From: Brevibacterium iodinum ATCC 49514
GTDB lineage: Bacteria; Actinomycetota; Actinomycetes; Actinomycetales; Brevibacteriaceae
Reading direction: 5' to 3'
Assembly: GCF_900169265.1 (NCBI RefSeq)
Contig: NZ_FXYX01000004.1
Coordinates: 1-64,000 of the forward strand
DNA length: 64,000 bases
Position numbers and translations under genes: made by a program. The notes under the pieces were generated by a model that worked only from the letters and a program-made list of their open reading frames with translations, did no database searches and was not told the DNA's origin. Within the stretch, counting starts at the first letter, position 1. Each line of letters opens with the position of its first letter. Positions 1 to 64,000 of the stretch are shown here, piece after piece.

Positions 1-201
1 ACGTTGAAGCGTCGAGCTGCTGATGTGCTCGCGTTCTTCACCCGACCGGGAACGTCGAACGGTCCCACTGAAGCGATCAACGGCAGACTCGAGCATCTAC
101 GCGGGTCCGCGCTGGGATTCCGCAACCTCACGCATTACATCGCGAGGTGTCTGCTCGAGTCCGGTGGCTTCAGACCGGTTCTACACTCTCAATTACGATG
201 A
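1..201 (+). pseudogene. ISL3-family transposase, C-terminal end (partial)
   Basis: The reading frame is open from the window edge and ends at TGA 199-201. The visible part contains the C-terminal motif of ISL3 transposases (SNGPTEAINGRLEHLRG, then GFRNLTHYIARCLLESGG), the region carrying the last acidic catalytic residue (E of EAINGRLE). A second ISL3 remnant at 21657-22394 has the same arrangement (SNGGTEAINGIIELGRR) but clearly different sequence, so this is another element. Only the last 65 or so residues are in view; whether the upstream part is intact cannot be judged. Its right end interrupts the 5'-nucleotidase gene that follows. Confidence 0.85.
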
Positions 202-204
202 GCC
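181..204 (+). repeat. Right terminal inverted repeat of the ISL3 element
   Basis: The sequence ends in ...ACGATGAGCC just after the transposase stop codon. ISL3 elements typically end in a 20-30 bp inverted repeat whose outer bases are GGCTC-type when read inward. Coding sequence of the 5'-nucleotidase resumes directly at 205, so the element boundary is placed at 204. The 8 bases GGAAAAGA at 205-212 would be one copy of the usual 8-bp target duplication; the other copy lies outside the window. Confidence 0.6.
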
Positions 205-1524
205 GGAAAAGAGCGTCCCGTTATCCAGACCGGCTCGTACGCGGCGAACATCGGGCGCGTCACCCTCACCGTGGATCCCGAGACCCACGACGTCACCTCC
301 TATGAGAAGGAGAACGTCCCGGTTCCGGCCAAGGCGGATGGCGCGAACCTGAACGATCCGGTCGTCGCCGACGTCAAGCAGATCGTCGACGACACGCTGC
401 AGCGCGCGAAGGTCGAGGGGGAGAAGCCGGTCGGCGCGGTCGCCGGCGACATCACCACCGCGCACTCCGGTGGCAAGCGCGACGACCGCTCCTCCGAGTC
501 GGCGCTCGGCAATCTCGTCGCCGAATTCATGGTCGATGCGGTCGCCGATCGCGGCGGCGCGCAGATCGGCTTCATGAACCCGGGCGGTCTGCGCGACGAG
601 CTTCTCAACGACCCCGAGGGCGCCGAAGACAACATCAACAAAGCCGAGGCCAACGGCGTGCTGCCGTTCGCGAACACCATTGTCACGATGAAGATGACCG
701 GCGGGCAGATCAAGAACGTACTCGAGCAGCAGTGGCAGCCGGACGGCAGCTCGCGGCCGTTCCTCGCTCTCGGCACGAACGACGCGCTCACCTGGACTTT
801 CGATCCCACGCGCGAGCGCGGCGACCGCATTACCTCAGTGAGCTTCGAGGGTCAGCCCATCGACGAGAGCGAAACCTGTTCGGTCGTCTCGCAGAGCTTC
901 CTCGCCGGAGGCGGCGACAACTTCACCGAATTCGCCGAGGCGACGGAGAAGGCCGATACCGGGCTCATCGACTCGGACACGTGGATGGACTTCATCAGCG
1001 AGAACTCGCCGCTCGAGCCGGACTTCTCCCGCCGCGCGATAGCGGCGAAGAACCTCCCGGGCACCGTCACCGCGGGGAAGAAGACGAGCTTCACGCTGTC
1101 CGACCTCAACCTCACTTCGCTCAGCGCAACGAAGGCCACGAAGGCCACCGTGAAACTCGGCGAGGACGACCTCGGCACCTTCGATGCCACGTCGGAGGTC
1201 GACGACTCGACCTTCGGTGCCGGCGCCTTCTCCGCGCCACTCGACGGCAAGGTCGACATCGACGTCGAGATCCCGGCCGACGCGACTGCCGGGGAACAGA
1301 TCCTCACGGTCGACCTCGACAACGGCACGACCGTGTCGATCCCGGTCACCGTCGGTGCGGGTGAGGATGATGGTGACGACGAAGACGGCACCGACACCCC
1401 CAGCGCCGGTAGCCTCGCGAGCCTCGCCCCAGTATTCGGTTCCTCGGTCGCGCTGCTCCATGTCCTCGGCTTCGAGGTCGCGGGCGCCGAGGGCAGCCTC
1501 GAGTCCCAGACCATCGGCAGCTAG
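205..1524 (+). pseudogene. 5'-nucleotidase / UshA-type phosphoesterase, 3' part, interrupted by ISL3 element
   Basis: From 205 the frame reads RPVIQTGSYAANIGRV, typical of the end of the metallophosphatase domain of secreted 5'-nucleotidases. It continues into the 5_nucleotid_C substrate-binding domain (NLVAEFMVDAV, FMNPGGLRDEL, LPFANTIVTMKMTGGQIKNVLEQQW). A surface-protein-like region with a beta-rich segment and a Asp/Glu-rich linker (GEDDGDDEDGTD) follows, ending in a hydrophobic tail. The N-terminal metal-binding half is missing because the ISL3 element occupies the upstream side. The product would normally hydrolyse extracellular nucleotides; this copy should be inactive unless the 5' half is restored. 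Confidence 0.85.
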
Positions 1525-1557
1525 CCAGGCCGAGGCGGCCCCGGCCGCTCGTGGCCT

Positions 1558-2382
1558 CTACATAGTGACGGCGAGCTCGCTAAGCACCCGCTGGGCGAGC
1601 TCGCCGTCCCCGTCTATCTGGATATCGTCCGACACGTCGGCCGGCGCGACTCTTCCGCCGTAGAGACGCGCGAACACGCCTGCCGGCATCGTGAGCGTCA
1701 CCGTGGGCTCGGCCGGAGGGGCGTCGATAAGCCGAGCCCGGCCCTCGACGGCCACAGAAACGGTTCGGCCAGCAGCTCCGGTAAGTCGCAATGTGAGCGT
1801 CGACCCGTCGGGAGCGGAAGCTCGTTTGCCGACGATGTAGCCGAGTTTGCCGACCATCTCCTCGATCGCGATGGCCGCTGCCGGCGAATCCATCCCGCCC
1901 TGCGCCAAGATCGCGTCGCGCAGATCCTGCTCGTGCATCCAGCGGTCGAAGATGCGGATCCGCATGAACTTCGCGTAGGTGCCTTTGCCCTCCGGAGTCC
2001 ACGACTCGGCGTGGAAGTCCTCGTCCGCCATCGCGCGCAACGTCTCGGCCCGGGAGCGTGTGATCGTTTCGAACTGGTCGACCAGCTCAGCCGTGTCCAC
2101 TCCGCGGAAGTGTTCGATCCACGCCTGGTTGAGCGCACCGATCTCGTTGCGCACGAACGACGGAGCATCGCCGCTGGATGCCGGTGCCTGCTCGCCGGCG
2201 AGCATTGATTCGGTGCCGATGATGTGGGCGATGATGTCGCGAGAGCTCCATCCGGGGCACGGCGTCTGGGCGCCCCAGTCGATCTCGTCGAATGTAGAGG
2301 TCAGCTCGCGGATCGCCGCCCATTCGCCCGTGAGGGCATCGATGATGCGGTCGCGTTCAGAAGTAAGGTTCTCGGTGGCCAT
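1558..2382 (-). CDS. Maleylpyruvate isomerase family mycothiol-dependent enzyme
   Basis: 274 residues with the DinB-like four-helix MDMPI N-terminal domain: CPGWSSRDIIAHIIGTE around residues 42-58 includes the His (about 53) expected to take part in metal binding. A C-terminal SCP2-like domain follows (GRTVSVAVEGRARLID, PTVTLTMPAGVFARLYGGR). Members act on thiol conjugates or are of unknown substrate in mycothiol-producing actinobacteria. The gene is convergent with the broken 5'-nucleotidase and divergent from the secreted CYTH-like gene, so it is probably monocistronic. The precise reaction cannot be deduced. Confidence 0.85.
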   Translation of the reverse strand: MATENLTSERDRIIDALTGEWAAIRELTSTFDEIDWGAQTPCPGWSSRDIIAHIIGTESMLAGEQAPASSGDAPSFVRNEIGALNQAWIEHFRGVDTAELVDQFETITRSRAETLRAMADEDFHAESWTPEGKGTYAKFMRIRIFDRWMHEQDLRDAILAQGGMDSPAAAIAIEEMVGKLGYIVGKRASAPDGSTLTLRLTGAAGRTVSVAVEGRARLIDAPPAEPTVTLTMPAGVFARLYGGRVAPADVSDDIQIDGDGELAQRVLSELAVTM

Positions 2383-2528
2383 GCAAGAAATCTAGCGTTG
2401 CCGGCGGCAGCGAAGGCTCGAACCGGGCAAATTGCGCCTCCGATTGTCCCCATTCCTTCGGCGCGAATTCAGCGGGGCATCGCCAGTCGTTTCCCTTAAA
2501 TTAAGTTGAGAACCGTAAGGTTACTCGA

Positions 2529-3404
2529 GTGAACAAAATAGGTAAGCGAACTTTTCGCGGGTCGGCCGGGTTTGTCGCCGCATTCGCCGCCGGCGCACTC
2601 ACTCTCGGAATCGCCCCCGTGGCCACTGCGGCCGGCGTCGCGGAACCCGAGGGCTACCAGGTGAAGCTCCGCCTGGACGACTCCGTCCTCGACGGATCGG
2701 GCAACCTCACCGCCGAGGCCGCGGGCTACTTCGGTATCCCGGAGGCGGCGGGCAACGCCGATGCGCCGGAGACCGAACAGAGCGTGTACGTGGATTCGAA
2801 AGATTCCGCGCTCGGCTCGAAGGGCTGGACAGCACGGCTGCGACACAAGGCAGGCGACGACGAATACGACCTGACTTTCAAGTACCGCCAGGACCTGTCC
2901 GACAACACTCTGTCGCAGGATTCGATCGACGAGGCGCTGGCCAAGGCCAAGGACGCCGATTTCGACAGTTCGGACGATAATTACGAACCTCAGGTCAACG
3001 CCAGCTACGCCACGAGCACACTCGACTTCAGCAACAAGAAGTCCGCCGAGTGCGTCTCGGACGATTGCGCGATCCCGAGCGGAGAGAAGGCGGTCGAGCT
3101 CCTCGACGAGAAGCTGCCCGGGAAGCTGGAGAAGCAGACCGGCGGCACGCTGGAAGACGCCGGCGCGACGGCATCGCAGGTCGTTACCCAGCGCACGTGG
3201 CCGGTCACGGTCGACGGGACCGAGGCCGAACTCGAGGTCACCGCGATGTCCGGCGGATACTTCGTCGAGATCACCACCGAGCTCGCAGGGCGTGGCGATG
3301 CGGCCGATGCCCGCGCCGACCTCATCGAGGCGCTCGACGACGAGGCCATCCTGCGCCACTCCGACGCATTCAAGACCCAGCTCGTCCTCGACGGAACCCT
3401 ATGA
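2529..3404 (+). CDS. Secreted CYTH-like protein
   Basis: 291 residues from a GTG start. Residues 1-35 form a signal peptide (basic KIGKRTFRG, hydrophobic AAFAAGALTLGIAPVA, then ATAAG). The mature part starts with a YQVKLRLDD strand and has YVDSKDSALGSKGW followed by TARLRHKAGDDEYDLTFKYR, the alternating charged pattern of the CYTH/triphosphate-tunnel fold. Known CYTH proteins are cytosolic cyclases or triphosphatases, so an exported one is unusual. Its stop overlaps the start of the next gene, an ABC ATPase (ATGA), so it is probably made with the importer. Function is unknown; polyphosphate or phosphate-ester binding is a guess. Confidence 0.6.
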   Translation: MNKIGKRTFRGSAGFVAAFAAGALTLGIAPVATAAGVAEPEGYQVKLRLDDSVLDGSGNLTAEAAGYFGIPEAAGNADAPETEQSVYVDSKDSALGSKGWTARLRHKAGDDEYDLTFKYRQDLSDNTLSQDSIDEALAKAKDADFDSSDDNYEPQVNASYATSTLDFSNKKSAECVSDDCAIPSGEKAVELLDEKLPGKLEKQTGGTLEDAGATASQVVTQRTWPVTVDGTEAELEVTAMSGGYFVEITTELAGRGDAADARADLIEALDDEAILRHSDAFKTQLVLDGTL

Positions 3405-4429
3405 CGGCAACCGAGACGGTGGCCGCGCCAGAGAAGACGGCGTCCCCGATGCTGTCCCTCGACGCGGTGGCGCGCACGTTCGCAGATGGCACCGGCCTCA
3501 ATCCGGTCACCATTGACGTCGCGCGTGGAGAGTTCATCACCGTGCTGGGGCCGTCGGGGTGCGGAAAGTCGACGCTGCTGCGCTGCGTGGCGGGCCTGGA
3601 GATCCCGACGTCCGGCGTCATGCATCTGGCTGGTCGAAAGGTATTCGATGCCGGCAGTGATGGGGCGCGAGCGGTCAACGTGCCGCCCGCCCGGCGTAGC
3701 TTGTCCATGGTGTTCCAGGATCTCGCGCTGTGGCCGCACATGACAGTGGCCGGGAATGTCGAATTCCCGTTGACGGCGCGGGGCGAGAAGATTCCCGCCT
3801 CAGAGCGCAGACGGCGCGTGGGGGAGGCGCTCGAGATGGTGGGGATCTCGGCGAAGGCCGGGCAGCGCCCGCACCAGCTTTCCGGCGGTCAACAGCAGCG
3901 CGTCGCGATCGCCCGCGCTGTCGTCGACCGCCCCGACCTGTTGCTCATGGACGAACCTTTGTCCGCTCTCGACGCGGCGCTGCGCGTGCAGGTGCGCAGG
4001 GAAATCACCGACCTTGCGCGCGAACTCGGGCTCACCGTCCTCTACGTCACCCACGACCAGGAGGAGGCGCTGTCCATGGCGGACCGCGTTCTGGTGCTCC
4101 GCGACGGCAAGGTCGCGCAGTTCGATCGGCCCGCGGTCGTGTACGAAAACCCGGCGGACGAGTTCGTTGCCGATTTCGTCGGAACTATGGACCGGCTCGA
4201 GAGTGGCCTCGCCGTGCGCCCCGAACAGGTCGAGGTCGCCGGCCTCGCCACGGACCCGGGCCACGGGACTGCGCCTGGCACCGAGGCGACCGTCGAATCG
4301 TGCAGCTACGTCGGCGGCCGCTACGAGATGCGCTGCGCCGTCCCCGGCGCGCCAAGGCCGTGGCTCGTCCACTCGCGCGACGAACACGCCCCCGGCACCC
4401 GCCTTCTGCTGCGCCACCCCGGGGCCTGA
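3401..4429 (+). CDS. Ferric-type ABC transporter ATP-binding protein (FbpC-like)
   Basis: 342 residues from ATG 3401, which overlaps the preceding stop by ATGA; earlier in-frame starts would overlap most of the upstream gene. Walker A GPSGCGKST is at about 50-58, the Q-loop near 106, signature LSGGQ at 160-164, Walker B LLLMDEP at 180-186 and the switch His in YVTHD near 213. A TOBE-like C-terminal region begins with LAVRPEQVEVAG. This organisation is that of CUT2/Fbp/PotA-type importer ATPases. It is followed by a binding lipoprotein and a fused double permease, so it powers uptake of Fe3+ or a chemically similar ligand (phosphonate relatives exist). Confidence 0.88.
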   Translation: MTATETVAAPEKTASPMLSLDAVARTFADGTGLNPVTIDVARGEFITVLGPSGCGKSTLLRCVAGLEIPTSGVMHLAGRKVFDAGSDGARAVNVPPARRSLSMVFQDLALWPHMTVAGNVEFPLTARGEKIPASERRRRVGEALEMVGISAKAGQRPHQLSGGQQQRVAIARAVVDRPDLLLMDEPLSALDAALRVQVRREITDLARELGLTVLYVTHDQEEALSMADRVLVLRDGKVAQFDRPAVVYENPADEFVADFVGTMDRLESGLAVRPEQVEVAGLATDPGHGTAPGTEATVESCSYVGGRYEMRCAVPGAPRPWLVHSRDEHAPGTRLLLRHPGA

Positions 4430-4492
4430 CAGTCCCTCTCGCCCCACCACACTTCACACCTCAACGACACTCGAACACGAAGGAGACCCACC

Positions 4493-5551
4493 ATGCGCTC
4501 ACGAATTATCTCCGGCCTCGCCGGTGTCGCCCTCGCCGCGACGATGGCCGGCTGCGGATCGGTCGATGCCGCCGACGATTCCGGAAACGACAGCGCCGCC
4601 GACGCGCAGGAATGGACGGCGCCCGAAGGACTCGAGGGAGAGCTGACCTATTACTCGGCGAACCCGCAGGGGCTCACCGACGATCTGGTCGGCGCGTTCG
4701 AGGAAAAGACGGGAGTCACCGTCAACGTGTTCTCCGGGGAGACCGGTAAAATCACGGCGAAGCTCAAGGCCGAACAGGCCAACCCGCAGGCTGACGTCGT
4801 CTACCTCGCGAGCTGGTCCGCGGCGCAGTCGCAGTCCGAGACCGGCGCGTTCGAGAAGTTTGCGCCGGAGGGCGCGGACAAGGTGCACGAGGGCTGGACG
4901 GCGGAGTCCGGGGACTTCACCGGCCGCGACGGCTCGGCGCTCGGCCTCGTCGCCAACACCGAGGCCATCGAGGGCGGAGAGTCGCCGCAGGATTGGGAAG
5001 ACCTCGCCGATCCGAAGTACAAGGACAAGGTGATCATGCCCGACCCCCGCGAGTCCGGCACTGCCGCCGATCTCATCGCCGCGATGGTCGAAAAGTGGGG
5101 AGAGGACAAGACCTGGGAGCTGTTCGACTCGCTCTTCGATAACGGCATGCAGGTGCAGGGAGCGAACGGGCCCGCACTCGACGCGGTGACCTCCGGCTCC
5201 AAGGCGGTCGTCTTCGGCGGTGTCGATTACTCTGCATACGCCGCAAAGGCGAAGGGCGAGCCGCTCGAATTCGCGATCCCGTCCTCGGGTACGACCGTGA
5301 CTCCGCGCCCGATTCTCGTCAGCGATAAATCCGACAACAAGGACGCCGCCGAGGCGTTCGTCAACTTCATGTTCTCCGAGGAGGGCCAGGCGATCAGCGC
5401 CGATAACTACATGATTCCCGCCATCGAGGGGGTCGAGCCCGCCGAGGGCGAGCCGTACGAGGATATCGATCGGCTCACCGACGACCTCTCCGGTCTTAGC
5501 GAGGCCTCCGACGGAGTCACCGAGACGTTCGTCTCCCGCTACCTGAAGTGA
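4493..5551 (+). CDS. Extracellular solute-binding lipoprotein, ferric/phosphonate ABC importer
   Basis: 352 residues. A lipoprotein signal ends at TMAGC (Cys21), followed by an acidic linker. The body is a family 1 periplasmic-binding fold: ELTYYSANPQGLTDDLVGAFEEKTG, then GETGKITAKLKAEQANPQADVVY, as in FbpA/AfuA and 2-aminoethylphosphonate-binding relatives. A tyrosine-rich stretch VDYSAYAAKA is present, but the classical paired-Tyr iron ligands cannot be placed with certainty, so the ligand is left open. An RBS (AAGGAGA) precedes the ATG. It lies between the ATPase and permease genes. Confidence 0.85.
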   Translation: MRSRIISGLAGVALAATMAGCGSVDAADDSGNDSAADAQEWTAPEGLEGELTYYSANPQGLTDDLVGAFEEKTGVTVNVFSGETGKITAKLKAEQANPQADVVYLASWSAAQSQSETGAFEKFAPEGADKVHEGWTAESGDFTGRDGSALGLVANTEAIEGGESPQDWEDLADPKYKDKVIMPDPRESGTAADLIAAMVEKWGEDKTWELFDSLFDNGMQVQGANGPALDAVTSGSKAVVFGGVDYSAYAAKAKGEPLEFAIPSSGTTVTPRPILVSDKSDNKDAAEAFVNFMFSEEGQAISADNYMIPAIEGVEPAEGEPYEDIDRLTDDLSGLSEASDGVTETFVSRYLK

Positions 5552-7323
5552 GCCGCCCGTCGCTAAGGCGGCAGTGCGCCGGAACGACGGCGATCCTGCT
5601 CGTCCTTCTGGTACTCGTCGCCATCCCGCTACTGTCGGTGCTCGCCACTGCGGTCACGGGGTACGGGGACGACCCGTCCGCCCTGGGCACCCTCGTCGAC
5701 GGGGATATGCCGCGGATCATCGGTAACACGATATTCCTGTCCGTCCTGGTCGTCGCGTTCTCGACGATCATGGCGGCGCCACTGGCGTTCCTCACGAGCT
5801 GGACCGGCCTCCGACGTCATTGGTGGATCGACATCGGGGTGATGGTGCCGTTCATGACCCCGCCGTTTGCTGCGGCGATGGCGTGGATGGACATCACCCG
5901 CACCGGCGGAGTGATCGACATGCTTCTCGGCGATTTCGCAGGCGATGCGCTCCGCGCCACCGTGAACTCGGTGTGGGGGATGGGCCTGATCATGGCGTGC
6001 GAGCTGTTTCCGTTCCTCTACCTTCTACTACGCAACTGCCTCGATGCCGTGCCCGCCTCGGGGACGGAAATGGCGGCGGTCGTGGGCGCGTCCAGGTGGA
6101 AGACGCTCACCCGAATCGTGCTGCCACAGGTCGTCGGGCCGTGGTCGCTCGGCGCGCTCATCGTGTTCATCCGCGCGGCGGGCGAGTTCGGCACCCCGGT
6201 GACGCTGGGGAACGCCATCGGTTACCAAGTCCTCGTCTCCCGCATTCAGCAGGACGTGACAGTCGACCCGCTGGACTTCTCCTCTGCCGCCGCAGGTGCG
6301 AGTGCGCTATTTACCCTCGGTATCGCGGTGTGGGCGTTGCAGCAGGTCATTTCCCGCAGAACTCTGGACGCCGGAGGCGCAGGGGCCGGAGGGCGCGTGT
6401 CTCGCCCGACCAGCGTGCGGCTCGGCCCCGTGGGCACCATCGCCGGCTGGGCGTGGGTCGCGGTCGTCGCGACGATGTCGATCATCGTGCCGTACATTTC
6501 CATCGTCCTCGGCGCGACGACGATCCTGCGTTCGAAAGCCCCGAAGCTCGATAACCTCTCGCTCGACTACTTCCTCATCGTTCTCTCCGACGACCGGGCG
6601 TTGCGCGCACTGACGACCTCCGCGGTTCTCGCCGCGATCGGCGCGACCGCCGGCGTGCTCATCGCCCTCGCCGTCACACTCGTGACAACGCTCCGTCGCA
6701 GCCGTGCGGCAGGTAGCGCGCCGGGCGGTCGACTCGGCCGGATCACCGACTTCCTCGCGGTCGCGCCGGAAACGGTGCCGGCGATCGTTCTCGCGATCGG
6801 CTTCATCTTCTTCTGGAATGCCGGATGGCTGCCGGCCACCCCGTACAACACGCCGGCGATCCTCGTCATCGCCTACGCGGTGCTGTTCCTGCCGATGGCC
6901 GTGCAGAACATCAAGACCTCAGCCCAGTCCGTCACCCCGACGGTATTCGAGGCTGCGGCGACGAGCGGCGCCACCGGTTGGCACACTTTCGCCCGGATCA
7001 CGCTGCCGCTTCTGCTCCCGGGGATCGCGGCAGGTTGGTTGCTCGCATTCCTGACCGGCATCCGCGAACTCGTCATGTCCTCCCTGGTCCGCCCGAGCAA
7101 CATGACGCTGCTGTCGCCATGGATCATGGGCCAGTTCGATCAGGGCCACCGCGCCGAGGCGATGGCGATGACCCTCATCGGCGTCGTCAGCTCGACCATC
7201 GTCCTCGTCGCCGTGCAATTGTGGCTGCGGCGCCGATCGGTCACGGTAGACCGCTCGCCGAAGGGGCCCGCCGCACAGCAACCGACCGCCGACGGAGCCC
7301 GCGAACTCAGCCATGCCGGATAG
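5548..7323 (+). CDS. ABC importer permease, two fused transmembrane domains (FbpB-like)
   Basis: 591 residues. The GTG start overlaps the preceding stop (GTGA). There are two tandem BPD_transp_1 domains, each with about six hydrophobic helices and an EAA-type loop: EMAAVVGASRWKTLTRIVLPQ in the first half and EAAATSGATGWHTFARITLPL in the second. Both loops contact the ATPase. Fused double permeases are standard for ferric Fbp systems and 2-aminoethylphosphonate importers. Only the last few codons overlap the following phosphoesterase gene. Confidence 0.88.
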   Translation: MSRPSLRRQCAGTTAILLVLLVLVAIPLLSVLATAVTGYGDDPSALGTLVDGDMPRIIGNTIFLSVLVVAFSTIMAAPLAFLTSWTGLRRHWWIDIGVMVPFMTPPFAAAMAWMDITRTGGVIDMLLGDFAGDALRATVNSVWGMGLIMACELFPFLYLLLRNCLDAVPASGTEMAAVVGASRWKTLTRIVLPQVVGPWSLGALIVFIRAAGEFGTPVTLGNAIGYQVLVSRIQQDVTVDPLDFSSAAAGASALFTLGIAVWALQQVISRRTLDAGGAGAGGRVSRPTSVRLGPVGTIAGWAWVAVVATMSIIVPYISIVLGATTILRSKAPKLDNLSLDYFLIVLSDDRALRALTTSAVLAAIGATAGVLIALAVTLVTTLRRSRAAGSAPGGRLGRITDFLAVAPETVPAIVLAIGFIFFWNAGWLPATPYNTPAILVIAYAVLFLPMAVQNIKTSAQSVTPTVFEAAATSGATGWHTFARITLPLLLPGIAAGWLLAFLTGIRELVMSSLVRPSNMTLLSPWIMGQFDQGHRAEAMAMTLIGVVSSTIVLVAVQLWLRRRSVTVDRSPKGPAAQQPTADGARELSHAG

Positions 7324-7984
7324 CCGCACACGTGTCGCCGCGCTGGCCGACATCCACCTCGGCCTGCCCCAGGCGCCCGGACTCGACTGGGCACTGTCCG
7401 CCGTTGACGCCGCCGTTCGTGCGCAACCGGACCTGTTCGTGTTCGCGGGCGATCTCATCGACCGCGCCCATGCCGACGACGCCACGGTCGCCGACGTAGA
7501 ACATCTTCTGCGGTATGTGGCCGGCACCGGCGTGCCGGTAGTCGTCGTGTGGGGAAACCACGACGCGGCGGCGAAACTTCCCGCTCGACTGCCCGACATC
7601 CCGGGCATCGAGTACGCCCCGTCGGACAGGGCGCTCGAACTCGAGATAGGCACCCTCACGGTGCACGCGATCTCGGTCGCGACCGACCCCGACCCGCGAC
7701 GCGCCGTCGGGGCATTCCCCATCGCGATCCGGGGGAGCGGCCAGCATCTCGGCGTCCTGCACACGAGTCTGACCGGCGAGTACAGCCGCAAACCCTGCCT
7801 CCCGGCGAGTCCAGACGAGCTATGTTCGCGTCGCTACGACCGGTGGCTGCTCGGGCACGTGCATGCACCGCTCACGGTCTCGGAAACCATCGGCTGGATC
7901 GGAATGGGTGAGCTCGCGATCACCGACGTGCCCGCTCTCGACCGCGACATCGCGCATACCCACATCGCCGCTTCGACACTGTGA
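7313..7984 (+). CDS. Calcineurin-like metallophosphoesterase
   Basis: 223 residues; the start overlaps the permease end by 11 bp. The full metal-ligand set is visible: DIH (D13, H15), GDLID (D47), GNHD (N82-H83), LHTSL (H150) and GHVH (181-184). The arrangement resembles Mre11/SbcD-like small phosphoesterases, but no nuclease-specific cap or SbcC partner is present. Translational coupling to the importer suggests a link to the imported ligand, for example a phosphoester. That is inference from position only. Confidence 0.82.
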   Translation: MPDSRTRVAALADIHLGLPQAPGLDWALSAVDAAVRAQPDLFVFAGDLIDRAHADDATVADVEHLLRYVAGTGVPVVVVWGNHDAAAKLPARLPDIPGIEYAPSDRALELEIGTLTVHAISVATDPDPRRAVGAFPIAIRGSGQHLGVLHTSLTGEYSRKPCLPASPDELCSRRYDRWLLGHVHAPLTVSETIGWIGMGELAITDVPALDRDIAHTHIAASTL

Positions 7985-8090
7985 TCTTCCGCGTCCTCAG
8001 CTCCGCGCGGTGGCGACGCGGCCGTCCACGGGACGACAATGAAGGTACAACGAAGGCGCAGAACCCGACGAAGCGAAAAGAGGACTAGGC

Positions 8091-8834
8091 GTGAAGATCG
8101 CAGTATTGGGAGCCAGCGGAACGGCCGGACGGGAAGTCGTCCGCCACGCCAGGGCCAACGGGCATGACGTCGCCGAGCTGAGCCGTAGCGCCGGCATCGA
8201 CCTCGCCACCGGTACAGGGCTCGTCGAGGCATTCGCAGGAGTCGACGTCGTCATCGACGCGTCGGCCCCGCAGGGCGGAAGCGGCGACGACGTTATTGCC
8301 GTCCACAAGACTGCCGCGCAGCACGTGTCCAAGGCCGCTCAGGAAGCCGGCGTCGGCCACCTCGTATACCTGTCGATCTGCAACATCGGCGACGAGTGCT
8401 TCGACGAATTCGACTACTACGTGGCCAAGCGCGAGCAGGAGGACGTGTACACGGCCTCGCCGCTCGCGACGAGCATCGTGCGCTCGGCGCAGTGGATGGA
8501 GTTCGCGAATAACCCGGCGGCGGTGCAGTTCTCCGACCGGGAGGTCGTCGTCTCCGACTGGCTGATCCAGCCGATCGCGGTGTCGGAAGTCGCCGGCGAG
8601 CTCGTGCGTACCGCCGAGGGCGACCCCTCCAATTATGACGTCGCAGGCCCGGAACAGATCCGTCTTCCCGAGCTCACCGAGCGCCTCCTCCGTGCGCGCG
8701 GCGACGAGCGCCCCGTGCGGTCCGAGGAGCCGCCTATCCCGCAGCTTGCGACAGGAGTGTTGCTGGCCCCGAAGGGCGCGAAAATCCTCGGCCCCACGCC
8801 GTCACAATGGTTGGATGAAGCCGCCGAAGAATAG
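8091..8834 (+). CDS. NAD(P)-binding NmrA/SDR-like oxidoreductase
   Basis: 247 residues from GTG 8091. The N-terminal dinucleotide motif GASGTAGREVVRHA is at about 7-20, followed by the Rossmann pattern (DVVIDASAPQGG, HLVYLSICNIG). The catalytic Tyr-Lys pair of extended SDRs is seen only as YYVAKRE, where DYYVAK may supply Y and K. Substrate is unknown. A strong palindromic terminator follows at 8882-8921. Confidence 0.8.
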   Translation: MKIAVLGASGTAGREVVRHARANGHDVAELSRSAGIDLATGTGLVEAFAGVDVVIDASAPQGGSGDDVIAVHKTAAQHVSKAAQEAGVGHLVYLSICNIGDECFDEFDYYVAKREQEDVYTASPLATSIVRSAQWMEFANNPAAVQFSDREVVVSDWLIQPIAVSEVAGELVRTAEGDPSNYDVAGPEQIRLPELTERLLRARGDERPVRSEEPPIPQLATGVLLAPKGAKILGPTPSQWLDEAAEE

Positions 8835-8881
8835 CGCGGTCCCGGGATAACGGGGTAGCTCGCGCATGCGGGCGATCGATA

Positions 8882-8921
8882 CGAAGGAGCGGGGCCGCAA
8901 AATCGCGGCCCCGCTCCTTCG
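8882..8921. terminator. Bidirectional intrinsic terminator with 17-bp perfect stem
   Basis: Perfect 17-bp inverted repeat: left arm 8882-8898, right arm 8905-8921, with loop AAAATC. The stem is very GC-rich and has no pronounced U-tract, as is common in actinobacteria. It sits between the convergent oxidoreductase (+) and permease fragment (-). Confidence 0.85.
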
Positions 8922-8948
8922 CGGTCGACTGGGGAAGTGGAGTGCCCT

Positions 8949-9530
8949 CTAGGGCTCGGCTCCCACAGGTTCGGTGTCCTTCGCCTTGGCCAGGGGCGTC
9001 TTGCCCTTGCGGCCCTCGCGCACACGGCGCTCGAGCCAGCCGGCGAACTTCGTCAACGAGTAGTTGAGAATGATCATGATGACCGCGACCACGAACAGAG
9101 CGGCGAGGTAGTTGCGGTAGTACGAGGCGGACTGGATGCCCGAACGCACGACCTCGACGTAACCGATGATGTAACCGAGAGCGGAGTCCTTGAGTGCGAT
9201 GACCATCTGCGCCACGATCGCCGGCAGCATGGCGGTGATCGCCTGCGGAAGCAGGATCATCCGCATGGTCTGACCGGGACGGAGCCCGAGTGCGACCGCG
9301 GCCTCGTTTTGTCCCTTCGGCAGCGAGTGCACGCCGGACCGGATGATCTCGGCGATGACCGAACCGTTGTAGAAGGTCAGACCGAAGACCACGGCCGCGA
9401 GCGCGAGATAGGTCGACGGGAACACCTGGTACAGGGAGAACAGCTGGTAGGCGAAGATCATCAGCAGCAGCACGGGGATGGCGCGGAAGAGCTCGACGAT
9501 AATCGCCGAGATCCACCGCAGCGCCCCACA
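8949..9530 (-). pseudogene. gluD: Glutamate-type amino acid ABC permease, C-terminal part (GluD-like)
   Basis: About 189 residues closely resembling the C-terminal two-thirds of corynebacterial Glu[19 protein letters not shown], then [30 protein letters not shown] (the EAA loop) and [14 protein letters not shown]. The N-terminal helices and the gluABC genes that should precede it on the minus strand are absent. Upstream the frame continues without a stop into a DNA polymerase, so the 5' part was replaced, with the join near 9525-9545. The gene is presumably non-functional as a permease. Confidence 0.85.
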
Positions 9531-12251
9531 GACCACATCGGCTCTCAACGTGTCCGGCAGCGGACGACGCTTCATGTCGAAGTCAAGAGACACCTCTGGA
9601 GACCGCGTGACCGGACCGAAGTCGAGCCGGTTCTCAGAGCGCGACAGCTCCTGGAACGTAGGGAACGTTGTGTACGAATTTGGAACCTTCCCGTCTCGGG
9701 ATACAGCCGTGTGCATGAACCACATACGCTCTTCCACCGAACCACCACGCTCGATACCTTCAGGAGTCTTCAACCCAGCCTTGGCAAGCACACCGTCCGG
9801 GGACAGGCTCACGTTCCCGCGAGTCGTCAAATTGACTAGGTCGTCCTGCCGATGCTTTATCTCCCACACCGTTGGGTCACCGACAAGCGCGTCGCGCGAC
9901 GAGCGAAAAACGTCAGCCAACCCGAACGCGTCGTAGCACTCAACGTCGAGCTCGGAAGTGATGAACCCGTCAGTCGTAACGCTGATCAGCTCGACCTGGT
10001 TAGCCATACCGAGCAGGAACGCCCTCACCAGGCTGGTGATCATTGCTGCGTGGTATGGCGAAGTCACTGCCGACCCACCGATTGACTCCATCTCTTCCAC
10101 CCAAGAGTTCCAGCCCCGGCGCTCAGCTACATCCTGTGCAAGCTTGCCGTAACAACTGTTGGTAGCAACCTTGATCATCAATTCGACCAGACTGCCCTTA
10201 CCCCACACCTGCTTAGCTTCACAGCGATCAGCAACCATCTGCTTTACAGCTGAACGCATGGACCGAGACGGCTCACCACCACGATCGAGAGTGCGAAGCC
10301 GGTACCCGATCTGAACCGTCACATGAGCACCCAACTTGAGAGCCAACAGAAGCTCCGGGCCGCAGCACCACGCCCCCTCGAAGGAGTCAAACTCCACCTC
10401 GAAGGAGTCAAACTCCACGTCAGCCATGTTCTCGCCCATCGCGGCACCGATCCCTTCGGAGCTTCGAGGGTAAATGATCGATTGACCCACCCGGACGGGC
10501 AGACACGGCTCGACGCCCCTAGGGAACTCCCAATTGACGTACGCAACTAGCGGGGTGACGAATCCAAGCGGAAAGTCGTCGATGGACAACCCCCGGTTCT
10601 TGATTACTTCCTCGATGCATCCGTTCTCGTAGTCGACGTCGATCACGGCCGCCATAGCTGACGGGTACGCCGACTGAATGTCATGGTCATACGTTTCCGT
10701 TGCGAAAAACCCGACCTCTAAACAGCTGTTCCAGCCGCCATGGAAGGACTTCTGGAACGCGGAGTGGACCTGGTTGGCGTCACCGTCGACAGGTGTCTGT
10801 GAACGCACCCGGTAGTAGCTCAACCCGTCGTCGGCCATCTCTTGCCCGTCGTCCACCGACACTAGCCCCTGGAAACGCGCCGAGAACTCAGCGTTAGACG
10901 AGATTCCCAAGTAGGTTTTCACGCCCGCTCGCAGGGCATGCGCGCCACCGCCTGAGAGTGTCACCGGAGGCACGACACCGACCCCCCAGAGCGCAGTCAG
11001 ATACTCGAGGACGATCGCGGCGTCGTTCACGCCGTATTCCAGGAAAGTAGGGAGATTTACGCGACGTAACGAGCTCATGTCCTCGATCGCATCGCCCACG
11101 TCGAGTTTGGGTACCCCGCATACCTCGCCAAGCACCTTGAGGGTGTTGGAGCCGGCTGCAGCCTGTCCCACCGTGTCGCGCACCGTTATCGATAGCGGAA
11201 GAAACCGACGGCTAGAACCATGGGCACCGGATCCCACAGACATCCGAATAGGCTTCAAGGACACTAGCCCACCCGAGGCGGAGGTGACACGACGCAGAAT
11301 GTCATCGTACTTGCCATCTCCTCTGCGCCGAAGCGGCCTAGCGAAAGTTGTGAGGTCGGCGGTCAGGTAGTGACCAGCAAGCACAACGCTTACCCCGTGA
11401 TGACGGTAAAGTACCTCCATACTCGGCGTGTAGCCTCCTGGGACCCAGAAATCCCGGCGAGCGACCCCGCGAGGGTCTGGCAGACCAAGAGCACGCCACA
11501 GCCCGCTTTCACGCAGCACCAAAGCCACGCAGTCACCAACGGCCAACAGGCCGCCAAAACTTCCACCCCCATCCCGATGACGAACCGCACCATCGACAAG
11601 AGGTAGCAGCACGATGTCGTAGCGGTAACGCTTGTCCCTGGGGGCGAATACTGAGAATTGGTAGCTGTCGATGACCCGCAGCTGGCGATCGGTACCTTTG
11701 TCGAGGTAGGTGAATTCGGTGTCGAACCCGATGACCACAGACTTCTTTCCAGTTCCCATTGCACGGACAGTGTCAAGATCCCCGAATCCAGGGATCTTTG
11801 AACCGCCCACTCGCGCTTCGCGCTCGCTAGGTGCACCCTCACAATCGCGCTCAACGCTCGCGTGCGGGCGGCGAGTGGGCACGCTGGCCTGCCCTTCCAG
11901 GCCAGGCCAGTCTGCCCTTCCCATAGGGGATTTTGGCCTGAAGTCATCGGCAGAGGTCAACGGGTCTTTTTCGGACTTTTCCCTGACACGCTTCCTGGGA
12001 AACGTGTCAGAATCGCTGCCCCTAAAGGTCTCTTCCGGATCCATTAAAGAACGCTGTATACGACGAACTAGGACCGCCGTAGCCACCCCATTTATGTCTT
12101 CGCGGGACACGTTCCAATCGGTTGTGGATGTGTCATTAACAACTCGTTGGAAAGCGTCGTTCGGGGTATCTTCCGTCGAGATTGAGGTTCCCGCGAATTG
12201 GTTCTTCACACCATCGGACGGCTGCTTTTCGAACCTTCCAGCGATACTCAC
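8949..12251 (-). CDS. Family B DNA polymerase fused in frame to a permease tail
   Basis: A continuous 1,100-residue frame. Residues 1-170 are poorly conserved. A proofreading exonuclease domain follows (FDTEF 176-180; AGHYLTADL about 292-300; Y406xxxD410). Polymerase motifs are all present: motif [11 protein letters not shown] (524-533), motif [10 protein letters not shown] (694-702), motif C TTDGF (759-763) and TTRG near 809-812. The polymerase ends about residue 905 ([11 protein letters not shown]); residues 912-1100 are the GluD remnant. Motif C with TTDG rather than DTDS points to plasmid or pipolin-type PolBs of bacteria, not cellular Pol II. It probably replicates a small mobile element. 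The first ATG is used here; later starts are possible. The C-terminal fusion may be a true insertion scar or an assembly join. Confidence 0.8.
10377..10418 (-). repeat. 21-bp tandem duplication inside the DNA polymerase
   Basis: Two perfect adjacent 21-bp copies (10377-10397 and 10398-10418). They encode the repeated heptapeptide VEFDSFE at about residues 612-625, between motifs A and B. The duplication keeps the frame and looks recent because the copies are identical. Confidence 0.95.
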
Positions 12252-12286
12252 GAAGCACCGCCCAGCAGTGTCGAGAGCTTGCGAAC

Positions 12287-12556
12287 CTATTCGTTGGTTA
12301 GCGGGGGAGCGGACGCAACGATGCGCTGAACGGCACGTTCGACGTCCTCAAACGTCGTTTTTCGACAGGGGATCGCAAGACCGTCGAGATCGGCACGCAG
12401 AACTTTGACGCGAGAACCGATCTTCACGGCGGGCAGACGGCCGTCATCAATGTAGCGTCGAAGAGTTTGGTAGGCGCCGTAGCCCAGGGCTACAGCTTCG
12501 TTGAGATTGAGGTAGTGATCGCCGCTTGATGTCGGCGCATAGGTGGAGGTTGCCAA
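12287..12556 (-). CDS. Excisionase/MerR-like helix-turn-helix protein
   Basis: 89 residues. The central part [44 protein letters not shown], read as separate segments, is the winged-helix fold of bacterial excisionase-family DNA-binding proteins. It lies 35 bp upstream of the DNA polymerase on the same strand, so the two form an operon. Such a protein can act as Xis, as a replication initiator accessory or as a repressor. No integrase is adjacent; the only recombinase trace is the 5' remnant near 20.8-21.0 kb. Confidence 0.75.
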
Positions 12557-12987
12557 GGGGTCTCCCAGAGACGGGCACGCAACGCGTGCTCATGTCTCTG
12601 GCTGACACACTCACAGGTGGCGATCTCGGTCACGCCTGTGCTGCCAGATGGGCAAGCCGCGGTCTCTCTTCAACCGCTGGCGCTTGCCCGCCCGTTTGTA
12701 ACTCCTAGCTTCGGTCCGGCGACCACTCCGGATCTTAGCGATGAGGTGGGTAGACCTCTTCGGTTTCTCCTAAGGGGCATGCGAGTCCCCACACGTTAAT
12801 ATCGGCGTGTTCGAGAGCCGCTACTCCCTAGCTCTGGTCAGAGCCACGACCTCTCGGTCGTCACGCGGGGTGATCCCTCTGAGACCATCTGACGGTCGCG
12901 ATGATCTAAGACTTGACGCGATCCTATCGTATCTGTCAAGCGTGAGCAAGTGTAATCCATACATACGTAAGTAGTGTGTCTAACGCG
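12557..12987. other. Hairpin-rich leader upstream of the excisionase-polymerase operon
   Basis: No gene is recognised in these 430 bp. At least six stem-loops are visible: 12565-12601 (arms CCAGAGAC/GTCTCTGG), 12612-12640 (CACAGG../CGCCTGTG), 12650-12689 (GGGCAAGC/GCTTGCCC), 12791-12810 (ACACG/CGTGT), 12831-12844 (GCTCT/AGAGC) and 12846-12861 (ACGACC/GGTCGT). Its place directly before a mobile-element polymerase operon fits a replication origin, a structured RNA or a recombination site. The sequence does not decide between these. Confidence 0.55.
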
Positions 12988-13011
12988 GTGGAGTTCCGGT
13001 TTAATGTCTAA
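12988..13011 (+). repeat. Recurring gene-tail scar 1 (VEFRFNV-stop)
   Basis: GTG GAG TTC CGG TTT AAT GTC TAA would encode the terminal residues VEFRFNV. No matching gene body lies upstream; the preceding codons (SSVSNA) do not continue into a recognisable protein. Downstream, GGCCTCTGACCAGGGGTT resembles the sequence after scar 2. It marks the right edge of the polymerase element. Confidence 0.75.
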
Positions 13012-13413
13012 TAAGGGCCTCTGACCAGGGGTTTTATCTTCTCGGCCTCCGGTTGGGTTCGATGGACAGGTTCCGCTTTACCATCAGTTGCTAAGCGTTT
13101 GTCCCGCTGACCTGGGACTTTGGTTGGCCTCTGCGGAGCTCCCGCAGAGGCCGATTCTCGTTGTCGCGTTGCGGTAGCGTCTCTGGCGAGTGGCTTCGGC
13201 TGCGCAGTTCTGTGGTGGGTTCAAGTTATTCGACGCGCGATCTCGCGGAAGGTGCGCTGACTCAAAAATCTGTCTGACTCATAAGTCGGTTGCCTAGCAA
13301 CGCTATGGTTCACTGGGGCAGGTCTCGTTCCGCCTGAGTGCGAGTGATTTCGTCCCGCTAACAGCTCGCTCCCATGAGCCGCTGGTGGCGGTGCAATTGG
13401 TAGTCTGGGGCGG
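13012..13413. other. Non-coding stretch between scar 1 and the MFS gene
   Basis: Apart from the stem-loop at 13126-13152 and the sequence conserved downstream of the scars (GGCCTCTGACCAGGGGTT at 13016-13033) I see no gene. The last 30 bases before 13414 should hold the MFS promoter and ribosome-binding site, but neither is well defined. Confidence 0.5.
13126..13152. terminator. Stem-loop, possible terminator
   Basis: Perfect 11-bp stem GGCCTCTGCGG/CCGCAGAGGCC (13126-13136 and 13142-13152) with loop AGCTC. No T-run follows. It could have terminated the gene whose tail remains as scar 1. Confidence 0.6.
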
Positions 13414-14613
13414 GTGTCTCTCGGTCGGTCTTTTCGAGTCCTGTGGGGAGCGAACGCCGCGTCGAACCTGGCTGACGGTTTGGTGTTCGTCTCGATCCCG
13501 CTGCTGGCGGCCTCGCTTACCGACGATCCACGCTGGATCGCTGGACTCTCGACGCTGTACGCTCTCGTCCGCCTGCTCGTGGCTCTGCCGATCGGTGTGT
13601 GGGTTGATCGTGTGGACCGCCGTTTAATCCTGATCGTCGCAAATATTCTGCGGGGAGTTGCCGTCATCGCCCTCGCGATCTGCGTGCACCTGGGCATCGG
13701 AGGTCTCGTCCTCCTCTACGCCGCTTACGCGGTCATCGGCACACTCGAGAGCGCTGCTGATAACGCCGCGGTCTCTCTCGTTCCCGGCCTTGTCCAGAAG
13801 GGCAAGCTGGACACGGCAAACGGCCGGATCTCGGCCGCGCAACTGGTGGCCGACGAGTTCGCTGGCCCACCACTCGGCGGGTTCCTCTTCGCGATCGCCG
13901 CAGCCGCCCCCGTCTACGCAATGGGCGGGCTGTGGGCAGCTGCGGGCTTGATCGCGCTGGCACTCCCCGTGCATCGGGGCAGACCATCTGAGGCGGTTGC
14001 GCCCACGGCGCGCGCCTCGGTATGGCGAGAAGCCGTCGCGGGAGCAACGTGGCTCGCGCACCACCGCCTCGTCGGGGGATTGGCATTGATTGGAGCCTTG
14101 GCGAGTATCGGCTACATGCTTCCGTTCTCCATCCTCGTCATTTTCGCTCAGAAGCAGCTGGGAGTCGACGGCGTTGGGTACGGGCTCATCCTGGCCGTGT
14201 CCGCGCTCGGTGGGCTCGTCGGCTCCTTCGCGACAGCTCGTATCCGCTCGCGGATCGGCTACCGCTGGACGATCGTTGCAAGTTTGCTCACCGGGGCCGC
14301 CTCATTGCTGGCCCTCGCTGTAACTGGCAATGCAGTGGTGGCCTCGGTGCTACTGGCGATCTATATTCTCCACGCCGTGGTGTGGGGGATCTGTGCGACG
14401 TCGCTTCGCCAGCGTCTCGTGCCAGATGCGCTCCTCGGGCGGGTCAATGCCGCGTCGCGCGTCCTTGGGTTGATCGGCCTTGCCCTTGGATCATTAATCG
14501 GCGGGCTTCTCGCTGGCGTGCATCTCGCGTTGCCCGTGGCGGTGGGTGGTGCGGTGTTCGTGATCTGCGCCGGCTTTGCTCTCGCCGTCGTCCGGACCAT
14601 CGATACCGACTGA
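13414..14613 (+). CDS. Major facilitator superfamily exporter
   Basis: 399 residues from GTG 13414. About 12 hydrophobic helices lie in two halves. The loop 2-3 motif A is seen as GVWVDRVDRR near residues 60-69, and N-terminal FRVLWGANAASNLADGLVFVSIPLLA is typical of DHA3/TetV-like MFS_3 exporters. Such proteins usually expel drugs or small metabolites by proton antiport. It is the only intact gene between scars 1 and 2, so it may be the cargo of one integrated unit. The substrate is unknown. Confidence 0.8.
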   Translation: MSLGRSFRVLWGANAASNLADGLVFVSIPLLAASLTDDPRWIAGLSTLYALVRLLVALPIGVWVDRVDRRLILIVANILRGVAVIALAICVHLGIGGLVLLYAAYAVIGTLESAADNAAVSLVPGLVQKGKLDTANGRISAAQLVADEFAGPPLGGFLFAIAAAAPVYAMGGLWAAAGLIALALPVHRGRPSEAVAPTARASVWREAVAGATWLAHHRLVGGLALIGALASIGYMLPFSILVIFAQKQLGVDGVGYGLILAVSALGGLVGSFATARIRSRIGYRWTIVASLLTGAASLLALAVTGNAVVASVLLAIYILHAVVWGICATSLRQRLVPDALLGRVNAASRVLGLIGLALGSLIGGLLAGVHLALPVAVGGAVFVICAGFALAVVRTIDTD

Positions 14614-14710
14614 ATCGTATGGTTGTGCGTGGTGTGGTCTAGCGCGCGGAGGCTTCTCTGCCGCCGTTGCGAAACCGGTGCAATCAGAGGTTGCTATCTG
14701 CGGCGACGTG

Positions 14711-14734
14711 GTTGAGTTCCGGTTCAACGTATAG
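14711..14734 (+). repeat. Recurring gene-tail scar 2 (VEFRFNV-stop)
   Basis: GTT GAG TTC CGG TTC AAC GTA TAG, preceded by GTG, again encodes VVEFRFNV-stop. It is followed by GGCCTGGCCAGGGGTT, similar to the sequence after scar 1. No gene body belongs to it. From 14735 to 14906 I see nothing recognisable; GC content rises sharply from about 14907. Confidence 0.75.
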
Positions 14735-14906
14735 GGAGCCGGCCTGGCCAGGGGTTGTGTTGCTTGGGCCCTGAGGGCAAGGGGTCTGAGTGTTCCGATC
14801 CAACGTCTGGCGATAGGTCCATAGATGCCTTCTGCGCCCCGAACACGTCTCTCGTTGTCGGTGGCCATAGCTAAGATTCCGATGGACCTGCTCCACTGTG
14901 AAGGGA

Positions 14907-15382
14907 CCACGATGGGGCGGACATCGCGGTGGCCGCCGCGCGTGAGCTGTGGGACGCCGGCCTCACCACCCCCGGCGCACATGCGCGCCTCGACGCACCG
15001 CCAGCGCGTCGCCGCGCTGGGCCGCGACGGCTACCGCCGCTACGACGAGAGCACTGCGACCCGCCTGGGCCGCATGTCCGAGCACCTGCTCGCGGACTAC
15101 GGCGGTGACCTGCGCCGGCTGCGTGCAGCGGGGCACGCAGAGCCCGCGGCCCTGAGCCGCCTGGTGCGCGCCTTTCCCGGCATCGGGCCCGCCGGGGCGC
15201 AGATCTTCCTGCGCGAGGTCCAGGGGATCTGGTCCCTCCCGCCGGTCTTCGATGCCAAGGTGCTCGAGGGCGCGCGCCGGGCGGGGCTGCCAGCCGAGCC
15301 CGAGGCGCTGGCCGGGCTGGTTGCCCCCGCCGACCGGGCGCGGTTCGCCGCCGCGCTCGTGCGCCGCGCGCTGCGGAGGTAG
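14907..15382 (+). pseudogene. HhH-GPD/endonuclease III-like protein, 5'-truncated and frameshifted
   Basis: From 14907 one frame reads DIAVAAARELWDAGLTTPG. After a frame change near 14965-14990 it continues as QRVAALGRDGYRRYDESTATRLGR and FPGIGPAGAQIFLREVQGIW to the stop at 15382. The GIGPAGAQIF segment is the helix-hairpin-helix region of small endonuclease III-like proteins common in actinobacteria. The N-terminus begins abruptly 170 bp after scar 2, so it was cut by the recombination that formed the module edge. It is the first gene of the very GC-rich block. Confidence 0.65.
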
Positions 15383-15507
15383 CCCCGGACGCGAGGGGAG
15401 CGGGCGCCGGGCCGCGCCCTTGCCGAGCGCGGAAAAATGAGTAAGCTCAAAAATAGGCGCGCAGGTTGCGCGGCTGCCGCCCCGGCGGCCCATCGAGGAG
15501 GAACACC

Positions 15508-16368
15508 ATGAACGACATCGCCCGCGTCACCGTGCTGGGCGCCGGAGTGCTCGGCGCCCAGATCGCCTACCAGGCCGCCTACTCCGGCTTCGACGTCACC
15601 GTCTACGACATCGGCGACGAGGCCCTGAGCGCCGGCCGCAAGCGCCTGGACGCGCTCGTCACCGCCTACCGGGTCGAGGTCGAGGGCGCCACCGAGGCCA
15701 GCACGCAGGCAGCGCTCGAGCGCCTGGCGACGACGACGGACCTCGCGCAGGCCGCGGGGAATGCCGATCTCATCATCGAGGCCGTCCCGGAGCGCCTCGA
15801 CATCAAGCGCGAGACCTACGAGAAGCTCGCGGCGCTCGCCCCCGAGCACACGATCTTCGCGACGAACTCCTCGACCCTGCTGCCCAGCGACATGAAGGAC
15901 TTCACGGGGCGGCCCGACCGCTTCCTCGCCCTGCACTTCGCCAACCAGATCTGGAAGTTCAACACCGCCGAGGTCATGGGCACGGCGGAGACGAGCCCCG
16001 CGGTCTTCGACACGGTCGTGGAGTTCGCCCGCGCCATCGGCATGGTGCCCATCCCCGTGCTCAAGGAGCGCCCCGGCTACGTGCTCAACTCGCTGCTCGT
16101 GCCCTTCCTCAATGCGGCCCTCGACCTGGCGGCGGGCGGCTACGCACAGCCAGAGGACGTCGACAACGTCTGGCGGATCGCCACGGGCGCGCCCATGGGA
16201 CCGTTCCAGATCTACGACGTCGTGGGCCTCGGCACCGCCTACAACATCCTGTCGAGCGGCGATGAGCACAGCCGGCGCCTCGCCGCCTGGCTCAAGGAGC
16301 ACTACATCGACCGCGGCCGCATGGGCGCCGGCGCGGGCGGCGGCTTCTACGACGACCCGCAGGGCTGA
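15508..16368 (+). CDS. 3-hydroxyacyl-CoA dehydrogenase
   Basis: 286 residues; ATG 15508 follows a strong GAGGAGGAAC ribosome-binding site. The N-terminal NAD motif is VTVLGAGVLGAQIAYQAA, followed by ADLIIEAVPERLDIKRETY and the catalytic region TNSSTLLPSDM ... RFLALHFANQIWKF (His in LHF, as expected for HCDH). The C-terminal HCDH dimerisation domain is present. It oxidises 3-hydroxyacyl-CoA with NAD+, either in beta-oxidation or, as a 3-hydroxybutyryl-CoA form, in short-chain metabolism. Oleate hydratase in the same module suggests a fatty-acid theme. Confidence 0.9.
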   Translation: MNDIARVTVLGAGVLGAQIAYQAAYSGFDVTVYDIGDEALSAGRKRLDALVTAYRVEVEGATEASTQAALERLATTTDLAQAAGNADLIIEAVPERLDIKRETYEKLAALAPEHTIFATNSSTLLPSDMKDFTGRPDRFLALHFANQIWKFNTAEVMGTAETSPAVFDTVVEFARAIGMVPIPVLKERPGYVLNSLLVPFLNAALDLAAGGYAQPEDVDNVWRIATGAPMGPFQIYDVVGLGTAYNILSSGDEHSRRLAAWLKEHYIDRGRMGAGAGGGFYDDPQG

Positions 16369-16476
16369 GTCCCGCCCGCTCTGTGGTGGAGGTGGGCCGC
16401 GCTCGGTAGGCTAGCCCTGTCGCGCCACGGGTGCGGCGGTCGCGCCGCCGGGCGGCCCGGTCGCGAGGAGGTCCGT

Positions 16477-17576
16477 GTGGGTGCAGCGCTGGGGGACGGC
16501 GATTCCGAGGCGGGCCCGGCCCGCCGGGAGACCGCCGCCGCCCGCCGCGAATGGGCGGCCATGTGCCGCCAGGTCCGCGTGCCCACGATGTGGGGCATCC
16601 CCCTGCGCCTCTTCCTGCTCGCCCTCGCCCTCGGCGCCGTGCTGCCTGCCCTCGACCGCGCGCTCGCGCCGCCGCTGCACGCGGTCGCGGTGCGCGTGTG
16701 CCGGCTGCTCAACCCCGGCGCGCTGCTACGCCACCTCGCCGCCGAGGGCCGCGATTCCACCCGCTACGACCCGGCCCGCTTCCACACCCGCGCCGCGGAG
16801 CTCGCCACCGGCACCGCCGCCACCGGCACCGCCGCCGGCGGCGGCCCGGTGCGCCGGCGCCGCCGCGCCCCGCGGGGGACTTTGTGCTCGCCGTTAACAT
16901 CCCGCGCCTGCTCGACTGCGAGGGTGCGTGGGGCATGCGCATCGAGCTCGTGCCCAGCCTGGGCACCCCCGTCTCGAGCGGCGGGATCCTCTTCCGGACC
17001 TCGGCGCCGGTGGGCCGGGCCCAGCGCCGCGCGCTCGAATCGGCGCTGGCGTTCGGCGACGTGCTCTCGCCCGCCAGCGGGCCCTTCGGCGCGATCCGCG
17101 CCATGGTCGACATCGCGCTCAAGGCGCTCTCGCCCGCGGTCAATGATCCCAGCCGCGCCGTCCAGGCGCTCGAGGAGATCGAGGACATCCTCGCCGAACT
17201 CGCCCCGGACATCGCCAAGCGCGAGGCGCTCCTGGCCGCCCACCACGACGCGTCGGTGCTGCGCGAATGGACGCGCAGCTGGGCCGACTACGTGGCCGCG
17301 GCCACCGACGAGATCCGCCAGTACGGCACCGGCAGCGTCCAGATCCAGCGGCGGCTGCGGGCGCTCTTCGACACGCTCGCCGGGCAGTGCGATCTCCAGC
17401 AGCGAGCGGCGCTGCTCGAGCGCCGCTCGGCGCTTCACCGTGGGCTCGAGCGCTGGTGGCCCGATCCGCTCGACCGCAGGCTGGCCGGCTGCGCGGATCC
17501 GCAGGGCCTGGGCCGGGCGCTCGGCACAGCGGCGCGCGCCGAGCAGGCCCCCGAGCCCGAGGCTCCGCCGGCCTGA
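16477..17576 (+). pseudogene. DUF2254-like membrane protein, frameshifted
   Basis: The N-terminal part (from GTG 16477) has one hydrophobic helix (IPLRLFLLALALGAVLPAL) and reads through to RRAPRG near 16875. The C-terminal part in a different frame starts DFVLAVNIPRLLDCEG and contains the DUF2254 core GPFGAIRAMVDIALKALSPAVNDP. The join falls in a run of five G at 16874-16878, and one missing base restores a continuous protein. It may therefore be a homopolymer sequencing error. The protein is also shorter than usual DUF2254 members, which have several N-terminal helices. Function is unknown. Confidence 0.6.
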
Positions 17577-17586
17577 GCGCGACGGC

Positions 17587-18018
17587 TCAGCCCCTTAGGG
17601 AGGCGGGCGGGGCGCCGGTGGCCGCCCACACCTCCCGCCACTTCTGCGCCAGCGTCGCGGCGGTCTCATGGACGTTGAGCCCGCTGGGGTTGGGCAGCGC
17701 CCACAGGGCCACCCCGTCCGGCCACCCCGGCACCCACGGCGCCCCGGACTCATCGGCCACCGGCTGCACCCCGAGCACCGCACCGGGACGGTCGAAAACC
17801 TGACGGCATGCGGTGATGCCCACGATGAGCAGGCGCACCAGGCCCGCGGACTCGGCATCGCCGGGCAGCGGCGGCACGTCGTCGCGAGCCGGGCCGTCCG
17901 CCGCCGCGGCGAGCTGGGCCGGCGTGGGCCGCGCACCGGCCAGCGGCGAGGGCCGGCGCCAGGGCCGCCAGGCGGCGGGCAGGCGGGATTCGGAGCCGAG
18001 GGGAGCGGTGGGCGACAT
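17587..18018 (-). pseudogene. mug: Mismatch-specific uracil-DNA glycosylase with large internal deletion
   Basis: The frame ends with VALWALPNPSGLNVHETAA, the C-terminal signature of Mug/TDG. LVRLLIVGI is joined directly to TACRQVFDR. In the intact paralogue in this window (54396-55049) these two places are separated by about 98 residues, including the catalytic GINPG motif. The join preserves the frame and lies between two GI dipeptides, so a short-homology deletion is likely. The product cannot excise uracil. It lies in the GC-rich block, convergent with the DUF2254 gene. Confidence 0.8.
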
Positions 18019-18077
18019 GGGACCAGCCTAGGCGCGCCTCGGGACCGGGCCCGAGGCGCACCCGCGGTGGGCGGGAC

Positions 18078-19835
18078 TCAGATGAGGCCGTGCTCCTCGA
18101 GGAGCTGGCCGATCTCTCCGTGCTCGAGCCTGTCGCGCAGGTAGCTGCGCAGCGCGGCCGGGCCGGGGATCTCCACCTTCTTGCCGTCGCGCATGCGCGC
18201 CGAGGCCTCGAGGAGGTCGCGCACGTCGTACGTGGAGCCCCAGGTCTCCGGCACGCCGCGCTCCACGTCGAGGAGCTCGTAGACGGCCTCCATGCCGGTG
18301 CGCACGGAGTACTCGGTGGTGAAGATCGTGTCGCGGCCGGTCTCCGCGAACTGCCCGAGGAACGCGAAGTTCTCGGCGCCCTCCGGGACGACCCGAGGCC
18401 GATCCCCAGCGCGGCGGGGCATGAAGAAGCTCGTCACGTAAGGCATCATCACCGGCACGCACCGGGCGCCGGTCGCCGCGAGCTCAGGGATCTCCTCCAC
18501 GGGCACTCCCAGGTGGTAGAGCCACTCCTGGGTGATCTCCTCGCCGGTGCACTGCGACAGGGGCTTCTTCACGTAGTCGCCATCGACGTCGACGAACAGG
18601 CCGTAGACCCAGACGACGATCTGATCCTTCGGCTGCTTCTTGAAGTGCGGCTGGCGGTTGACCGTCCAGCTCAGCAGCCAGGAGGAGTCCTCGGCGGTGA
18701 CGATGCCGCCGGTGACCACGCGGCCGCTGAACGGATCGCGCTGGGCGATGCGCTCGATGTAGGCCGGGATGCGCTGATCGAGCGTGGTGACGGTGGCCGA
18801 CTCCCACTTCGTCTCCTCGATCGAGGAGCAGAAGACCTCCGGGCGCCCGAACGACGGGTCCTTCTTCGCGATCCGCTTCCACAGGTCCCAGGCCGGGGCC
18901 GGGGCCTCGTTGAGCACGGCGGCCGTGTGGTGGTCGCCCTCATCGGAGTTGTCCACCAGCGAGCCGATCGTCATCAGCGCGAGGTCGTGCTCACCGAGCT
19001 CGATGGTCTCCTCGGCGCCGTCGCGGCGGCAATGGATCGCGGTGGCGCGGATCTCGCCGTTGCGGTGGGCGAAGTCCACATCGAGGACCTCGGTGCCGGA
19101 GCGGAAGACGACGCCGTGCTCGGTGAGGTAGTGCATGAGCGGCAGGACGAAGGACTCGTACTGGTTGTACTTCGTGAACTTCAGCGCCGTGAAGTCGGGC
19201 AGCCCGCCGATGTGGTGGATGAAGCGGTGGAGGTAGAGCTTGAACTCGAGCGCGGAGTGCCACTCCTCGAAGGCGAACATCGTCCGCCAGTACATCCAGA
19301 ACGGCGAGTCGAGGAACTCGCGGCCCATCACCTCGTCGATGCGCTTGCCCTCCATCTCCGCACGCTCGGCGAGGAAGATCCTGAGCAGATCCTTCTGGGC
19401 CCGCTTCGGCAGGTCGAAGCGGCCCTCGTGGCCCGCATCCTCGCCCTGGCGCACGGTGGCCCGACGCAGCGAGTAGTTGGGGTCATCCTTGTTGAGCCAG
19501 TAGAACTCGTCGAGCACGGAGGCGCCCTCGAGCTCGAGGGAGGGGATGGAGCTCATCATGTCCCACAGGCACTCCATGTGGTTCTCCAGCTCCCGGCCGC
19601 CGCGGATGACGAAGCCCTTCTCCGGAACGTCGAGGCCGTCGAGCGCACCACCGGCGATGTCGTCCTTCTCGAGGATCGTGACGTTGGCACCGGGGACCCC
19701 GGCGTCGCGGATCAGGAAGACGGCCGCCGCGAGCCCGGCCAGCCCGCTGCCGACGATGTAGGCCTTCGTCTCCTGCGCGTGCTGTGCGGGGCGGGGACGC
19801 GCGAACGCCTCGTAGTTACCTGCCGTGTGCTGCAT
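18078..19835 (-). CDS. ohyA: Oleate hydratase (myosin-cross-reactive antigen family)
   Basis: 585 residues, the full family length. FAD-binding motif is YIVGSGLAGLAAAVFLIRDAG near 26-46; then GGRELENHMECLWDMMSSIPSL, FWMYWRTMFAFEEWHSALE and MMPYVTSFFMPRRAGDRP, all hallmarks of oleate hydratases. The enzyme adds water to the double bond of oleate to give 10-hydroxystearate and detoxifies unsaturated fatty acids. It is divergently transcribed from a TetR regulator; the shared 87-bp region carries two palindromic half-repeats, so induction by fatty acids through that regulator is likely. Confidence 0.93.
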   Translation of the reverse strand: MQHTAGNYEAFARPRPAQHAQETKAYIVGSGLAGLAAAVFLIRDAGVPGANVTILEKDDIAGGALDGLDVPEKGFVIRGGRELENHMECLWDMMSSIPSLELEGASVLDEFYWLNKDDPNYSLRRATVRQGEDAGHEGRFDLPKRAQKDLLRIFLAERAEMEGKRIDEVMGREFLDSPFWMYWRTMFAFEEWHSALEFKLYLHRFIHHIGGLPDFTALKFTKYNQYESFVLPLMHYLTEHGVVFRSGTEVLDVDFAHRNGEIRATAIHCRRDGAEETIELGEHDLALMTIGSLVDNSDEGDHHTAAVLNEAPAPAWDLWKRIAKKDPSFGRPEVFCSSIEETKWESATVTTLDQRIPAYIERIAQRDPFSGRVVTGGIVTAEDSSWLLSWTVNRQPHFKKQPKDQIVVWVYGLFVDVDGDYVKKPLSQCTGEEITQEWLYHLGVPVEEIPELAATGARCVPVMMPYVTSFFMPRRAGDRPRVVPEGAENFAFLGQFAETGRDTIFTTEYSVRTGMEAVYELLDVERGVPETWGSTYDVRDLLEASARMRDGKKVEIPGPAALRSYLRDRLEHGEIGQLLEEHGLI

Positions 19836-19885
19836 GATCCATCCTTCCAGACGCGTGCCGGATGCCGATCACCCGGCCTCAATAT

Positions 19886-19913
19886 TGAGTGTACTCAGAA
19901 TTGAGTCGACTAC
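19886..19913. promoter_or_regulatory. Tandem operators between ohyA and tetR
   Basis: Two copies of the palindrome TGAGTnnACTCA: perfect at 19886-19897 and with one mismatch at 19902-19913, spaced 16 bp start to start. They fill the space just before the TetR start, where an autoregulating TetR dimer pair would bind. Confidence 0.65.
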
Positions 19914-19922
19914 AATGCCCGC

Positions 19923-20645
19923 ATGGAAACTCGGGATGACACGGAACTGGGGCCGTCGGCGGCGCTGGGCAGGCGCGAGCGGGCGAAGGCGGAGAAGCGC
20001 GCCCGCATCCTCGCCGCGGCGCGCGCGCTGTTCGAGGAGCGCGGTTTCGAGCGGACCTCGATGAGCGAGGTCGCGCGCGCGGCGGATGTGGCCGAGGGGA
20101 CTGTCTTCCAGTACGCGGCGACGAAGGTCGAGCTGCTCATGATGGTCGTCGATGCGCTCTGGGGAGCCCACGAGCGCGCGACGACCACCCCTTCGCTCTC
20201 CGCGTTCGCCGCGCCCGGCACCGCGACGGCGGGCGGGGAGACCTCGGACCGGATCGCGGAGCTGATCTCACCGCTCGTCACCGCGATGCGGCGCTGGCCC
20301 GAGCTTGCGACGTGGGTCGCCCGCGAGATCCTCTTCGGTGCGGACATGCCGCATCGCCGGCGGGTCCTCAACCACGTCGATCGGCTCGAAGAGCAGATCG
20401 CCGCGCGCCTGCAAGACGGCCGGGCCGACGCTTCCGGTGCGATCGGAGCGGCGCGGGACGGTGCGACAGGCACTGCCGGCGAGGAGCCCGGTGCGGCTGC
20501 GGCGGCCGGCGCCCGCCTCATCGTCGCCGGGGTGCTGGCCGAGCTCAACCGCTCCCGGCAGAGACGGATCGACGGCGAGAACGTCGATGTGGTGCTCCGC
20601 AGGCTCATCGACCTCGTGGTGGCGGGGGCGGGCGCCGCCCGGTGA
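19923..20645 (+). CDS. TetR-family transcriptional regulator
   Basis: 240 residues. The N-terminal helix-turn-helix is RARILAAARALFEERGFERTS followed by MSEVARAADVAEGTVFQYA at about 31-70. The C-terminal ligand domain is not conserved with named families. It is divergent from oleate hydratase, so it probably senses fatty acids or fatty acyl-CoA and represses ohyA and itself through the repeats at 19886-19913. Confidence 0.85.
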   Translation: METRDDTELGPSAALGRRERAKAEKRARILAAARALFEERGFERTSMSEVARAADVAEGTVFQYAATKVELLMMVVDALWGAHERATTTPSLSAFAAPGTATAGGETSDRIAELISPLVTAMRRWPELATWVAREILFGADMPHRRRVLNHVDRLEEQIAARLQDGRADASGAIGAARDGATGTAGEEPGAAAAAGARLIVAGVLAELNRSRQRRIDGENVDVVLRRLIDLVVAGAGAAR

Positions 20646-20811
20646 CCCGGAAGCCGTCCGGGCCGTTCGGGCCGCCGCTGGCACCGGCCAGCGCCGCCGC
20701 GATTGCCCGCCGCGCGGCCGGCAGGCGCGTGCCCGCCGCGGTCGTGTGGGGCCCACCGTCAGATCCTCGCCCAGCAGGGCGGGGGCGATGGCGCCATCGG
20801 AGAACTCCACT

Positions 20812-20972
20812 GCCGGAGATGTCGTTGTCCTCGTAGTCCCCTGCTGGAGTCCATCCGCTAGCCTTGATGAGCGCCTCGGCGTCCTCCCTGTCGCGGTCCA
20901 CACCAGGCGACGGTTCTCGCGATCCTGAGAGATCCGCATGTAGACGGCGGCCCGCCGAGGCTCAGCACTCAT
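20812..20972 (-). pseudogene. Serine recombinase, N-terminal remnant
   Basis: From ATG 20972 on the minus strand the frame reads AEPRRAAVYMRISQDREN. After a one-base frame change at about 20910 it continues VDRDREDAEALIKASGW and PAGDYEDNDISGSG. This is the start of the resolvase domain of large serine recombinases (YxRxS motif with the catalytic Ser in RIS). The remaining 400 or more residues are absent. It starts 16 bp left of scar 3 and points away from it, which fits an integrase gene whose attachment site lay just upstream of its start codon. Confidence 0.75.
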
Positions 20973-20988
20973 GGAGTCAATCTACGTC

Positions 20989-21037
20989 AAAGGTTATTCG
21001 GCTACCGAACGTGGTGGAGTTCCGCTTCAACGTCTAA
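20989..21037 (+). repeat. Recurring gene-tail scar 3, 49-bp form
   Basis: The 49-bp sequence from AAAGGTTATTCGG to GTCTAA encodes KVIRLPNVVEFRFNV-stop (written here as 15 residues). It matches scar 4 (27353-27401) at 46 of 49 positions, and the two diverge at once on both sides. It separates the recombinase remnant from the defence module. Confidence 0.85.
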
Positions 21038-21060
21038 ACCCCAGGTCAGACGCCTTATTC

Positions 21061-21111
21061 GTGCTACAAAACTACGTAGCGACACGCCGTCTGGTAGCAC
21101 ATTTGTAGCAC
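21061..21111. repeat. Inverted repeat GTGCTACAAA/TTTGTAGCAC right of scar 3
   Basis: Perfect 10-bp arms at 21061-21070 and 21102-21111, with an inner palindrome CTACGTAG and an extra GTAGCAC. It could be an operator for the downstream small gene and ATPase or an arm of an attachment site. Confidence 0.5.
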
Positions 21112-21126
21112 CCGAGGAGGGGCAGA

Positions 21127-21246
21127 TTGAAACGAGGAACCGGGGCGGTAGCTGCCATGGATGACGCCGATCCGTGCTTCCACATGCACTGCAGTACCGC
21201 TCTCGGTAAAGGCGAGGAGCGCCGACCGATGGACGTGGTGTTCTGA
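21127..21246 (+). CDS. Small 39-residue open reading frame coupled to the AAA gene
   Basis: TTG 21127 follows a very strong ribosome-binding site (GAGGAGGGG). The frame runs to TGA 21244-21246, which overlaps the ATG of the AAA ATPase (TGATG). The peptide contains DDADPCFHMHCS with two Cys and two His in a tight cluster, and it ends RRPMDVVF. No family is recognised. Coupling suggests a small partner of the ATPase. Confidence 0.4.
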   Translation: MKRGTGAVAAMDDADPCFHMHCSTALGKGEERRPMDVVF

Positions 21247-21656
21247 TGCTACGGGAAATGACGATCACTGGCGGCACGTGCTTTGGGCGCTCTCCGCTGA
21301 CGGTCACCGGTCTGAAACCCGCAAGCTTCTTCTACGGTCCCAACGGTTCCGGTAAGACGACAATCAGTCGAGCGTTCGCTGGCTACGGTTCCCTGCAGTT
21401 GGAGCCGGAGTGGCATGACGGCACGGATATGGCGGTACACGTCTACAACAGAGACCTTGTGGATCAGATACTGCGCGAGTCCAACCGGATGCCCGGCGTC
21501 TTCGTGCTCGGCGAGAACAGTGTCGACGCTCAGAAACGCCTTGAACAGATTCAAATGACTGGAGGTGAACGCGACCGGGCCGTGAATGTGTACGGGCGTA
21601 TGCAAACCAGCCATTCGGTCGCGCAAGACCGCCAGAGGGGACTGCTGACGGTTTAG
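21246..21656 (+). pseudogene. AAA_13-type ATPase (anti-phage/RloC-like), 3'-truncated
   Basis: The Walker A GPNGSGKTTISRAF is at residues 31-44 of a protein that begins with a strand-rich REMTITGGTCF stretch, the start of RloC/PrrC-like AAA_13 ATPases found in defence islands. Residues 46-110 (LVDQILRESNRMPGVFVLGENS) fit this family. Homology fades about residue 115, and a stop occurs where an ISL3 transposase fragment begins. The coiled-coil, Walker B and any nuclease part are lost. It sits in the same module as an Mrr-like nuclease and a HEPN-like protein. Confidence 0.65.
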
Positions 21657-22394
21657 TTGACTCGCGGCACCCACCCCACCGCCAGACTCCTCGACCTCGT
21701 CCCCGGCCGATCCGGCAAGGCCTACGGAGACTGGCTCGACGAGCGCGGCGACGAGTTCCGCAAGCGGGTCGCGATCGCGACGCTGGACCCGTTCCAGGGC
21801 TACAAGAACGCGATCGATGACCAACTCGAGGACGCCACCTGCGTGCTGGATGCGTTCCACATCGTGAAGCTCGCCGGGGCTGCAGTCGATGACGTCCGCC
21901 GCCGGATCCAGCAGGAGACCCTCGGCCACCGAGGCCGCAAGGGCGACCCCCTCTACGGGATCCGTCATGTTCTCCGCGCCGGACGGGAACGCCTCACGCC
22001 GCGCCAGCAGACACGTCTGGCCAGCGCATTCGCGGCCCACCCCGATCACGTCGCGGTCGAGGTCGCCTACCAGTGCGCCCAGGACCTCCGAGACGTGTTC
22101 CACCAGCCCACGCCCGCCCAGGGACGCCGCCTCGCCGAGCAGCTGATCGCTGCGCTGCCGTCCTGCCCGATCCCAGAGATCGCCAGGCTCGGGAAGACCC
22201 TACGCCGCTGGCGGACAGCGTTCCTTGCCTACTTCGACACCGCTGGCGCGAGCAACGGCGGCACAGAGGCCATCAACGGGATCATCGAACTCGGCCGCCG
22301 CATCGCCCGCGGCTTCCGGAACTTCGAACAATATCGCCTCCGAATGCTCCTCATCACCGGAGGCCTCGACGCCTCACCCCACACTCAACTCTGA
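21657..22394 (+). pseudogene. ISL3-family transposase, C-terminal half
   Basis: 245 residues starting abruptly with RGTHPTARLLDLVPGRSG. The DDE catalytic region is visible: IATLDPFQGYKNAI and VLDAFHIVKLA, then TAGASNGGTEAINGIIELGRR. ISL3 transposases are about 430 residues, so the zinc-finger and HTH half is missing. The fragment directly follows the broken AAA gene. Confidence 0.85.
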
Positions 22395-22400
22395 AGAGCC
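21657..22400 (+). mobile_element. 3' fragment of an ISL3-family element
   Basis: The right end is recognisable as ...CTCTGAAGAGCC at 22389-22400, overlapping the transposase stop, as is usual for ISL3 (read inward GGCTCTTC...). The left end and the 5' half of the transposase are absent, so the element is immobile alone. From 22401 to 22552 no gene is visible before the IS481-family unit. Confidence 0.75.
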
Positions 22401-22552
22401 ACTTTACGCATCGCGGAGTCCCTGCGCTCAGGCTGCTAGCTGTATTAGGTCGTGACGTCATGGTCGCTGAATCGGGGATGTAGGAACGGGCACAGGGCGG
22501 GACGGTGGAGCCTACATATATGGCCATCTCGCCGCAGGAGGCCTCACGTTTA

Positions 22553-22558
22553 GCTAGA
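22553..22558. repeat. Left target-site duplication GCTAGA
   Basis: GCTAGA directly before the left inverted repeat is repeated exactly after the right inverted repeat (25559-25564). The CTAG core matches the NCTAGN target preference known for IS481. Confidence 0.88.
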
Positions 22559-22578
22559 TGTACTGACCGGACACGTTG
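22559..22578 (+). repeat. Left terminal inverted repeat of the IS481-family unit
   Basis: Twelve identical bases TGTACTGACCGG, two mismatches, then ACGTTG, compared with the inverted right end at 25539-25558. Confidence 0.9.
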
Positions 22579-22601
22579 ATTGACTACATGCCGTGAGGTC
22601 A

Positions 22602-22648
22602 CCTCCTGGTTAGTGCCACTTGTTATACTTGTGGCACCAACCAGGAGG
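22602..22648. promoter_or_regulatory. Palindromic operator over the promoter of the transposon operon
   Basis: An inverted repeat with 18-bp arms (22602-22619 and 22631-22648) matches at 17 of 18 positions; inner arm sequence is GTGCCAC/GTGGCAC. The 11-bp spacer contains TATACT (22624-22629), a good -10 box. The right arm ends in AGGAGG, the ribosome-binding site of the AbrB gene. A regulator bound here would block both RNA polymerase and ribosome access; the encoded AbrB protein is the obvious candidate. Confidence 0.8.
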
Positions 22649-22653
22649 TCAGC

Positions 22654-22902
22654 ATGGACATGGATCAAACGCCCCCACCGGGCAAGTACGCCGCGACAGT
22701 CAAGGTCGGCCCCAAGGGACAGATCGTCATCCCCAAGGGCGCGCGGGAGCTCTTCGACATCCACCCGGGCGACACCCTGCTCCTCCTCGCTGACGCGAAC
22801 CAAGGGATCGCTTTGATGCGCCAGGAGACGCTCGATCAGATCGTCATGCAGGCGATGCCTGGCCATCAGACCCCCGTGGACTCAGAGGGTGATGAGGAAT
22901 GA
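22654..22902 (+). CDS. AbrB/MazE-type swapped-hairpin DNA-binding protein
   Basis: 82 residues. The SpoVT-AbrB domain is clear: YAATVKVGPKGQIVIPKGA then RELFDIHPGDTLLLLAD at about 12-48, followed by an acidic tail. No toxin gene follows; instead the ATG of an ABC ATPase overlaps its stop (ATGA). AbrB-type regulators bind palindromic DNA as dimers, and a near-perfect palindrome covers its promoter. It probably controls expression of the transporter and, through the coupled operon, of the transposase. Confidence 0.88.
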   Translation: MDMDQTPPPGKYAATVKVGPKGQIVIPKGARELFDIHPGDTLLLLADANQGIALMRQETLDQIVMQAMPGHQTPVDSEGDEE

Positions 22903-23828
22903 AGAACGTCGTGAGCTGTGCGGCTGTCAGCCGCAACTTCGGCAGCTTCACTGCCCTCGAAGACGTCTCCTTCGAGGTCCGTGAAGGAGAGGTCTTCGGG
23001 GTGGTGGGCCCGAATGGTGCTGGTAAGACGACCCTGTTGAACTGCATGGAAGGACTGGACCGCCCTTCGTCTGGGCGCGTCGAGGTGCTCGGCTTCGACC
23101 CCGTGCGGGACCAGCACTCGTTGGCTCAGCAAATTGGGGTCCAGCTGCAAAGCGCGGCCCTGCCACCTCGCCTCACTGTGCAGGACGCCCTCGAGCTCTA
23201 CTCCGCCTTCTACGAGCGCCCGCGGCCTTGGCGCGAACTGTTGACGGATCTGGGGATCAAGGACAAGGCCAACGCCCGCGTTGACAGGCTCTCGGGTGGG
23301 GAGCGTCAACGAGTGTTCGTCGCCCTCGCGTTGATCAACCGCCCCCGGCTCGCTTTCTTGGACGAGCTCACCACCGCTCTCGATCCTCAGTCACGTCGAA
23401 ACATGTGGGACACCGTCGAGCACGTCCGCGATGGCGGTGCAACGGTCGTTCTCACAACCCACTACATGGAGGAGGCCGAACGGCTATGCGACCGCGTAGC
23501 AATCATCGACCACGGCCGGTTGATTGCTTTGGACACAGTGACTTCCCTCATCCAGCAACATGCCGGTGACACCACGGCGAAGCTCATCCTGTCGGCGTCG
23601 CCTAGCGCAGAGTTCGACCTCACCGGAGTTCCTGGCGTGACCAGCGCTCGAACAGAGCGACGGGAACTGACCATCCGCGGCGCTGCGGACGGGCTGCAGG
23701 GCGTCCTTGCTGCACTGACGGCACACCGCATCACCGTAACGAGCATGAGCACGACGACTCCCGGCCTTGAAGACGTCTTTCTGGCCCTCACCGGTCGACA
23801 CATCACCACCGAGGAGCAGGCGGCATGA
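22899..23828 (+). CDS. ABC exporter ATP-binding protein carried by the transposon
   Basis: 309 residues. Walker A GPNGAGKTT at 37-45, signature LSGGERQR at 131-138, Walker B LAFLDE at 151-156 (catalytic Glu 156) and H-loop TTHYMEEAERL. The C-terminal part with PGLEDVFLALTGR is typical of the CcmA/DrrA-like class of drug and antibiotic exporters. Together with the next gene it should form an ABC-2 exporter. Both starts are coupled by ATGA overlaps. Confidence 0.9.
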   Translation: MKNVVSCAAVSRNFGSFTALEDVSFEVREGEVFGVVGPNGAGKTTLLNCMEGLDRPSSGRVEVLGFDPVRDQHSLAQQIGVQLQSAALPPRLTVQDALELYSAFYERPRPWRELLTDLGIKDKANARVDRLSGGERQRVFVALALINRPRLAFLDELTTALDPQSRRNMWDTVEHVRDGGATVVLTTHYMEEAERLCDRVAIIDHGRLIALDTVTSLIQQHAGDTTAKLILSASPSAEFDLTGVPGVTSARTERRELTIRGAADGLQGVLAALTAHRITVTSMSTTTPGLEDVFLALTGRHITTEEQAA

Positions 23829-24577
23829 ACGCATATCGAGCCCTTCTCAAAGCCCTATGGCGCTCCCAGCGCCGCGACCCTGTAGGCCTGTTCTTCTCTT
23901 TCGGTTTCGCGCCGGTTTTGGTGCTGGCCTTGGGTGTGATCTTCGGTAACGATCCGCGACCGGAGTTCGGTGGACGGGGATTCCTCGATGCGACCCTGCC
24001 CGCCTTCGCCTCTCTTGTTCTCGCCATGACCGGGGTCCTCCAGGTGCCCGTGGCGATGCTGACCCTTCGTGACACGGGCGCACTCCGACGCCTGAGTCTT
24101 ACGCCGCTGCGTCGTTCCACCTTCATCGCAGCGAGCCTCACCGTGCACTTCGTCGTAGGTATTGCGGGCATGCTCACCGCTTTGGCGATTGGGATCGGGG
24201 TTTTCGGGGTGCCCATGCCTAGCCACGTCCCAGGTGTCCTGGCTGTGTGCCTCATCGGGCTCAGCACCTTCCTCGCAGTGGGTTGCGCGCTTGCTGCGCT
24301 CTATCCGTCCGCCACTGCCGCTACGGGCATAGGGAACGTGCTCATGATCCTGCTCATGCTCACATCCGGAGCCTTTACGCCATTGGCGGCGATGCCGTCG
24401 GCGATTCAGCAGATCGTTAAGTATTCACCCGTCCGTTGGTTCGTCGAAGCCGCTCAACACGCGTGGGACGGCGACCCACTAGCCGCCATGATCATTCCGG
24501 TGTTTCTTCTGTGCGTTGTACTCGCTGTCGCTGCTCTCGTTGGCCGGTGGCGCTTCCAGTGGGAGCCGGTCCGATGA
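23825..24577 (+). CDS. ABC-2 type permease carried by the transposon
   Basis: 250 residues with about six hydrophobic helices (for example VGLFFSFGFAPVLVLALGV near the N-terminus and the segment VLMILLMLTSGAFTPLAAMP). The conserved ABC-2 region SGAFTPLAAMPSAIQQIVKY is seen. It ends GRWRFQWEPVR, a normal C-terminus for this class, so it is not cut by the transposase gene that overlaps it by four bases. The exported compound is unknown; related systems export antibiotics, lipids or lantibiotics. Confidence 0.88.
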   Translation: MNAYRALLKALWRSQRRDPVGLFFSFGFAPVLVLALGVIFGNDPRPEFGGRGFLDATLPAFASLVLAMTGVLQVPVAMLTLRDTGALRRLSLTPLRRSTFIAASLTVHFVVGIAGMLTALAIGIGVFGVPMPSHVPGVLAVCLIGLSTFLAVGCALAALYPSATAATGIGNVLMILLMLTSGAFTPLAAMPSAIQQIVKYSPVRWFVEAAQHAWDGDPLAAMIIPVFLLCVVLAVAALVGRWRFQWEPVR

Positions 24578-25563
24578 CGACGCACGCGAACGCCGCTCTC
24601 ACACCTCGCCACCGACTCAAGGTCGCCCGCCTCGTCGTCGACGAAGGATGGCCGATCAGCGAGATCGCAGCCCGGTTCCAGGTGTCGTGGCCCACCGTGA
24701 AGCGTTGGGTCGACCGCTATGTGTCCGGCGAGTCCATGCAGGACAGGTCCTCGCGCCCGAAGAACTCACCGACCAAGACATCGCTCGCGGTCACGAAGCG
24801 CTGTATCAGCCTGCGAATGAGGCTGCGAGAAGGACCGGTTCAGCTCGCCGTGCGCGTCGGTGTCGCTCCATCGACCGTGCACCGCATCCTGCGCTCGGCT
24901 CGATTGAACCGACTTGCTTACCTCGACCGCGCCACTGGCGAGCTAGTTCGCCGGTACGAACACCGCTACCCTGGCTCCCTCGTCCATGTAGACGTGAAGA
25001 AGTTCGGGAACATCCCCGATGGCGGTGGCTGGCGCTACGTGGGCCGCCGCCAAGGAGAGAAGAACCGTTCCGCCACCCCCGACAAGCCGAAGAACAAGTG
25101 GCGCGATCCCAAGCTCGGGTACGCCTTCATCCACACCGTGATCGACGATCACTCACGAGTGGCGTACTCCGAGGCCCACGACGACGAGACCGCCACCACT
25201 GCGGTCGCTGTGCTGCACCGTGCGGTCGAGTGGTTCACCGATCGTGGCGTCACTGTCGAACGAGTCTTATCAGACAATGGCGGTGCCTACCGCTCGCACC
25301 TGTGGCGCGGCACCTGCGAGGCGCTGTCCATCACCCCGAAGTGGACCCGCCCCTACCGGCCGCAAACCAACGGCAAGGTCGAACGCTTCCATCGCACAAT
25401 GGCCGACGGATGGGCTTACGCTCGCTGCTACACCAGTGAGCAGGAGCGTCGCGACGCACTCACTGACTGGCTCCACCAGTACAACCACCACCGGCCGCAC
25501 ACGGCCTGCGACTACCAGCCGCCCATCTCCCGATTGACCAACGTCCCCGGTCAGTACAGCTAG
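24574..25563 (+). CDS. IS481-family transposase
   Basis: 329 residues from ATG 24574, which overlaps the permease stop; an upstream in-frame region would overlap the permease and is not used. Helix-turn-helix segments occupy about 10-110 (PISEIAARFQVSWPTVKRWV; GVAPSTVHRILR). The DDE triad is D140 (LVHVDVKKFG), D234 (VLSDNGGAY) and E270 (NGKVERFHRT). The last codon AGC and the stop TAG extend past the right inverted repeat into the duplicated target GCTAGA, so the target supplies the stop codon. The gene appears intact. Confidence 0.92.
   Translation: MTTHANAALTPRHRLKVARLVVDEGWPISEIAARFQVSWPTVKRWVDRYVSGESMQDRSSRPKNSPTKTSLAVTKRCISLRMRLREGPVQLAVRVGVAPSTVHRILRSARLNRLAYLDRATGELVRRYEHRYPGSLVHVDVKKFGNIPDGGGWRYVGRRQGEKNRSATPDKPKNKWRDPKLGYAFIHTVIDDHSRVAYSEAHDDETATTAVAVLHRAVEWFTDRGVTVERVLSDNGGAYRSHLWRGTCEALSITPKWTRPYRPQTNGKVERFHRTMADGWAYARCYTSEQERRDALTDWLHQYNHHRPHTACDYQPPISRLTNVPGQYS
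25539..25558 (-). repeat. Right terminal inverted repeat of the IS481-family unit
   Basis: Read from 25558 inward it matches the left end at 18 of 20 positions; it lies inside the 3' end of the transposase gene. Confidence 0.9.
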
Positions 25564-25564
25564 A
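25559..25564. repeat. Right target-site duplication GCTAGA
   Basis: Exact copy of 22553-22558; its TAG serves as the transposase stop codon. Confidence 0.88.
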
Positions 25565-25568
25565 TCCG

Positions 25569-26381
25569 TCAACTGTCGAGGCTGTGCCAATCGTCCCCTA
25601 GCACCCAGCGAACAGCGGAGATTCGCCCTGAGAGGTAGCCCCACGCCCAGTCCGATTCCACATCCTTCGCCAGCTCTTCCACGCCGTACTGCTCCTCGAC
25701 TCGGCGCTTTGCTGCGAGCCTTCCAGACTTGATGTCATCGGGCCAATCGTAGAGATCCGAGTCCTCGTCCGCTGGTTTGCGCCCATACCAGAGTCGATCC
25801 ATGAGCGTTGACTCGGCCTTTAGAATCTCTGACACCCGTCGCAGCGTGCTCGTCCCTACATCGTGCTTGAAAGCTAGATCTAGGTTCTGCTCAACAAGCC
25901 GAAGGAGCTGCGGCTTCTCCCAGATGCGGATCCGGAAGGGCGGGTTGTTTGTGCGCAGGTAGTCCGCAATCCAATCCTTAGCCCCGTTGGTGAGATAGCC
26001 AGACGCAATGAAGAGGAGCACTGACGGACGCTCAGCACTGGCCCAGGTGATGGCTCCCTGAAGCGCGTCCGGAGGAACGCCGCGCTTGTAGTGCTTGCAA
26101 TCGACGAACCAGCGCTCCTCGTACTCGTGCCCGTCAAGGTCCTCCATTGACCGGCGAGCGACGATATCTCGGCCACGGTCGGAAGGCGATGCGGCGAGCG
26201 GAGTCCCCTTCCTCCAGTCCACATTGGAGAAGCCACTCTTGGCCATGAGGTCGAAGCAGAACTCTTCGAAGTCCGTGGGCGATAGGCCTCCGAAGTCGAG
26301 GGAGCCGAGGGCGAAGCCGTGCTCGGACTCGGCAACGTCCATCGCCTCCTCGTCGAGCGGATGTTCGGGCACCTTCTCCAT
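25569..26381 (-). CDS. Mrr-like restriction endonuclease domain protein
   Basis: 270 residues. The N-terminal third has LSPTDFEEFCFDLMAKSGF and the nuclease core GRDI (D72) followed by WFVDCKHYKRG (D94-x-K96), the PD-(D/E)xK pattern of Mrr-type restriction endonucleases, with a possible Gln at ALQGA. The C-terminal half is unassigned and contains a helical part rich in charged residues. Mrr proteins cut modified foreign DNA. The gene survives with its stop four bases from the IS481 target duplication. With its neighbours it suggests a defence island. Confidence 0.75.
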   Translation of the reverse strand: MEKVPEHPLDEEAMDVAESEHGFALGSLDFGGLSPTDFEEFCFDLMAKSGFSNVDWRKGTPLAASPSDRGRDIVARRSMEDLDGHEYEERWFVDCKHYKRGVPPDALQGAITWASAERPSVLLFIASGYLTNGAKDWIADYLRTNNPPFRIRIWEKPQLLRLVEQNLDLAFKHDVGTSTLRRVSEILKAESTLMDRLWYGRKPADEDSDLYDWPDDIKSGRLAAKRRVEEQYGVEELAKDVESDWAWGYLSGRISAVRWVLGDDWHSLDS

Positions 26382-26489
26382 GCGGCCAGTTTATGAAGCG
26401 CCAGGCACGAAGGAAGCCCGGCGTCCACTTGGGCTGCCGGCGTGCTACTAGCAGTCGTCTGCGATTACCCCGGGGGACGTGATGTCGGA

Positions 26490-27263
26490 CTAGCTCCTCA
26501 CGATTGGCGGTTCGGGACGCCCTGGCTCCCTGATCTCCCAGCCGATCTTCTTGCCCAGGTCACCGAAGCAGCCCTGGACGCCGAGGCGGTGGACGCAAAA
26601 CCACCAGGCCTCCAGCTCGTCGGCGATGTAGCCCCGCAGCCTGGCCTCGTACTCGTCCAGCGCCTGGTTGTCTCCGTAGGGGATATCGGCGAACTCTGGC
26701 TCTGTCGTCCTAACGTGGAACTCGACCCGCCCCCAGTACTCGGACGGTGGATCGTCCGAGCCGGGCTCGTTGGTCGCGAGGACGTCCAAGTGGTGAAAGC
26801 GCCCCGACTTCCCGTATCGAGCGAAAGTCGCGAAGAGGAGCGGGAGCGCGGTGCTCTCGCTGATCCGAGTAGCGAGAGTCTCCGCGTACCCGGTGTGAGT
26901 GGTCCTTGCCAGGCCGCGTTCGATCGCCGTGTCGAGCAGCTGACTTAACGTCTGGATGTCATGGCCCCAGTCGTCCTTCAGCCTCTTCTTGGAAGGCCAT
27001 AGACCCGACGCCTCGACCTCGTTGCAGCCGAGCATGACCTTCATGGCCTTCTCCACGCCGATGCTACCCAGAGTGAATACGCCATCGCCGTGCAGGGAGA
27101 CGACGCGAAGGCTCCGGATCGCCTCCACGGAGTCGCGCAGGAGGTTGCGCACTGACTCGGCCTTTTCAAGCAACGCGAACCCCTGACGCGTGGACAACGC
27201 AGGGTGCAGTCCAGGTCGGCGCCCCTGCGACGGGCTCGATGACATTCCCTCGAGCCTCCTCAC
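26490..27263 (-). CDS. Uncharacterised HEPN-like protein
   Basis: 257 residues; the start could also be the ATG six codons later. The central region LGSIGVEKAMKVMLGC ... DWGHDIQTLSQLLD has the helix pattern and the conserved His of HEPN nucleases and HEPN-like partners, but the typical Rx4-6H motif is not clear. The C-terminal part is novel to me. It lies 108 bp upstream of the Mrr-like gene on the same strand, so the two may form one defence operon. Function is unproved. Confidence 0.45.
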   Translation of the reverse strand: MRRLEGMSSSPSQGRRPGLHPALSTRQGFALLEKAESVRNLLRDSVEAIRSLRVVSLHGDGVFTLGSIGVEKAMKVMLGCNEVEASGLWPSKKRLKDDWGHDIQTLSQLLDTAIERGLARTTHTGYAETLATRISESTALPLLFATFARYGKSGRFHHLDVLATNEPGSDDPPSEYWGRVEFHVRTTEPEFADIPYGDNQALDEYEARLRGYIADELEAWWFCVHRLGVQGCFGDLGKKIGWEIREPGRPEPPIVRS

Positions 27264-27352
27264 GCGCCTGTGGTCTCCCTCTTGCCCAGGATAGGCGTGT
27301 AATGCCGCATCATGAGCGGCGTACGCTCGCCACCGCGCGAGTCGCCGTGACC

Positions 27353-27401
27353 AAAGGTTATTCGGCTACGGAACGTGGTGGAGTTCCGCTTCAACGTGTA
27401 G
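27353..27401 (+). repeat. Recurring gene-tail scar 4, 49-bp form
   Basis: Encodes KVIRLRNVVEFRFNV followed by TAG and matches scar 3 at 46 of 49 bases. The first recognisable higB codons start right after its stop, so the join lies within a few bases. Confidence 0.85.
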
Positions 27402-27438
27402 TCGCGTCCTGTTCAACCCCTGGCGCGAACGCCGGACC

Positions 27439-27645
27439 GTGCAGCGAGCGACTCTGCGAAAGCTCGAGCTGATTCATGCCGCGAGGGACGTCGAGGACCT
27501 CCGGATCCCGCCCGGGTACCACCTGGAGCGTCTCGTCGGCGATCGTCGCGGCCAGCACAGCATCCGCGTGAACGCGCAGTGGCGTTTCTGCTTCGTCTGG
27601 AGAGATGGAGGTGCGGAAGATGTCGAACTCGTCGACTACCACTGA
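27439..27645 (+). CDS. higB: HigB/RelE-type toxin, N-terminally shortened
   Basis: GTG 27439 gives 68 residues: RATLRKLELIHAARDVEDL, then HSIRVNAQWRFCFVWRDG and EDVELVDYH, the diagnostic end of HigB killer proteins (mRNA interferases acting on the ribosome). The family is about 92 residues. The missing N-terminal part is partly present in frame upstream (VLFNPWRERR) but without a start, because scar 4 ends there. The toxin may be inactive or use the late GTG. It overlaps higA by 26 bp. Confidence 0.75.
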   Translation: MQRATLRKLELIHAARDVEDLRIPPGYHLERLVGDRRGQHSIRVNAQWRFCFVWRDGGAEDVELVDYH

Positions 27646-27940
27646 GGGCGACCTGATCGAGCCGATCCACCCTGGAGAGATCCTCATGGAGGACTTCATC
27701 GAGGGCTTCGGGATCACGCAGAACAAGCTGGCGGTGTCGATCGGAGTGCCGCCGCGGCGCATCAACGAGATCGTGCACGGCAAACGGGGGATCACCGCTG
27801 ATACGGCGATCCGTCTGGCGCGCTACTTCGGGACGTCCGAGGAGTTCTGGATGAACCTGCAATCTCACTACGAGCTGCGGATCGAGCGGCGAGGGCTACG
27901 CGACCAGGTCGCGACGATCACGCCTCTCGCGGTCGCGTGA
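27620..27940 (+). CDS. higA: HigA antitoxin
   Basis: 106 residues from ATG 27620. The XRE-type HTH is clear: PIHPGEILMEDFIEGFG, then ITQNKLAVSIGVPPRRINEI and ITADTAIRLARYFGTSEEFW. HigA neutralises HigB and represses the operon. It is translated overlapping higB, and its stop overlaps the GTG of the Nudix gene (GTGA). Confidence 0.88.
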   Translation: MSNSSTTTEGDLIEPIHPGEILMEDFIEGFGITQNKLAVSIGVPPRRINEIVHGKRGITADTAIRLARYFGTSEEFWMNLQSHYELRIERRGLRDQVATITPLAVA

Positions 27941-28224
27941 TCGTGCTGCCGGAGGCATTGCGAGTTGAGGCACAAGCCGACGAGGTCGAGAGGTTTGTCG
28001 TCGGGGCCGTGGTGCACCATCGCGGAGCCGTGCTCATCGTCCGGCACAACGATCTCGATGAATTCTTCCCCGGGATCGAGGAGCTGCCCTCCGGTGGGGT
28101 CGAGGCGGGTGAGACCTTGGCGGAGGCGCTTGATCGAGAGCTGCTCGAGGAAGTCGGATTCGGGGCGGGTGGCATCGACTGCGACTTCCGCATCGGGTCT
28201 GAGCAGTTACGACAAGCGCATTGA
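27937..28224 (+). pseudogene. Nudix hydrolase, C-terminally truncated
   Basis: 95 residues from GTG 27937. The Nudix box GGVEAGETLAEALDRELLEEVGF is complete (consensus Gx5Ex7REUxEExGU), preceded by the strand pattern FVVGAVVHHRGAVLIVRHND. Nudix enzymes are usually 130-160 residues, and this one stops about 20 residues after the box. The sequence then continues as a second higBA copy, so its 3' end was lost by recombination. Confidence 0.75.
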
Positions 28225-28485
28225 TCGCGCAGTGGCGGCTCTGCTTCGTCTGGAGAGATGGAACTACAGACAATGTCGAGCTCGTCTACTAACGCTGAGG
28301 GCGATCTGATCGAGCCCATCCACTCGGGAGAGATCCTGATGGAGGAACTTCATCGAGGGGTTCGGGATCACGCAGAACAAGCTCGCCATGTCGATCGGAA
28401 TGCCGCCGCGACGCATCGACTAGCTGCGTCGTGAGCGGCGGACGCTGCGCGACAGGATCTCTGCGATCACACCTCTCGTAATCGC
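28225..28485 (+). pseudogene. Second, decayed higBA copy
   Basis: The DNA repeats the end of higB (RAVAALLRLERW in one frame; QWRLCFVWRDG in another) and then higA (SSTNAEGDLIEPIHSGEILME, then after a frame change GFGITQNKLAMSIGMPPRRID followed by a stop). A late match (LRDRISAITPLVIA) corresponds to the HigA C-terminus. At least one base insertion and one in-frame stop make it non-functional. It is a near copy of 27600-27940 rather than an unrelated system. Confidence 0.8.
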
Positions 28486-28524
28486 ACAGCCGTTCGACTC
28501 GTCGTGGAATCCGGTCTGCCGAAG

Positions 28525-28543
28525 GTTCCGCTTCAACGTCTGA
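28525..28543 (+). repeat. Recurring gene-tail scar 5, shortened
   Basis: GTTCCGCTTCAACGTCTGA encodes FRFNV-stop and is preceded by CGGTCTGCCGAAG, a degenerate form of CGGCTACCGAACG in scar 3 with a gap of about eight bases. It closes the higBA module. Confidence 0.65.
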
Positions 28544-28657
28544 GGCAAGCGTTAATAGGTGGGCGCTCTCCGTTCTGCCCGGCGTCCGCGGCAGAGGCTG
28601 GGGCACTGTGGCAACGACAGCTCGAGCTGTCACTGTGCTTCCCGGGCTCAGAACGCC

Positions 28658-28712
28658 CGAATCATTGCCCAGAGGCCCGACGGCTCGGGACATGTGCGGA
28701 TGGAGTGCGGCG
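28658..28712. repeat. Dispersed 55-bp intergenic repeat, copy A
   Basis: About 75% identical to 34553-34608, with shared blocks GAATCATTGC, ACATGT, GATGG and GTGCGGCG. It lies just beyond the mesD stop. No coding meaning is seen. Confidence 0.55.
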
Positions 28713-28716
28713 GCGG

Positions 28717-29757
28717 TCAGACCCCTGACGAAACCAGCTCCTCGCGGACGATCGCTGTTCCCGCACTCAAGGCGCTCATCTTCGCGAGGGAGACGTCGCG
28801 CGCGAAGGGGGCCATGCCGCAGTTCGTGCTCGGAATGAGCTTGTCCGCGTCGGCGAAATTCAGTGCCTTGCGCAAAGTGGCGGCGACCTCCTCCGGTGTC
28901 TCGATGGTCTCATTTGCCACGTCGATGGCGCCGAGCATGACCTTCTTGCCGCGGATCAGTTCGATGAGGTCCATCGGGACATGGGAGTTGTGGCATTCGA
29001 GCGAGACGATGTCGAGGCTCGAGCGCTGTAGGAGGGGGAAGGATTCCTCGTACTGGCGCCACTCGGACCCGAGGGTCGTTTTCCAGTCGTTGTTCGCCTT
29101 GATCCCATAGCCGTAGCAGATATGCACTGCGGTCTCGGCCCGCAGACCTTCCGCGGCTCGTTCGAGCGCGGCGACTCCCCAGTCTTTCATCTCCTCGAAG
29201 AAGACATTGAATGCGGGCTCGTCGAACTGGATGATATCCACTCCCGCCGCCTCCAGGTCCTTTGCCTCCTGATTGAGGACCGTGGCGAATTCCCAGGCCA
29301 GCTTCTCGCGGCTCTTGTAGTGGTCGTCATAAAGTGTGTCGATCATCGTCATCGGACCCGGCAGCGCCCACTTGATCGGCTGATCGGTCTGCTGGCGGAG
29401 GAACTTCGCATCGTCGACGAAGACCGGTTTCTCACGGCTCACGGCGCTGACGACTGTGGGTACGCTTGCGTCGTAGCGATCGCGGATCCGAACCGTCTTG
29501 CGCTTCTCGAAATCGACTCCGCTGAGATGCTCGATGAACGTCGTCACGAAGTGTTGGCGGGTCTGCTCTCCGTCGCTGACGATGTCGATGCCGCGGTTGG
29601 ACTGCTCATGAGTTGAGATGCGCAGGGCATCGCGCTTGCCCTCGACCAAGGCATCGCCCTGCAGGCTCCAGGGGGACCAGAGGGTTTCGGGCTGCGCGAG
29701 CCAGGACGGCTTCGGCAGACTGCCGACGATTGAGGTGGGCAACAGCGGCTGCGTCAT
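28717..29757 (-). CDS. mesD: Core methionine synthase, folate-independent (MesD-like)
   Basis: 346 residues from ATG 29757, preceded by GGAGAAG; a longer frame exists but overlaps mesX. It is a MetE C-terminal-domain-only protein: LPTSIVGSLPKPSWL at the start, VSDGEQTRQHF, DIIQFDEPAF, VHICYGYG (zinc His-x-Cys) and STNCGMAPFARD (second zinc Cys). Short MetE-like proteins next to DUF1852 are the MesD family, shown to make methionine without a folate donor and to need MesX and oxygen. The DUF1852 gene is immediately upstream, 17 bp away, which supports this call. Confidence 0.85.
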   Translation of the reverse strand: MTQPLLPTSIVGSLPKPSWLAQPETLWSPWSLQGDALVEGKRDALRISTHEQSNRGIDIVSDGEQTRQHFVTTFIEHLSGVDFEKRKTVRIRDRYDASVPTVVSAVSREKPVFVDDAKFLRQQTDQPIKWALPGPMTMIDTLYDDHYKSREKLAWEFATVLNQEAKDLEAAGVDIIQFDEPAFNVFFEEMKDWGVAALERAAEGLRAETAVHICYGYGIKANNDWKTTLGSEWRQYEESFPLLQRSSLDIVSLECHNSHVPMDLIELIRGKKVMLGAIDVANETIETPEEVAATLRKALNFADADKLIPSTNCGMAPFARDVSLAKMSALSAGTAIVREELVSSGV

Positions 29758-29774
29758 CGTTTCTTCTCCTGCGG

Positions 29775-30767
29775 TCATGCGACTGGGACGGGTCGGTCGG
29801 AAGCCCACTGCTCGAGCATCTCTCGGTGCGGGTTGACGAAGAACTTCTCCGTGAACTTTCCCTGTCTGATTCCGAGCTGGTTGCGTTCGACGCGATCATA
29901 TGTGACGGGCATCTCCGAGAAGTCGTGGCGGTCCAGCGTCGGCCAGTAGATCTCTCCGGCGGCGGTATTCGCGTTGTAGATCTCGGGCCGATAGATCTTC
30001 TGGAAAGTCTCCATCGTGCTGATCGTGCCGATGAGCGCCAGATCGGAATAGTCGCCGAGGAGGTCGCCGCGATGATAGAAGGCCAGCGGTGCGACGCTGC
30101 CCGGCGGCATGAAATACCTCACCTGGAGTCCCATCTTCGCGAAGTAGTCATCGGTCAGTGAATAATCGTCCTGCTGGTATTCGAACCCGAGAATCGGGTG
30201 GTGATGCTCGGTCCGACGATACGACTTGCTTGTGGACACGCTGATGCAGATCACGGGTGCCGTCTGGAACCGTTCCCGATAGGCGGCAGAATCGAGGAAG
30301 TGTTGGAATAGTTTGCCATGCAGATCACCGAAGTCATCGGGGACCGTGAACTCGGTTGCGGCCTCATTGGCAGCCGGCAGCCGCACGCTGAAATCGAAAT
30401 CGCGGACGAAGGACGAGAAATTGTTCCCCACGATCCCGGGGTGACGTTTTCCGGTCTGTCTGTCGATGATCTGGATATCCAGGACTTCGAGCAGGGGGAA
30501 CTCCTGTTCCCGGCCGCCAGTGGTGAAGTGAAGTCCTCCGGAGACGATGTCGAGTTCGAGGACATAGCGATCCCGGTCGGGATTGTCCCAGGACGCGAGT
30601 TCGTTGAAGCGGCGATGGATGATGCTCAGAGCAGTGCGGAGGTTCTGCCGACGGTCCTCGCCCCTGGCGAGGTTGGCGAAGTTCGTCGTCGCTCGGGTGC
30701 TCTCCGATGGCGAGTAGTCCTCGTCGAATCGAGTCGTGGTGATGCTGAATGAGAACTCAGGTGTCAT
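29775..30767 (-). CDS. mesX: DUF1852 protein, MesX-like partner of methionine synthase
   Basis: 330 residues from ATG 30767. Contains FSFSITTTRFDEDYSPSEST, LDIVSGGLHFTTGG, GNNFSSFVRDFDFS and the C-terminal RQGKFTEKFFVNPHREMLEQW, all characteristic of DUF1852. MesX is required with MesD for folate-independent methionine synthesis; its chemistry is not established. It is the first gene of the mesX-mesD pair and is divergent from a LysR regulator. Confidence 0.85.
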   Translation of the reverse strand: MTPEFSFSITTTRFDEDYSPSESTRATTNFANLARGEDRRQNLRTALSIIHRRFNELASWDNPDRDRYVLELDIVSGGLHFTTGGREQEFPLLEVLDIQIIDRQTGKRHPGIVGNNFSSFVRDFDFSVRLPAANEAATEFTVPDDFGDLHGKLFQHFLDSAAYRERFQTAPVICISVSTSKSYRRTEHHHPILGFEYQQDDYSLTDDYFAKMGLQVRYFMPPGSVAPLAFYHRGDLLGDYSDLALIGTISTMETFQKIYRPEIYNANTAAGEIYWPTLDRHDFSEMPVTYDRVERNQLGIRQGKFTEKFFVNPHREMLEQWASDRPVPVA

Positions 30768-30890
30768 GGACGTCCAATTCGGTGGGTGTTCGGCCGGTTG
30801 CGGTCGTTTGCATATCTGTGATCCATCCTGCCCGTCCCCGGCGGTCATCGGGTAACTCGGGGGAACTATGGATTCCTATAGCCTTAGACT

Positions 30891-31838
30891 ATGTCTCGAG
30901 GTCTGAAGAACATCACGCTGCTGCAACTCCAGTACTTCATCGAGGTCGCCTCGGAGGGGTCGTTCACCGCCGCAGCCGATCTCCTCTATGTCTCCCAGCC
31001 GACCATGTCTGCCGCGATGAAGGACCTGGAGACCCGTGTGGATCGCGCTCTGCTCATCCGATCCGCCCGCGGGGTGACTTTGACTGACGACGGTGTGGAG
31101 TTCCTCGGCTATGCCCGGCAGGTCGTCGAACAGGTGGAACTGCTCGAACAGCACTACTTAGGGCGCCCACCGTCACGGCGTCTGCTCGGAGTCTCGGCGC
31201 AGCACTACTCGTTCGTCGTCGATGCTTTCGTTCGGATGGTCAAGGCCAGCGATGCTGCCGAGTACGAGTTCTCACTGCGAGAGACGCGTACCTGGGACAT
31301 CATCGAAGACGTTCGCACGCTCCGCAGTGAGCTCGGCATCCTCTACCGCAACGATTTCAACAGGAAGGTCATCGACAAACTGCTGCGAGACTCCGGGCTT
31401 GCGTTCCACCCGCTTTTCCTCGCCTCTCCGCACATCTTCATCTCTCGTACGAACCCGCTTGCCTCCCGCCGCCGCGTCACCCTTGACGATCTCGCCGCCC
31501 TGCCGCGGCTCACTTTCGACCAGGGGGCGAACAACTCGTTCTCCTTCGCCGAGGAGATTCTCTCCACCCTGTCGAGCAAGCAGGAGATCCGGGTTTCTGA
31601 CCGTGCGACCATCTTCAACCTGATGATCGGACTCGACGGCTACACCATCTCGACGGGCATCATCAGCGACGATCTCGATCCGGCCATTGTCGCGATTCCA
31701 CTCGAGGTCGAGGAACGCATCGAGATCGGCTGGATCGGTCATTCCGGGATCCCGCTGACCGAACAGGCGCAGCGCTACCTCGACGAAGTGCGGGCCGTCG
31801 TCGGCGGTTTCGGCATTGCGCTGCTCGACCGGCCTTGA
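30891..31838 (+). CDS. LysR-family regulator next to mesXD
   Basis: 315 residues. The N-terminal wHTH is LLQLQYFIEVASEGSFTAAA then DLLYVSQPTMSAAMKDLE, at about 10-48; the C-terminal LysR substrate domain follows. Its promoter region of 123 bp is shared with the divergent mesX gene. The likely role is control of mesXD in response to sulfur amino acid status, as MetR does for metE, inferred from position. Confidence 0.85.
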   Translation: MSRGLKNITLLQLQYFIEVASEGSFTAAADLLYVSQPTMSAAMKDLETRVDRALLIRSARGVTLTDDGVEFLGYARQVVEQVELLEQHYLGRPPSRRLLGVSAQHYSFVVDAFVRMVKASDAAEYEFSLRETRTWDIIEDVRTLRSELGILYRNDFNRKVIDKLLRDSGLAFHPLFLASPHIFISRTNPLASRRRVTLDDLAALPRLTFDQGANNSFSFAEEILSTLSSKQEIRVSDRATIFNLMIGLDGYTISTGIISDDLDPAIVAIPLEVEERIEIGWIGHSGIPLTEQAQRYLDEVRAVVGGFGIALLDRP

Positions 31839-32149
31839 CCGAGGGCAGCGCCGAGGCGGTTCCCTCGACCCACGAGATCGTCAGTTCGTCAGCGCTCCCT
31901 CGGCAAAGGCCGCCGACGCCGCTGTGCGGCAGACGCTCTGCTGTGGCATGTTTGAGGAGCACCGGAGTCGGGCTAGTCGATCCGCGGTGGAAGATCAACT
32001 GATGACGCCTCGCACGATCGATGTCGTCGCCCGTCAGGATCCCGCGTCAGCTGATCTGACCGAGTTCCGGCCGATGTTCAACCGAGAGAACTCGATGGTT
32101 CCGGCGAGTGGGTTTTCGAATAGCCGTACGGCTAGTCTTCGCTTGGTCT
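31839..32149. other. Stretch without a recognisable gene
   Basis: Right of the LysR gene no conserved frame is seen. A minus-strand frame ending at 32034 has a plausible composition in its last part (FDPRLDVETKRRLAVRLFEN) but no family is recognised; it could be the tail of a lost gene. Confidence 0.4.
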
Positions 32150-32488
32150 CCACGTCAAGGCGCGGATCGAACAGTGCGTGCGGGATCGGTGGCGGGTATG
32201 GCAGCTGGTGAGTGGTGGCAGGCCGACGACTCGCCGCGCCCCTCGCTTGAAGACCACCTCGGTGCAGGGGCCGTGCTCTCTGGGGTTGCAGATCGCGGCA
32301 TCCGCGAGGCGATGAGTCCTGTAGCCTCAGCTGCCGCCGACCTAGTCGAGGCAGCGAGGCCACGTCTGACTCCGGCCCTGGCCGAATGCGTCAGGGCTCG
32401 AGAGCTGGAAGCGATGGGATTTCACTCCGACGTTGAAGCGGCACCCTCGTCGGACGTCTCATGGGTGAAACTCAGATTCGACGTCTAG
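32150..32488 (+). pseudogene. 2-phosphosulfolactate phosphatase (ComB)-like, C-terminal fragment
   Basis: The frame reads AGSVAGMAAGEWW, PSLEDHLGAGAVLSGV and LAECVRARELEAMGFHSDVEAA, matching the C-terminal third of ComB-type phosphatases (xAAGExW ... LEDxLGAGAV ... GRELxxxGF). It ends DVSWVKLRFDV. The N-terminal two-thirds are absent. It is the only copy of a VxxRFxV-stop tail that still has a gene body, so the ComB 3' end is the candidate target of the events that left scars 1-5. Confidence 0.55.
32465..32488 (+). repeat. Gene-tail relative 6 (VKLRFDV-stop)
   Basis: GTG AAA CTC AGA TTC GAC GTC TAG. It is diverged from scars 1-5 but has the same spacing to the stop and the block TTCrACGTCTAr. 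An NmrA-like remnant on the minus strand takes its stop codon from this sequence, so a junction lies here. Confidence 0.55.
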
Positions 32489-32637
32489 TGGACGGTGACC
32501 GTGTCGGCGTCGGCCACCCATTTTTCGTCGTCCACGACCACGCGCTCGATTCGGCGTCCGCCGATTTCGGACGCGGAAGCGGCGAAGTCCGCGAGGGTGA
32601 CCGGCTCGGGCAGCGTCAGGTCGATCGGGCCCTCAAA
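32485..32637 (-). pseudogene. NmrA-type oxidoreductase fragment
   Basis: Minus-strand frame PIDLTLPEPVTLADFAASAS, then EIGGRRIERVVVDDEKWVAD. This matches the C-terminal half of NmrA-like NAD(P)-binding proteins (opening of the substrate domain). After WVAD it ends within a few residues at a stop provided by the tail sequence 6, and the N-terminal part is also missing, so both ends are cut. Confidence 0.6.
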
Positions 32638-33158
32638 TGGTTCGACCGTCTTCTGAAGCGGATTCCGCCTTGGCAGATCGGCGTCAGTGTCCGCGATCCC
32701 TCGCGTGCGACCCATTTGGCCGATCAAGGAGTCCGCGTCCGGCAGGGGTTCTCCTCCAGGAGTATCGCGGCTCCGAGCAGTTGCTGGCCCTGTGCCAAAC
32801 CGGAACGGAATTCCACGACAGCCTTGTCGCTCAGGGGCACGACGCCGGCGTATTGGTCCCCGACTTCACAGCAGAAGACTTCCAATCACTTGCCCGCGAC
32901 AATGCTCTCGTCCTCAAACACGGGGGCCGACCGCCTCGAGCCGACAATGACCGCCGAACAGCATTCCAGCTCGGTGGGATCTGCCGATCGTCCAGCGTGC
33001 CCGACTAGCCTCGCGACATCGATGAGGCTGACTCAGTGCAGGGATTCTCTGCTGACCTCGGCTGCCCTCCCACGGCCGTGGGCGCAGGCCGATTCATCTG
33101 GGTTGTGAGAATCGGACTGCGTTAAAGTGGCCCCTGGCGTCAGGAGGTGACCGCCACG
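32638..33158. other. Remnant region without an assigned gene
   Basis: A plus-strand frame ending at 33008 contains LLALCQTGTEFHDSLVAQG and FTAEDFQSLARDNALVLKHG, which looks protein-like but is not recognised and has no proper start. The rest up to the esterase is non-coding, with an AGGAGG ribosome-binding site at 33142-33147. Confidence 0.4.
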
Positions 33159-34445
33159 ATGAGATCTGCTGCAGCGGGAATCTCAACCCGACAGGTCGGA
33201 AAGCGAGGACCGAAGGTGACAGTCAGCAAGCGTTCGTCACAGCCCGCGGTGCCCCAACGCGCGGCCAATACAGTTCGGGCAACGGGCGTCCTCCTCGCGC
33301 TCGTGTTCGGTGCGATCGCTGTCGTCAACGGCCTGGCATCGCTCATTCCCGGGCTTGGCCCGGTCAGTTCCGCTGCGGCCCGGTTTGCGCCGACGATTGC
33401 GCCGATGGCAACTGTGGTCGGAGCGATTGTGCTTGGGTTCGGAATCGTCTGGCTGCGCCGAGGCCGTCGATGGACCGGAGCTGCAATGACAGGATTCGGA
33501 GTGGTGAGCACGATCGCGAATCTGGCGGTCGTCATTGTGCTCCTCGTCGCCATCACCTCGGCCGGTGGTTCGGTGAACTTGTTCACTGCGACGTTCGGGC
33601 TCTCGGCGATCGACTCGGCATCGCCTGATCGCAAGGAAGTGTACGACAAATCCAGCTCAGGCGATGACCTCTCCGTATCGATCTACGAACCTGAGAGAGC
33701 GAAGGGTTCAGCCCCGACGATCATGTACGTCCACGGAGGCGGTTGGATCGCAGGCGACCCGAACGCAGCGAGTTCAGAACTCCGTGAACTCGCTGATCAC
33801 GGCTACCTGGTCGTATCGGTCGAATACGAACTCGCCACCCTGGATAACGCAACCTGGCAGAGCGCACCGTCGCAGGTGGCCTGTGCGGCAAGCTGGATTC
33901 AGACCCACGCAGACACGATCGGTGCAGATACCGATCGCCTTGCGTTCTGGGGCGAGAGTTCGGGCAGCAACATGGTCGCCAATACCGCCGGTGCCGCAGC
34001 GCAAGGTGACGCCGAATCGTCCTGCGGTGGGAAGGTTCCGGTTCCGGCGGCGGTCATTGCCGACTACCCCGCATTCGACGTGACAGGTCTCTACGAGAAC
34101 GCCCCCACCGGGCCAGGTGCGGGATCCGGCACGCGCCTATTCGCGACCAGCTACACGGGTGGCACACCAAAGGAATATCCGGACCGCTACTCAGTGGCCG
34201 ATTCCGTCACGCATCTGAAAGCACCCGCGCCGCCGATGCTTATGATGACAGCGATGCGCGATGACGTGATCACCCCAACCGACCAGCTTTCATGGGCCGA
34301 ATCGGCCCGAAGCCGCGGAGTCGACGTCAAGACCGTAAAAGTTCCCCTCGCCAATCATGCGTACACGCAGAAGGCGAAGAACTCAATCGGCAGCCAGGGA
34401 CACCTGAGCATCGCGGAGGCCTACTTATCCGAGCAACTTCGCTAG
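33159..34445 (+). CDS. Membrane-anchored alpha/beta hydrolase (HSL/BD-FAE-like esterase)
   Basis: 428 residues from ATG 33159, chosen because AGGAGG lies 12 bp upstream. Residues 40-135 form three hydrophobic helices; the catalytic domain starts near 150. Oxyanion motif HGGGW at 192-196 and nucleophile GESSG at 265-269 (Ser267). The acid is probably in MRDDVITP and the catalytic His in NHAYTQKA. The active site should face outside if the helices are an N-terminal anchor. The substrate is a small ester or carboxylate, not defined by sequence. Confidence 0.85.
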   Translation: MRSAAAGISTRQVGKRGPKVTVSKRSSQPAVPQRAANTVRATGVLLALVFGAIAVVNGLASLIPGLGPVSSAAARFAPTIAPMATVVGAIVLGFGIVWLRRGRRWTGAAMTGFGVVSTIANLAVVIVLLVAITSAGGSVNLFTATFGLSAIDSASPDRKEVYDKSSSGDDLSVSIYEPERAKGSAPTIMYVHGGGWIAGDPNAASSELRELADHGYLVVSVEYELATLDNATWQSAPSQVACAASWIQTHADTIGADTDRLAFWGESSGSNMVANTAGAAAQGDAESSCGGKVPVPAAVIADYPAFDVTGLYENAPTGPGAGSGTRLFATSYTGGTPKEYPDRYSVADSVTHLKAPAPPMLMMTAMRDDVITPTDQLSWAESARSRGVDVKTVKVPLANHAYTQKAKNSIGSQGHLSIAEAYLSEQLR

Positions 34446-34552
34446 CCACACGTCTGTTGTGGATCTCGGCTGTCCTGGTGGGGAGGCGTGGATGCAAGTA
34501 TCGTGGAAACCGGCAGCACGTACGGTTGCCAGCACTTCCAGGTACCTAAGCC

Positions 34553-34608
34553 TGAATCATTGCGGAGAGCTCCGGTCTGCCCGGAACATGTCCAGATGGG
34601 GTGCGGCG
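34553..34608. repeat. Dispersed 55-bp intergenic repeat, copy B
   Basis: Related to 28658-28712 (about 75% identity, same block order). It lies in the 220-bp gap between the esterase and the DUF1801 pseudogene. Confidence 0.55.
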
Positions 34609-34666
34609 CATTCTTGCGCCGTCTTCAACCGCCGGTGCGACACACCGGCTGACGTAAGGACATGAT

Positions 34667-35019
34667 ATGACGACCAAAGATAAGAAGAACCTGTCCCAGG
34701 TGACCGACAAAATCACGAAGATGGACGAACCGGAACGATCGCTCATGCAGCGAGCGCACGAGATCATCGTGACCGTCGCCCCAGTCTCAAGCCGCGGATC
34801 TGGTACGGCATGCCGGCCTATGCTCTGTTCGCGAGCACTCCTGCACTGGTGACACTGCGCAATGACGAGCGGGTCAACCTGGCCCTCACGGAAAAGGTCG
34901 AACTCACCCCAGCCGGTGGTTCCGACGGATCGCTGATGCCCGCCGCATGGTACTTCGAGACTATTGACGAGGTCGCCGAGAAGCGCATCGCCGAGATCGT
35001 CAGGACGGCAACCTCCTGA
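34667..35019 (+). pseudogene. DUF1801 (YdhG-like) protein, frameshifted
   Basis: The first frame reads MDEPERSLMQRAHEIIVTVAP. After a one-base shift near 34790 the protein continues LKPRIWYGMPAYALFA and ends DEVAEKRIAEIVRTATS. The combined protein matches the DUF1801 fold (PxxWYGMPAY motif). Adding one G in CCAGTCTC would restore APGLKPRIWYGMP, so a single-base error or a fresh mutation is enough to explain it. Confidence 0.75.
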
Positions 35020-35182
35020 CGGTGACGATCGCCGGGGCTGAGCCCGCAGCCGTCACTTCGTGCGAAGTCTGTGTCCGGGGCTCGGCCGCGCGGTCAGCGC
35101 TGAGCGTCTGAGTTCCGATTGGCTATGGTGGTGCTTGAAGGGAAAGCAGTCCCATCTGCCGTAAGTTTGAGGAGTGATCGAC

Positions 35183-35623
35183 ATGAGTTTCTCTGTCTAC
35201 CTGTCCGGTGAGATCCACACCGAGTGGCGCGATGAGATCAAGCGCGGCGCCGAGGCGGCCGGCCTGGATATCGATTTCACCGCCCCGGTGACGGACCATC
35301 CCGCCAGCGATGCCGCCGGTGACCACCTCGGCGAGAACGACAGCTCCTTCTGGCGCGACCACCAGTCGTCAAAGGTCAATGCCATCCGCACCCGCACCCT
35401 GATCGCAAAGGCCGATATGGTCGTCGTGCGCTTCGGCGACAAGTACAAGCAGTGGAACGCCGCCTTCGACGCCGGCTACTGCGCAGCACTCGGCACACCC
35501 TATGTGACCCTCCACGATGCCGACATCATTCATCCGCTCAAAGAGGTCGACGCTGAAGCCCAAGCCTGGTGCCAGACGACCGATCAGGTGGTCGAAACCC
35601 TGAAGTACCTCCTCAGAGACTGA
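35183..35623 (+). CDS. YtoQ family protein
   Basis: 146 residues from ATG 35183 with GAGGAG upstream. Nearly the whole protein is the conserved YtoQ family: VYLSGEIHTEWRDEI, VTDHPASDAAGD, WRDHQSSKVNAIRTRTLIA, VVRFGDKYKQWNAAFDAG. The fold resembles nucleoside 2-deoxyribosyltransferase-like proteins. Its activity has not been established to my knowledge. A convergent terminator follows. Confidence 0.88.
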   Translation: MSFSVYLSGEIHTEWRDEIKRGAEAAGLDIDFTAPVTDHPASDAAGDHLGENDSSFWRDHQSSKVNAIRTRTLIAKADMVVVRFGDKYKQWNAAFDAGYCAALGTPYVTLHDADIIHPLKEVDAEAQAWCQTTDQVVETLKYLLRD

Positions 35624-35647
35624 ACCTGAAAAGGACTGAACCCGATG

Positions 35648-35698
35648 AGCTGAGGCCGCGAACGACCACCTGCCAAAGGGTCGCTCGCGGCTTCAGCT
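35648..35698. terminator. Bidirectional terminator after ytoQ
   Basis: Arms 35648-35667 and 35679-35698 pair at 18 of 20 positions around ACCTGCCAAAG; between convergent genes. Confidence 0.75.
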
Positions 35699-35714
35699 AT
35701 TGCGTGGCGTGATG

Positions 35715-36185
35715 CTACGGGAGGGGGTCTCCCTTGATCTTGAAGAAAGATCCCCGGATCTCCCCGGCCAGTTTCGACTTCGGACGGGCGAACTTGAACG
35801 CCGACAGTTCGGGCGGCACGTCCATGCCCTCCGAGAGTTTGAAACCGACGGCGCGCTTGCCATCGTCGGCCAGGGTCCACAGTACGTTGATCGCCAGACC
35901 GGACTGATATAAGACGTGCACCCAGTAGATGCCGTCGATATCGTTGATGCTGATTTCGAGCGCGGGCGAGGTCGGAACGATCTCGCGTTCGGACACGAGG
36001 ATCTCCTCGACCCAGTCCAGAACGTCCTGTGCTTCAGCAGCCGGGGCCACGGTGAACGTGTGCTTGTACTTATCGGAGAAGTACCGTGCCTCGTTGGCAC
36101 GTAGGCCCGCCAGCGCCTCGGCGACGGGGGAGGACTCGAGACCTTCGGTGGAGACCTCGGTGAATGACACGGCTTCGAACGGCAT
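35715..36185 (-). CDS. Hypothetical protein
   Basis: 156 residues with no recognised family. It has a mix of short helices and strands, the middle part INDIDGIYWVHVLYQSGLAINVL is hydrophobic but not a membrane helix, and there is no signal peptide. It is convergent with ytoQ and divergent from the deaminase gene; nothing in context indicates a role. Confidence 0.65.
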   Translation of the reverse strand: MPFEAVSFTEVSTEGLESSPVAEALAGLRANEARYFSDKYKHTFTVAPAAEAQDVLDWVEEILVSEREIVPTSPALEISINDIDGIYWVHVLYQSGLAINVLWTLADDGKRAVGFKLSEGMDVPPELSAFKFARPKSKLAGEIRGSFFKIKGDPLP

Positions 36186-36222
36186 GGATCAAGGATATGC
36201 CCGCTGTGATTGGATGAGGAGC

Positions 36223-36720
36223 ATGGAACCTCAAACTGATCTCAATGATGATGACCGCAGATTCCTCACCCGGTGCGTCGACCTGGCTCGCGAAGCCCTT
36301 GATGCCGGAGACGAACCATTCGGGTCCGTGCTCGTCGACGCCGACGGTCGTGAACTCTTCGCCGACCGCAACCGGGTGGCCGGCGGCGACCACACCCGTC
36401 ACCCCGAATTCGAAATCGCTCGCTGGGCAGCCGACCATCTCACACCCCAGCAGCGAGCCGAAACCGTCGTCTTCACCTCCGGCGAACACTGCCCGATGTG
36501 CTCAGCGGCGCACGCGTGGGTGGGCCTCGGCCGCATCGTCTACGCCAGCAGCAGCCAGCAGCTGAGCGCCTGGCACAAGGACTGGGGTCTGGCCCCCGGT
36601 CCCGTGCTGCCGCTGCCCGTTCAGGACGTCGCCCCGGGAATCGAAGTCGCCGGACCCGATCCGGAATTGAGCACCCAGGTGCGGAATCTGCACGCCCGTC
36701 TGCACGGAGTCGATGCCTGA
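36223..36720 (+). CDS. Nucleoside/cytosine deaminase-type protein
   Basis: 165 residues from ATG 36223 (AGGAG upstream). Zinc site: H60-P-E62 and C90-P-M-C93 (GEHCPMCSAA), as in CDA-fold deaminases. LGRIVYASSSQQLSAW is typical of the guanine/cytosine deaminase-like subgroup. It probably deaminates a free base or nucleoside; the length is too short for a bifunctional RibD. Confidence 0.88.
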   Translation: MEPQTDLNDDDRRFLTRCVDLAREALDAGDEPFGSVLVDADGRELFADRNRVAGGDHTRHPEFEIARWAADHLTPQQRAETVVFTSGEHCPMCSAAHAWVGLGRIVYASSSQQLSAWHKDWGLAPGPVLPLPVQDVAPGIEVAGPDPELSTQVRNLHARLHGVDA

Positions 36721-36819
36721 GATCCGCGGTACAGTATCTGCATCATCTGCATCTCAGCGATTGTTCTGCCCGCACCGAAATCACGGGGCCGGCAGCGAAA
36801 ATGACAAAGGAGTCCGGCC

Positions 36820-37764
36820 TTGGCCCTGCATGAAATCACGTTCCCCTCGAGCAACGATCGCGACACGATCAACGCGTGGCTCCACACTCCCACGACGGCG
36901 CCAAACGGCATCGTGCAGATCATCCACGGCCTCGGCGAACATTCCCGCCGCTACCTCCACCTCATCAGCACCTTGCTCGATGCCGGCTTCGCCGTCGTCG
37001 CCAGTGACCACGCAGGGCACGGGCGCACTGCCATGGAGTCGGGCGTCTGGGCCGACGCTGGAGACGAGGCCGCGCGCGTCGTCGTCGACGACGAGCTGAC
37101 TCTGCAGGCGAAGGCGCGTGAGATCCTGCCCGGACTGCCCTATATCGTCTTCGGCCACAGCTGGGGGTCGATGATCGCCCGGTCCATGGCATCCCGCCCT
37201 GAAACCGAACTCACCGGGCTGGCGCTGTGCGGAATCGCCGCGCAGATGATGGGAATCGAACAGACCATTGACCGCGCTGAACTCGCCGAGGCGGCCGCTG
37301 GCGACCATCGTGCGGAACCTGCCGCAGACCATCTGGTGGGACAGCTCTTCGACGGGTTCCTCGACCGCTGTGGTCCCGATGCAGGACCCACCGCATGGGT
37401 TGCCCTCGACGAAGCGGTCGTCGCCGATCACGGCCGTGACCCGTTCAACAACTTCGGTGCCCCGATGAGTGCGCGATTCCTGCAGGGATTCGTCGACATC
37501 TACGACGAAGCCAATGCCGATTCCTGGTATGCGACGATCTCAAACGATCTGCCGGTGCTCATCCTCGCGGGTGACCAGGATCCGGTTGCGAACTACGGCG
37601 AAGGCGCTTACCACGTGGCCAACAGGCTGCGCGAGACCGGTCACGCCGACGTGCGCACACGAGTCTTCTCAGGAGTCCGGCACGAAGTCCACAACGAATC
37701 GACGACTCGCGCCGAGGCGGAAGCGGAGATTGTTGGTTTCGCAACCCGCGTCGTCGCAGGTTAA
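36820..37764 (+). CDS. Alpha/beta hydrolase, lysophospholipase/monoacylglycerol lipase type
   Basis: 314 residues from TTG 36820, preceded by AAAGGAG. Motifs: IIHGLGEHSRRY, the nucleophile VFGHSWGSMIAR and LAGDQDPVANYG, with His in VRHEVHNE. This is the Hydrolase_4/MGL-like pattern: it cleaves monoacylglycerols or lysophospholipids. The next gene follows after 19 bp, so they may be cotranscribed. Confidence 0.87.
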   Translation: MALHEITFPSSNDRDTINAWLHTPTTAPNGIVQIIHGLGEHSRRYLHLISTLLDAGFAVVASDHAGHGRTAMESGVWADAGDEAARVVVDDELTLQAKAREILPGLPYIVFGHSWGSMIARSMASRPETELTGLALCGIAAQMMGIEQTIDRAELAEAAAGDHRAEPAADHLVGQLFDGFLDRCGPDAGPTAWVALDEAVVADHGRDPFNNFGAPMSARFLQGFVDIYDEANADSWYATISNDLPVLILAGDQDPVANYGEGAYHVANRLRETGHADVRTRVFSGVRHEVHNESTTRAEAEAEIVGFATRVVAG

Positions 37765-37783
37765 AGATCGAGGCTGACCCACC

Positions 37784-38635
37784 ATGATGATTCCGTCTGC
37801 CGAGGACCTGTCGAACATCATCGATGCTGTCGCGTCCTGGCAGCGCGAGGGGCTGCCCGTCCAAGTCCATCCAGGCGACCTCGGTTGGTATCAGCGCTTC
37901 GGCTCGCAAGCGCTCGCCTCGGGACTGCGGGTGTGGACGCGCGACGGCGAGATCGCAGCCGTCGGATTCCTCGACGAATCCGAACTCATCCGTATGGCGA
38001 TCTCGCCTGACCATGCCTCGGATGAAACCCTCGCCGAGGCGGTCGTGACGGATCTCGAGACCACGCTGTCCGATCTCCTCCCACCGGGGACAGGAATCGT
38101 CGAGGCTCGCTTCGGGGCCGAGTTGCAGCACACCCTCACCCAGGCGCGATGGACACCCGACGAACCCTGGACCGTCCTGCACCGCGCACTGTCAGATTCT
38201 GTCCCGCCGACCTCGTTGAGGTTCGAGACTGTCGAAGCGGATGGCATCGCTGACCGGGTCAGCGTCGAATCCGCCGCATTCCCCGGCGCATCACTGACCG
38301 CTGAGCGATGGCAGCTGATGGCTGCAGGACACGCCTACCAACAGGCTCGGTGTCTCGTCGGCTATTCCACGGACGGTGCTGCCGTCGGCGCCACCACCGT
38401 CTGGTCCGCTGGACACGGTCGCCCCGGCATCATCGAACCTCTCGGAGTTCATGGTGACCACCGCGGCCACGGGTATGGCACGGAAATGGCGCTCGGTGCT
38501 GCAAGCGCACTGCGGTCGATGGGAGCGTCGAGTGTCAACGTGGCCACCCCGTCATCGAACACCGCCGCCGTCGCCACCTATCGAGCGGCCGGGATGGACA
38601 GCCTCGGCGAGGTCAGGGACTTCAGCCGCCCCTGA
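37784..38635 (+). CDS. GNAT-family N-acetyltransferase
   Basis: 283 residues. The C-terminal half has the acetyl-CoA loop GVHGDHRGHGYGTEMALGAA (Q/RxxGxG/A) and TPSSNTAAVATYRAAGM; the N-terminal half looks like a degenerate second GNAT domain. Substrate is unknown. It lies 19 bp after the lipase gene. Confidence 0.85.
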   Translation: MMIPSAEDLSNIIDAVASWQREGLPVQVHPGDLGWYQRFGSQALASGLRVWTRDGEIAAVGFLDESELIRMAISPDHASDETLAEAVVTDLETTLSDLLPPGTGIVEARFGAELQHTLTQARWTPDEPWTVLHRALSDSVPPTSLRFETVEADGIADRVSVESAAFPGASLTAERWQLMAAGHAYQQARCLVGYSTDGAAVGATTVWSAGHGRPGIIEPLGVHGDHRGHGYGTEMALGAASALRSMGASSVNVATPSSNTAAVATYRAAGMDSLGEVRDFSRP

Positions 38636-38693
38636 TCGGCGTTGGAGAACAGGCCGGCGCGGCGTTGGAGATCAGGACAGCCGACGTCGGAGG

Positions 38694-39188
38694 TCAGGCC
38701 GGAGCGCCGGCGATGAACGCCGCCTGCGCGACGTGCTGAATCGCATCATCGATGATCGAGACCATGCGGACGCCGCGAGTGACTGCCGGCGTCCAGTTCT
38801 CATCGATGATCTCGTCGAAGTCGTCCTCCGACAGCGTCTCCAGGTACTCGGTGAACGCGTTCAATGTAGCGTTGAGATAGGCGACGAGCAGCTGCTGATC
38901 GTCGACGCGGATCTCGGCTGCCTGTTCCGGGGTGTGCCCGAGCCCGAACCCATCCCCGATCTCGCCGAGGTCGAAACGGTCGCGGAAGTCCTCCCACCGC
39001 TGAGGACGGCCGGTGAGGTCCGAAAGCTGCACGTCGATCTCGCGGCCGCTGTGCCACAGCAGCCAGGCGATAGAGTTCGGATGCCCGCCGAGGTGGCTGT
39101 TGAGTTCCTCGGGGGAGAGGTCGGGCAGCGCCTGCGCCGCTTGGAGGGGGCGCTGAGACAGGTCGGTGAGAATCTCAATGCTGTTCAT
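38694..39188 (-). CDS. DinB-like (DUF664) protein
   Basis: 164 residues from ATG 39188, which fits the family start; 13 extra codons are open upstream. Helical DinB pattern: LGGHPNSIAWLLWHSGREID (metal His) and IIDDAIQHVAQAAF (second His). It belongs to the thiol-transferase-like DinB proteins of actinobacteria. It is convergent with the acetyltransferase. Confidence 0.82.
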   Translation of the reverse strand: MNSIEILTDLSQRPLQAAQALPDLSPEELNSHLGGHPNSIAWLLWHSGREIDVQLSDLTGRPQRWEDFRDRFDLGEIGDGFGLGHTPEQAAEIRVDDQQLLVAYLNATLNAFTEYLETLSEDDFDEIIDENWTPAVTRGVRMVSIIDDAIQHVAQAAFIAGAPA

Positions 39189-39233
39189 GTCGCCCATTGT
39201 GCTCTTCGCGACCATCTCTGTCACCACCGGGGA

Positions 39234-39677
39234 TCAGTCGAGACGGGGCCGGCGGCGGTTGCGTTTGATCTCCGACCGCCGCTGTTCGGAGCGCACTCTG
39301 CGGCGCCGGGAATTTCGGGACGGCTTCGTGGCTCGCCTCTGCACCGGCGGAGCCAACGCCTCCCGCAACAGCTGCGCCAGCCGCATCCGCGCGTCCTGCC
39401 GGTTCTTCAGCTGCGACCGCTGCTTCTCCGAGGTCACGGTGACCACAGTGCCGGACAGGCGCGGTGCCAACCGGCTGAGCACCCGCTCGCGCTGAGGTTC
39501 GGTGAGGAAGGTCGCCGCAGCCAGGTCGAGGCTCAGCTGCACTCGGGAGTCAGAGGTGTTGACGTGCTGGCCTCCGGGTCCCGATGACCGGGAGAACTGT
39601 TCTGACAGTTCGGCGGCGGGGACGACCAGCCCGGCAGGGATCCCCGGTCCGGCGGGGACCCGCAGATCACCGTCCAT
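39234..39677 (-). CDS. arfB: Alternative ribosome-rescue factor ArfB (YaeJ-like)
   Basis: 147 residues from ATG 39677; a longer frame would overlap the acyltransferase. RSSGPGGQHVNTSDSRVQL carries the GGQ motif (35-37) of peptidyl-tRNA hydrolysis, and the very basic C-terminal tail (RRRRVRSEQRRSEIKRNRRR) enters the empty mRNA channel. It releases peptides from stalled ribosomes lacking a stop codon. One base separates it from the upstream gene's stop, so the two are coupled. Confidence 0.93.
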   Translation of the reverse strand: MDGDLRVPAGPGIPAGLVVPAAELSEQFSRSSGPGGQHVNTSDSRVQLSLDLAAATFLTEPQRERVLSRLAPRLSGTVVTVTSEKQRSQLKNRQDARMRLAQLLREALAPPVQRRATKPSRNSRRRRVRSEQRRSEIKRNRRRPRLD

Positions 39678-39678
39678 C

Positions 39679-40284
39679 TCAGCTCTGCCCCGCCTCGCCT
39701 TTGCGATCGTCACCGGGGGCGGCTTCTTCGCGCAGCCTCGGCGTGATCTGCAGGTGCGGCCGGATGCCGTGCTTGTCGGCATAGAACTCGCGGATCCGAT
39801 CCATGTCGCTGACCAGGTCATCGGTCATCTCCAAGGTCGGACCCAGGCCTGTGGTGTGAGTGGCCGAGTCCACGTAGCCCAAGGTGACAGGAAGGCCCGT
39901 CTGACGGGCGATGCGATGGAACCCCGATTTCCAGTGAGTGTGCCCACCGCGGGTTCCGTCTGGAGTGATGACGAGAGCGAAGACCTCCCCTTCACGCATG
40001 CGGCCGACGACCTCGTCGACGATCTTGGCCGGAGCCGACCGGTCGACGGGTATCCCGCCGAGTCCGCGCATGATCGGCCCACGCCATCCGGTGAAGAGGG
40101 AATGCTTGCCCAGCCAATGGACATCGACACGAAGGCGCCACGCGATCGCGAGCATCACGACGAAGTCCCAATTGGAGGTGTGGGGTGCCCCGATGAGGAT
40201 CGTCGGACGATTCGGGGCGGGCTCGGTGACGAGCTTCCACTTGCTGAACGTCCAGATGGTTCGGGCGAGGAGGAGTCGGATCAT
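39679..40284 (-). CDS. Acyltransferase, 1-acylglycerol-3-phosphate type
   Basis: 201 residues. Motif I HTSNWDFVVM (Hx4D), LGKHSLFTGWRGPIMRGLGGIPVDRS, and ITPDGTRGG (motif III-like) place it in the PlsC/LPLAT superfamily. The short length and lack of membrane helices other than a hydrophobic N-terminus are common in soluble-type members. It probably acylates a lysophospholipid. It is immediately upstream of arfB. Confidence 0.85.
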   Translation of the reverse strand: MIRLLLARTIWTFSKWKLVTEPAPNRPTILIGAPHTSNWDFVVMLAIAWRLRVDVHWLGKHSLFTGWRGPIMRGLGGIPVDRSAPAKIVDEVVGRMREGEVFALVITPDGTRGGHTHWKSGFHRIARQTGLPVTLGYVDSATHTTGLGPTLEMTDDLVSDMDRIREFYADKHGIRPHLQITPRLREEAAPGDDRKGEAGQS

Positions 40285-40317
40285 GATGTCAACGGTAAGG
40301 CACCCGCATGTGCGGGC

Positions 40318-40905
40318 CTATCGGGGGCCATGAAGGCGCGGTGCGAAACGGGCATGTGCGGCTTTCAGGACCGGGAAGAGTCGACGGGGACTGAGGACAA
40401 AACCATTCCTGACGAGTAACCGCGGATGATGCCCGCGCCCGAGTCGTCGACGGGTCGCCTCCTCGGTGAGGATATACGCCGCGGCCCTGGGGCCACGGCG
40501 TGCCGCCTTTTCGAACACGATCGCTTCGATATTCTGCCACGGCAGCAGCGTGCCGGGCAGTACCTGATCGCGCCGTGCCAACGCGACGCCGACGGGGGAG
40601 AGGACGAGGGCTTCGCGCCTGCGCATTCGCACGAACAGACCGATCGGTGCGACGACGAGGCACCCGACGATGCCGATGACCAACGCCCACATGCGCAGGT
40701 TGATGATGATCAGCCACGGGCTGCGTCCGTCTTGGATCGTGTCAGTGACGATGAAGAGGAAGAAAGCGAGCAGGCCGATACCGATGACGAGCGCGAGGAG
40801 CAGAACGAAGACGACTGAACGATTCGAGGAAGGGATGACGACCTGCTGTCCACGGTCGAGCCGACGCACGACGGCGGCAGGCGAATAGTCCTCGGGCATA
40901 AGCAT
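40318..40905 (-). CDS. Membrane protein with two helices and PH-like domain
   Basis: About 195 residues. Two hydrophobic helices (VVFVLLLALVIGIGLLAFFL; LVIGIVGCLVVAPIGLFV) are followed by a region with LPWQNIEAIVFEKAARRG, as in bacterial PH-domain membrane proteins. The start is uncertain (40905 or 40899) and no clear RBS is seen. It overlaps no other gene; the function is unknown. Confidence 0.7.
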   Translation of the reverse strand: MLMPEDYSPAAVVRRLDRGQQVVIPSSNRSVVFVLLLALVIGIGLLAFFLFIVTDTIQDGRSPWLIIINLRMWALVIGIVGCLVVAPIGLFVRMRRREALVLSPVGVALARRDQVLPGTLLPWQNIEAIVFEKAARRGPRAAAYILTEEATRRRLGRGHHPRLLVRNGFVLSPRRLFPVLKAAHARFAPRLHGPR

Positions 40906-40998
40906 CAGAGTACCGGGCACCGTGACCAACCTGAGCATTCGGACACAATCCGATCGGCCCGGCGCCGCCGCGCGGTCGTGGTCGATACGCTCGATTCC

Positions 40999-41661
40999 AT
41001 GGGTCTCAATGCCAACATTCTCATCGCCGATACGACGCTGACCGACGCCGACCTCGCTGGGATCGACCTGCAGTCCACAGTGGAAGAGCTGACCGCCGAG
41101 GCGGTCCTGCTGACCCCGGCCGAAGACCGTGCCTGCGTGGTCAGAGCCGACGGTTGCACGATCATCGTCGATGGATCCGATGCGCTCGCCGAAGCGATCG
41201 ACGACGAGGCAATCACCCTGCCGGGACGGATCGTGTCCGCGGCCGTCGTGTCGAGTGTGGGATTCAGCGACTTCCTCATCGTCGACGACGGTCATGTGGT
41301 GCGGCACCTGTGTGAGGACGACGGCGAGATCAGGATCGACGAGGGTCAGGCAGTCCCAGGCGAATCGGACTTCGTCTTCCCCGCCGAACCTGATGAGGAC
41401 GAAAGCGCGGACGCGAGCGCTGACGGCGCCGTCGATCGAGACGGCACGGACGCCGGAGCTGTCGAGATCGACGGGGACCTGCTCATCCAACTGCTGCCCG
41501 CGGTGGCAGGTATGGATGCGGACACCGACCTCTTCGCCCTCGCCGGCACCGCCTACACGCGAGCCTCGGCCGGGTTGGTCGGCAGCGATGGTGAACCTGC
41601 ACCGGCCGAAGGTGCCGAGCCTGCTCGGAAGGGGCTCTTCTCACGGCTCTTCCGGCGCTGA
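40999..41661 (+). CDS. Acidic hypothetical protein
   Basis: 220 residues from ATG 40999 (an earlier GTG at 40978 is possible). It has two repeats of a VRADGCTIIVDGSDALAEAI-like strand pattern, then a long Asp/Glu/Ala-rich linker (ESADASADGAVDRDGTDA) and a basic C-terminus (KGLFSRLFRR). No family is recognised. It may be a cytosolic scaffold; nothing in context assigns a role. Confidence 0.65.
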   Translation: MGLNANILIADTTLTDADLAGIDLQSTVEELTAEAVLLTPAEDRACVVRADGCTIIVDGSDALAEAIDDEAITLPGRIVSAAVVSSVGFSDFLIVDDGHVVRHLCEDDGEIRIDEGQAVPGESDFVFPAEPDEDESADASADGAVDRDGTDAGAVEIDGDLLIQLLPAVAGMDADTDLFALAGTAYTRASAGLVGSDGEPAPAEGAEPARKGLFSRLFRR

Positions 41662-41759
41662 AGTCTCGGCTCTTCGCATGGTGAGTTCTGGCGACGGGAA
41701 TAATCGCGGCCGAATCATCGCTGTGCGTGATACGACTATCACCAACAGCAGAGGAAGAT

Positions 41760-42446
41760 ATGTCTGATTCAGCTCGTGTCGTCATACTCGGCGGCCATGG
41801 AAAGATCGCACTTCTGGCCGCGCCCAAGCTCAAGGCCGCAGGCTTCGCCGTAGACTCGGTGATCCGCAACCCCGACCAGTCATCCGATGTCGAAGCCGCT
41901 GGGGCCAACCCGGTCGTCCTCGACATCGAAACCGCCGACACCCAGGTGCTCGCCGACCTGTTCGCAGGAGCCCAGGCTGTCGTGTTCTCCGCCGGAGCCG
42001 GCGGCGGCAGCCCGGAGCGGACGAGGGCCGTCGACCTCGAATCAGCCAAGCGATCCATCGACGCCGCCGAACAGGCCGGGGTCAAACGCTTCGTCATGGT
42101 CTCCTACGCCAGCGCCTCCGTCGACTCGGACCGCGTCGACCCGGAGAGCTCGTTCTACCCCTACGTGCAGGCCAAGCACGGTGCCGATGAGCACCTGCGA
42201 GCCAGCTCGTTGGACTTCACGATCCTCGGACCCGGCGGTCTGACCCTCGAGCCCTCCAGCGGGAAGGTCCTCATCGCCGATTCGAGCGGTGACGTCGATG
42301 GGCAGACGCCGGCCGACGATGTGCGGGTGACCTCACGCGACCTCGTCGCCGACGTCATCACCCACGTCATCGCCGAGTCCGCTGCGGTGCGCGAGACCGT
42401 GAACTTCTACGACGGGCAGACCCCCATCGCCGAGGCGATCCGCTGA
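41760..42446 (+). CDS. NAD(P)H-binding SDR-like protein
   Basis: 228 residues from ATG 41760 (AGAGGAAG upstream). N-terminal VVILGGHGKIALLAAPKLKA; then VFSAGAGGGSPERTRAVD, KRFVMVSYASAS and YVQAKHGADEHLRAS. This is the YwnB/NAD(P)-binding_10 pattern of NmrA-like proteins without a complete SDR active site; probable role redox sensing or a reductase. A good terminator follows. Confidence 0.85.
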   Translation: MSDSARVVILGGHGKIALLAAPKLKAAGFAVDSVIRNPDQSSDVEAAGANPVVLDIETADTQVLADLFAGAQAVVFSAGAGGGSPERTRAVDLESAKRSIDAAEQAGVKRFVMVSYASASVDSDRVDPESSFYPYVQAKHGADEHLRASSLDFTILGPGGLTLEPSSGKVLIADSSGDVDGQTPADDVRVTSRDLVADVITHVIAESAAVRETVNFYDGQTPIAEAIR

Positions 42447-42498
42447 CCTGAGTCCGACCGCTCCGAGCCGTCACCCGGCTCCGAGCGGCCCACTGACC

Positions 42499-42537
42499 CG
42501 ATGGCCCGCCGTTCCGATTGGCAACGGCGGGCCATCG
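42499..42537. terminator. Bidirectional terminator with 15-bp perfect stem
   Basis: Arms 42499-42513 and 42523-42537 around loop CCGATTGGC, between the SDR-like gene (+) and the DHFR-family gene (-). Confidence 0.85.
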
Positions 42538-42583
42538 GCATTGCCGCACCGGCAGGGACCGGACCCCTGAGTCCTCGGGCAGA

Positions 42584-43222
42584 TCAGCCTCGGCGATTCC
42601 ACAATTGATGGGTCAGACCGCCGGCGGTGGTGAGACTCTCGATCGTGAAATCCTTCTCAAGTCCCTCGAGGCCCTCCCAGAGCCAGACTCCCCGGCCGAG
42701 GGTGACAGGGACGACGACGAGGTGCATGAAATCGACGAGGCCGGCCGCAAGGAACTGTCTGACCATCGAAGGACCGCCGCCGATGCGGACATTGCCGCCG
42801 TCAGCGGCGGCGGTCGCCTCGGCGAGTGCGTCGGCTGGGGAGGCATCCACAAAATGGAAGCTCGTGCCGTTGTCGAACTCCATCGGCTCCCGCGGATGAT
42901 GAGTGAGGACGAAGCACGGGGTCTTGAATGGCGGTTCCTCTCCCCACCAACCGCGCCAGCCGTCGTCGGGCCATTGCCCTGTCTGGGGGCCGAACTTCTT
43001 CCTGCCCATGATCTCGGCACCGATGCCCTGACCCCACATGGCGAACAAGGCACGGTCTGCGGTCACCGGGGCGTCGACATGGTGGACGCCCTCGATGCCG
43101 CGGCCGTCGAAGTAGGAGAACAGCGCTTGGGCTTCACCGATCGGCTGGTCGAAGGTGACGAACTCGCCGGCGGCGAAACCGTCAAGAGAGACGAAGAGAT
43201 TGTTGACACACGCTTTGGCCAT
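42584..43222 (-). CDS. RibD C-terminal/dihydrofolate reductase-family protein
   Basis: 212 residues from ATG 43222; the region before it contains no family sequence. VNNLFVSLDGFAAG, EIMGRKKFG, FVLTHHPREPM, VRIGGGPSMVRQFLAAGLVD and LWEGLEGL are the markers of the YyaP/RibD_C family. These NADPH-binding proteins are not true DHFRs. It is divergent from the HxlR regulator, which may control it. Confidence 0.88.
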   Translation of the reverse strand: MAKACVNNLFVSLDGFAAGEFVTFDQPIGEAQALFSYFDGRGIEGVHHVDAPVTADRALFAMWGQGIGAEIMGRKKFGPQTGQWPDDGWRGWWGEEPPFKTPCFVLTHHPREPMEFDNGTSFHFVDASPADALAEATAAADGGNVRIGGGPSMVRQFLAAGLVDFMHLVVVPVTLGRGVWLWEGLEGLEKDFTIESLTTAGGLTHQLWNRRG

Positions 43223-43307
43223 GATCACTCCAATGTGATGGTTAGCTGATGTCTGCAGTCGGCTGGGTGGTGCCGGTTCCGGGGAAGTGGACCCAGTGTA
43301 CGATCGA

Positions 43308-43328
43308 GTAGTTGTAGAGTGCAATCAC
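43308..43328. promoter_or_regulatory. HxlR operator candidate 1 (own promoter)
   Basis: Arm TGCAATCAC (43320-43328) is paired with a degenerate GTAGTTGTA (43308-43316) across a 3-bp spacer, the same architecture as the perfect site at 43970. It lies 13 bp before the HxlR start. Confidence 0.65.
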
Positions 43329-43341
43329 TGGAGGTGGAACG

Positions 43342-43833
43342 ATGCCCGCACAGCCGCGCTCAGGATGTGCGATCAATGCCGCTGTCGAAGTTCTCGGAGA
43401 CAACTGGTCGCTCATCGTCCTGCGCGACATCATCTTCGGCGATCGCCGGCACTTCCGGGAGCTGCTCACCTCCAACAACGAGGGCATCGCATCGAACATG
43501 CTCTCCAGTCGCCTGAAGAAGCTCGTCGACGAAGGGCTCCTGACAAAGGCGGAAGCGGTTCGTGGGCAGAAGGCGAAGTACTCGCTCACCGAGGCTGGAA
43601 TCCAGACTCTGCCGGTCATGGTCGCCCTCGGAACGTGGGGAATGACCCACCGGGAGACGTCTCCGGAGCTGACGCTCCGAGCCAGGCTCATGGCAGAAGA
43701 CCCGCAGCTCGTCACCGAGCTCATGGACGAACTTCGGGAGGCCCACCTCGGCGTGCCGCGCCCGAATCCTGATGCACCACGGGCCTCACGGCGACTGCAG
43801 GCCGCCTACGAGGCCGAGATCTGCGGAAGCTGA
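43342..43833 (+). CDS. HxlR-family transcriptional regulator
   Basis: 163 residues with GGAGGTGG before ATG 43342. Winged HTH: GCAINAAVEVLGDNWSLIVL, then FRELLTSNNEGIASNMLSSR and LKKLVDEGLLTK, at about 8-70, with one N-terminal Cys that may be redox-active. It is divergent from the DHFR-family gene and precedes a VOC-SRPBCC pair. A palindrome shared by three promoters in this window suggests its regulon. Confidence 0.88.
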   Translation: MPAQPRSGCAINAAVEVLGDNWSLIVLRDIIFGDRRHFRELLTSNNEGIASNMLSSRLKKLVDEGLLTKAEAVRGQKAKYSLTEAGIQTLPVMVALGTWGMTHRETSPELTLRARLMAEDPQLVTELMDELREAHLGVPRPNPDAPRASRRLQAAYEAEICGS

Positions 43834-43969
43834 GAGTCCCGGTAGCTGAGCCGGGCGTCGACCTCGGTTGCGGCCAGCCCCAATGGTCGGGGGATCGAGG
43901 CGAGGCCGGTGTGAGGTCGATCCGACGGTTCCCTTGTCCGATCCCGCGAGATGTGGTTCCATGTACTAG

Positions 43970-43990
43970 GTGATTGCATATTGCAATCAC
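43970..43990. promoter_or_regulatory. HxlR operator candidate 2 (VOC gene promoter)
   Basis: Perfect inverted repeat with 9-bp arms GTGATTGCA (43970-43978) and TGCAATCAC (43982-43990) around TAT, 32 bp upstream of the VOC start codon. Confidence 0.8.
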
Positions 43991-44022
43991 TTACTCTCAG
44001 GGCTGATCCCGAAGGAGCGATC

Positions 44023-44355
44023 ATGATCACTGGACTCATGGCCAATATTGCTGTCACCGACGAGAAGGAGGCGACCGCATGGTATTCCCGGCTCATTGGG
44101 CGACAGCCGGGTGACAAGCCGATGGCGGGGCTGACCCAATGGCTCTTCGACGAGAAGTTCGGCCTCCAGATCTGGGAGGTCCCGCAGCGAGCCGGAAGCT
44201 CCAATGTGGTCATCGCAGTGGACGACCTCGACAAGATGGCCGAGCATCTGCGGGTGACCGGCATCGACCACGACGAGCCGAGCCCCGGTGGCGGACAGCG
44301 CATCCCGCCGATCACCGACCCGGACGGAAATCAGGTGGTGTTCTTCGGTGAGTGA
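44023..44355 (+). CDS. VOC/glyoxalase-family protein
   Basis: 110 residues from ATG 44023 (AAGGAG upstream). Typical glyoxalase half-site: MANIAVTDEKEATAWYSRLIG and PPITDPDGNQVVFFG. Metal ligands are only partly recognisable. Its 3' end lies 13 bp before the SRPBCC start chosen here; an earlier GTG would overlap it. Both may be induced through the palindrome at 43970. Confidence 0.85.
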   Translation: MITGLMANIAVTDEKEATAWYSRLIGRQPGDKPMAGLTQWLFDEKFGLQIWEVPQRAGSSNVVIAVDDLDKMAEHLRVTGIDHDEPSPGGGQRIPPITDPDGNQVVFFGE

Positions 44356-44368
44356 GGAGGGCGCGCCC

Positions 44369-44806
44369 GTGACCGCGACGATCAGTCTCAGTGCTGATTT
44401 CGACCACCCGGTCTCCGCGGTGTGGAACGCATTCGCCGATACCGGCCAGCGCGTGCAGTGGGGAGTCCCCGAGGGAGAGGAGATGGTCTGCGATGTCGAC
44501 GAGTTCCGCCCGGGTGGAGCGATCCGCGCCCGCTGCGGGTCACCCGGAGCGCTGGAATTCGTCTCCACCGGACAGTACTGCGCGGTCGTGCCGGACCGTC
44601 ATATCGTGACCACTGAGACTCTCACAAGAGGCGATGAGATCCTCTCGACCGCCATCATCACCTGGGCCCTGATTCCCACCTCGACAGGCACCCGAGTCGA
44701 ACTCGTCGACCAGGTCGTGTCCTTCGTCGGGGAGGGGATGATCGATGGCCACCGCAACGGCCACGACATCTGCCTGCGACAGCTCGGCGAATTCCTCAGT
44801 TCGTGA
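44369..44806 (+). CDS. SRPBCC/AHSA1-family protein
   Basis: 145 residues from GTG 44369, with GAGGAGGG just upstream; GTG 44348 is an alternative. ISLSADFDHPVSAVWNAFAD, then WGVPEGEEMVCDVDEFRPGG, is the START-like fold of activator-of-Hsp90-like proteins that bind hydrophobic ligands. It is in an operon with the VOC gene and overlaps the tail of the kinase gene on the other strand by 11 bp. Confidence 0.85.
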   Translation: MTATISLSADFDHPVSAVWNAFADTGQRVQWGVPEGEEMVCDVDEFRPGGAIRARCGSPGALEFVSTGQYCAVVPDRHIVTTETLTRGDEILSTAIITWALIPTSTGTRVELVDQVVSFVGEGMIDGHRNGHDICLRQLGEFLSS

Positions 44807-45701
44807 GATCCGCGGCCCACGGAAGATCGGCGCCTTCGCGACTGACCGTGATCGCGGCGAGCGCCGCTGCGTGTTCGCCCAGGCCCGTGAGCTCTGTCGT
44901 GCTGAGATCGGACAACGCGGCCTCCTGAGCGTGCAGGTCGTGGATGAGGGAGACCATGAATGTGTCCCCGGCCCCGATCGTGTCCGTGACGTCGACCTGA
45001 GACGCAGCTGCTGTCACCCGCGCCGAGGCGGTCGCCAGGATCGCACCGTCACCTCCGCGAGTCATCGCCACCAGTGATGGACCGAGTCCGAGCAGACGAT
45101 CGATCTGAGCATCTTCGGCGAGGTCGGGATAGAGCCAATCGGCATCGACATCGCTGAGCTTGAGGACATCGACACGCTGGGCGAGAGCTTCGAACCGCGG
45201 CAGGGCCTCCTCGTGGGAACCGATGATCGACGGCCGGATGTTCGGGTCGAAGGAGACGAGAGGTCTGTCTCTCTGCTGATCTGACTGCTCCGCGGCATCA
45301 TCGAGGTGCCGATCGATCACGGCGGAACCCGGTGACAGGAATGCTGCGATCGACCCGAAATGCAGGACGGGATGGGCATTTCTTCCGAGAAGCGATGAAT
45401 CGGGATCCCACCGCAGCTGGAATTCGTACTCGGCCGATCCGTCCTCTGAGAGTCGAGCCAGCGCCGTGGATGTGGCGCCGCGCGGGGAAGTGAGAACGTC
45501 GACCTGGGACTCCCGCAGGTGGGCGAGAAGGAATCCGCCGTGGAAGTCATCACCGACATCGGTGAGGAACTCGACATCGTCACCGAGGCGGCCCAGGCCG
45601 AGCGCCACGTTGGCCGGGGCTCCGCCCGGTGCATAGCGGTCGGGAGCGCCGTTCGTGCTGACGATGTCGATGAGGGCTTCACCGATGACGAGAATGCTCA
45701 T
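44796..45701 (-). CDS. PfkB-family carbohydrate kinase (fructokinase-like)
   Basis: 301 residues from ATG 45701. N-terminal MSILVIGEALIDIV, GGAPANVALGLGRLG and the C-terminal PfkB signature DTIGAGDTFMVSL (catalytic Asp in GAGD). Middle VSFDPNIRPSII is typical of fructokinases and ribokinase relatives. It phosphorylates a sugar, probably fructose; no sugar transporter is adjacent. Confidence 0.88.
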   Translation of the reverse strand: MSILVIGEALIDIVSTNGAPDRYAPGGAPANVALGLGRLGDDVEFLTDVGDDFHGGFLLAHLRESQVDVLTSPRGATSTALARLSEDGSAEYEFQLRWDPDSSLLGRNAHPVLHFGSIAAFLSPGSAVIDRHLDDAAEQSDQQRDRPLVSFDPNIRPSIIGSHEEALPRFEALAQRVDVLKLSDVDADWLYPDLAEDAQIDRLLGLGPSLVAMTRGGDGAILATASARVTAAASQVDVTDTIGAGDTFMVSLIHDLHAQEAALSDLSTTELTGLGEHAAALAAITVSREGADLPWAADLTN

Positions 45702-45820
45702 GGTCACGATTCTAAGGTGAGAAACATTCTCCGGCCGTGACCAGCAGGAATAGGACGAAAATCGGTGAGTGGAACACATCTGCGTCATTTCATGTCAGTA
45801 CCGTCTGGAATTGTGTGGTC

Positions 45821-46279
45821 ATGGACGAGAACACCATTGACGACGACGTCAGAACGATCATCGACGCGGAAACCGCCCGCGTCTTCGCCCCTCGGCCCGG
45901 AGAATGCCTGGCCTGCTATGTGTTCCGCCAACTCGGCGAATTCGGCTGCAACGGCACTCATCGCTTCGCAGAGAGCTTCCGCGACCGGACGGCTCCACGA
46001 GCTACGGCGCTGCTCGCGCGGTTGAGCAGGATGGGTGCCTGCTGCTGTGACTGTGAGATGTTCTTCAACGCCTTCACCTTCGCAGCCAAACCCTGGATCA
46101 CCAGCATGCCGTTCGGAGAGCTCATCGGCACTCCCTTCGGCAGTGAGGAAGCGATCGACATGAGAGAACGGTTCGGAATCGACGAACCTCCCTCGACGAC
46201 GCTCTACCTCTGCTGCCGACTGGTGAGACGAGGATCCACCCAAGCCTGCGGAAACTGGGCCCGCATCCGACGGTGGTGA
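45821..46279 (+). CDS. DUF2695 protein
   Basis: 152 residues from ATG 45821. The family core GECLACYVFRQLGEFGC, CNGTHRFAESFRD and MGACCCDCEMFFNAF is Cys-rich (CLAC, CCCDC), which suggests zinc binding, and ends in a basic tail. Function is unknown. Genes on either side are unrelated; the nucleoside hydrolase starts 26 bp later. Confidence 0.82.
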   Translation: MDENTIDDDVRTIIDAETARVFAPRPGECLACYVFRQLGEFGCNGTHRFAESFRDRTAPRATALLARLSRMGACCCDCEMFFNAFTFAAKPWITSMPFGELIGTPFGSEEAIDMRERFGIDEPPSTTLYLCCRLVRRGSTQACGNWARIRRW

Positions 46280-46305
46280 GCGCACGCGTCCGGCAGAATA
46301 GGATC

Positions 46306-47439
46306 ATGCCTTCCACACTGCCGCTCTTCCTCGACTGCGATCCCGGCATCGACGATGCAATTGCGCTGGCCTACCTGAGCTGCCAGAACGACGTCGACGT
46401 CATCGGCATCGCCGCCACCGGAGGCAACGTCGCTACCTCACAGGTCGTCGAGAACACCCGCGGATGGCTGTCGCTGGCCGGCCGCAGCGACATACCCGTC
46501 CACGCCGGCCACGCTCTTCCGCTGGCACGACAGACTCCGCAGACAGCGCCGGACGAAGGACTGGAATACGCCGACCTCACTCATGGCGAGACCGGGCGCG
46601 GGTATGCGCACTTGCCGGCCCCAATCGACCCGGTGAGCTCGGTGTCCGCCGCACAGGCGTGGGTCGATGCAGCCCACGCCCATCCCGGACAGCTCCTCGG
46701 CGTCGTCATCGGTCCGGCCACGAACCTCGCTCTCGCCCTCGACATCGACCCGGAGCTGCCGAGACTGTTCAAACGACTCTTCATCATGGGCGGAGCGTTC
46801 AACTACCGCGGCAACACCCACCCCACGACGGAATGGAACGTCACCTTCGACCCGGAATCCACATCGAAGGTCCTCTCTGCCTTCAGCACTGCCCACACGA
46901 ACGGTCGGCTCAAGCATCTGCCGGTCATCGCCCCGATCGAAGCCACCGAAGCCGTGGAGATGACACCCGATCGACTCACTGAAATCCGGAACGGAGCCAA
47001 GGCCTCCGGCCAGCCGTGGCAGGCGATGGTGGCTGAGCTGTCCGAGGCGCTGCGCTTCTACTTCGAGTTCCACGAATCCGACGGACTCGGCTACCTCGCC
47101 CATATCCACGATCCCTTCGTCCTCGCCTGCGCCCTGTCATGGGCACGACAGACCACCGTCGCGTCGACCGGGGCGGAGCCCGAAGAGCCGAACACCGACG
47201 CCCAGGACACGGCCGCCACGGCTCCCGTCAGGGGAGCTGCAGGCCAACTGCCGTGGGCGACAACTCGGTGGGCACCTGTCGATGTCGAACTCACGGGTAC
47301 ACTCACACGAGGCGAAACCGTCGCCGATTGGCTGGGACGTTGGGGCCGTCCCGTGAATGCAGAGATCATCCGCACCATCGACGCTTCTGCATTCCTCGAC
47401 CACCTCAGCACCACCCTGATGAAAGGACCACTCGCATGA
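46306..47439 (+). CDS. Nucleoside hydrolase (IunH family)
   Basis: 377 residues from ATG 46306. N-terminal calcium/ribose site DCDPGIDDAIALAYL (10-24), GIAATGGNVATSQVVEN, the MGGAFNYRGNTHPTTEWN strand typical of IunH and a C-terminal HIHDPFVLACAL Asp. It splits nucleosides to base and ribose. A Ala/Thr-rich insertion (about 285-310) is unusual. Its stop overlaps the start of the ECF S-component (ATGA), so uptake and hydrolysis are co-expressed. Confidence 0.9.
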   Translation: MPSTLPLFLDCDPGIDDAIALAYLSCQNDVDVIGIAATGGNVATSQVVENTRGWLSLAGRSDIPVHAGHALPLARQTPQTAPDEGLEYADLTHGETGRGYAHLPAPIDPVSSVSAAQAWVDAAHAHPGQLLGVVIGPATNLALALDIDPELPRLFKRLFIMGGAFNYRGNTHPTTEWNVTFDPESTSKVLSAFSTAHTNGRLKHLPVIAPIEATEAVEMTPDRLTEIRNGAKASGQPWQAMVAELSEALRFYFEFHESDGLGYLAHIHDPFVLACALSWARQTTVASTGAEPEEPNTDAQDTAATAPVRGAAGQLPWATTRWAPVDVELTGTLTRGETVADWLGRWGRPVNAEIIRTIDASAFLDHLSTTLMKGPLA

Positions 47440-48314
47440 CCGCACACTCCAGACAGTCTGGGCAGGGGCCGACCACCACGGTCGGTCCCGGACAAAACCG
47501 CAACCGCACCCTTCCCCTCACCCTCACACTGCTCGGCACCCTCATCGTCATCGGCACCTACGTCGCCGTGCTGCTGACCCAACCGGCCAACCTCGGCGTC
47601 GACCTCGGCCACACCACTCTGTGGGTCATGCTCGGCTATCTGGGCGGAGGCATCCTGCTCGCCGCCGGCACCCTCCCGCTCATTCCCCGCAGCGTCCTCG
47701 CGCTCATCCCGGTCGCGATCGCGCTCAACATCGTCATCGGGCAGATCATCGGCAACTACACGCCCGTGCCCCTCTACCTCGACTCCATCGGAACAGTGCT
47801 CATGGGCGTCCTGGCCGGACCCGCAGCAGGAGCATTCACCGGAATCATCTCGAACCTCATCTGGGGTGTGACCCTGAGCCCCAGCGTCATCGCCTTCAGC
47901 TCCGGCGCCGCCTTCATCGGAGCCGCCGCCGGTTGGGCCGCCCGACTCGGAGTCTTCCGCACACCCTGGACCGCGGTCATCGTCGGCGCCGTCGCCGGTG
48001 TACCTGCCGGTGCCATCGGGGCACCCGTCGCCGCCTACGTCTTCGGCGGCGGACTGGGAGCCGGCACCGGGGGAGTCGTCGCGATCCTCCAAGCTGCGGG
48101 CCTCGAGATGTTCAACGCCACGTTCGCCCAGAGCATGGTCTCCGACATCGTCGACAAAGCGCTCATCTTCGCCCTCGCCTATGTCGTCATCCGGTCGCTG
48201 CCCAAACGCATCATCGCTCGCTACGAGTTCGCCGCCCACAGTCGGCCCCGTGCGACGAAGACCCGTGGCTCCGGTCCAGCGAAACCGGTCGAAGCGGCAC
48301 AGCCGACGGAATGA
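47436..48314 (+). CDS. ECF transporter substrate-binding (S) component
   Basis: 292 residues from ATG 47436 (ATGA overlap). About six hydrophobic helices follow a 25-residue polar N-terminus; the helix loops (GIISNLIWGVTLSPS and PVPLYLDSIGTVLMGVLAG) resemble ECF S components of nucleoside or vitamin importers. The coupled nucleoside hydrolase predicts a nucleoside as the ligand. The specificity loop cannot be assigned from sequence alone. Confidence 0.8.
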   Translation: MTAHSRQSGQGPTTTVGPGQNRNRTLPLTLTLLGTLIVIGTYVAVLLTQPANLGVDLGHTTLWVMLGYLGGGILLAAGTLPLIPRSVLALIPVAIALNIVIGQIIGNYTPVPLYLDSIGTVLMGVLAGPAAGAFTGIISNLIWGVTLSPSVIAFSSGAAFIGAAAGWAARLGVFRTPWTAVIVGAVAGVPAGAIGAPVAAYVFGGGLGAGTGGVVAILQAAGLEMFNATFAQSMVSDIVDKALIFALAYVVIRSLPKRIIARYEFAAHSRPRATKTRGSGPAKPVEAAQPTE

Positions 48315-49147
48315 GCTCTGCCTCAACCGACACGCACACCGCGAACGCCGCCCAGGACGTCGGTCCGAAGCGTCGTCTGCACCCGGCCACGGAACTGGTC
48401 ATCCTTGCCTGCAGCCTGTTGCTCGTCTTCGGAATCCCGTCTCCGATCGTGCCCGCCATCATCTTGGCGGGTTCGCTCGTGACCGTGATGGTCTCACCGA
48501 TCGTAAGGCTGCGGACATGGGCGATGACTGTGGGGCTGCTGTGCCTGCCGACTCTGGTCGTGCTCATCATCGTGCAGGGACTGTTCTATCCCGGCACCGA
48601 AGTGCACGTACTCTGGCAAGCCGGGCCCACCCGCCTCAGCGTGGAAGGACTGAGCATCGCCGTCCAGATCTGGCTGCGAGTGAGCAGCCTGATCGGACTG
48701 TGTGCGCTGTTCGGACTCGGCACTGACTCCGCTCGCCTCTTCGACGGTCTGCGTCGACTCCGACTGCCGCCGGCAGTCGCCTATGTCTGTGCCTCGGCCA
48801 TCGGCCTCATCCCACTGATCGGCGCACGCACCCGACACATCATCGAAGCGAGACAGGCCCGAGGTTGGGCCACCGACTCCTGGCGAGTGCGCATTCGTCT
48901 GCTGCCGGGAATCGTCGTCGGACTCGTCACCGCGATCCTGCTGACCGTCGATCAGCGTCACGAAGTGCTCGAAGTGAGCGGACTCGATTCCAGTCCGAGC
49001 ACGGTCGACCTCCAGGACCACACGGACGGGACGGGGCAGCGCCTACTGCGCATCCTGACTCCGCTCGTGACTTTCGGAATCGTCGTCGCCTCGGTGATCG
49101 GAGTTCTCCCGCTGCCGGGTGCCGCTCAGCTGATCGGCGGTGCCTGA
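48311..49147 (+). CDS. ecfT: ECF transporter transmembrane (T) component
   Basis: 278 residues from ATG 48311 (ATGA overlap). CbiQ/EcfT family: five hydrophobic helices and the coupling-helix motif ARG, seen as IEARQARGWATD near 180-192. It connects the S component to the ATPase. The next gene begins one base after its stop. Confidence 0.87.
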   Translation: MSSASTDTHTANAAQDVGPKRRLHPATELVILACSLLLVFGIPSPIVPAIILAGSLVTVMVSPIVRLRTWAMTVGLLCLPTLVVLIIVQGLFYPGTEVHVLWQAGPTRLSVEGLSIAVQIWLRVSSLIGLCALFGLGTDSARLFDGLRRLRLPPAVAYVCASAIGLIPLIGARTRHIIEARQARGWATDSWRVRIRLLPGIVVGLVTAILLTVDQRHEVLEVSGLDSSPSTVDLQDHTDGTGQRLLRILTPLVTFGIVVASVIGVLPLPGAAQLIGGA

Positions 49148-49148
49148 C

Positions 49149-50558
49149 ATGACCGTTGAGATCACGGACGCGGGCTTCACCTATCACGGGGAGGACACTG
49201 CCGCACTGAGCGGCATCAACCTCGACATCACCGGTGGAACCATAACCGCGGTGCTCGGACCACTCGGATCGGGAACGTCGACTCTGTGTCGCATGCTGTC
49301 CGGACAGCTCGCTTCCCGCGGCACCACGACCGGCACCATCGACCGAGGCGGCCGGGTGGCCCTGCTCGGAGATGATCCGGAAGCGCAGCTGGGCGGAATG
49401 ACCAGCCACGTCGGCGATGAGACGCAGCTGGCCTGTCGACTGCACGGATCCGACCCGGCCGAAGCCCGCAGCCGAGCTCGGAACCTGCTCGAACAACTCG
49501 GCATCGACGAACTGTGGAGCCGCCGGTTGGACACGCTCTCCGGCGGGCAGAGGCAGCTGGTCGCGCTGGCACGGATTCTTGCATCCGGGCCCGACCTTCT
49601 CGTTCTCGACCAACCCGCACAATCCCTGGACCCGCAGATGCGAATGCGTCTGGCGACAGTGCTGCAGGAATTCTGTGACCGGGGCGGGGCGGTGCTCATC
49701 ACCGGTCATCAGACCGACGAACTGACCCGCATCTGCCGGGAGGTCCTTGTCCTCGATGCCGGACGGCTGCAGACGGCGACTGCATCGACTCCATTCGGCG
49801 GCATCTGGGACAGCCTCCTCGACGACGCCACGGACCAACCGAAAACAACGAACCGTCAATCAGATCCGCTGCTCACGATTCGCGACCTCACAGTGGACCG
49901 CGGAAGCAGACGCATCCTCGACGGATTCGAGGTTGATCTGCGGCCCGGTGAACTCACCACCGTCACCGGAGCCAACGGGGCCGGGAAGTCCACGCTCCTG
50001 CGCGCCCTCCTCGGACTGCTCGACCGGTCGGCGGCCCTGGCGGGAACGATCACGGTCAGCCGCCTCGGCGAGATGATCCGTTTGGACACCCTGCCCGCCC
50101 ACGCGCGCAGTGCTCACCTCGGGTGGGTGGGGCAGGATCCGGGACTGCAGCTCTCCGCCGCCACAGTGGCGCGCGAACTGCTGCACGCCGCGCCACTTCC
50201 GCCACATCGGCGAAGAGACCGCTCTCAAGTGCGCGACCAACGCCGGTCAGATGTGGACACCGTCCTCGCCGAGGCGGATCTGACCGAGGTCGCCGACGAA
50301 CACCCCTTCGACCTCGACGTGCCCCGACGCAAAGACGTCGTCATCGCCTCGGCACTGATGACCGAAGCGTCGGTGCTGCTGCTCGACGAACCGACGATCG
50401 GACGCGACCTGGCCGCGATGACTCGGCTGAATGCGATCATCGAGCGATTCCTCAGCGGAGGCGGTGCCGTCCTGGCGACCACACACGACCAACGGTGGGC
50501 GCACGAGTCCGCGCACCACCGACTGCGTCTGGTCGGCGGGCGGGCCCAGCGAAGATGA
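49149..50558 (+). CDS. ecfA: ECF transporter ATPase, two fused nucleotide-binding domains
   Basis: 469 residues from ATG 49149. Domain 1: Walker A GPLGSGTST (37-45, Thr43 instead of the essential Lys), intact signature LSGGQ (130-134) and Walker B LVLDQP (Gln155 instead of Glu). Domain 2: intact GANGAGKST (274-282) and LLLDEP (Glu414), but the signature is VPRRKD instead of LSGGQ. The composite site built from domain 2 Walker motifs and domain 1 signature is complete; the other is degenerate. This asymmetry is known for heterodimeric ABC proteins but unusual in ECF importers, where both sites are commonly active. Confidence 0.85.
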   Translation: MTVEITDAGFTYHGEDTAALSGINLDITGGTITAVLGPLGSGTSTLCRMLSGQLASRGTTTGTIDRGGRVALLGDDPEAQLGGMTSHVGDETQLACRLHGSDPAEARSRARNLLEQLGIDELWSRRLDTLSGGQRQLVALARILASGPDLLVLDQPAQSLDPQMRMRLATVLQEFCDRGGAVLITGHQTDELTRICREVLVLDAGRLQTATASTPFGGIWDSLLDDATDQPKTTNRQSDPLLTIRDLTVDRGSRRILDGFEVDLRPGELTTVTGANGAGKSTLLRALLGLLDRSAALAGTITVSRLGEMIRLDTLPAHARSAHLGWVGQDPGLQLSAATVARELLHAAPLPPHRRRDRSQVRDQRRSDVDTVLAEADLTEVADEHPFDLDVPRRKDVVIASALMTEASVLLLDEPTIGRDLAAMTRLNAIIERFLSGGGAVLATTHDQRWAHESAHHRLRLVGGRAQRR

Positions 50559-50597
50559 GCAGGGGAGTGCCGAGCAGCGAAGCGACGGTACTTCGAG

Positions 50598-50618
50598 GCG
50601 ATTGCATGGTGCAATGTG
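50598..50618. promoter_or_regulatory. HxlR operator candidate 3 (HXXEE gene promoter)
   Basis: GCGATTGCA (50598-50606), TGG spacer, TGCAATGTG (50610-50618). It matches the palindrome at 43970-43990 at most positions and lies about 30 bp before the HXXEE gene. Confidence 0.6.
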
Positions 50619-50649
50619 ACTGTGAGGACCGTCGTCTGAAAGGAACGCA

Positions 50650-51186
50650 ATGCGCGGACCGATAGTGCTGTTCGCCGCCTGGGCCCTCCACGATGCTGAG
50701 GAGACACTGACCTTCCCCGCGTCGGCCGACTATGTGGCCGACCTCACCGGAATCGACGCTTTGCGGATGACGACGAAGCAGAGCGTGGCCGCGATCGGCC
50801 TGGTCGGGGCTGCGCTCGCCGCTGCCGGAATCCGCGGGGTGCGAACGCGAGGTGACTCCTGGTTCTATCGGTCCTCTGTCGCCGGTCTCGAAGTCCACGT
50901 GTTCACTCATCTGCTCTCGGCAGCGGTGGCGCGCCGATACACCTCAGGGGTGCTCACGGCAGTGCCGATCATGTGGCCGGGCGCCGCGTACGCGCGACGA
51001 GAACTCGCTGCGCTCGGCAAGCCGCTGACCGCCGCCGACTGGCGTTATGGGGCACCGACCATGGGCGCGGTGGCGTTGGCTGCTCACGTCCTCGTCCGCA
51101 TCGACTGGTTGTCCCTGCTCAGAAGTCGAAGGAATCGTCTCCGGCGGTCGCAGGGCTGCGCAGCCTCTGCAGATGCAGATGCCTGA
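50650..51186 (+). CDS. HXXEE domain membrane protein
   Basis: 178 residues. HDAEE at 14-18 is the family-defining motif; three to four hydrophobic segments follow, with conserved HVFTHLLSAAVARRYTSG and PIMWPGAAYARREL. The role of HXXEE proteins is unknown. The upstream palindrome suggests control by the HxlR regulator at 43342. Confidence 0.82.
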   Translation: MRGPIVLFAAWALHDAEETLTFPASADYVADLTGIDALRMTTKQSVAAIGLVGAALAAAGIRGVRTRGDSWFYRSSVAGLEVHVFTHLLSAAVARRYTSGVLTAVPIMWPGAAYARRELAALGKPLTAADWRYGAPTMGAVALAAHVLVRIDWLSLLRSRRNRLRRSQGCAASADADA

Positions 51187-51245
51187 TCAGGCGGACGTCG
51201 GTCGGCACTGAATCTCGTGTCAGGGGCTGCATCTACCGTGAGGAC

Positions 51246-51887
51246 ATGGATCAGAACTCGCACCCAATCGATTCCTACAGCATCGAGGAGCTCGACCATC
51301 AGCCGCCGATGCCATGGGATCATCTGCTCGCCGCCATCCGTCGGTCCCCTCAGCTCTCCGCGGTCGAGGCGGCCCGCATCGCGCAACACCAGCCCGACGT
51401 CACGACCGATGTTCTCAATCCTCTGCCGGCACCTGGCCCACCCACGTGGGACGGACTGCACAGAGTCATCAACACGCTGCACCGGAAGAATCTGCTGCCG
51501 GACGATCTTCCGCAGACACGCAGCGCCTCCGTCATACTCACTCATCTCCTCACCGAACTCGCCCTTGCCATCTCCGGCCACCGCGGGCCACGGCCAGACC
51601 TCCAAGCGGCATCGGCGGAGACACGGACCGAGGCCGCCCAGGTGCGCTTCGAAATCGAATGCATCACCTGGCTCATCGCCGGAAGACTCGGGGTGAGGAC
51701 CGCCGCCTCGGGCTCACTCAAGGGGTACCTCAAACACGGCGAGCTCATTCCCGAGTTCTCCCGGGACCGAGTGCTGCAGACGGTCGACACGATCGAAGCC
51801 CTCTTCGGCGGTGCGCTCGCCTTCGGAGCCGCAATCCGAGAAGAGACCCCCAGCCTGTTCGAACTCGATGTGCAACTGGCTGTCTGA
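51246..51887 (+). CDS. Hypothetical protein
   Basis: 213 residues from ATG 51246. The C-terminal half (RFEIECITWLIAGRLGVRTA, then YLKHGELIPEFSRDRVLQTV) weakly resembles the C-terminal helical part of ArdC/ImmA-type proteins, but no HExxH is present. The N-terminal part is Pro-rich. No function is assigned. Confidence 0.6.
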   Translation: MDQNSHPIDSYSIEELDHQPPMPWDHLLAAIRRSPQLSAVEAARIAQHQPDVTTDVLNPLPAPGPPTWDGLHRVINTLHRKNLLPDDLPQTRSASVILTHLLTELALAISGHRGPRPDLQAASAETRTEAAQVRFEIECITWLIAGRLGVRTAASGSLKGYLKHGELIPEFSRDRVLQTVDTIEALFGGALAFGAAIREETPSLFELDVQLAV

Positions 51888-51938
51888 ACCCTGACAAATC
51901 GTCCTCAACCCTGGTGCGCAGACACCCACCGGAGAAGA

Positions 51939-52520
51939 ATGGCCACCATGTCCACCTCACCGCGGCGTTGGAGCATTGCCACCGTCTACCCTGATATGTG
52001 GGTCGATCCCGACGACGATCCCCGCAACACCGACGGGTACAGTCCCGACGGAGAACTCGCCACACTGCTGAGCTATCTCCATGACTACCGGCTGACACTG
52101 GATATGAAATGTCAGGGCCTCACTCCTGAACAGATGGTGAGGCTCTCTGTCCCACCGTCGACGATGTCACTGCTCGGGCTGGTCCGACACATGACCGACG
52201 TGGAGAGAGACTGGCGGAACTGGATCACGGACGGCGAACCCGAACCTCCGATCTACGGGAGCTTGGACGCCGCATTCGACCTCAGTGAAATTCCGCCTGA
52301 CCCCGACGACGCCGTCCTGGTCGACGCCTTCGACCGGCTCGAACAGGAACAGGCCGCCACCGACGCCGAAGTCAGCCGACACGACGACCTCGACACACAC
52401 GTCGGCCGTGAAGACATTGCGGTGCGTGAGTTCCTCGTCCACCGCATCGAAGAATATGCCCGCCACTGTGGGCACGCTGATCTGCTGCGCGAATGCATCG
52501 ACGGCAGAACCGGACAATAG
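51939..52520 (+). CDS. DinB-family protein (mycothiol-transferase type)
   Basis: 193 residues. MSLLGLVRHMTDVERDWRNW carries the first metal His, and VREFLVHRIEEYARHCGHAD the second and third, as in DUF664/DinB proteins of actinobacteria. It starts 51 bp after the preceding gene and ends 11 bp before the VOC gene. Its thiol partner is probably mycothiol. Confidence 0.84.
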   Translation: MATMSTSPRRWSIATVYPDMWVDPDDDPRNTDGYSPDGELATLLSYLHDYRLTLDMKCQGLTPEQMVRLSVPPSTMSLLGLVRHMTDVERDWRNWITDGEPEPPIYGSLDAAFDLSEIPPDPDDAVLVDAFDRLEQEQAATDAEVSRHDDLDTHVGREDIAVREFLVHRIEEYARHCGHADLLRECIDGRTGQ

Positions 52521-52531
52521 GGAGTCAGACA

Positions 52532-52993
52532 ATGAGCCGCACAGTCCAGATCACCGTCGACTGCCACGATCCCGAGAAGCTCGCCCGATTCTGGGCCGAG
52601 GCGCTCGGCTACATCATCCCCGGCCCTCCAGGGGTACGACTCGGAGAATATGAGGATCCATTCGCCGCCTGGAAGAAGTTCATCGCCGACCTCGGAATCG
52701 AACTGGGTCCCGAGAACATGCGCGCTGCGATCGATGACCCGGACCAAGTCGGTCCCCGTATCTTCTTCCAGACCGTGCCCGAGCCCAAAACAGTGAAGAA
52801 CCGCCTGCACCTCGACGTTCGGACTGCGCCCGGACTCGACGGCGATGAACGGATGGACTCGCTCGAGGCCGAATGCCATCGGCTGTCGGAACTCGGAGGG
52901 ACCCGGCTTCGCCGAGTCGACCCGGACCCGCCCCTGGAACACGGATTCATCGTCATGGCCGACCCCGAAGGCAACGAATTCTGTCTCGACTGA
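52532..52993 (+). CDS. VOC-family protein
   Basis: 153 residues from ATG 52532. ITVDCHDPEKLARFWAEALG and FIVMADPEGNEFCLD are the two ends of a Glyoxalase_6-type fold; the protein is the long single-domain form. Ligand is unknown. It is 11 bp after the DinB gene, so likely cotranscribed. Confidence 0.85.
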   Translation: MSRTVQITVDCHDPEKLARFWAEALGYIIPGPPGVRLGEYEDPFAAWKKFIADLGIELGPENMRAAIDDPDQVGPRIFFQTVPEPKTVKNRLHLDVRTAPGLDGDERMDSLEAECHRLSELGGTRLRRVDPDPPLEHGFIVMADPEGNEFCLD

Positions 52994-53075
52994 CCACCGG
53001 TTGTGGACGTCTGACCAGATGAGATTGTTCTCAGAAACCTCTGGTGTGAGCCGTTCGCTTGCTAGCGTGGCAGCC

Positions 53076-53777
53076 ATGAAGACGAATCGCATGGCAATGA
53101 GTACAGTGGCAGGACTTGCGGCACTCACGCTCGCCCTGGCCGGATGCGGCGGAAGTGATTCCGAAAGCGGATCCGACGAAGCTCAGAACTCACCCGCGGC
53201 AAGCGAATCGGCCCCGGCCGGCCCTGCCGAAGACGACGACCAGAGCGCGGCCACCGACGACGACACAGACGATCAGGACGAACAAGACGACGAGAAGAAG
53301 ACCGCGGCTCAGGACTCGTCCGGTCAGGGCCTCAGTGCCGATGCCGACCTCGCCGAGGATTCGCCGGCGATCAGTGCCGAAGACGCAATCAAGAAGGCGA
53401 AGGAGAAGGTCGGAGGCGGAACCGTTCACAGCATCGAACTCGACTGGGACGACAAGGACGAGGCTTGGCAGTACGACGTGTCCGTCCTCGACGGCAAGAC
53501 CGACCACGATGTCGACATCGATGCCGAAACCGGCAAGGTCGTCAGCGAGGACACAGACGACGCCGACGACAAAGAGCAGGCCATCGACCTCAATGATCCG
53601 ATGACCTTCGACGACGCTCTCAAGCGTGCGCAGAAGAAGTCCGACGGAAAGCTCGTGAGCTGGAAGCTCGAATTCGACGATGACAAGCAGGAATACCAGT
53701 TCGACTTCGAGAAGGGCGGCGAAGACACGGAGGTCACCGTCGACACCGAATCCAAGCGAGTCAGCGTCGATGACTGA
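53076..53777 (+). CDS. Lipoprotein with PepSY domains
   Basis: 233 residues. Signal with lipobox LALAGC (Cys near 24), then a very acidic linker (EDDDQSAATDDDTDDQDEQD). Two PepSY repeats follow: AEDAIKKAKEKVGGG..IELDWDDKDEAWQYDVSVLD with DIDAETGKVV, and TFDDALKRAQKKSDGKL with ELEFDDDKQEYQF. It sits on the outer face of the membrane. The last 8 bp overlap the thymidine kinase start. Confidence 0.85.
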   Translation: MKTNRMAMSTVAGLAALTLALAGCGGSDSESGSDEAQNSPAASESAPAGPAEDDDQSAATDDDTDDQDEQDDEKKTAAQDSSGQGLSADADLAEDSPAISAEDAIKKAKEKVGGGTVHSIELDWDDKDEAWQYDVSVLDGKTDHDVDIDAETGKVVSEDTDDADDKEQAIDLNDPMTFDDALKRAQKKSDGKLVSWKLEFDDDKQEYQFDFEKGGEDTEVTVDTESKRVSVDD

Positions 53778-54399
53778 CTCCGGCCGCCTCACGGTCATCG
53801 CCGGACCCATGTTCTCCGGAAAATCCGAAGAGCTGATGCGCAGGGTCCGGCGAGCCACGATCGCCGGAGTCGATGTCCTCGTCGTGTCCCACTCTCTTGA
53901 CACCCGTTCGGACATCTCGACGATCACGTCGCACACCGGGGTGAATATCCCTGCAGTGCCGCTCGGTGACGTCGCGTCTCTCGCCGAGGCGGCCAGGCAG
54001 AAGGACTATGACCTCATCGCCATCGATGAGGCCCAGTTCTTCGGTCAGGACCTCGTCCCCGCAGTCGACGAACTCCTCCGACAGGGAATCGACGTCATCG
54101 TCGAAGGACTGTGCGTGACCTTCGACGGGCAGCCGTTCGAGCCGCTGCCGAGCTTCATGGCCGTGGCCGAAGACGTCCTCAGACTCACTGCTGTGTGCAC
54201 CGTCTGCGGGAAAGACGCTGTGTTCCACCAACGACTGGAGCAGACGGGGAGCCCGATCGGCTCAGATTCGGCGACTGGCGCTCAGAACCCTGCCGCGACT
54301 CCGGCCGCGACCACGATCGACGCCAGTCATATCGGTGGGCTGGATACCTATGTCGCGCGCTGTCGGCAGCACTTCACCGGAGCCGGCCAAGAGGCCTAG
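53770..54399 (+). CDS. tdk: Thymidine kinase (type II)
   Basis: 209 residues from ATG 53770, inside the 3' end of the lipoprotein gene. P-loop GPMFSGKS (12-19), lasso DEAQFFGQDL, FDGQPFEPLPSFMAVAE, and a zinc site CTVCG with a later RCRQH. An insertion of about 20 Ser/Ala/Thr-rich residues (SPIGSDSATGAQNPAATPAA) precedes the last zinc ligands. It phosphorylates thymidine and deoxyuridine in nucleotide salvage. Confidence 0.92.
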   Translation: MTDSGRLTVIAGPMFSGKSEELMRRVRRATIAGVDVLVVSHSLDTRSDISTITSHTGVNIPAVPLGDVASLAEAARQKDYDLIAIDEAQFFGQDLVPAVDELLRQGIDVIVEGLCVTFDGQPFEPLPSFMAVAEDVLRLTAVCTVCGKDAVFHQRLEQTGSPIGSDSATGAQNPAATPAATTIDASHIGGLDTYVARCRQHFTGAGQEA

Positions 54400-55049
54400 T
54401 CGTCGATGCTGTCCCAGACCTCACGCCAGATCCGCGCGAGATCCGGTATCTGATAGTGGGCGTTCAGCCCGCTCGGCTGCGGCACCACATGCAGCGCCAC
54501 ATCGGCCGGCCACCCCTCGATCAGCGACGTATCCTGACGCCCGAGCTGAGCCTTCGGCAGCCGGTACCCGGTGCGGAACGCGGTGATCCCGGCGATCGCC
54601 ACCGCAGAGGGCCGGATAGCGGCAAGACGGTCGATGAGGTGAGCCGCACCCTCACGCAGCTCCTGCCGGGAGAGTTCGTCGGCACGCACAGTGGCGCGAC
54701 CGATGAGGTTGGTCAAGCCGATTCCACGGCTGAGGAGCTGCTGCTCATCCGCGGGATCGAGTCCACACGAAGCATCGACCTGGTGATCGGTGAGACCCGC
54801 CTGATGCAGAGACGGCCAGAAACGATTGCCGGGACGTGCGAACGGGGCATTCACCGCAGCCGTCCACAGGCCGGGATTGATGCCGACGATGAGCATCTTC
54901 AGTCCGGAGGAATCGGCCGGAAGGATATCGTCGATTGCATTCGGATCGTCCGTCGCGAACGCCGCCAGGTCGTCCTTGGTCGGTTTGCGGCCGCCCAGAG
55001 GCGATGGCCGACGATTGCTGACGAATTTGTCCTCACTCACACCTTGCAC
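54396..55049 (-). CDS. mug: G/U mismatch-specific uracil-DNA glycosylase (intact)
   Basis: 217 residues; start GTG 55049 or 55040. Catalytic GINPGLWTA, NRFWPSLHQAGLT, GIGLTNLI and the C-terminal VVPQPSGLNAHYQ, all Mug/TDG signatures. It removes uracil or thymine mispaired with G. It is the complete version of the deleted copy at 17587-18018. Its stop overlaps the tdk stop on the other strand in the palindrome CTAG. Confidence 0.92.
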   Translation of the reverse strand: MQGVSEDKFVSNRRPSPLGGRKPTKDDLAAFATDDPNAIDDILPADSSGLKMLIVGINPGLWTAAVNAPFARPGNRFWPSLHQAGLTDHQVDASCGLDPADEQQLLSRGIGLTNLIGRATVRADELSRQELREGAAHLIDRLAAIRPSAVAIAGITAFRTGYRLPKAQLGRQDTSLIEGWPADVALHVVPQPSGLNAHYQIPDLARIWREVWDSIDD

Positions 55050-55063
55050 ACTACCGTCGTACC

Positions 55064-55573
55064 ATGAGCCACGATCATGTCACCCCACTGGCTGGAGAAT
55101 CTGCCGCCTTCCATTTCGGCGAACGGTGGATCGTCGACGCCGGAATCGAGTCGGTATGGGCGGTTCTCGAACGGGTGGATCAGTGGCCGGAATGGTGGAC
55201 GGGACTGACCGCTGCCGAACGGGTCGGGGTCGGACATGACGATGCAGCCGATATCTTCGTGGCTCCCGGCAGCCGAGCCAGACTACTCGTCCGCGCTCCG
55301 ATCGGGTGGTCGCTGCGCTTCACCATCGAGGTCGACGAGGTCGAAGCACCCAATCTCATCCGGTTCCGATCAGAGGGCGATCTGCGCGGCGAAGGCCGGT
55401 GGACTCTGACTGCCTTCGAGGGTGTGACGGTCATCGATGCGCTGTGGTGTGTGACGACGAACAGAACCCTGATCAGGGCGATGCGACCGCTGTCGGGACT
55501 CATGCACGGTGCAGTGATGGCAGCCGGCGAACGCGGACTGCGTCGGCGGCTGTCGGGACTGGGCCGTCACTGA
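55064..55573 (+). CDS. SRPBCC-family protein
   Basis: 169 residues. ERWIVDAGIESVWAVLERVDQWPEWW is the first strand and helix of polyketide-cyclase-like SRPBCC proteins. A C-terminal part RAMRPLSGLMHGAVMAAGERGL is the typical C-terminal helix. It is divergent from mug across 14 bp. Ligand is unknown. Confidence 0.82.
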   Translation: MSHDHVTPLAGESAAFHFGERWIVDAGIESVWAVLERVDQWPEWWTGLTAAERVGVGHDDAADIFVAPGSRARLLVRAPIGWSLRFTIEVDEVEAPNLIRFRSEGDLRGEGRWTLTAFEGVTVIDALWCVTTNRTLIRAMRPLSGLMHGAVMAAGERGLRRRLSGLGRH

Positions 55574-55583
55574 TCCGAACCCC

Positions 55584-55651
55584 CTCAGGTCACGCGAAAC
55601 TCGAAAAAGACGCCGCCGGTGACGTTATTGTCGAGTTTCGCGTGACCTGAG
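55584..55651. terminator. Long inverted repeat, bidirectional terminator
   Basis: Perfect 21-bp arms 55584-55604 and 55631-55651 separated by 26 bp, between the convergent SRPBCC (+) and thiF (-) genes. The arm sequence (inner part CGCGAAACTCGA) partly recurs just outside (CTCGTTTCGCG), so it may also be a dispersed element. Confidence 0.75.
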
Positions 55652-55674
55652 CTCGTTTCGCGTTGCCGGAGGCT

Positions 55675-57884
<2,210 letters not shown>

Positions 57885-57888
<4 letters not shown>

Positions 57889-59057
57889 GAGATGCTCCTC
57901 GTCGAGTAGGCAGTTGCGTGGTTCGGGCCGGCAGTGGTTTCGGTGGTGAAGCGATGTGGGGACACGGACTCGAGCGACCCGTCAGGAGGCCAGTCGGACA
58001 CGGTTCCCAGGGCGAGTTCGGCGCCGAGTCTGCCGCCGAACGGGGCCAAGAGGATGCCGTGGCGGAAATACCCGGTGCTCACGATGCAGCCGGAATCGAT
58101 GCGCCCGATCATCGGCAGGTCATCGGGGGACCCGGGGCGGGCTCGGGTGGTGATATCGGTGATCTCCGCGTCGAGGACGCCCGGGACCAGTCGCTGCCCG
58201 TCGGCGAGCAGTCGGTGGATCGCCCCGCCGGGGGTGCCGGAGCGACCATCTTCACGGGAACTGGCACCGAGCACGATCTCGCCGTCGGGGCGAGGAACCA
58301 GATAGACGGAGCGGCCGTTGACCAGCCCGCGGATGGTGCGGGTCAGCAGGGGAGTCGCCTCGGCGGGGGCGCGCAGCCGCAGCACATCGCCCCAAACCTC
58401 CCGGAGCGGCAGCTGCGGGGCACCATGGATCGTGTTGTTGGTGCTGCCGGCGCAGAGGATCACCTGATCGGCCTCCAACCGACGGCCATCGTTGATTTCG
58501 ACGCCCACGGTCGCCTCGCCGACCCTGACCAGCCCGGCGGCTCGCTGCCGGATGAGGGACCCCGAACCAGTGGACAGGACCGACAGCAGAGCCGCACAGA
58601 CCCGACGCGGATCGATGGACCGGTCTCCGGAGATGTGTACGGCCCCGGCCACGGCAGGAGACAGCGACGGCTCGACCGCGCGGGCGGCGCTGCCGGTGAT
58701 GAGCTCGGTGTCGAATCCGGACTGCGATTGTGCTTCGCGCAGCTCCCGCAGGGCCTGCAGGTCGGCCCGGTCGCCGGCACACACCAGGGTTCCGACATCA
58801 GAGAAGCCCAGTCCCGCCTCGGCAGCGCTCGCCACCTCGGCAGCGAACTCCGGGTACATCTGCGCCGAGGCCTGCATCAACGGGTACAGGGGAGTCTGCC
58901 CCCACACCACCTCGGCGGCGGGAGCGATCATCCCCGCGGCGGCATGGCTCGCCCCCAACGCGGGGAAAGGATCGATGATGGTGACTTCGGCACCGAGGCG
59001 GCGCAGGTACCAGGCCGTGGACAGGCCGATGATTCCGGCGCCGACGACAATGACTCT
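57885..59057 (-). CDS. thiO: Glycine oxidase ThiO
   Basis: 390 residues from GTG 59057 with GGAGAAG upstream; the longer in-frame start lies inside the riboswitch and is unlikely. N-terminal FAD motif VIVVGAGIIGLSTAWYLRRLGAE, then GASHAAAGMIAPAAE, and GYFRHGILLAPFGG near the C-terminus. It oxidises glycine to the imine used by ThiG, the aerobic route. First gene of the TPP-riboswitch operon. Confidence 0.93.
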
Positions 59058-59066
59058 CACAGCTTC

Positions 59067-59142
59067 TCCCTCCGGCGGCATGATCCGCATCAGGTCTTAC
59101 GGTCGGCTCCTACGCCCTCTCAGCCTCGTTGGGAGGCTCCCG
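59067..59142 (-). promoter_or_regulatory. TPP riboswitch (THI element)
   Basis: On the minus strand, GGGAGCCTCCC at the 5' side is followed by GGCTGAGAGGGC, then GACCTGATGCGGATCATGCC, CGGAGGGAGAAG. GGCTGAGA and ACCTGA..GGATCATGCC are the conserved TPP-binding elements. The 3' strand of the aptamer contains GGAG of the thiO ribosome-binding site, so ligand binding should block translation of thiOSGF. Confidence 0.93.
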
Positions 59143-59158
59143 CGAACTCCTCTACTCT

Positions 59159-59848
59159 ATGACCATGACCACACAGATGCCACCGCGCACCGCAGCACGG
59201 CAGACGAAGAGAGCCTGGAGGCAGGCCCGTTTGGCCGAAGCGTCGCTCTACTTGTGCACCGATGCCAGGACCGCTCAGGGAGACCTCGCCGAGTTCCTCG
59301 ACGCCGCCTATCGCGGAGGAGTCGACATCATCCAGCTGAGGGACAAGAGCATTGAGGCGCGGTCCGAGATCGCCGCGTTGGAGGTCCTCAAGGAGGCCGC
59401 CGCCCGACACGGCAAGCTCTTCTCCGTCAATGACCGTGCTGACGTCGCGCTGCTCACCGACGCCGATGTCTTCCACGTCGGTCAAGGCGACCTCACCAGC
59501 TCTCAGGCCAGGGCCGTACTCGGCCCCGATGTCATCCTCGGCCGCTCCACCCATTCCCTCGAACAGGCGCTCGCCGCCGAAGCGGACCCGGAGACCGACT
59601 ATTTCTGTGTCGGACCCGTCTGGGAGACCCCGACGAAGCCCGGTCGCGCAGCCGTGGGAACGGCGCTGCTCACCGCCACCGCCGCCGAGGCGGACAAACC
59701 GTGGTTCGCCATCGGCGGGATCGCGGCGGGGGAGAGGCTGGACGCGGTCCGACAGGCGGGTGCGAACCGTGCCGTAGTCGTCCGTGCGATAACCTCGGCT
59801 GAGGATCCTGCGGCGGCCGCTCGGGAGCTCAAGGAGGAGTTGGAATGA
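59159..59848 (+). CDS. thiE: Thiamine-phosphate synthase ThiE
   Basis: 229 residues. Phosphate-binding and pyrimidine sites: [73 protein letters not shown] and [10 protein letters not shown]. It couples HMP-PP and thiazole phosphate. The ATG lies 17 bp beyond the 5' end of the divergent riboswitch, so its promoter must overlap the aptamer DNA; no riboswitch controls it in its own orientation. Confidence 0.94.
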
Positions 59849-60810
59849 CCCAAGCAGCTGACAGCGCAGCCCAGGGAACCGGTGCAGGCGCGGATCTGTC
59901 GATTCTCATCGCCGGGGCAGGTGCCACCGGCGGAGCCTTCGGCACCTATCTGCAGGAGGCCGGACGCGATGTCACATTCCTGCTCCGGCAGGCTCGAGCG
60001 GCGACGGTCCGCGCAGAAGGAATGCGCTTCACCGCTCCCGATGCCGATCGGACGAATCAGGTCGATGTCATCACCGCTGAGGAGCTCGAAGCCGCACCAC
60101 GGACCTTCGACCTCGTCATCATCGCGGTCAAAGCCGGCGGCCTCGACTCGGTCATCGATGACATCGGACCGGCTGTCGGAGAGCAGACGACGATCATCCC
60201 GTTCCTCAACGGCATGGCTCAGATCGAGAAGCTGCAGAACAGATACCCCGGACAGGTGCTCGGCGGATTCGTCAAGATCGTCGGCACCATCAGAGACGGA
60301 GCCGTCGTTCAGCTCACCGACCTGGCCGTGATGACCATCGGCGACCTCCACGGTGCCCAGGTGCCCGCGCGGATCTCCGACGCTCTCGACGTGCCGGGGT
60401 TCAAGCTCCAGACCGTCGCTGGAATCATCGACGGGCTGTGGGAGAAGTGGACCTTCATCGCCGCGGCCGGTGTCGTCACCTGCCTGTTCCGTGCTCCGGT
60501 CGGGGCGATCATGGAAGCCGGCGGCCGGTCGCATGTGCATGCCATCGTCGACGAGCTCGAAGCCGTGGCGGCAACGGCCGGACACCCGGTCTCGGAGGCC
60601 TCACACGCCATGACGCTGAAGATGCTCACCGAGGACGGTTCGGCCTTCACCTCATCCCTCTACCGGGATGTGACGGCTGGGCTGCCGAGCGAAACGGAGC
60701 ACATCCTCGGCGACATGGCGCTCAAGGCTGCGGAGCTGGGAGTGCCGACTCCTCTGCTCGACCTCACACTTGTGCAGCTGCGGGCAGGGGAAGCCCAGAA
60801 GCGGTCCTGA
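59845..60810 (+). CDS. Ketopantoate reductase family protein (PanE/ApbA)
   Basis: 321 residues; ATG overlaps the thiE stop (ATGA). N-terminal [41 protein letters not shown] and the C-terminal [21 protein letters not shown] (catalytic Lys in EKW). It reduces ketopantoate with NADPH or acts on a related 2-ketoacid. Coupling to thiE suggests a role in the pantothenate-linked part of HMP synthesis, as the apbA name recalls. Confidence 0.9.
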
Positions 60811-62014
60811 CTTCAGCCGTGCCCGTGCGCAGCATCGCCAGATATGACTCCTGCGGCTGAGTGTGTTCGGTGTCGGTCGAACCGTGGGCTGCGGTGAATG
60901 TGACCATGGGGACGCCGTCGATATCATCGAGGACGAGCAGCGTCTCGTAACCGCCAGGGCCCACAGAATGTGAGCTGCCTGAGGGCAGGTCGAAGACGAG
61001 CCGCTCCAGCGGACTGTCGGGTTCGGGCGGCCGATTCATCTCCTGAGCCGCGACATCGGCGAACTGCTCGGCAGTGATGAGGTAGGCCTTGGCCGGTGTC
61101 GGTCCGGGGACGGAATGGTCGTAGAAGGCCATGCCACCGCCCCAGACTTTCGACTCTCCGGCAAAGTAGATCGTCCCGGGCAGCTCGATCCCGGCCTCTG
61201 CCTGGGGGAGGGTGCTGTCTCTGGCGCCCGGATAGGTCACCTTCGCACCGGGCGGTCGCCCGCCCTGCAGATAGCAGGCGAGCCGATCGCGGGCCATGTT
61301 CGATCCGTAGCTGACGTACCACACATGTGTTTGAGACATCCTCTCCATCATGACATCTCGGCCTCGGAGATTGTCGAATCGACTCCTGCTGCGGGTGCGG
61401 CGCCTGCTGCGTGTGCGGCGGCGCCGGCGCATGCTCTGCAAGCGTCGGGCGAGTTCGACGCTGCTGGTGATGGCCAGGGCGATTCCGATGCCGACGGCGA
61501 CCCCGAGCAGCGGCCGGTCCTCGAAGAGCGTGCCCCCGATGAGTCCGATTCCCGTCGAATAGAGCGCCCAGGCCAGACTTCCGACTCCGTCCCAGAGCAG
61601 GAAGCTTCGGATCGGGAACCCGAGCAGGCCGGAGCCGATGGTCGCCAGACTGCGGCCTCCGGGAACGAACCGACCGGCGATGAGCACAGTCCCGCCTCGG
61701 CGAGAGAATGCCGTGTGGGCGGAGTCGAGGAGCTTCTCAATTCGGGACCACCGTCGCCACCGTCCGACCCCGGTCGCAGCGAAACGGCCGACAAGATGAG
61801 CCGCCAGATCGCCGAGGAGAGCTCCGGACGCAGCGGCGAGGACGAGCCCTGCTGGGTGCGGCTGCCCCGTCGCGGCGAAGGTCGCAGCGGTGATGAGCAG
61901 AGTCTCCGAGGGCACAATCGGCACGAGCGAGTCCAGAGCCGCGGCCAGGGCGATGAGCAGGTACACCCACGGAGAGGTGAGAGAGGCAGTGAGCAGCTCG
62001 AGTGCGAGATCCAT
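60764..62014 (-). CDS. DedA membrane protein fused to a GGCT-like domain
   Basis: 416 residues. Residues 1-200 are a DedA protein: several hydrophobic helices, LDSLVPIVPSETLLITAATF and the GRFVPGGRSLATIGSGLLG loop. An Arg/Ser-rich linker (RRRRRTRSRRRTRSRSR) follows, then a GGCT-like domain: VWYVSYGSNMARDRLACYLQG, with YGSNM as its signature and a probable Glu in FAGES. A second ATG (MMERMSQ) at the linker could start a separate GGCT-like protein; the frame has no stop between them. The 3' end overlaps the ketopantoate reductase gene by 47 bp. Confidence 0.75.
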   Translation of the reverse strand: MDLALELLTASLTSPWVYLLIALAAALDSLVPIVPSETLLITAATFAATGQPHPAGLVLAAASGALLGDLAAHLVGRFAATGVGRWRRWSRIEKLLDSAHTAFSRRGGTVLIAGRFVPGGRSLATIGSGLLGFPIRSFLLWDGVGSLAWALYSTGIGLIGGTLFEDRPLLGVAVGIGIALAITSSVELARRLQSMRRRRRTRSRRRTRSRSRFDNLRGRDVMMERMSQTHVWYVSYGSNMARDRLACYLQGGRPPGAKVTYPGARDSTLPQAEAGIELPGTIYFAGESKVWGGGMAFYDHSVPGPTPAKAYLITAEQFADVAAQEMNRPPEPDSPLERLVFDLPSGSSHSVGPGGYETLLVLDDIDGVPMVTFTAAHGSTDTEHTQPQESYLAMLRTGTAEVRTASGLPLPAAAQV

Positions 62015-62168
62015 ACTTATCCACGCTAGGCACCGGGCGGGAAAGTCGGTACGCGGTCGGGCACACAGTCGGTGCGGTCGACCGGCAGGTGCCGTTGCGG
62101 TAAACCGGAATCCGAGACTGCGGTCGAACCCCCTGTGAGTCGGCGATCGGCGTTGCTACGATCGATTC

Positions 62169-63359
62169 ATGCCCTGGCCGAGCGCGCTGTCCACCCGCCT
62201 TCCTCCCGAAGTACGGATGTTCGCTGCGCGGTGGACGCGGTCCGTCCTCGCTGTCGTGTGGGGTGGTCTGCTGTGCCTGCCGCTTGTCATCACCTCCGTT
62301 CTCCCGCCCACCTCACGCGTGGCCACGAGAGTCCGGGGCTGGGAACTCGCCCGGCACTCCCGCGGATTCGGACTCGTCCTCGCATCTGCACCGATGAAAC
62401 GGCGATTCCTGCTCGGCAACGGCCTCGTCGCAGGTCTCGCCATCATCCCCACGGCGAACCTCCTCGGCGGATTCTTCGTCGTCACTCTCGGTTCGCTCTT
62501 CCAGGGATTCTTCATCGGGGGAGCCGTCAACATCGGGTTCGACATGTGGTCGATCTCCCAGCCGACGCTGTTCGTCGGTGTCCTCTACGGGGCGGCGAAC
62601 CTCATCGGAACCGTCGCTCTGGCCGAGGCGGCCAGCTGGGCGCACAGCCGCATCGACGCGCATTTCGTCGAGGTGGAGCGCCCCTTCGCCGTCTACACCC
62701 GCATCAGCGAACTGCTGACGACCCGCCGTGGAGTCGTGCTCGCCATCGACGAGGAACGACGCCGGATCGAACGCGACCTGCACGACGGCGTGCAGCAGAA
62801 CGTTGTGTCCCTGTCTGTGCTCATCGCGCGTGCCAGGCGGGCCTCCGGGCCGGTGAAGACCGAATCCCTGCTCGACGATGCGCTGATCCAGTCCCAGGAC
62901 CTCATCGACGAGATGCGGGAAGTCGCCTGGCGGGTCTATCCCACAGCGCTGGATGAGCATGGGCTTCGCCCCGTGCTCGAGCGGATCGCCGGGCGCAGCC
63001 CCGTACCGCTGACCCTCCAGACCGTGCCGGAAGGCAGATTTCCGGCAGCAGTGGAATCTGCGACCTACTTCGTCGTTCGTGAGGCCGTGACGAACGTCGT
63101 CAAACACGCCGAGGCGACCGCGATCACGGTGAGCATCGTCGCCGAGGCGCAGACGGCGCTGACCGTGACCATCTCCGATGACGGCCGCGGCGGAGCCGAT
63201 CCGCGCGGGGGAGGACTCCAAGGGCTTGCGCGACGGGTCGGTGCCCTCGACGGGAGTCTCAATGTCGACTCCGCAGAGGGCACGGGCACGACGGTGAGCG
63301 CTTGGATCCCGCTCGGTGCCGAAGCACAGATGGGCAGCACGAAGAGTGAGAAGAGCTAG
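62169..63359 (+). CDS. Sensor histidine kinase (NarL-type partner)
   Basis: 396 residues. Up to four hydrophobic helices occupy residues 25-155; HisKA_3 EERRRIERDLHDGVQQNVV places the phosphorylated His at 205; the HATPase_c N-box is FVVREAVTNVVKHAEA and the G-box SDDGRGGADPRGGGLQGL. The signal sensed is unknown; no extracytoplasmic domain of size is visible. The response regulator begins 9 bp after its stop. Confidence 0.9.
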   Translation: MPWPSALSTRLPPEVRMFAARWTRSVLAVVWGGLLCLPLVITSVLPPTSRVATRVRGWELARHSRGFGLVLASAPMKRRFLLGNGLVAGLAIIPTANLLGGFFVVTLGSLFQGFFIGGAVNIGFDMWSISQPTLFVGVLYGAANLIGTVALAEAASWAHSRIDAHFVEVERPFAVYTRISELLTTRRGVVLAIDEERRRIERDLHDGVQQNVVSLSVLIARARRASGPVKTESLLDDALIQSQDLIDEMREVAWRVYPTALDEHGLRPVLERIAGRSPVPLTLQTVPEGRFPAAVESATYFVVREAVTNVVKHAEATAITVSIVAEAQTALTVTISDDGRGGADPRGGGLQGLARRVGALDGSLNVDSAEGTGTTVSAWIPLGAEAQMGSTKSEKS

Positions 63360-63367
63360 AGGTGACC

Positions 63368-64000
63368 ATGACAGAGATACAGACGGAGAATCAGATGCGC
63401 GTCGTTCTCGCCGATGATGCGGTGCTGCTGCGCGAAGGCGTCCGCAGTCTGCTCGAAGACGAAGGGATCAGCGTCGTCGCGTCCGTCGGAGACGGAGGCG
63501 AGCTGCTGCGGGCGGTCGCCGAGCTGCGACCGACCTTGGCGATCGTCGACGTGCGGATGCCGCCGACCCACACCACCGAAGGGCTGGAGGCGGCATTGGC
63601 GATCAAACGGCGTTTTCCGGACATCGGCGTGCTCGTGCTCAGCCAATACGTGCTGCGTGAATATGCGACAGAACTGCTGAGCACCGAGTCGGTGGGCGTC
63701 GGCTACCTGCTGAAGAACCGGGTGACCGACATCGACCGGTTCCTCGAATCGGTCCATCGGATTGCCGAGGGCGGAACGGTCATCGACCCCGACGTCGTCC
63801 GTCAGCTGCTCACCACCTCGGAGAGGCAGAACACGCTGTCGACCCTGACCCCGCGGGAAAGCGAAGTGCTCGAAGCGATGGCCGAGGGACTGTCGAACCG
63901 GGGCATCGGCGAGCGACTCTTCGTCTCGGTCAGCTCCGTCGAGAAGGCCATCAGCGCGATCTTCGACAAACTCGGCCTCCAAGCGGGGGAGACGACGAGC
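63368..64000 (+). CDS. LuxR/NarL-type response regulator (cut by window end)
   Basis: 211 codons seen from ATG 63368; GTG 63362 is an alternative. Receiver: VVLADDAVLLREGVRSLLED (Asp16-17), phosphorylation Asp61 in IVDVRMPPT, and KNRVTDIDRF (Lys). LuxR helix-turn-helix LTPRESEVLEAMAEGLSNRG, then VSSVEKAISAIFDKL, lies at the end. The last codons fall outside the window. It is the partner of the adjacent histidine kinase. Confidence 0.92.
   Translation, partial: MTEIQTENQMRVVLADDAVLLREGVRSLLEDEGISVVASVGDGGELLRAVAELRPTLAIVDVRMPPTHTTEGLEAALAIKRRFPDIGVLVLSQYVLREYATELLSTESVGVGYLLKNRVTDIDRFLESVHRIAEGGTVIDPDVVRQLLTTSERQNTLSTLTPRESEVLEAMAEGLSNRGIGERLFVSVSSVEKAISAIFDKLGLQAGETTS

Follow-up and report, generated by a model that had tools for sequence, protein, structure and literature searches.

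A truncated piPolB-type DNA polymerase gene in Brevibacterium iodinum, probably the remnant of a pipolin in an island array at ychF

Introduction

Pipolins can be viewed as mobilizable elements built round a family B DNA polymerase (piPolB) of the primer-independent type. In intact relatives of the element considered here, a site-specific recombinase acting with an excisionase would excise the element as a circle, which the piPolB would copy and which the relaxase and MobC would nick for mobilization. The pipolins of E. coli (Flament-Simon 2020, PMC7385651) are elements of the same type, with a piPolB, a recombinase, an excisionase-like gene and att repeats, and they differ from the present locus in integrating at tRNA-Leu with tyrosine recombinases; the likeness drawn here is one of element type. 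Plasmid pipolins have been named from Staphylococcus epidermidis and Lactobacillus fermentum (PMC9710591). An initial annotation of the DNA studied here had thought such an element in this lineage worth describing, but pipolins in Actinobacteria are already on record (PMC7385651, PMC9710591).

The window analyzed here is the first 64,000 nucleotides of contig NZ_FXYX01000004.1 (C31) of Brevibacterium iodinum ATCC 49514. It carries an element that is most likely a decayed example of a pipolin rather than a new system. Two free circular plasmids, pSE-12228-03 (Staphylococcus epidermidis) and pLME300 (Limosilactobacillus fermentum), which on our own reading are the plasmid pipolins reported earlier, share with the window a piPolB, a TTDG motif C and a TR-type replacement of KxY. 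They carry a relaxase on the same plasmid and, unlike the window, have KTRG or RTR in place of TTRG.

Results and discussion

A polymerase that groups with those of pipolins

The core of the locus consists of the following features, with the evidence for each in brackets.

8949..12251 (-): fused polymerase–permease frame, 1100 codons, no internal stop
9540..12251 (-): piPolB-type family B DNA polymerase, C-terminally truncated (homology, motifs, tree)
9525..9540 (-): fusion point, where polymerase homology gives way to permease homology (alignments)
8949..9524 (-): GluD-like ABC permease, C-terminal part, foreign to the host (PF00528, amino acid identity)
8882..8921: perfect 17-bp inverted repeat, terminator-like, between convergent genes and past the permease stop codon
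12287..12556 (-): excisionase-like small HTH protein (xis), 89 aa (HTH_17, homology to a gene of the congeneric genome G060)

The first ~904 codons of the long frame encode a family B polymerase and its last ~190 residues a GluD-like permease C-terminus. Alignment with homologues agrees with the initial annotation in finding all exonuclease and polymerase motifs: ExoI (GFDTEF), ExoII (GHYLTAD) and ExoIII (YGVND) are aligned, motif C (TTDGF in that annotation) reads VTTDGF, and TTRG, at about residues 809-812 of the frame, stands where KTRG/KxY is expected. We take a TTDG motif C and a KTRG-type replacement of KxY to be marks of piPolBs, as illustrated in our alignment by both pipolin plasmids. 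The lysine of KTRG, as found in the staphylococcal pipolin plasmid, is replaced by T or S in four of four Actinobacterial piPolBs, and these enzymes could serve to test the role of that lysine in primer-independent synthesis.

Matches to polymerase homologues range from E=0 to 1e-33 and cover 60-85% of the polymerase, so chance is not an issue for them. At 57-58% identity stand two Corynebacterium loci (L002 and L003), the sole two homologues obtained from the search of genome contigs; at 52% stands G060, the sole homologue besides the window in a genus-wide search. Such a polymerase is accordingly rare, being present in two of 57 genomes of the genus (the window and G060) and in one of 395 sampled across the class (the window itself). 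The best plasmid matches are to small Staphylococcus plasmids, including pSE-12228-03 at ~26%. In a tree with several long branches, built from a set that held neither E. coli piPolB nor cellular Pol II, the Actinobacterial polymerases (window, Corynebacterium, G060) form one clade with support of 100/100, and this clade joins pSE-12228-03, pLME300 and a Fusobacterium plasmid polymerase with support of 98/98, leaving phi29, PRD1 and T4 outside. The plasmid- or pipolin-type affinity first proposed from motifs is thereby borne out by phylogeny, and the grouping supports assigning the window polymerase to the piPolBs of pipolins and, by homology, predicting it to be of the primer-independent type. 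A phage origin was rejected, since a tblastn search of 50,697 phage records gave no match and the 29 pattern matches in IMG/VR included no confirmed relative. No sequence relative was found among solved structures, and an AlphaFold2 model built with three sequences reached a pLDDT of 28, too low to be usable.

The excisionase-like gene noted beside the polymerase is likewise upheld by profile searches. Its product matches Pfam HTH_17 at E 1.3e-6, above the curated cut-off, and TIGR01764 'excise' at E 6.6e-6, just below its cut-off. The positional counterpart in G060 (L050, 12422-12766) is 58% identical over 67 aa (E 2e-21), and the order of xis and polymerase is the same in both.

The Actinobacterial relatives are more complete. 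The Corynebacterium loci, from sp. HMSC04H06 and p3-SID1145, have the same motifs as the window, including TTDG and [ST]TRG; in contrast to the window, their polymerase is complete (1036 aa) and a xis gene of the window type was not found, and L002 further differs in that its polymerase lies between a tyrosine integrase and genes for MobC and relaxase. The element on contig 18 of G060 (~25 kb, same genus) matches the window in the order and orientation of xis and polymerase, but its polymerase is complete (998 aa) and it also holds a relaxase, NikA, resolvases, type I restriction-modification (R-M) genes and a serine recombinase. Read in one direction, its genes run relaxase, NikA, small orf, polymerase, xis; the type I R-M genes, the resolvases and the 502-aa serine recombinase lie towards the far end, and the element sits between tad-type pilus genes (R-M and tad names assigned by eye).

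An abrupt join to a foreign permease fragment

The permease part matches PF00528 at E 6e-21 over residues 922-1090 of the 1100-aa frame in a Pfam profile search. Permease homology stops at window position ~9520-9532 and polymerase homology gives out at ~9540, which makes for an abrupt, in-frame join, as first described. Third-position GC rises within this one frame from 0.66 in the polymerase to 0.89 in the permease, which fits different origins for the two parts.

The initial annotation had placed the element within a gene for a glutamate permease. The host genome, however, has an intact gluABCD operon of its own on contig C29, with the gene order of relatives and the neighbours seen in two of them, and the window fragment is only 45-48% identical to the host's GluD. 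Its identity is 65-73% (amino acids) to genomes of family f22 of the class, in which gluABCD lies near recA, an arrangement that we presume typical of Mycobacteriales; we take f22 to be a lineage of that order that includes Corynebacterium. No 5' half matching the fragment was found in the host genome. Because the host operon is intact and the fragment is closer to another family, the locus is better described, as far as sequence comparison can tell, as a foreign permease fragment joined to the polymerase than as an element inserted into a host gene. Disruption of the host gluD was rejected on the same grounds, as was a reciprocal inversion between gluD and the pipolin, for which neither the polymerase C-terminus nor a matching gluD 5' half was found elsewhere.

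The polymerase leaves homology at ~904 of ~1030 residues, and its piPolB domain is incomplete at the C-terminus. About 88% of the gene and ~95 residues past the TTRG motif are retained; the ~125-130 C-terminal residues of complete Actinobacterial homologues are missing. The Corynebacterium polymerase C-terminus found only a best match of E 0.017 in the host genome, which is not a counterpart, and the genes inspected from 206 to 12983 included no relaxase, site-specific recombinase or integrase, or polymerase tail. The element thus has a pipolin-type polymerase but is not intact, with no polymerase C-terminus found in the genome and no integrase or relaxase beside the gene. The window polymerase is probably inactive. 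Its frame is open, free of frameshift or stop, so either the decay is recent or the cell may still make use of the product.

The integrases and relaxases found in the host genome sit on other contigs. On C35 (G000; L083 8279-9514 and 12444-13942) there is a NikA/relaxase pair with 48% and 52-54% identity to the pair in the G060 element; another relaxase locus, with a serine recombinase near the relaxase gene, lies on C29 (L084 2177-7920). It is conceivable that a complete helper acts in trans, given the relation of the C35 pair to that of G060.

Left flank and insertion sequence

Two features lie to the left of the permease fragment.

1..205 (+): ISL3-type insertion sequence, right end, in which the contig stops (ends and 8-bp duplications)
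206..8834: cargo left of the permease fragment (gene content below)

The cargo comprises the 3' part of a 5'-nucleotidase gene, an ABC transporter (ATPase, binding protein and fused permease), a metallophosphoesterase and an NAD(P)-binding protein, and has no long DNA match in the genus. Known plasmids were rejected as its source, their matches being confined to short conserved stretches of the ABC genes. The insertion sequence, assigned to ISL3 by eye from its ends and 8-bp duplications, has about 12 copies in the genome, and the end linked to the foreign cargo matches host copies at 100% identity. Of 12 left and 12 right ends, nine pair by exact 8-bp duplications and three on each side remain unpaired, among them those of contig C12 and of the window contig, which suggests an IS-mediated deletion.

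Three alternatives bear on the join. The first, which supposes a chimera of assembly or library at the polymerase–permease join (9525) and an intact polymerase gene in the cell, would account for a permease side foreign to the genus and for a join that coincides with neither an att site nor an IS end. We consider it unlikely, since no other close copy of either side of the join exists in the genome, leaving no repeat to mislead the assembler, the foreign cargo is linked to the host-identical IS end, and the polymerase C-terminus is not found elsewhere in an assembly that is 99.97% complete. It is also quite improbable that the pipolin inserted into gluD in another host and that both were carried here together: the fragment does come from f22, which by our assignment includes Corynebacterium, where the closest polymerases were found, but the join lies inside the polymerase coding sequence rather than at an element end, so that there is no integration boundary, and the genes adjoining the fragment (the NAD(P)-binding protein and the ABC transporter) do not match the gluD surroundings in G203, G192 and G295. 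The idea that the 1100-aa product works as a membrane-tethered polymerase can practically be set aside, for although the frame is intact and all catalytic motifs are kept, a hydrophobic permease segment replaces the missing C-terminal residues, none of the relatives found has such a fusion, and the transfer genes are gone.

The ychF site

The boundary of the mobile element appears to lie not at the gluD join, where it was first sought, but at the other end, where a repeat of the 3' end of ychF occurs.

12983..13290 (+): probable attR, with the ychF 3'-end repeat at 12987-13007 and, after it, native sequence from downstream of ychF (77-82% DNA identity)
14710..14730 (+): ychF 3'-end repeat in the island array (repeat search)
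21013..21033 (+): ychF 3'-end repeat in the island array (repeat search)
27377..27397 (+): last ychF 3'-end repeat, from which native chromosome resumes rightward (repeat search, collinearity)

The 21-base repeat GGTNGAGTTCCGNTTYAAYGT, which is the ychF 3' end, occurs in four plus-strand copies, at 12987, 14710, 21013 and 27377, with none expected in shuffles. Sequence past the 12987 copy is 77-82% identical in DNA to that downstream of ychF in G002, G029 and G030, and for this reason 12983 looks like an attR and probably is one. We infer that it is this pipolin's own attR. The left half of this att is without the flank common to most other cassettes, so the repeat may instead belong to an older island. 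No tRNA attachment sites were found by ARAGORN in the window or in L002, L003, L050 and L063, no conserved element end common to the window and G060 was found, and the ychF repeat is absent from 19.5 kb around the G060 polymerase.

The ychF gene itself is on contig C12. Past its recombined 3' end comes a DNA methyltransferase-like gene of which only the start is present, an IS end cutting it off; C12 stops in the left end of that IS, ~440 bp beyond ychF, and the window contig starts in the opposite end of a copy of the same IS. The att repeats seen are the ychF repeat on the right, at 12983, and the recombined ychF end on C12, which lie on separate contigs. From ~27.6 kb rightward, the window is collinear with the region downstream of ychF in G007, mostly at 85-98% amino acid identity. 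Together, the IS ends and this collinearity make the ychF island array the best placement for the pipolin remnant. A link between C12 and C31 by target-site duplication was rejected, the 8-bp flanks being different (GGATAACT versus GGAAAAGA), so the C12-IS-C31 link, which we infer, rests on exclusion and synteny, and C40 and C49 are the other candidates.

Our preferred reading, which we regard as probable, is that a pipolin entered the island array at the ychF 3' end and then decayed, its right end remaining. The host at the time of entry would have been an actinobacterium, most probably a Brevibacterium. Through a deletion or illegitimate join, the polymerase would then have lost its C-terminus, together with the genes found behind it in relatives (a small orf, NikA/MobC and relaxase), and its frame would have been fused to the foreign permease fragment, after which the ISL3-type insertion sequence would have trimmed the left side; this order is our reconstruction. 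The survivors would be attR, a non-coding stretch of ~430 bp, the excisionase gene and the retained part of the polymerase gene. So read, the locus adds a rare chromosomal pipolin remnant from the genus.

An island array at ychF in the genus

At the loci examined (L030-L035, L110-L116, L119 and L121, in some of which ychF itself lies outside the fetched stretch), about a dozen species of the genus have additional copies of the ychF repeat, close to ychF or further downstream. Their number ranges from one to about six over the stretch read, and the spacing is mostly 0.5-6 kb. Among the products encoded in the cassettes between repeats are a CBASS-type cyclase (G030), an OLD/Gabija-like protein/ATPase (G007), an MFS protein, a 3-hydroxyacyl-CoA dehydrogenase and an MCRA hydratase. 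The array looks like an SCC-like integration hotspot, and the literature searched, which was partial in coverage, held nothing relevant on ychF as an integration site. Such a hotspot, with its multiple att copies and its defence genes, may be of more interest than the pipolin remnant itself. Going further, one could suppose that the pipolins of the genus are cassettes of SCC-like serial integration at the ychF 3' end, moved in trans by serine recombinases alongside anti-phage cassettes, a proposal that we hold to be rather doubtful.

Short frames that by eye resemble the N-terminus of serine recombinases adjoin ychF repeats at 20605-20901 (-) in the window and at 2842-3210 (+) in L033, and are possibly remnants of a recombinase using the ychF site. 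At 21246-22394 of the window, a fragment of an AAA-type ATPase (best PADLOC match PDC-S06) runs into an ISL3 transposase fragment, apparently a defence-type gene broken by an insertion sequence. An Mrr-type restriction endonuclease is encoded at 25569-26381 (-), in the island that directly precedes the last ychF repeat, and a TPP riboswitch (Rfam RF00059, 61.3 bits) lies at 59050-59153 (-).
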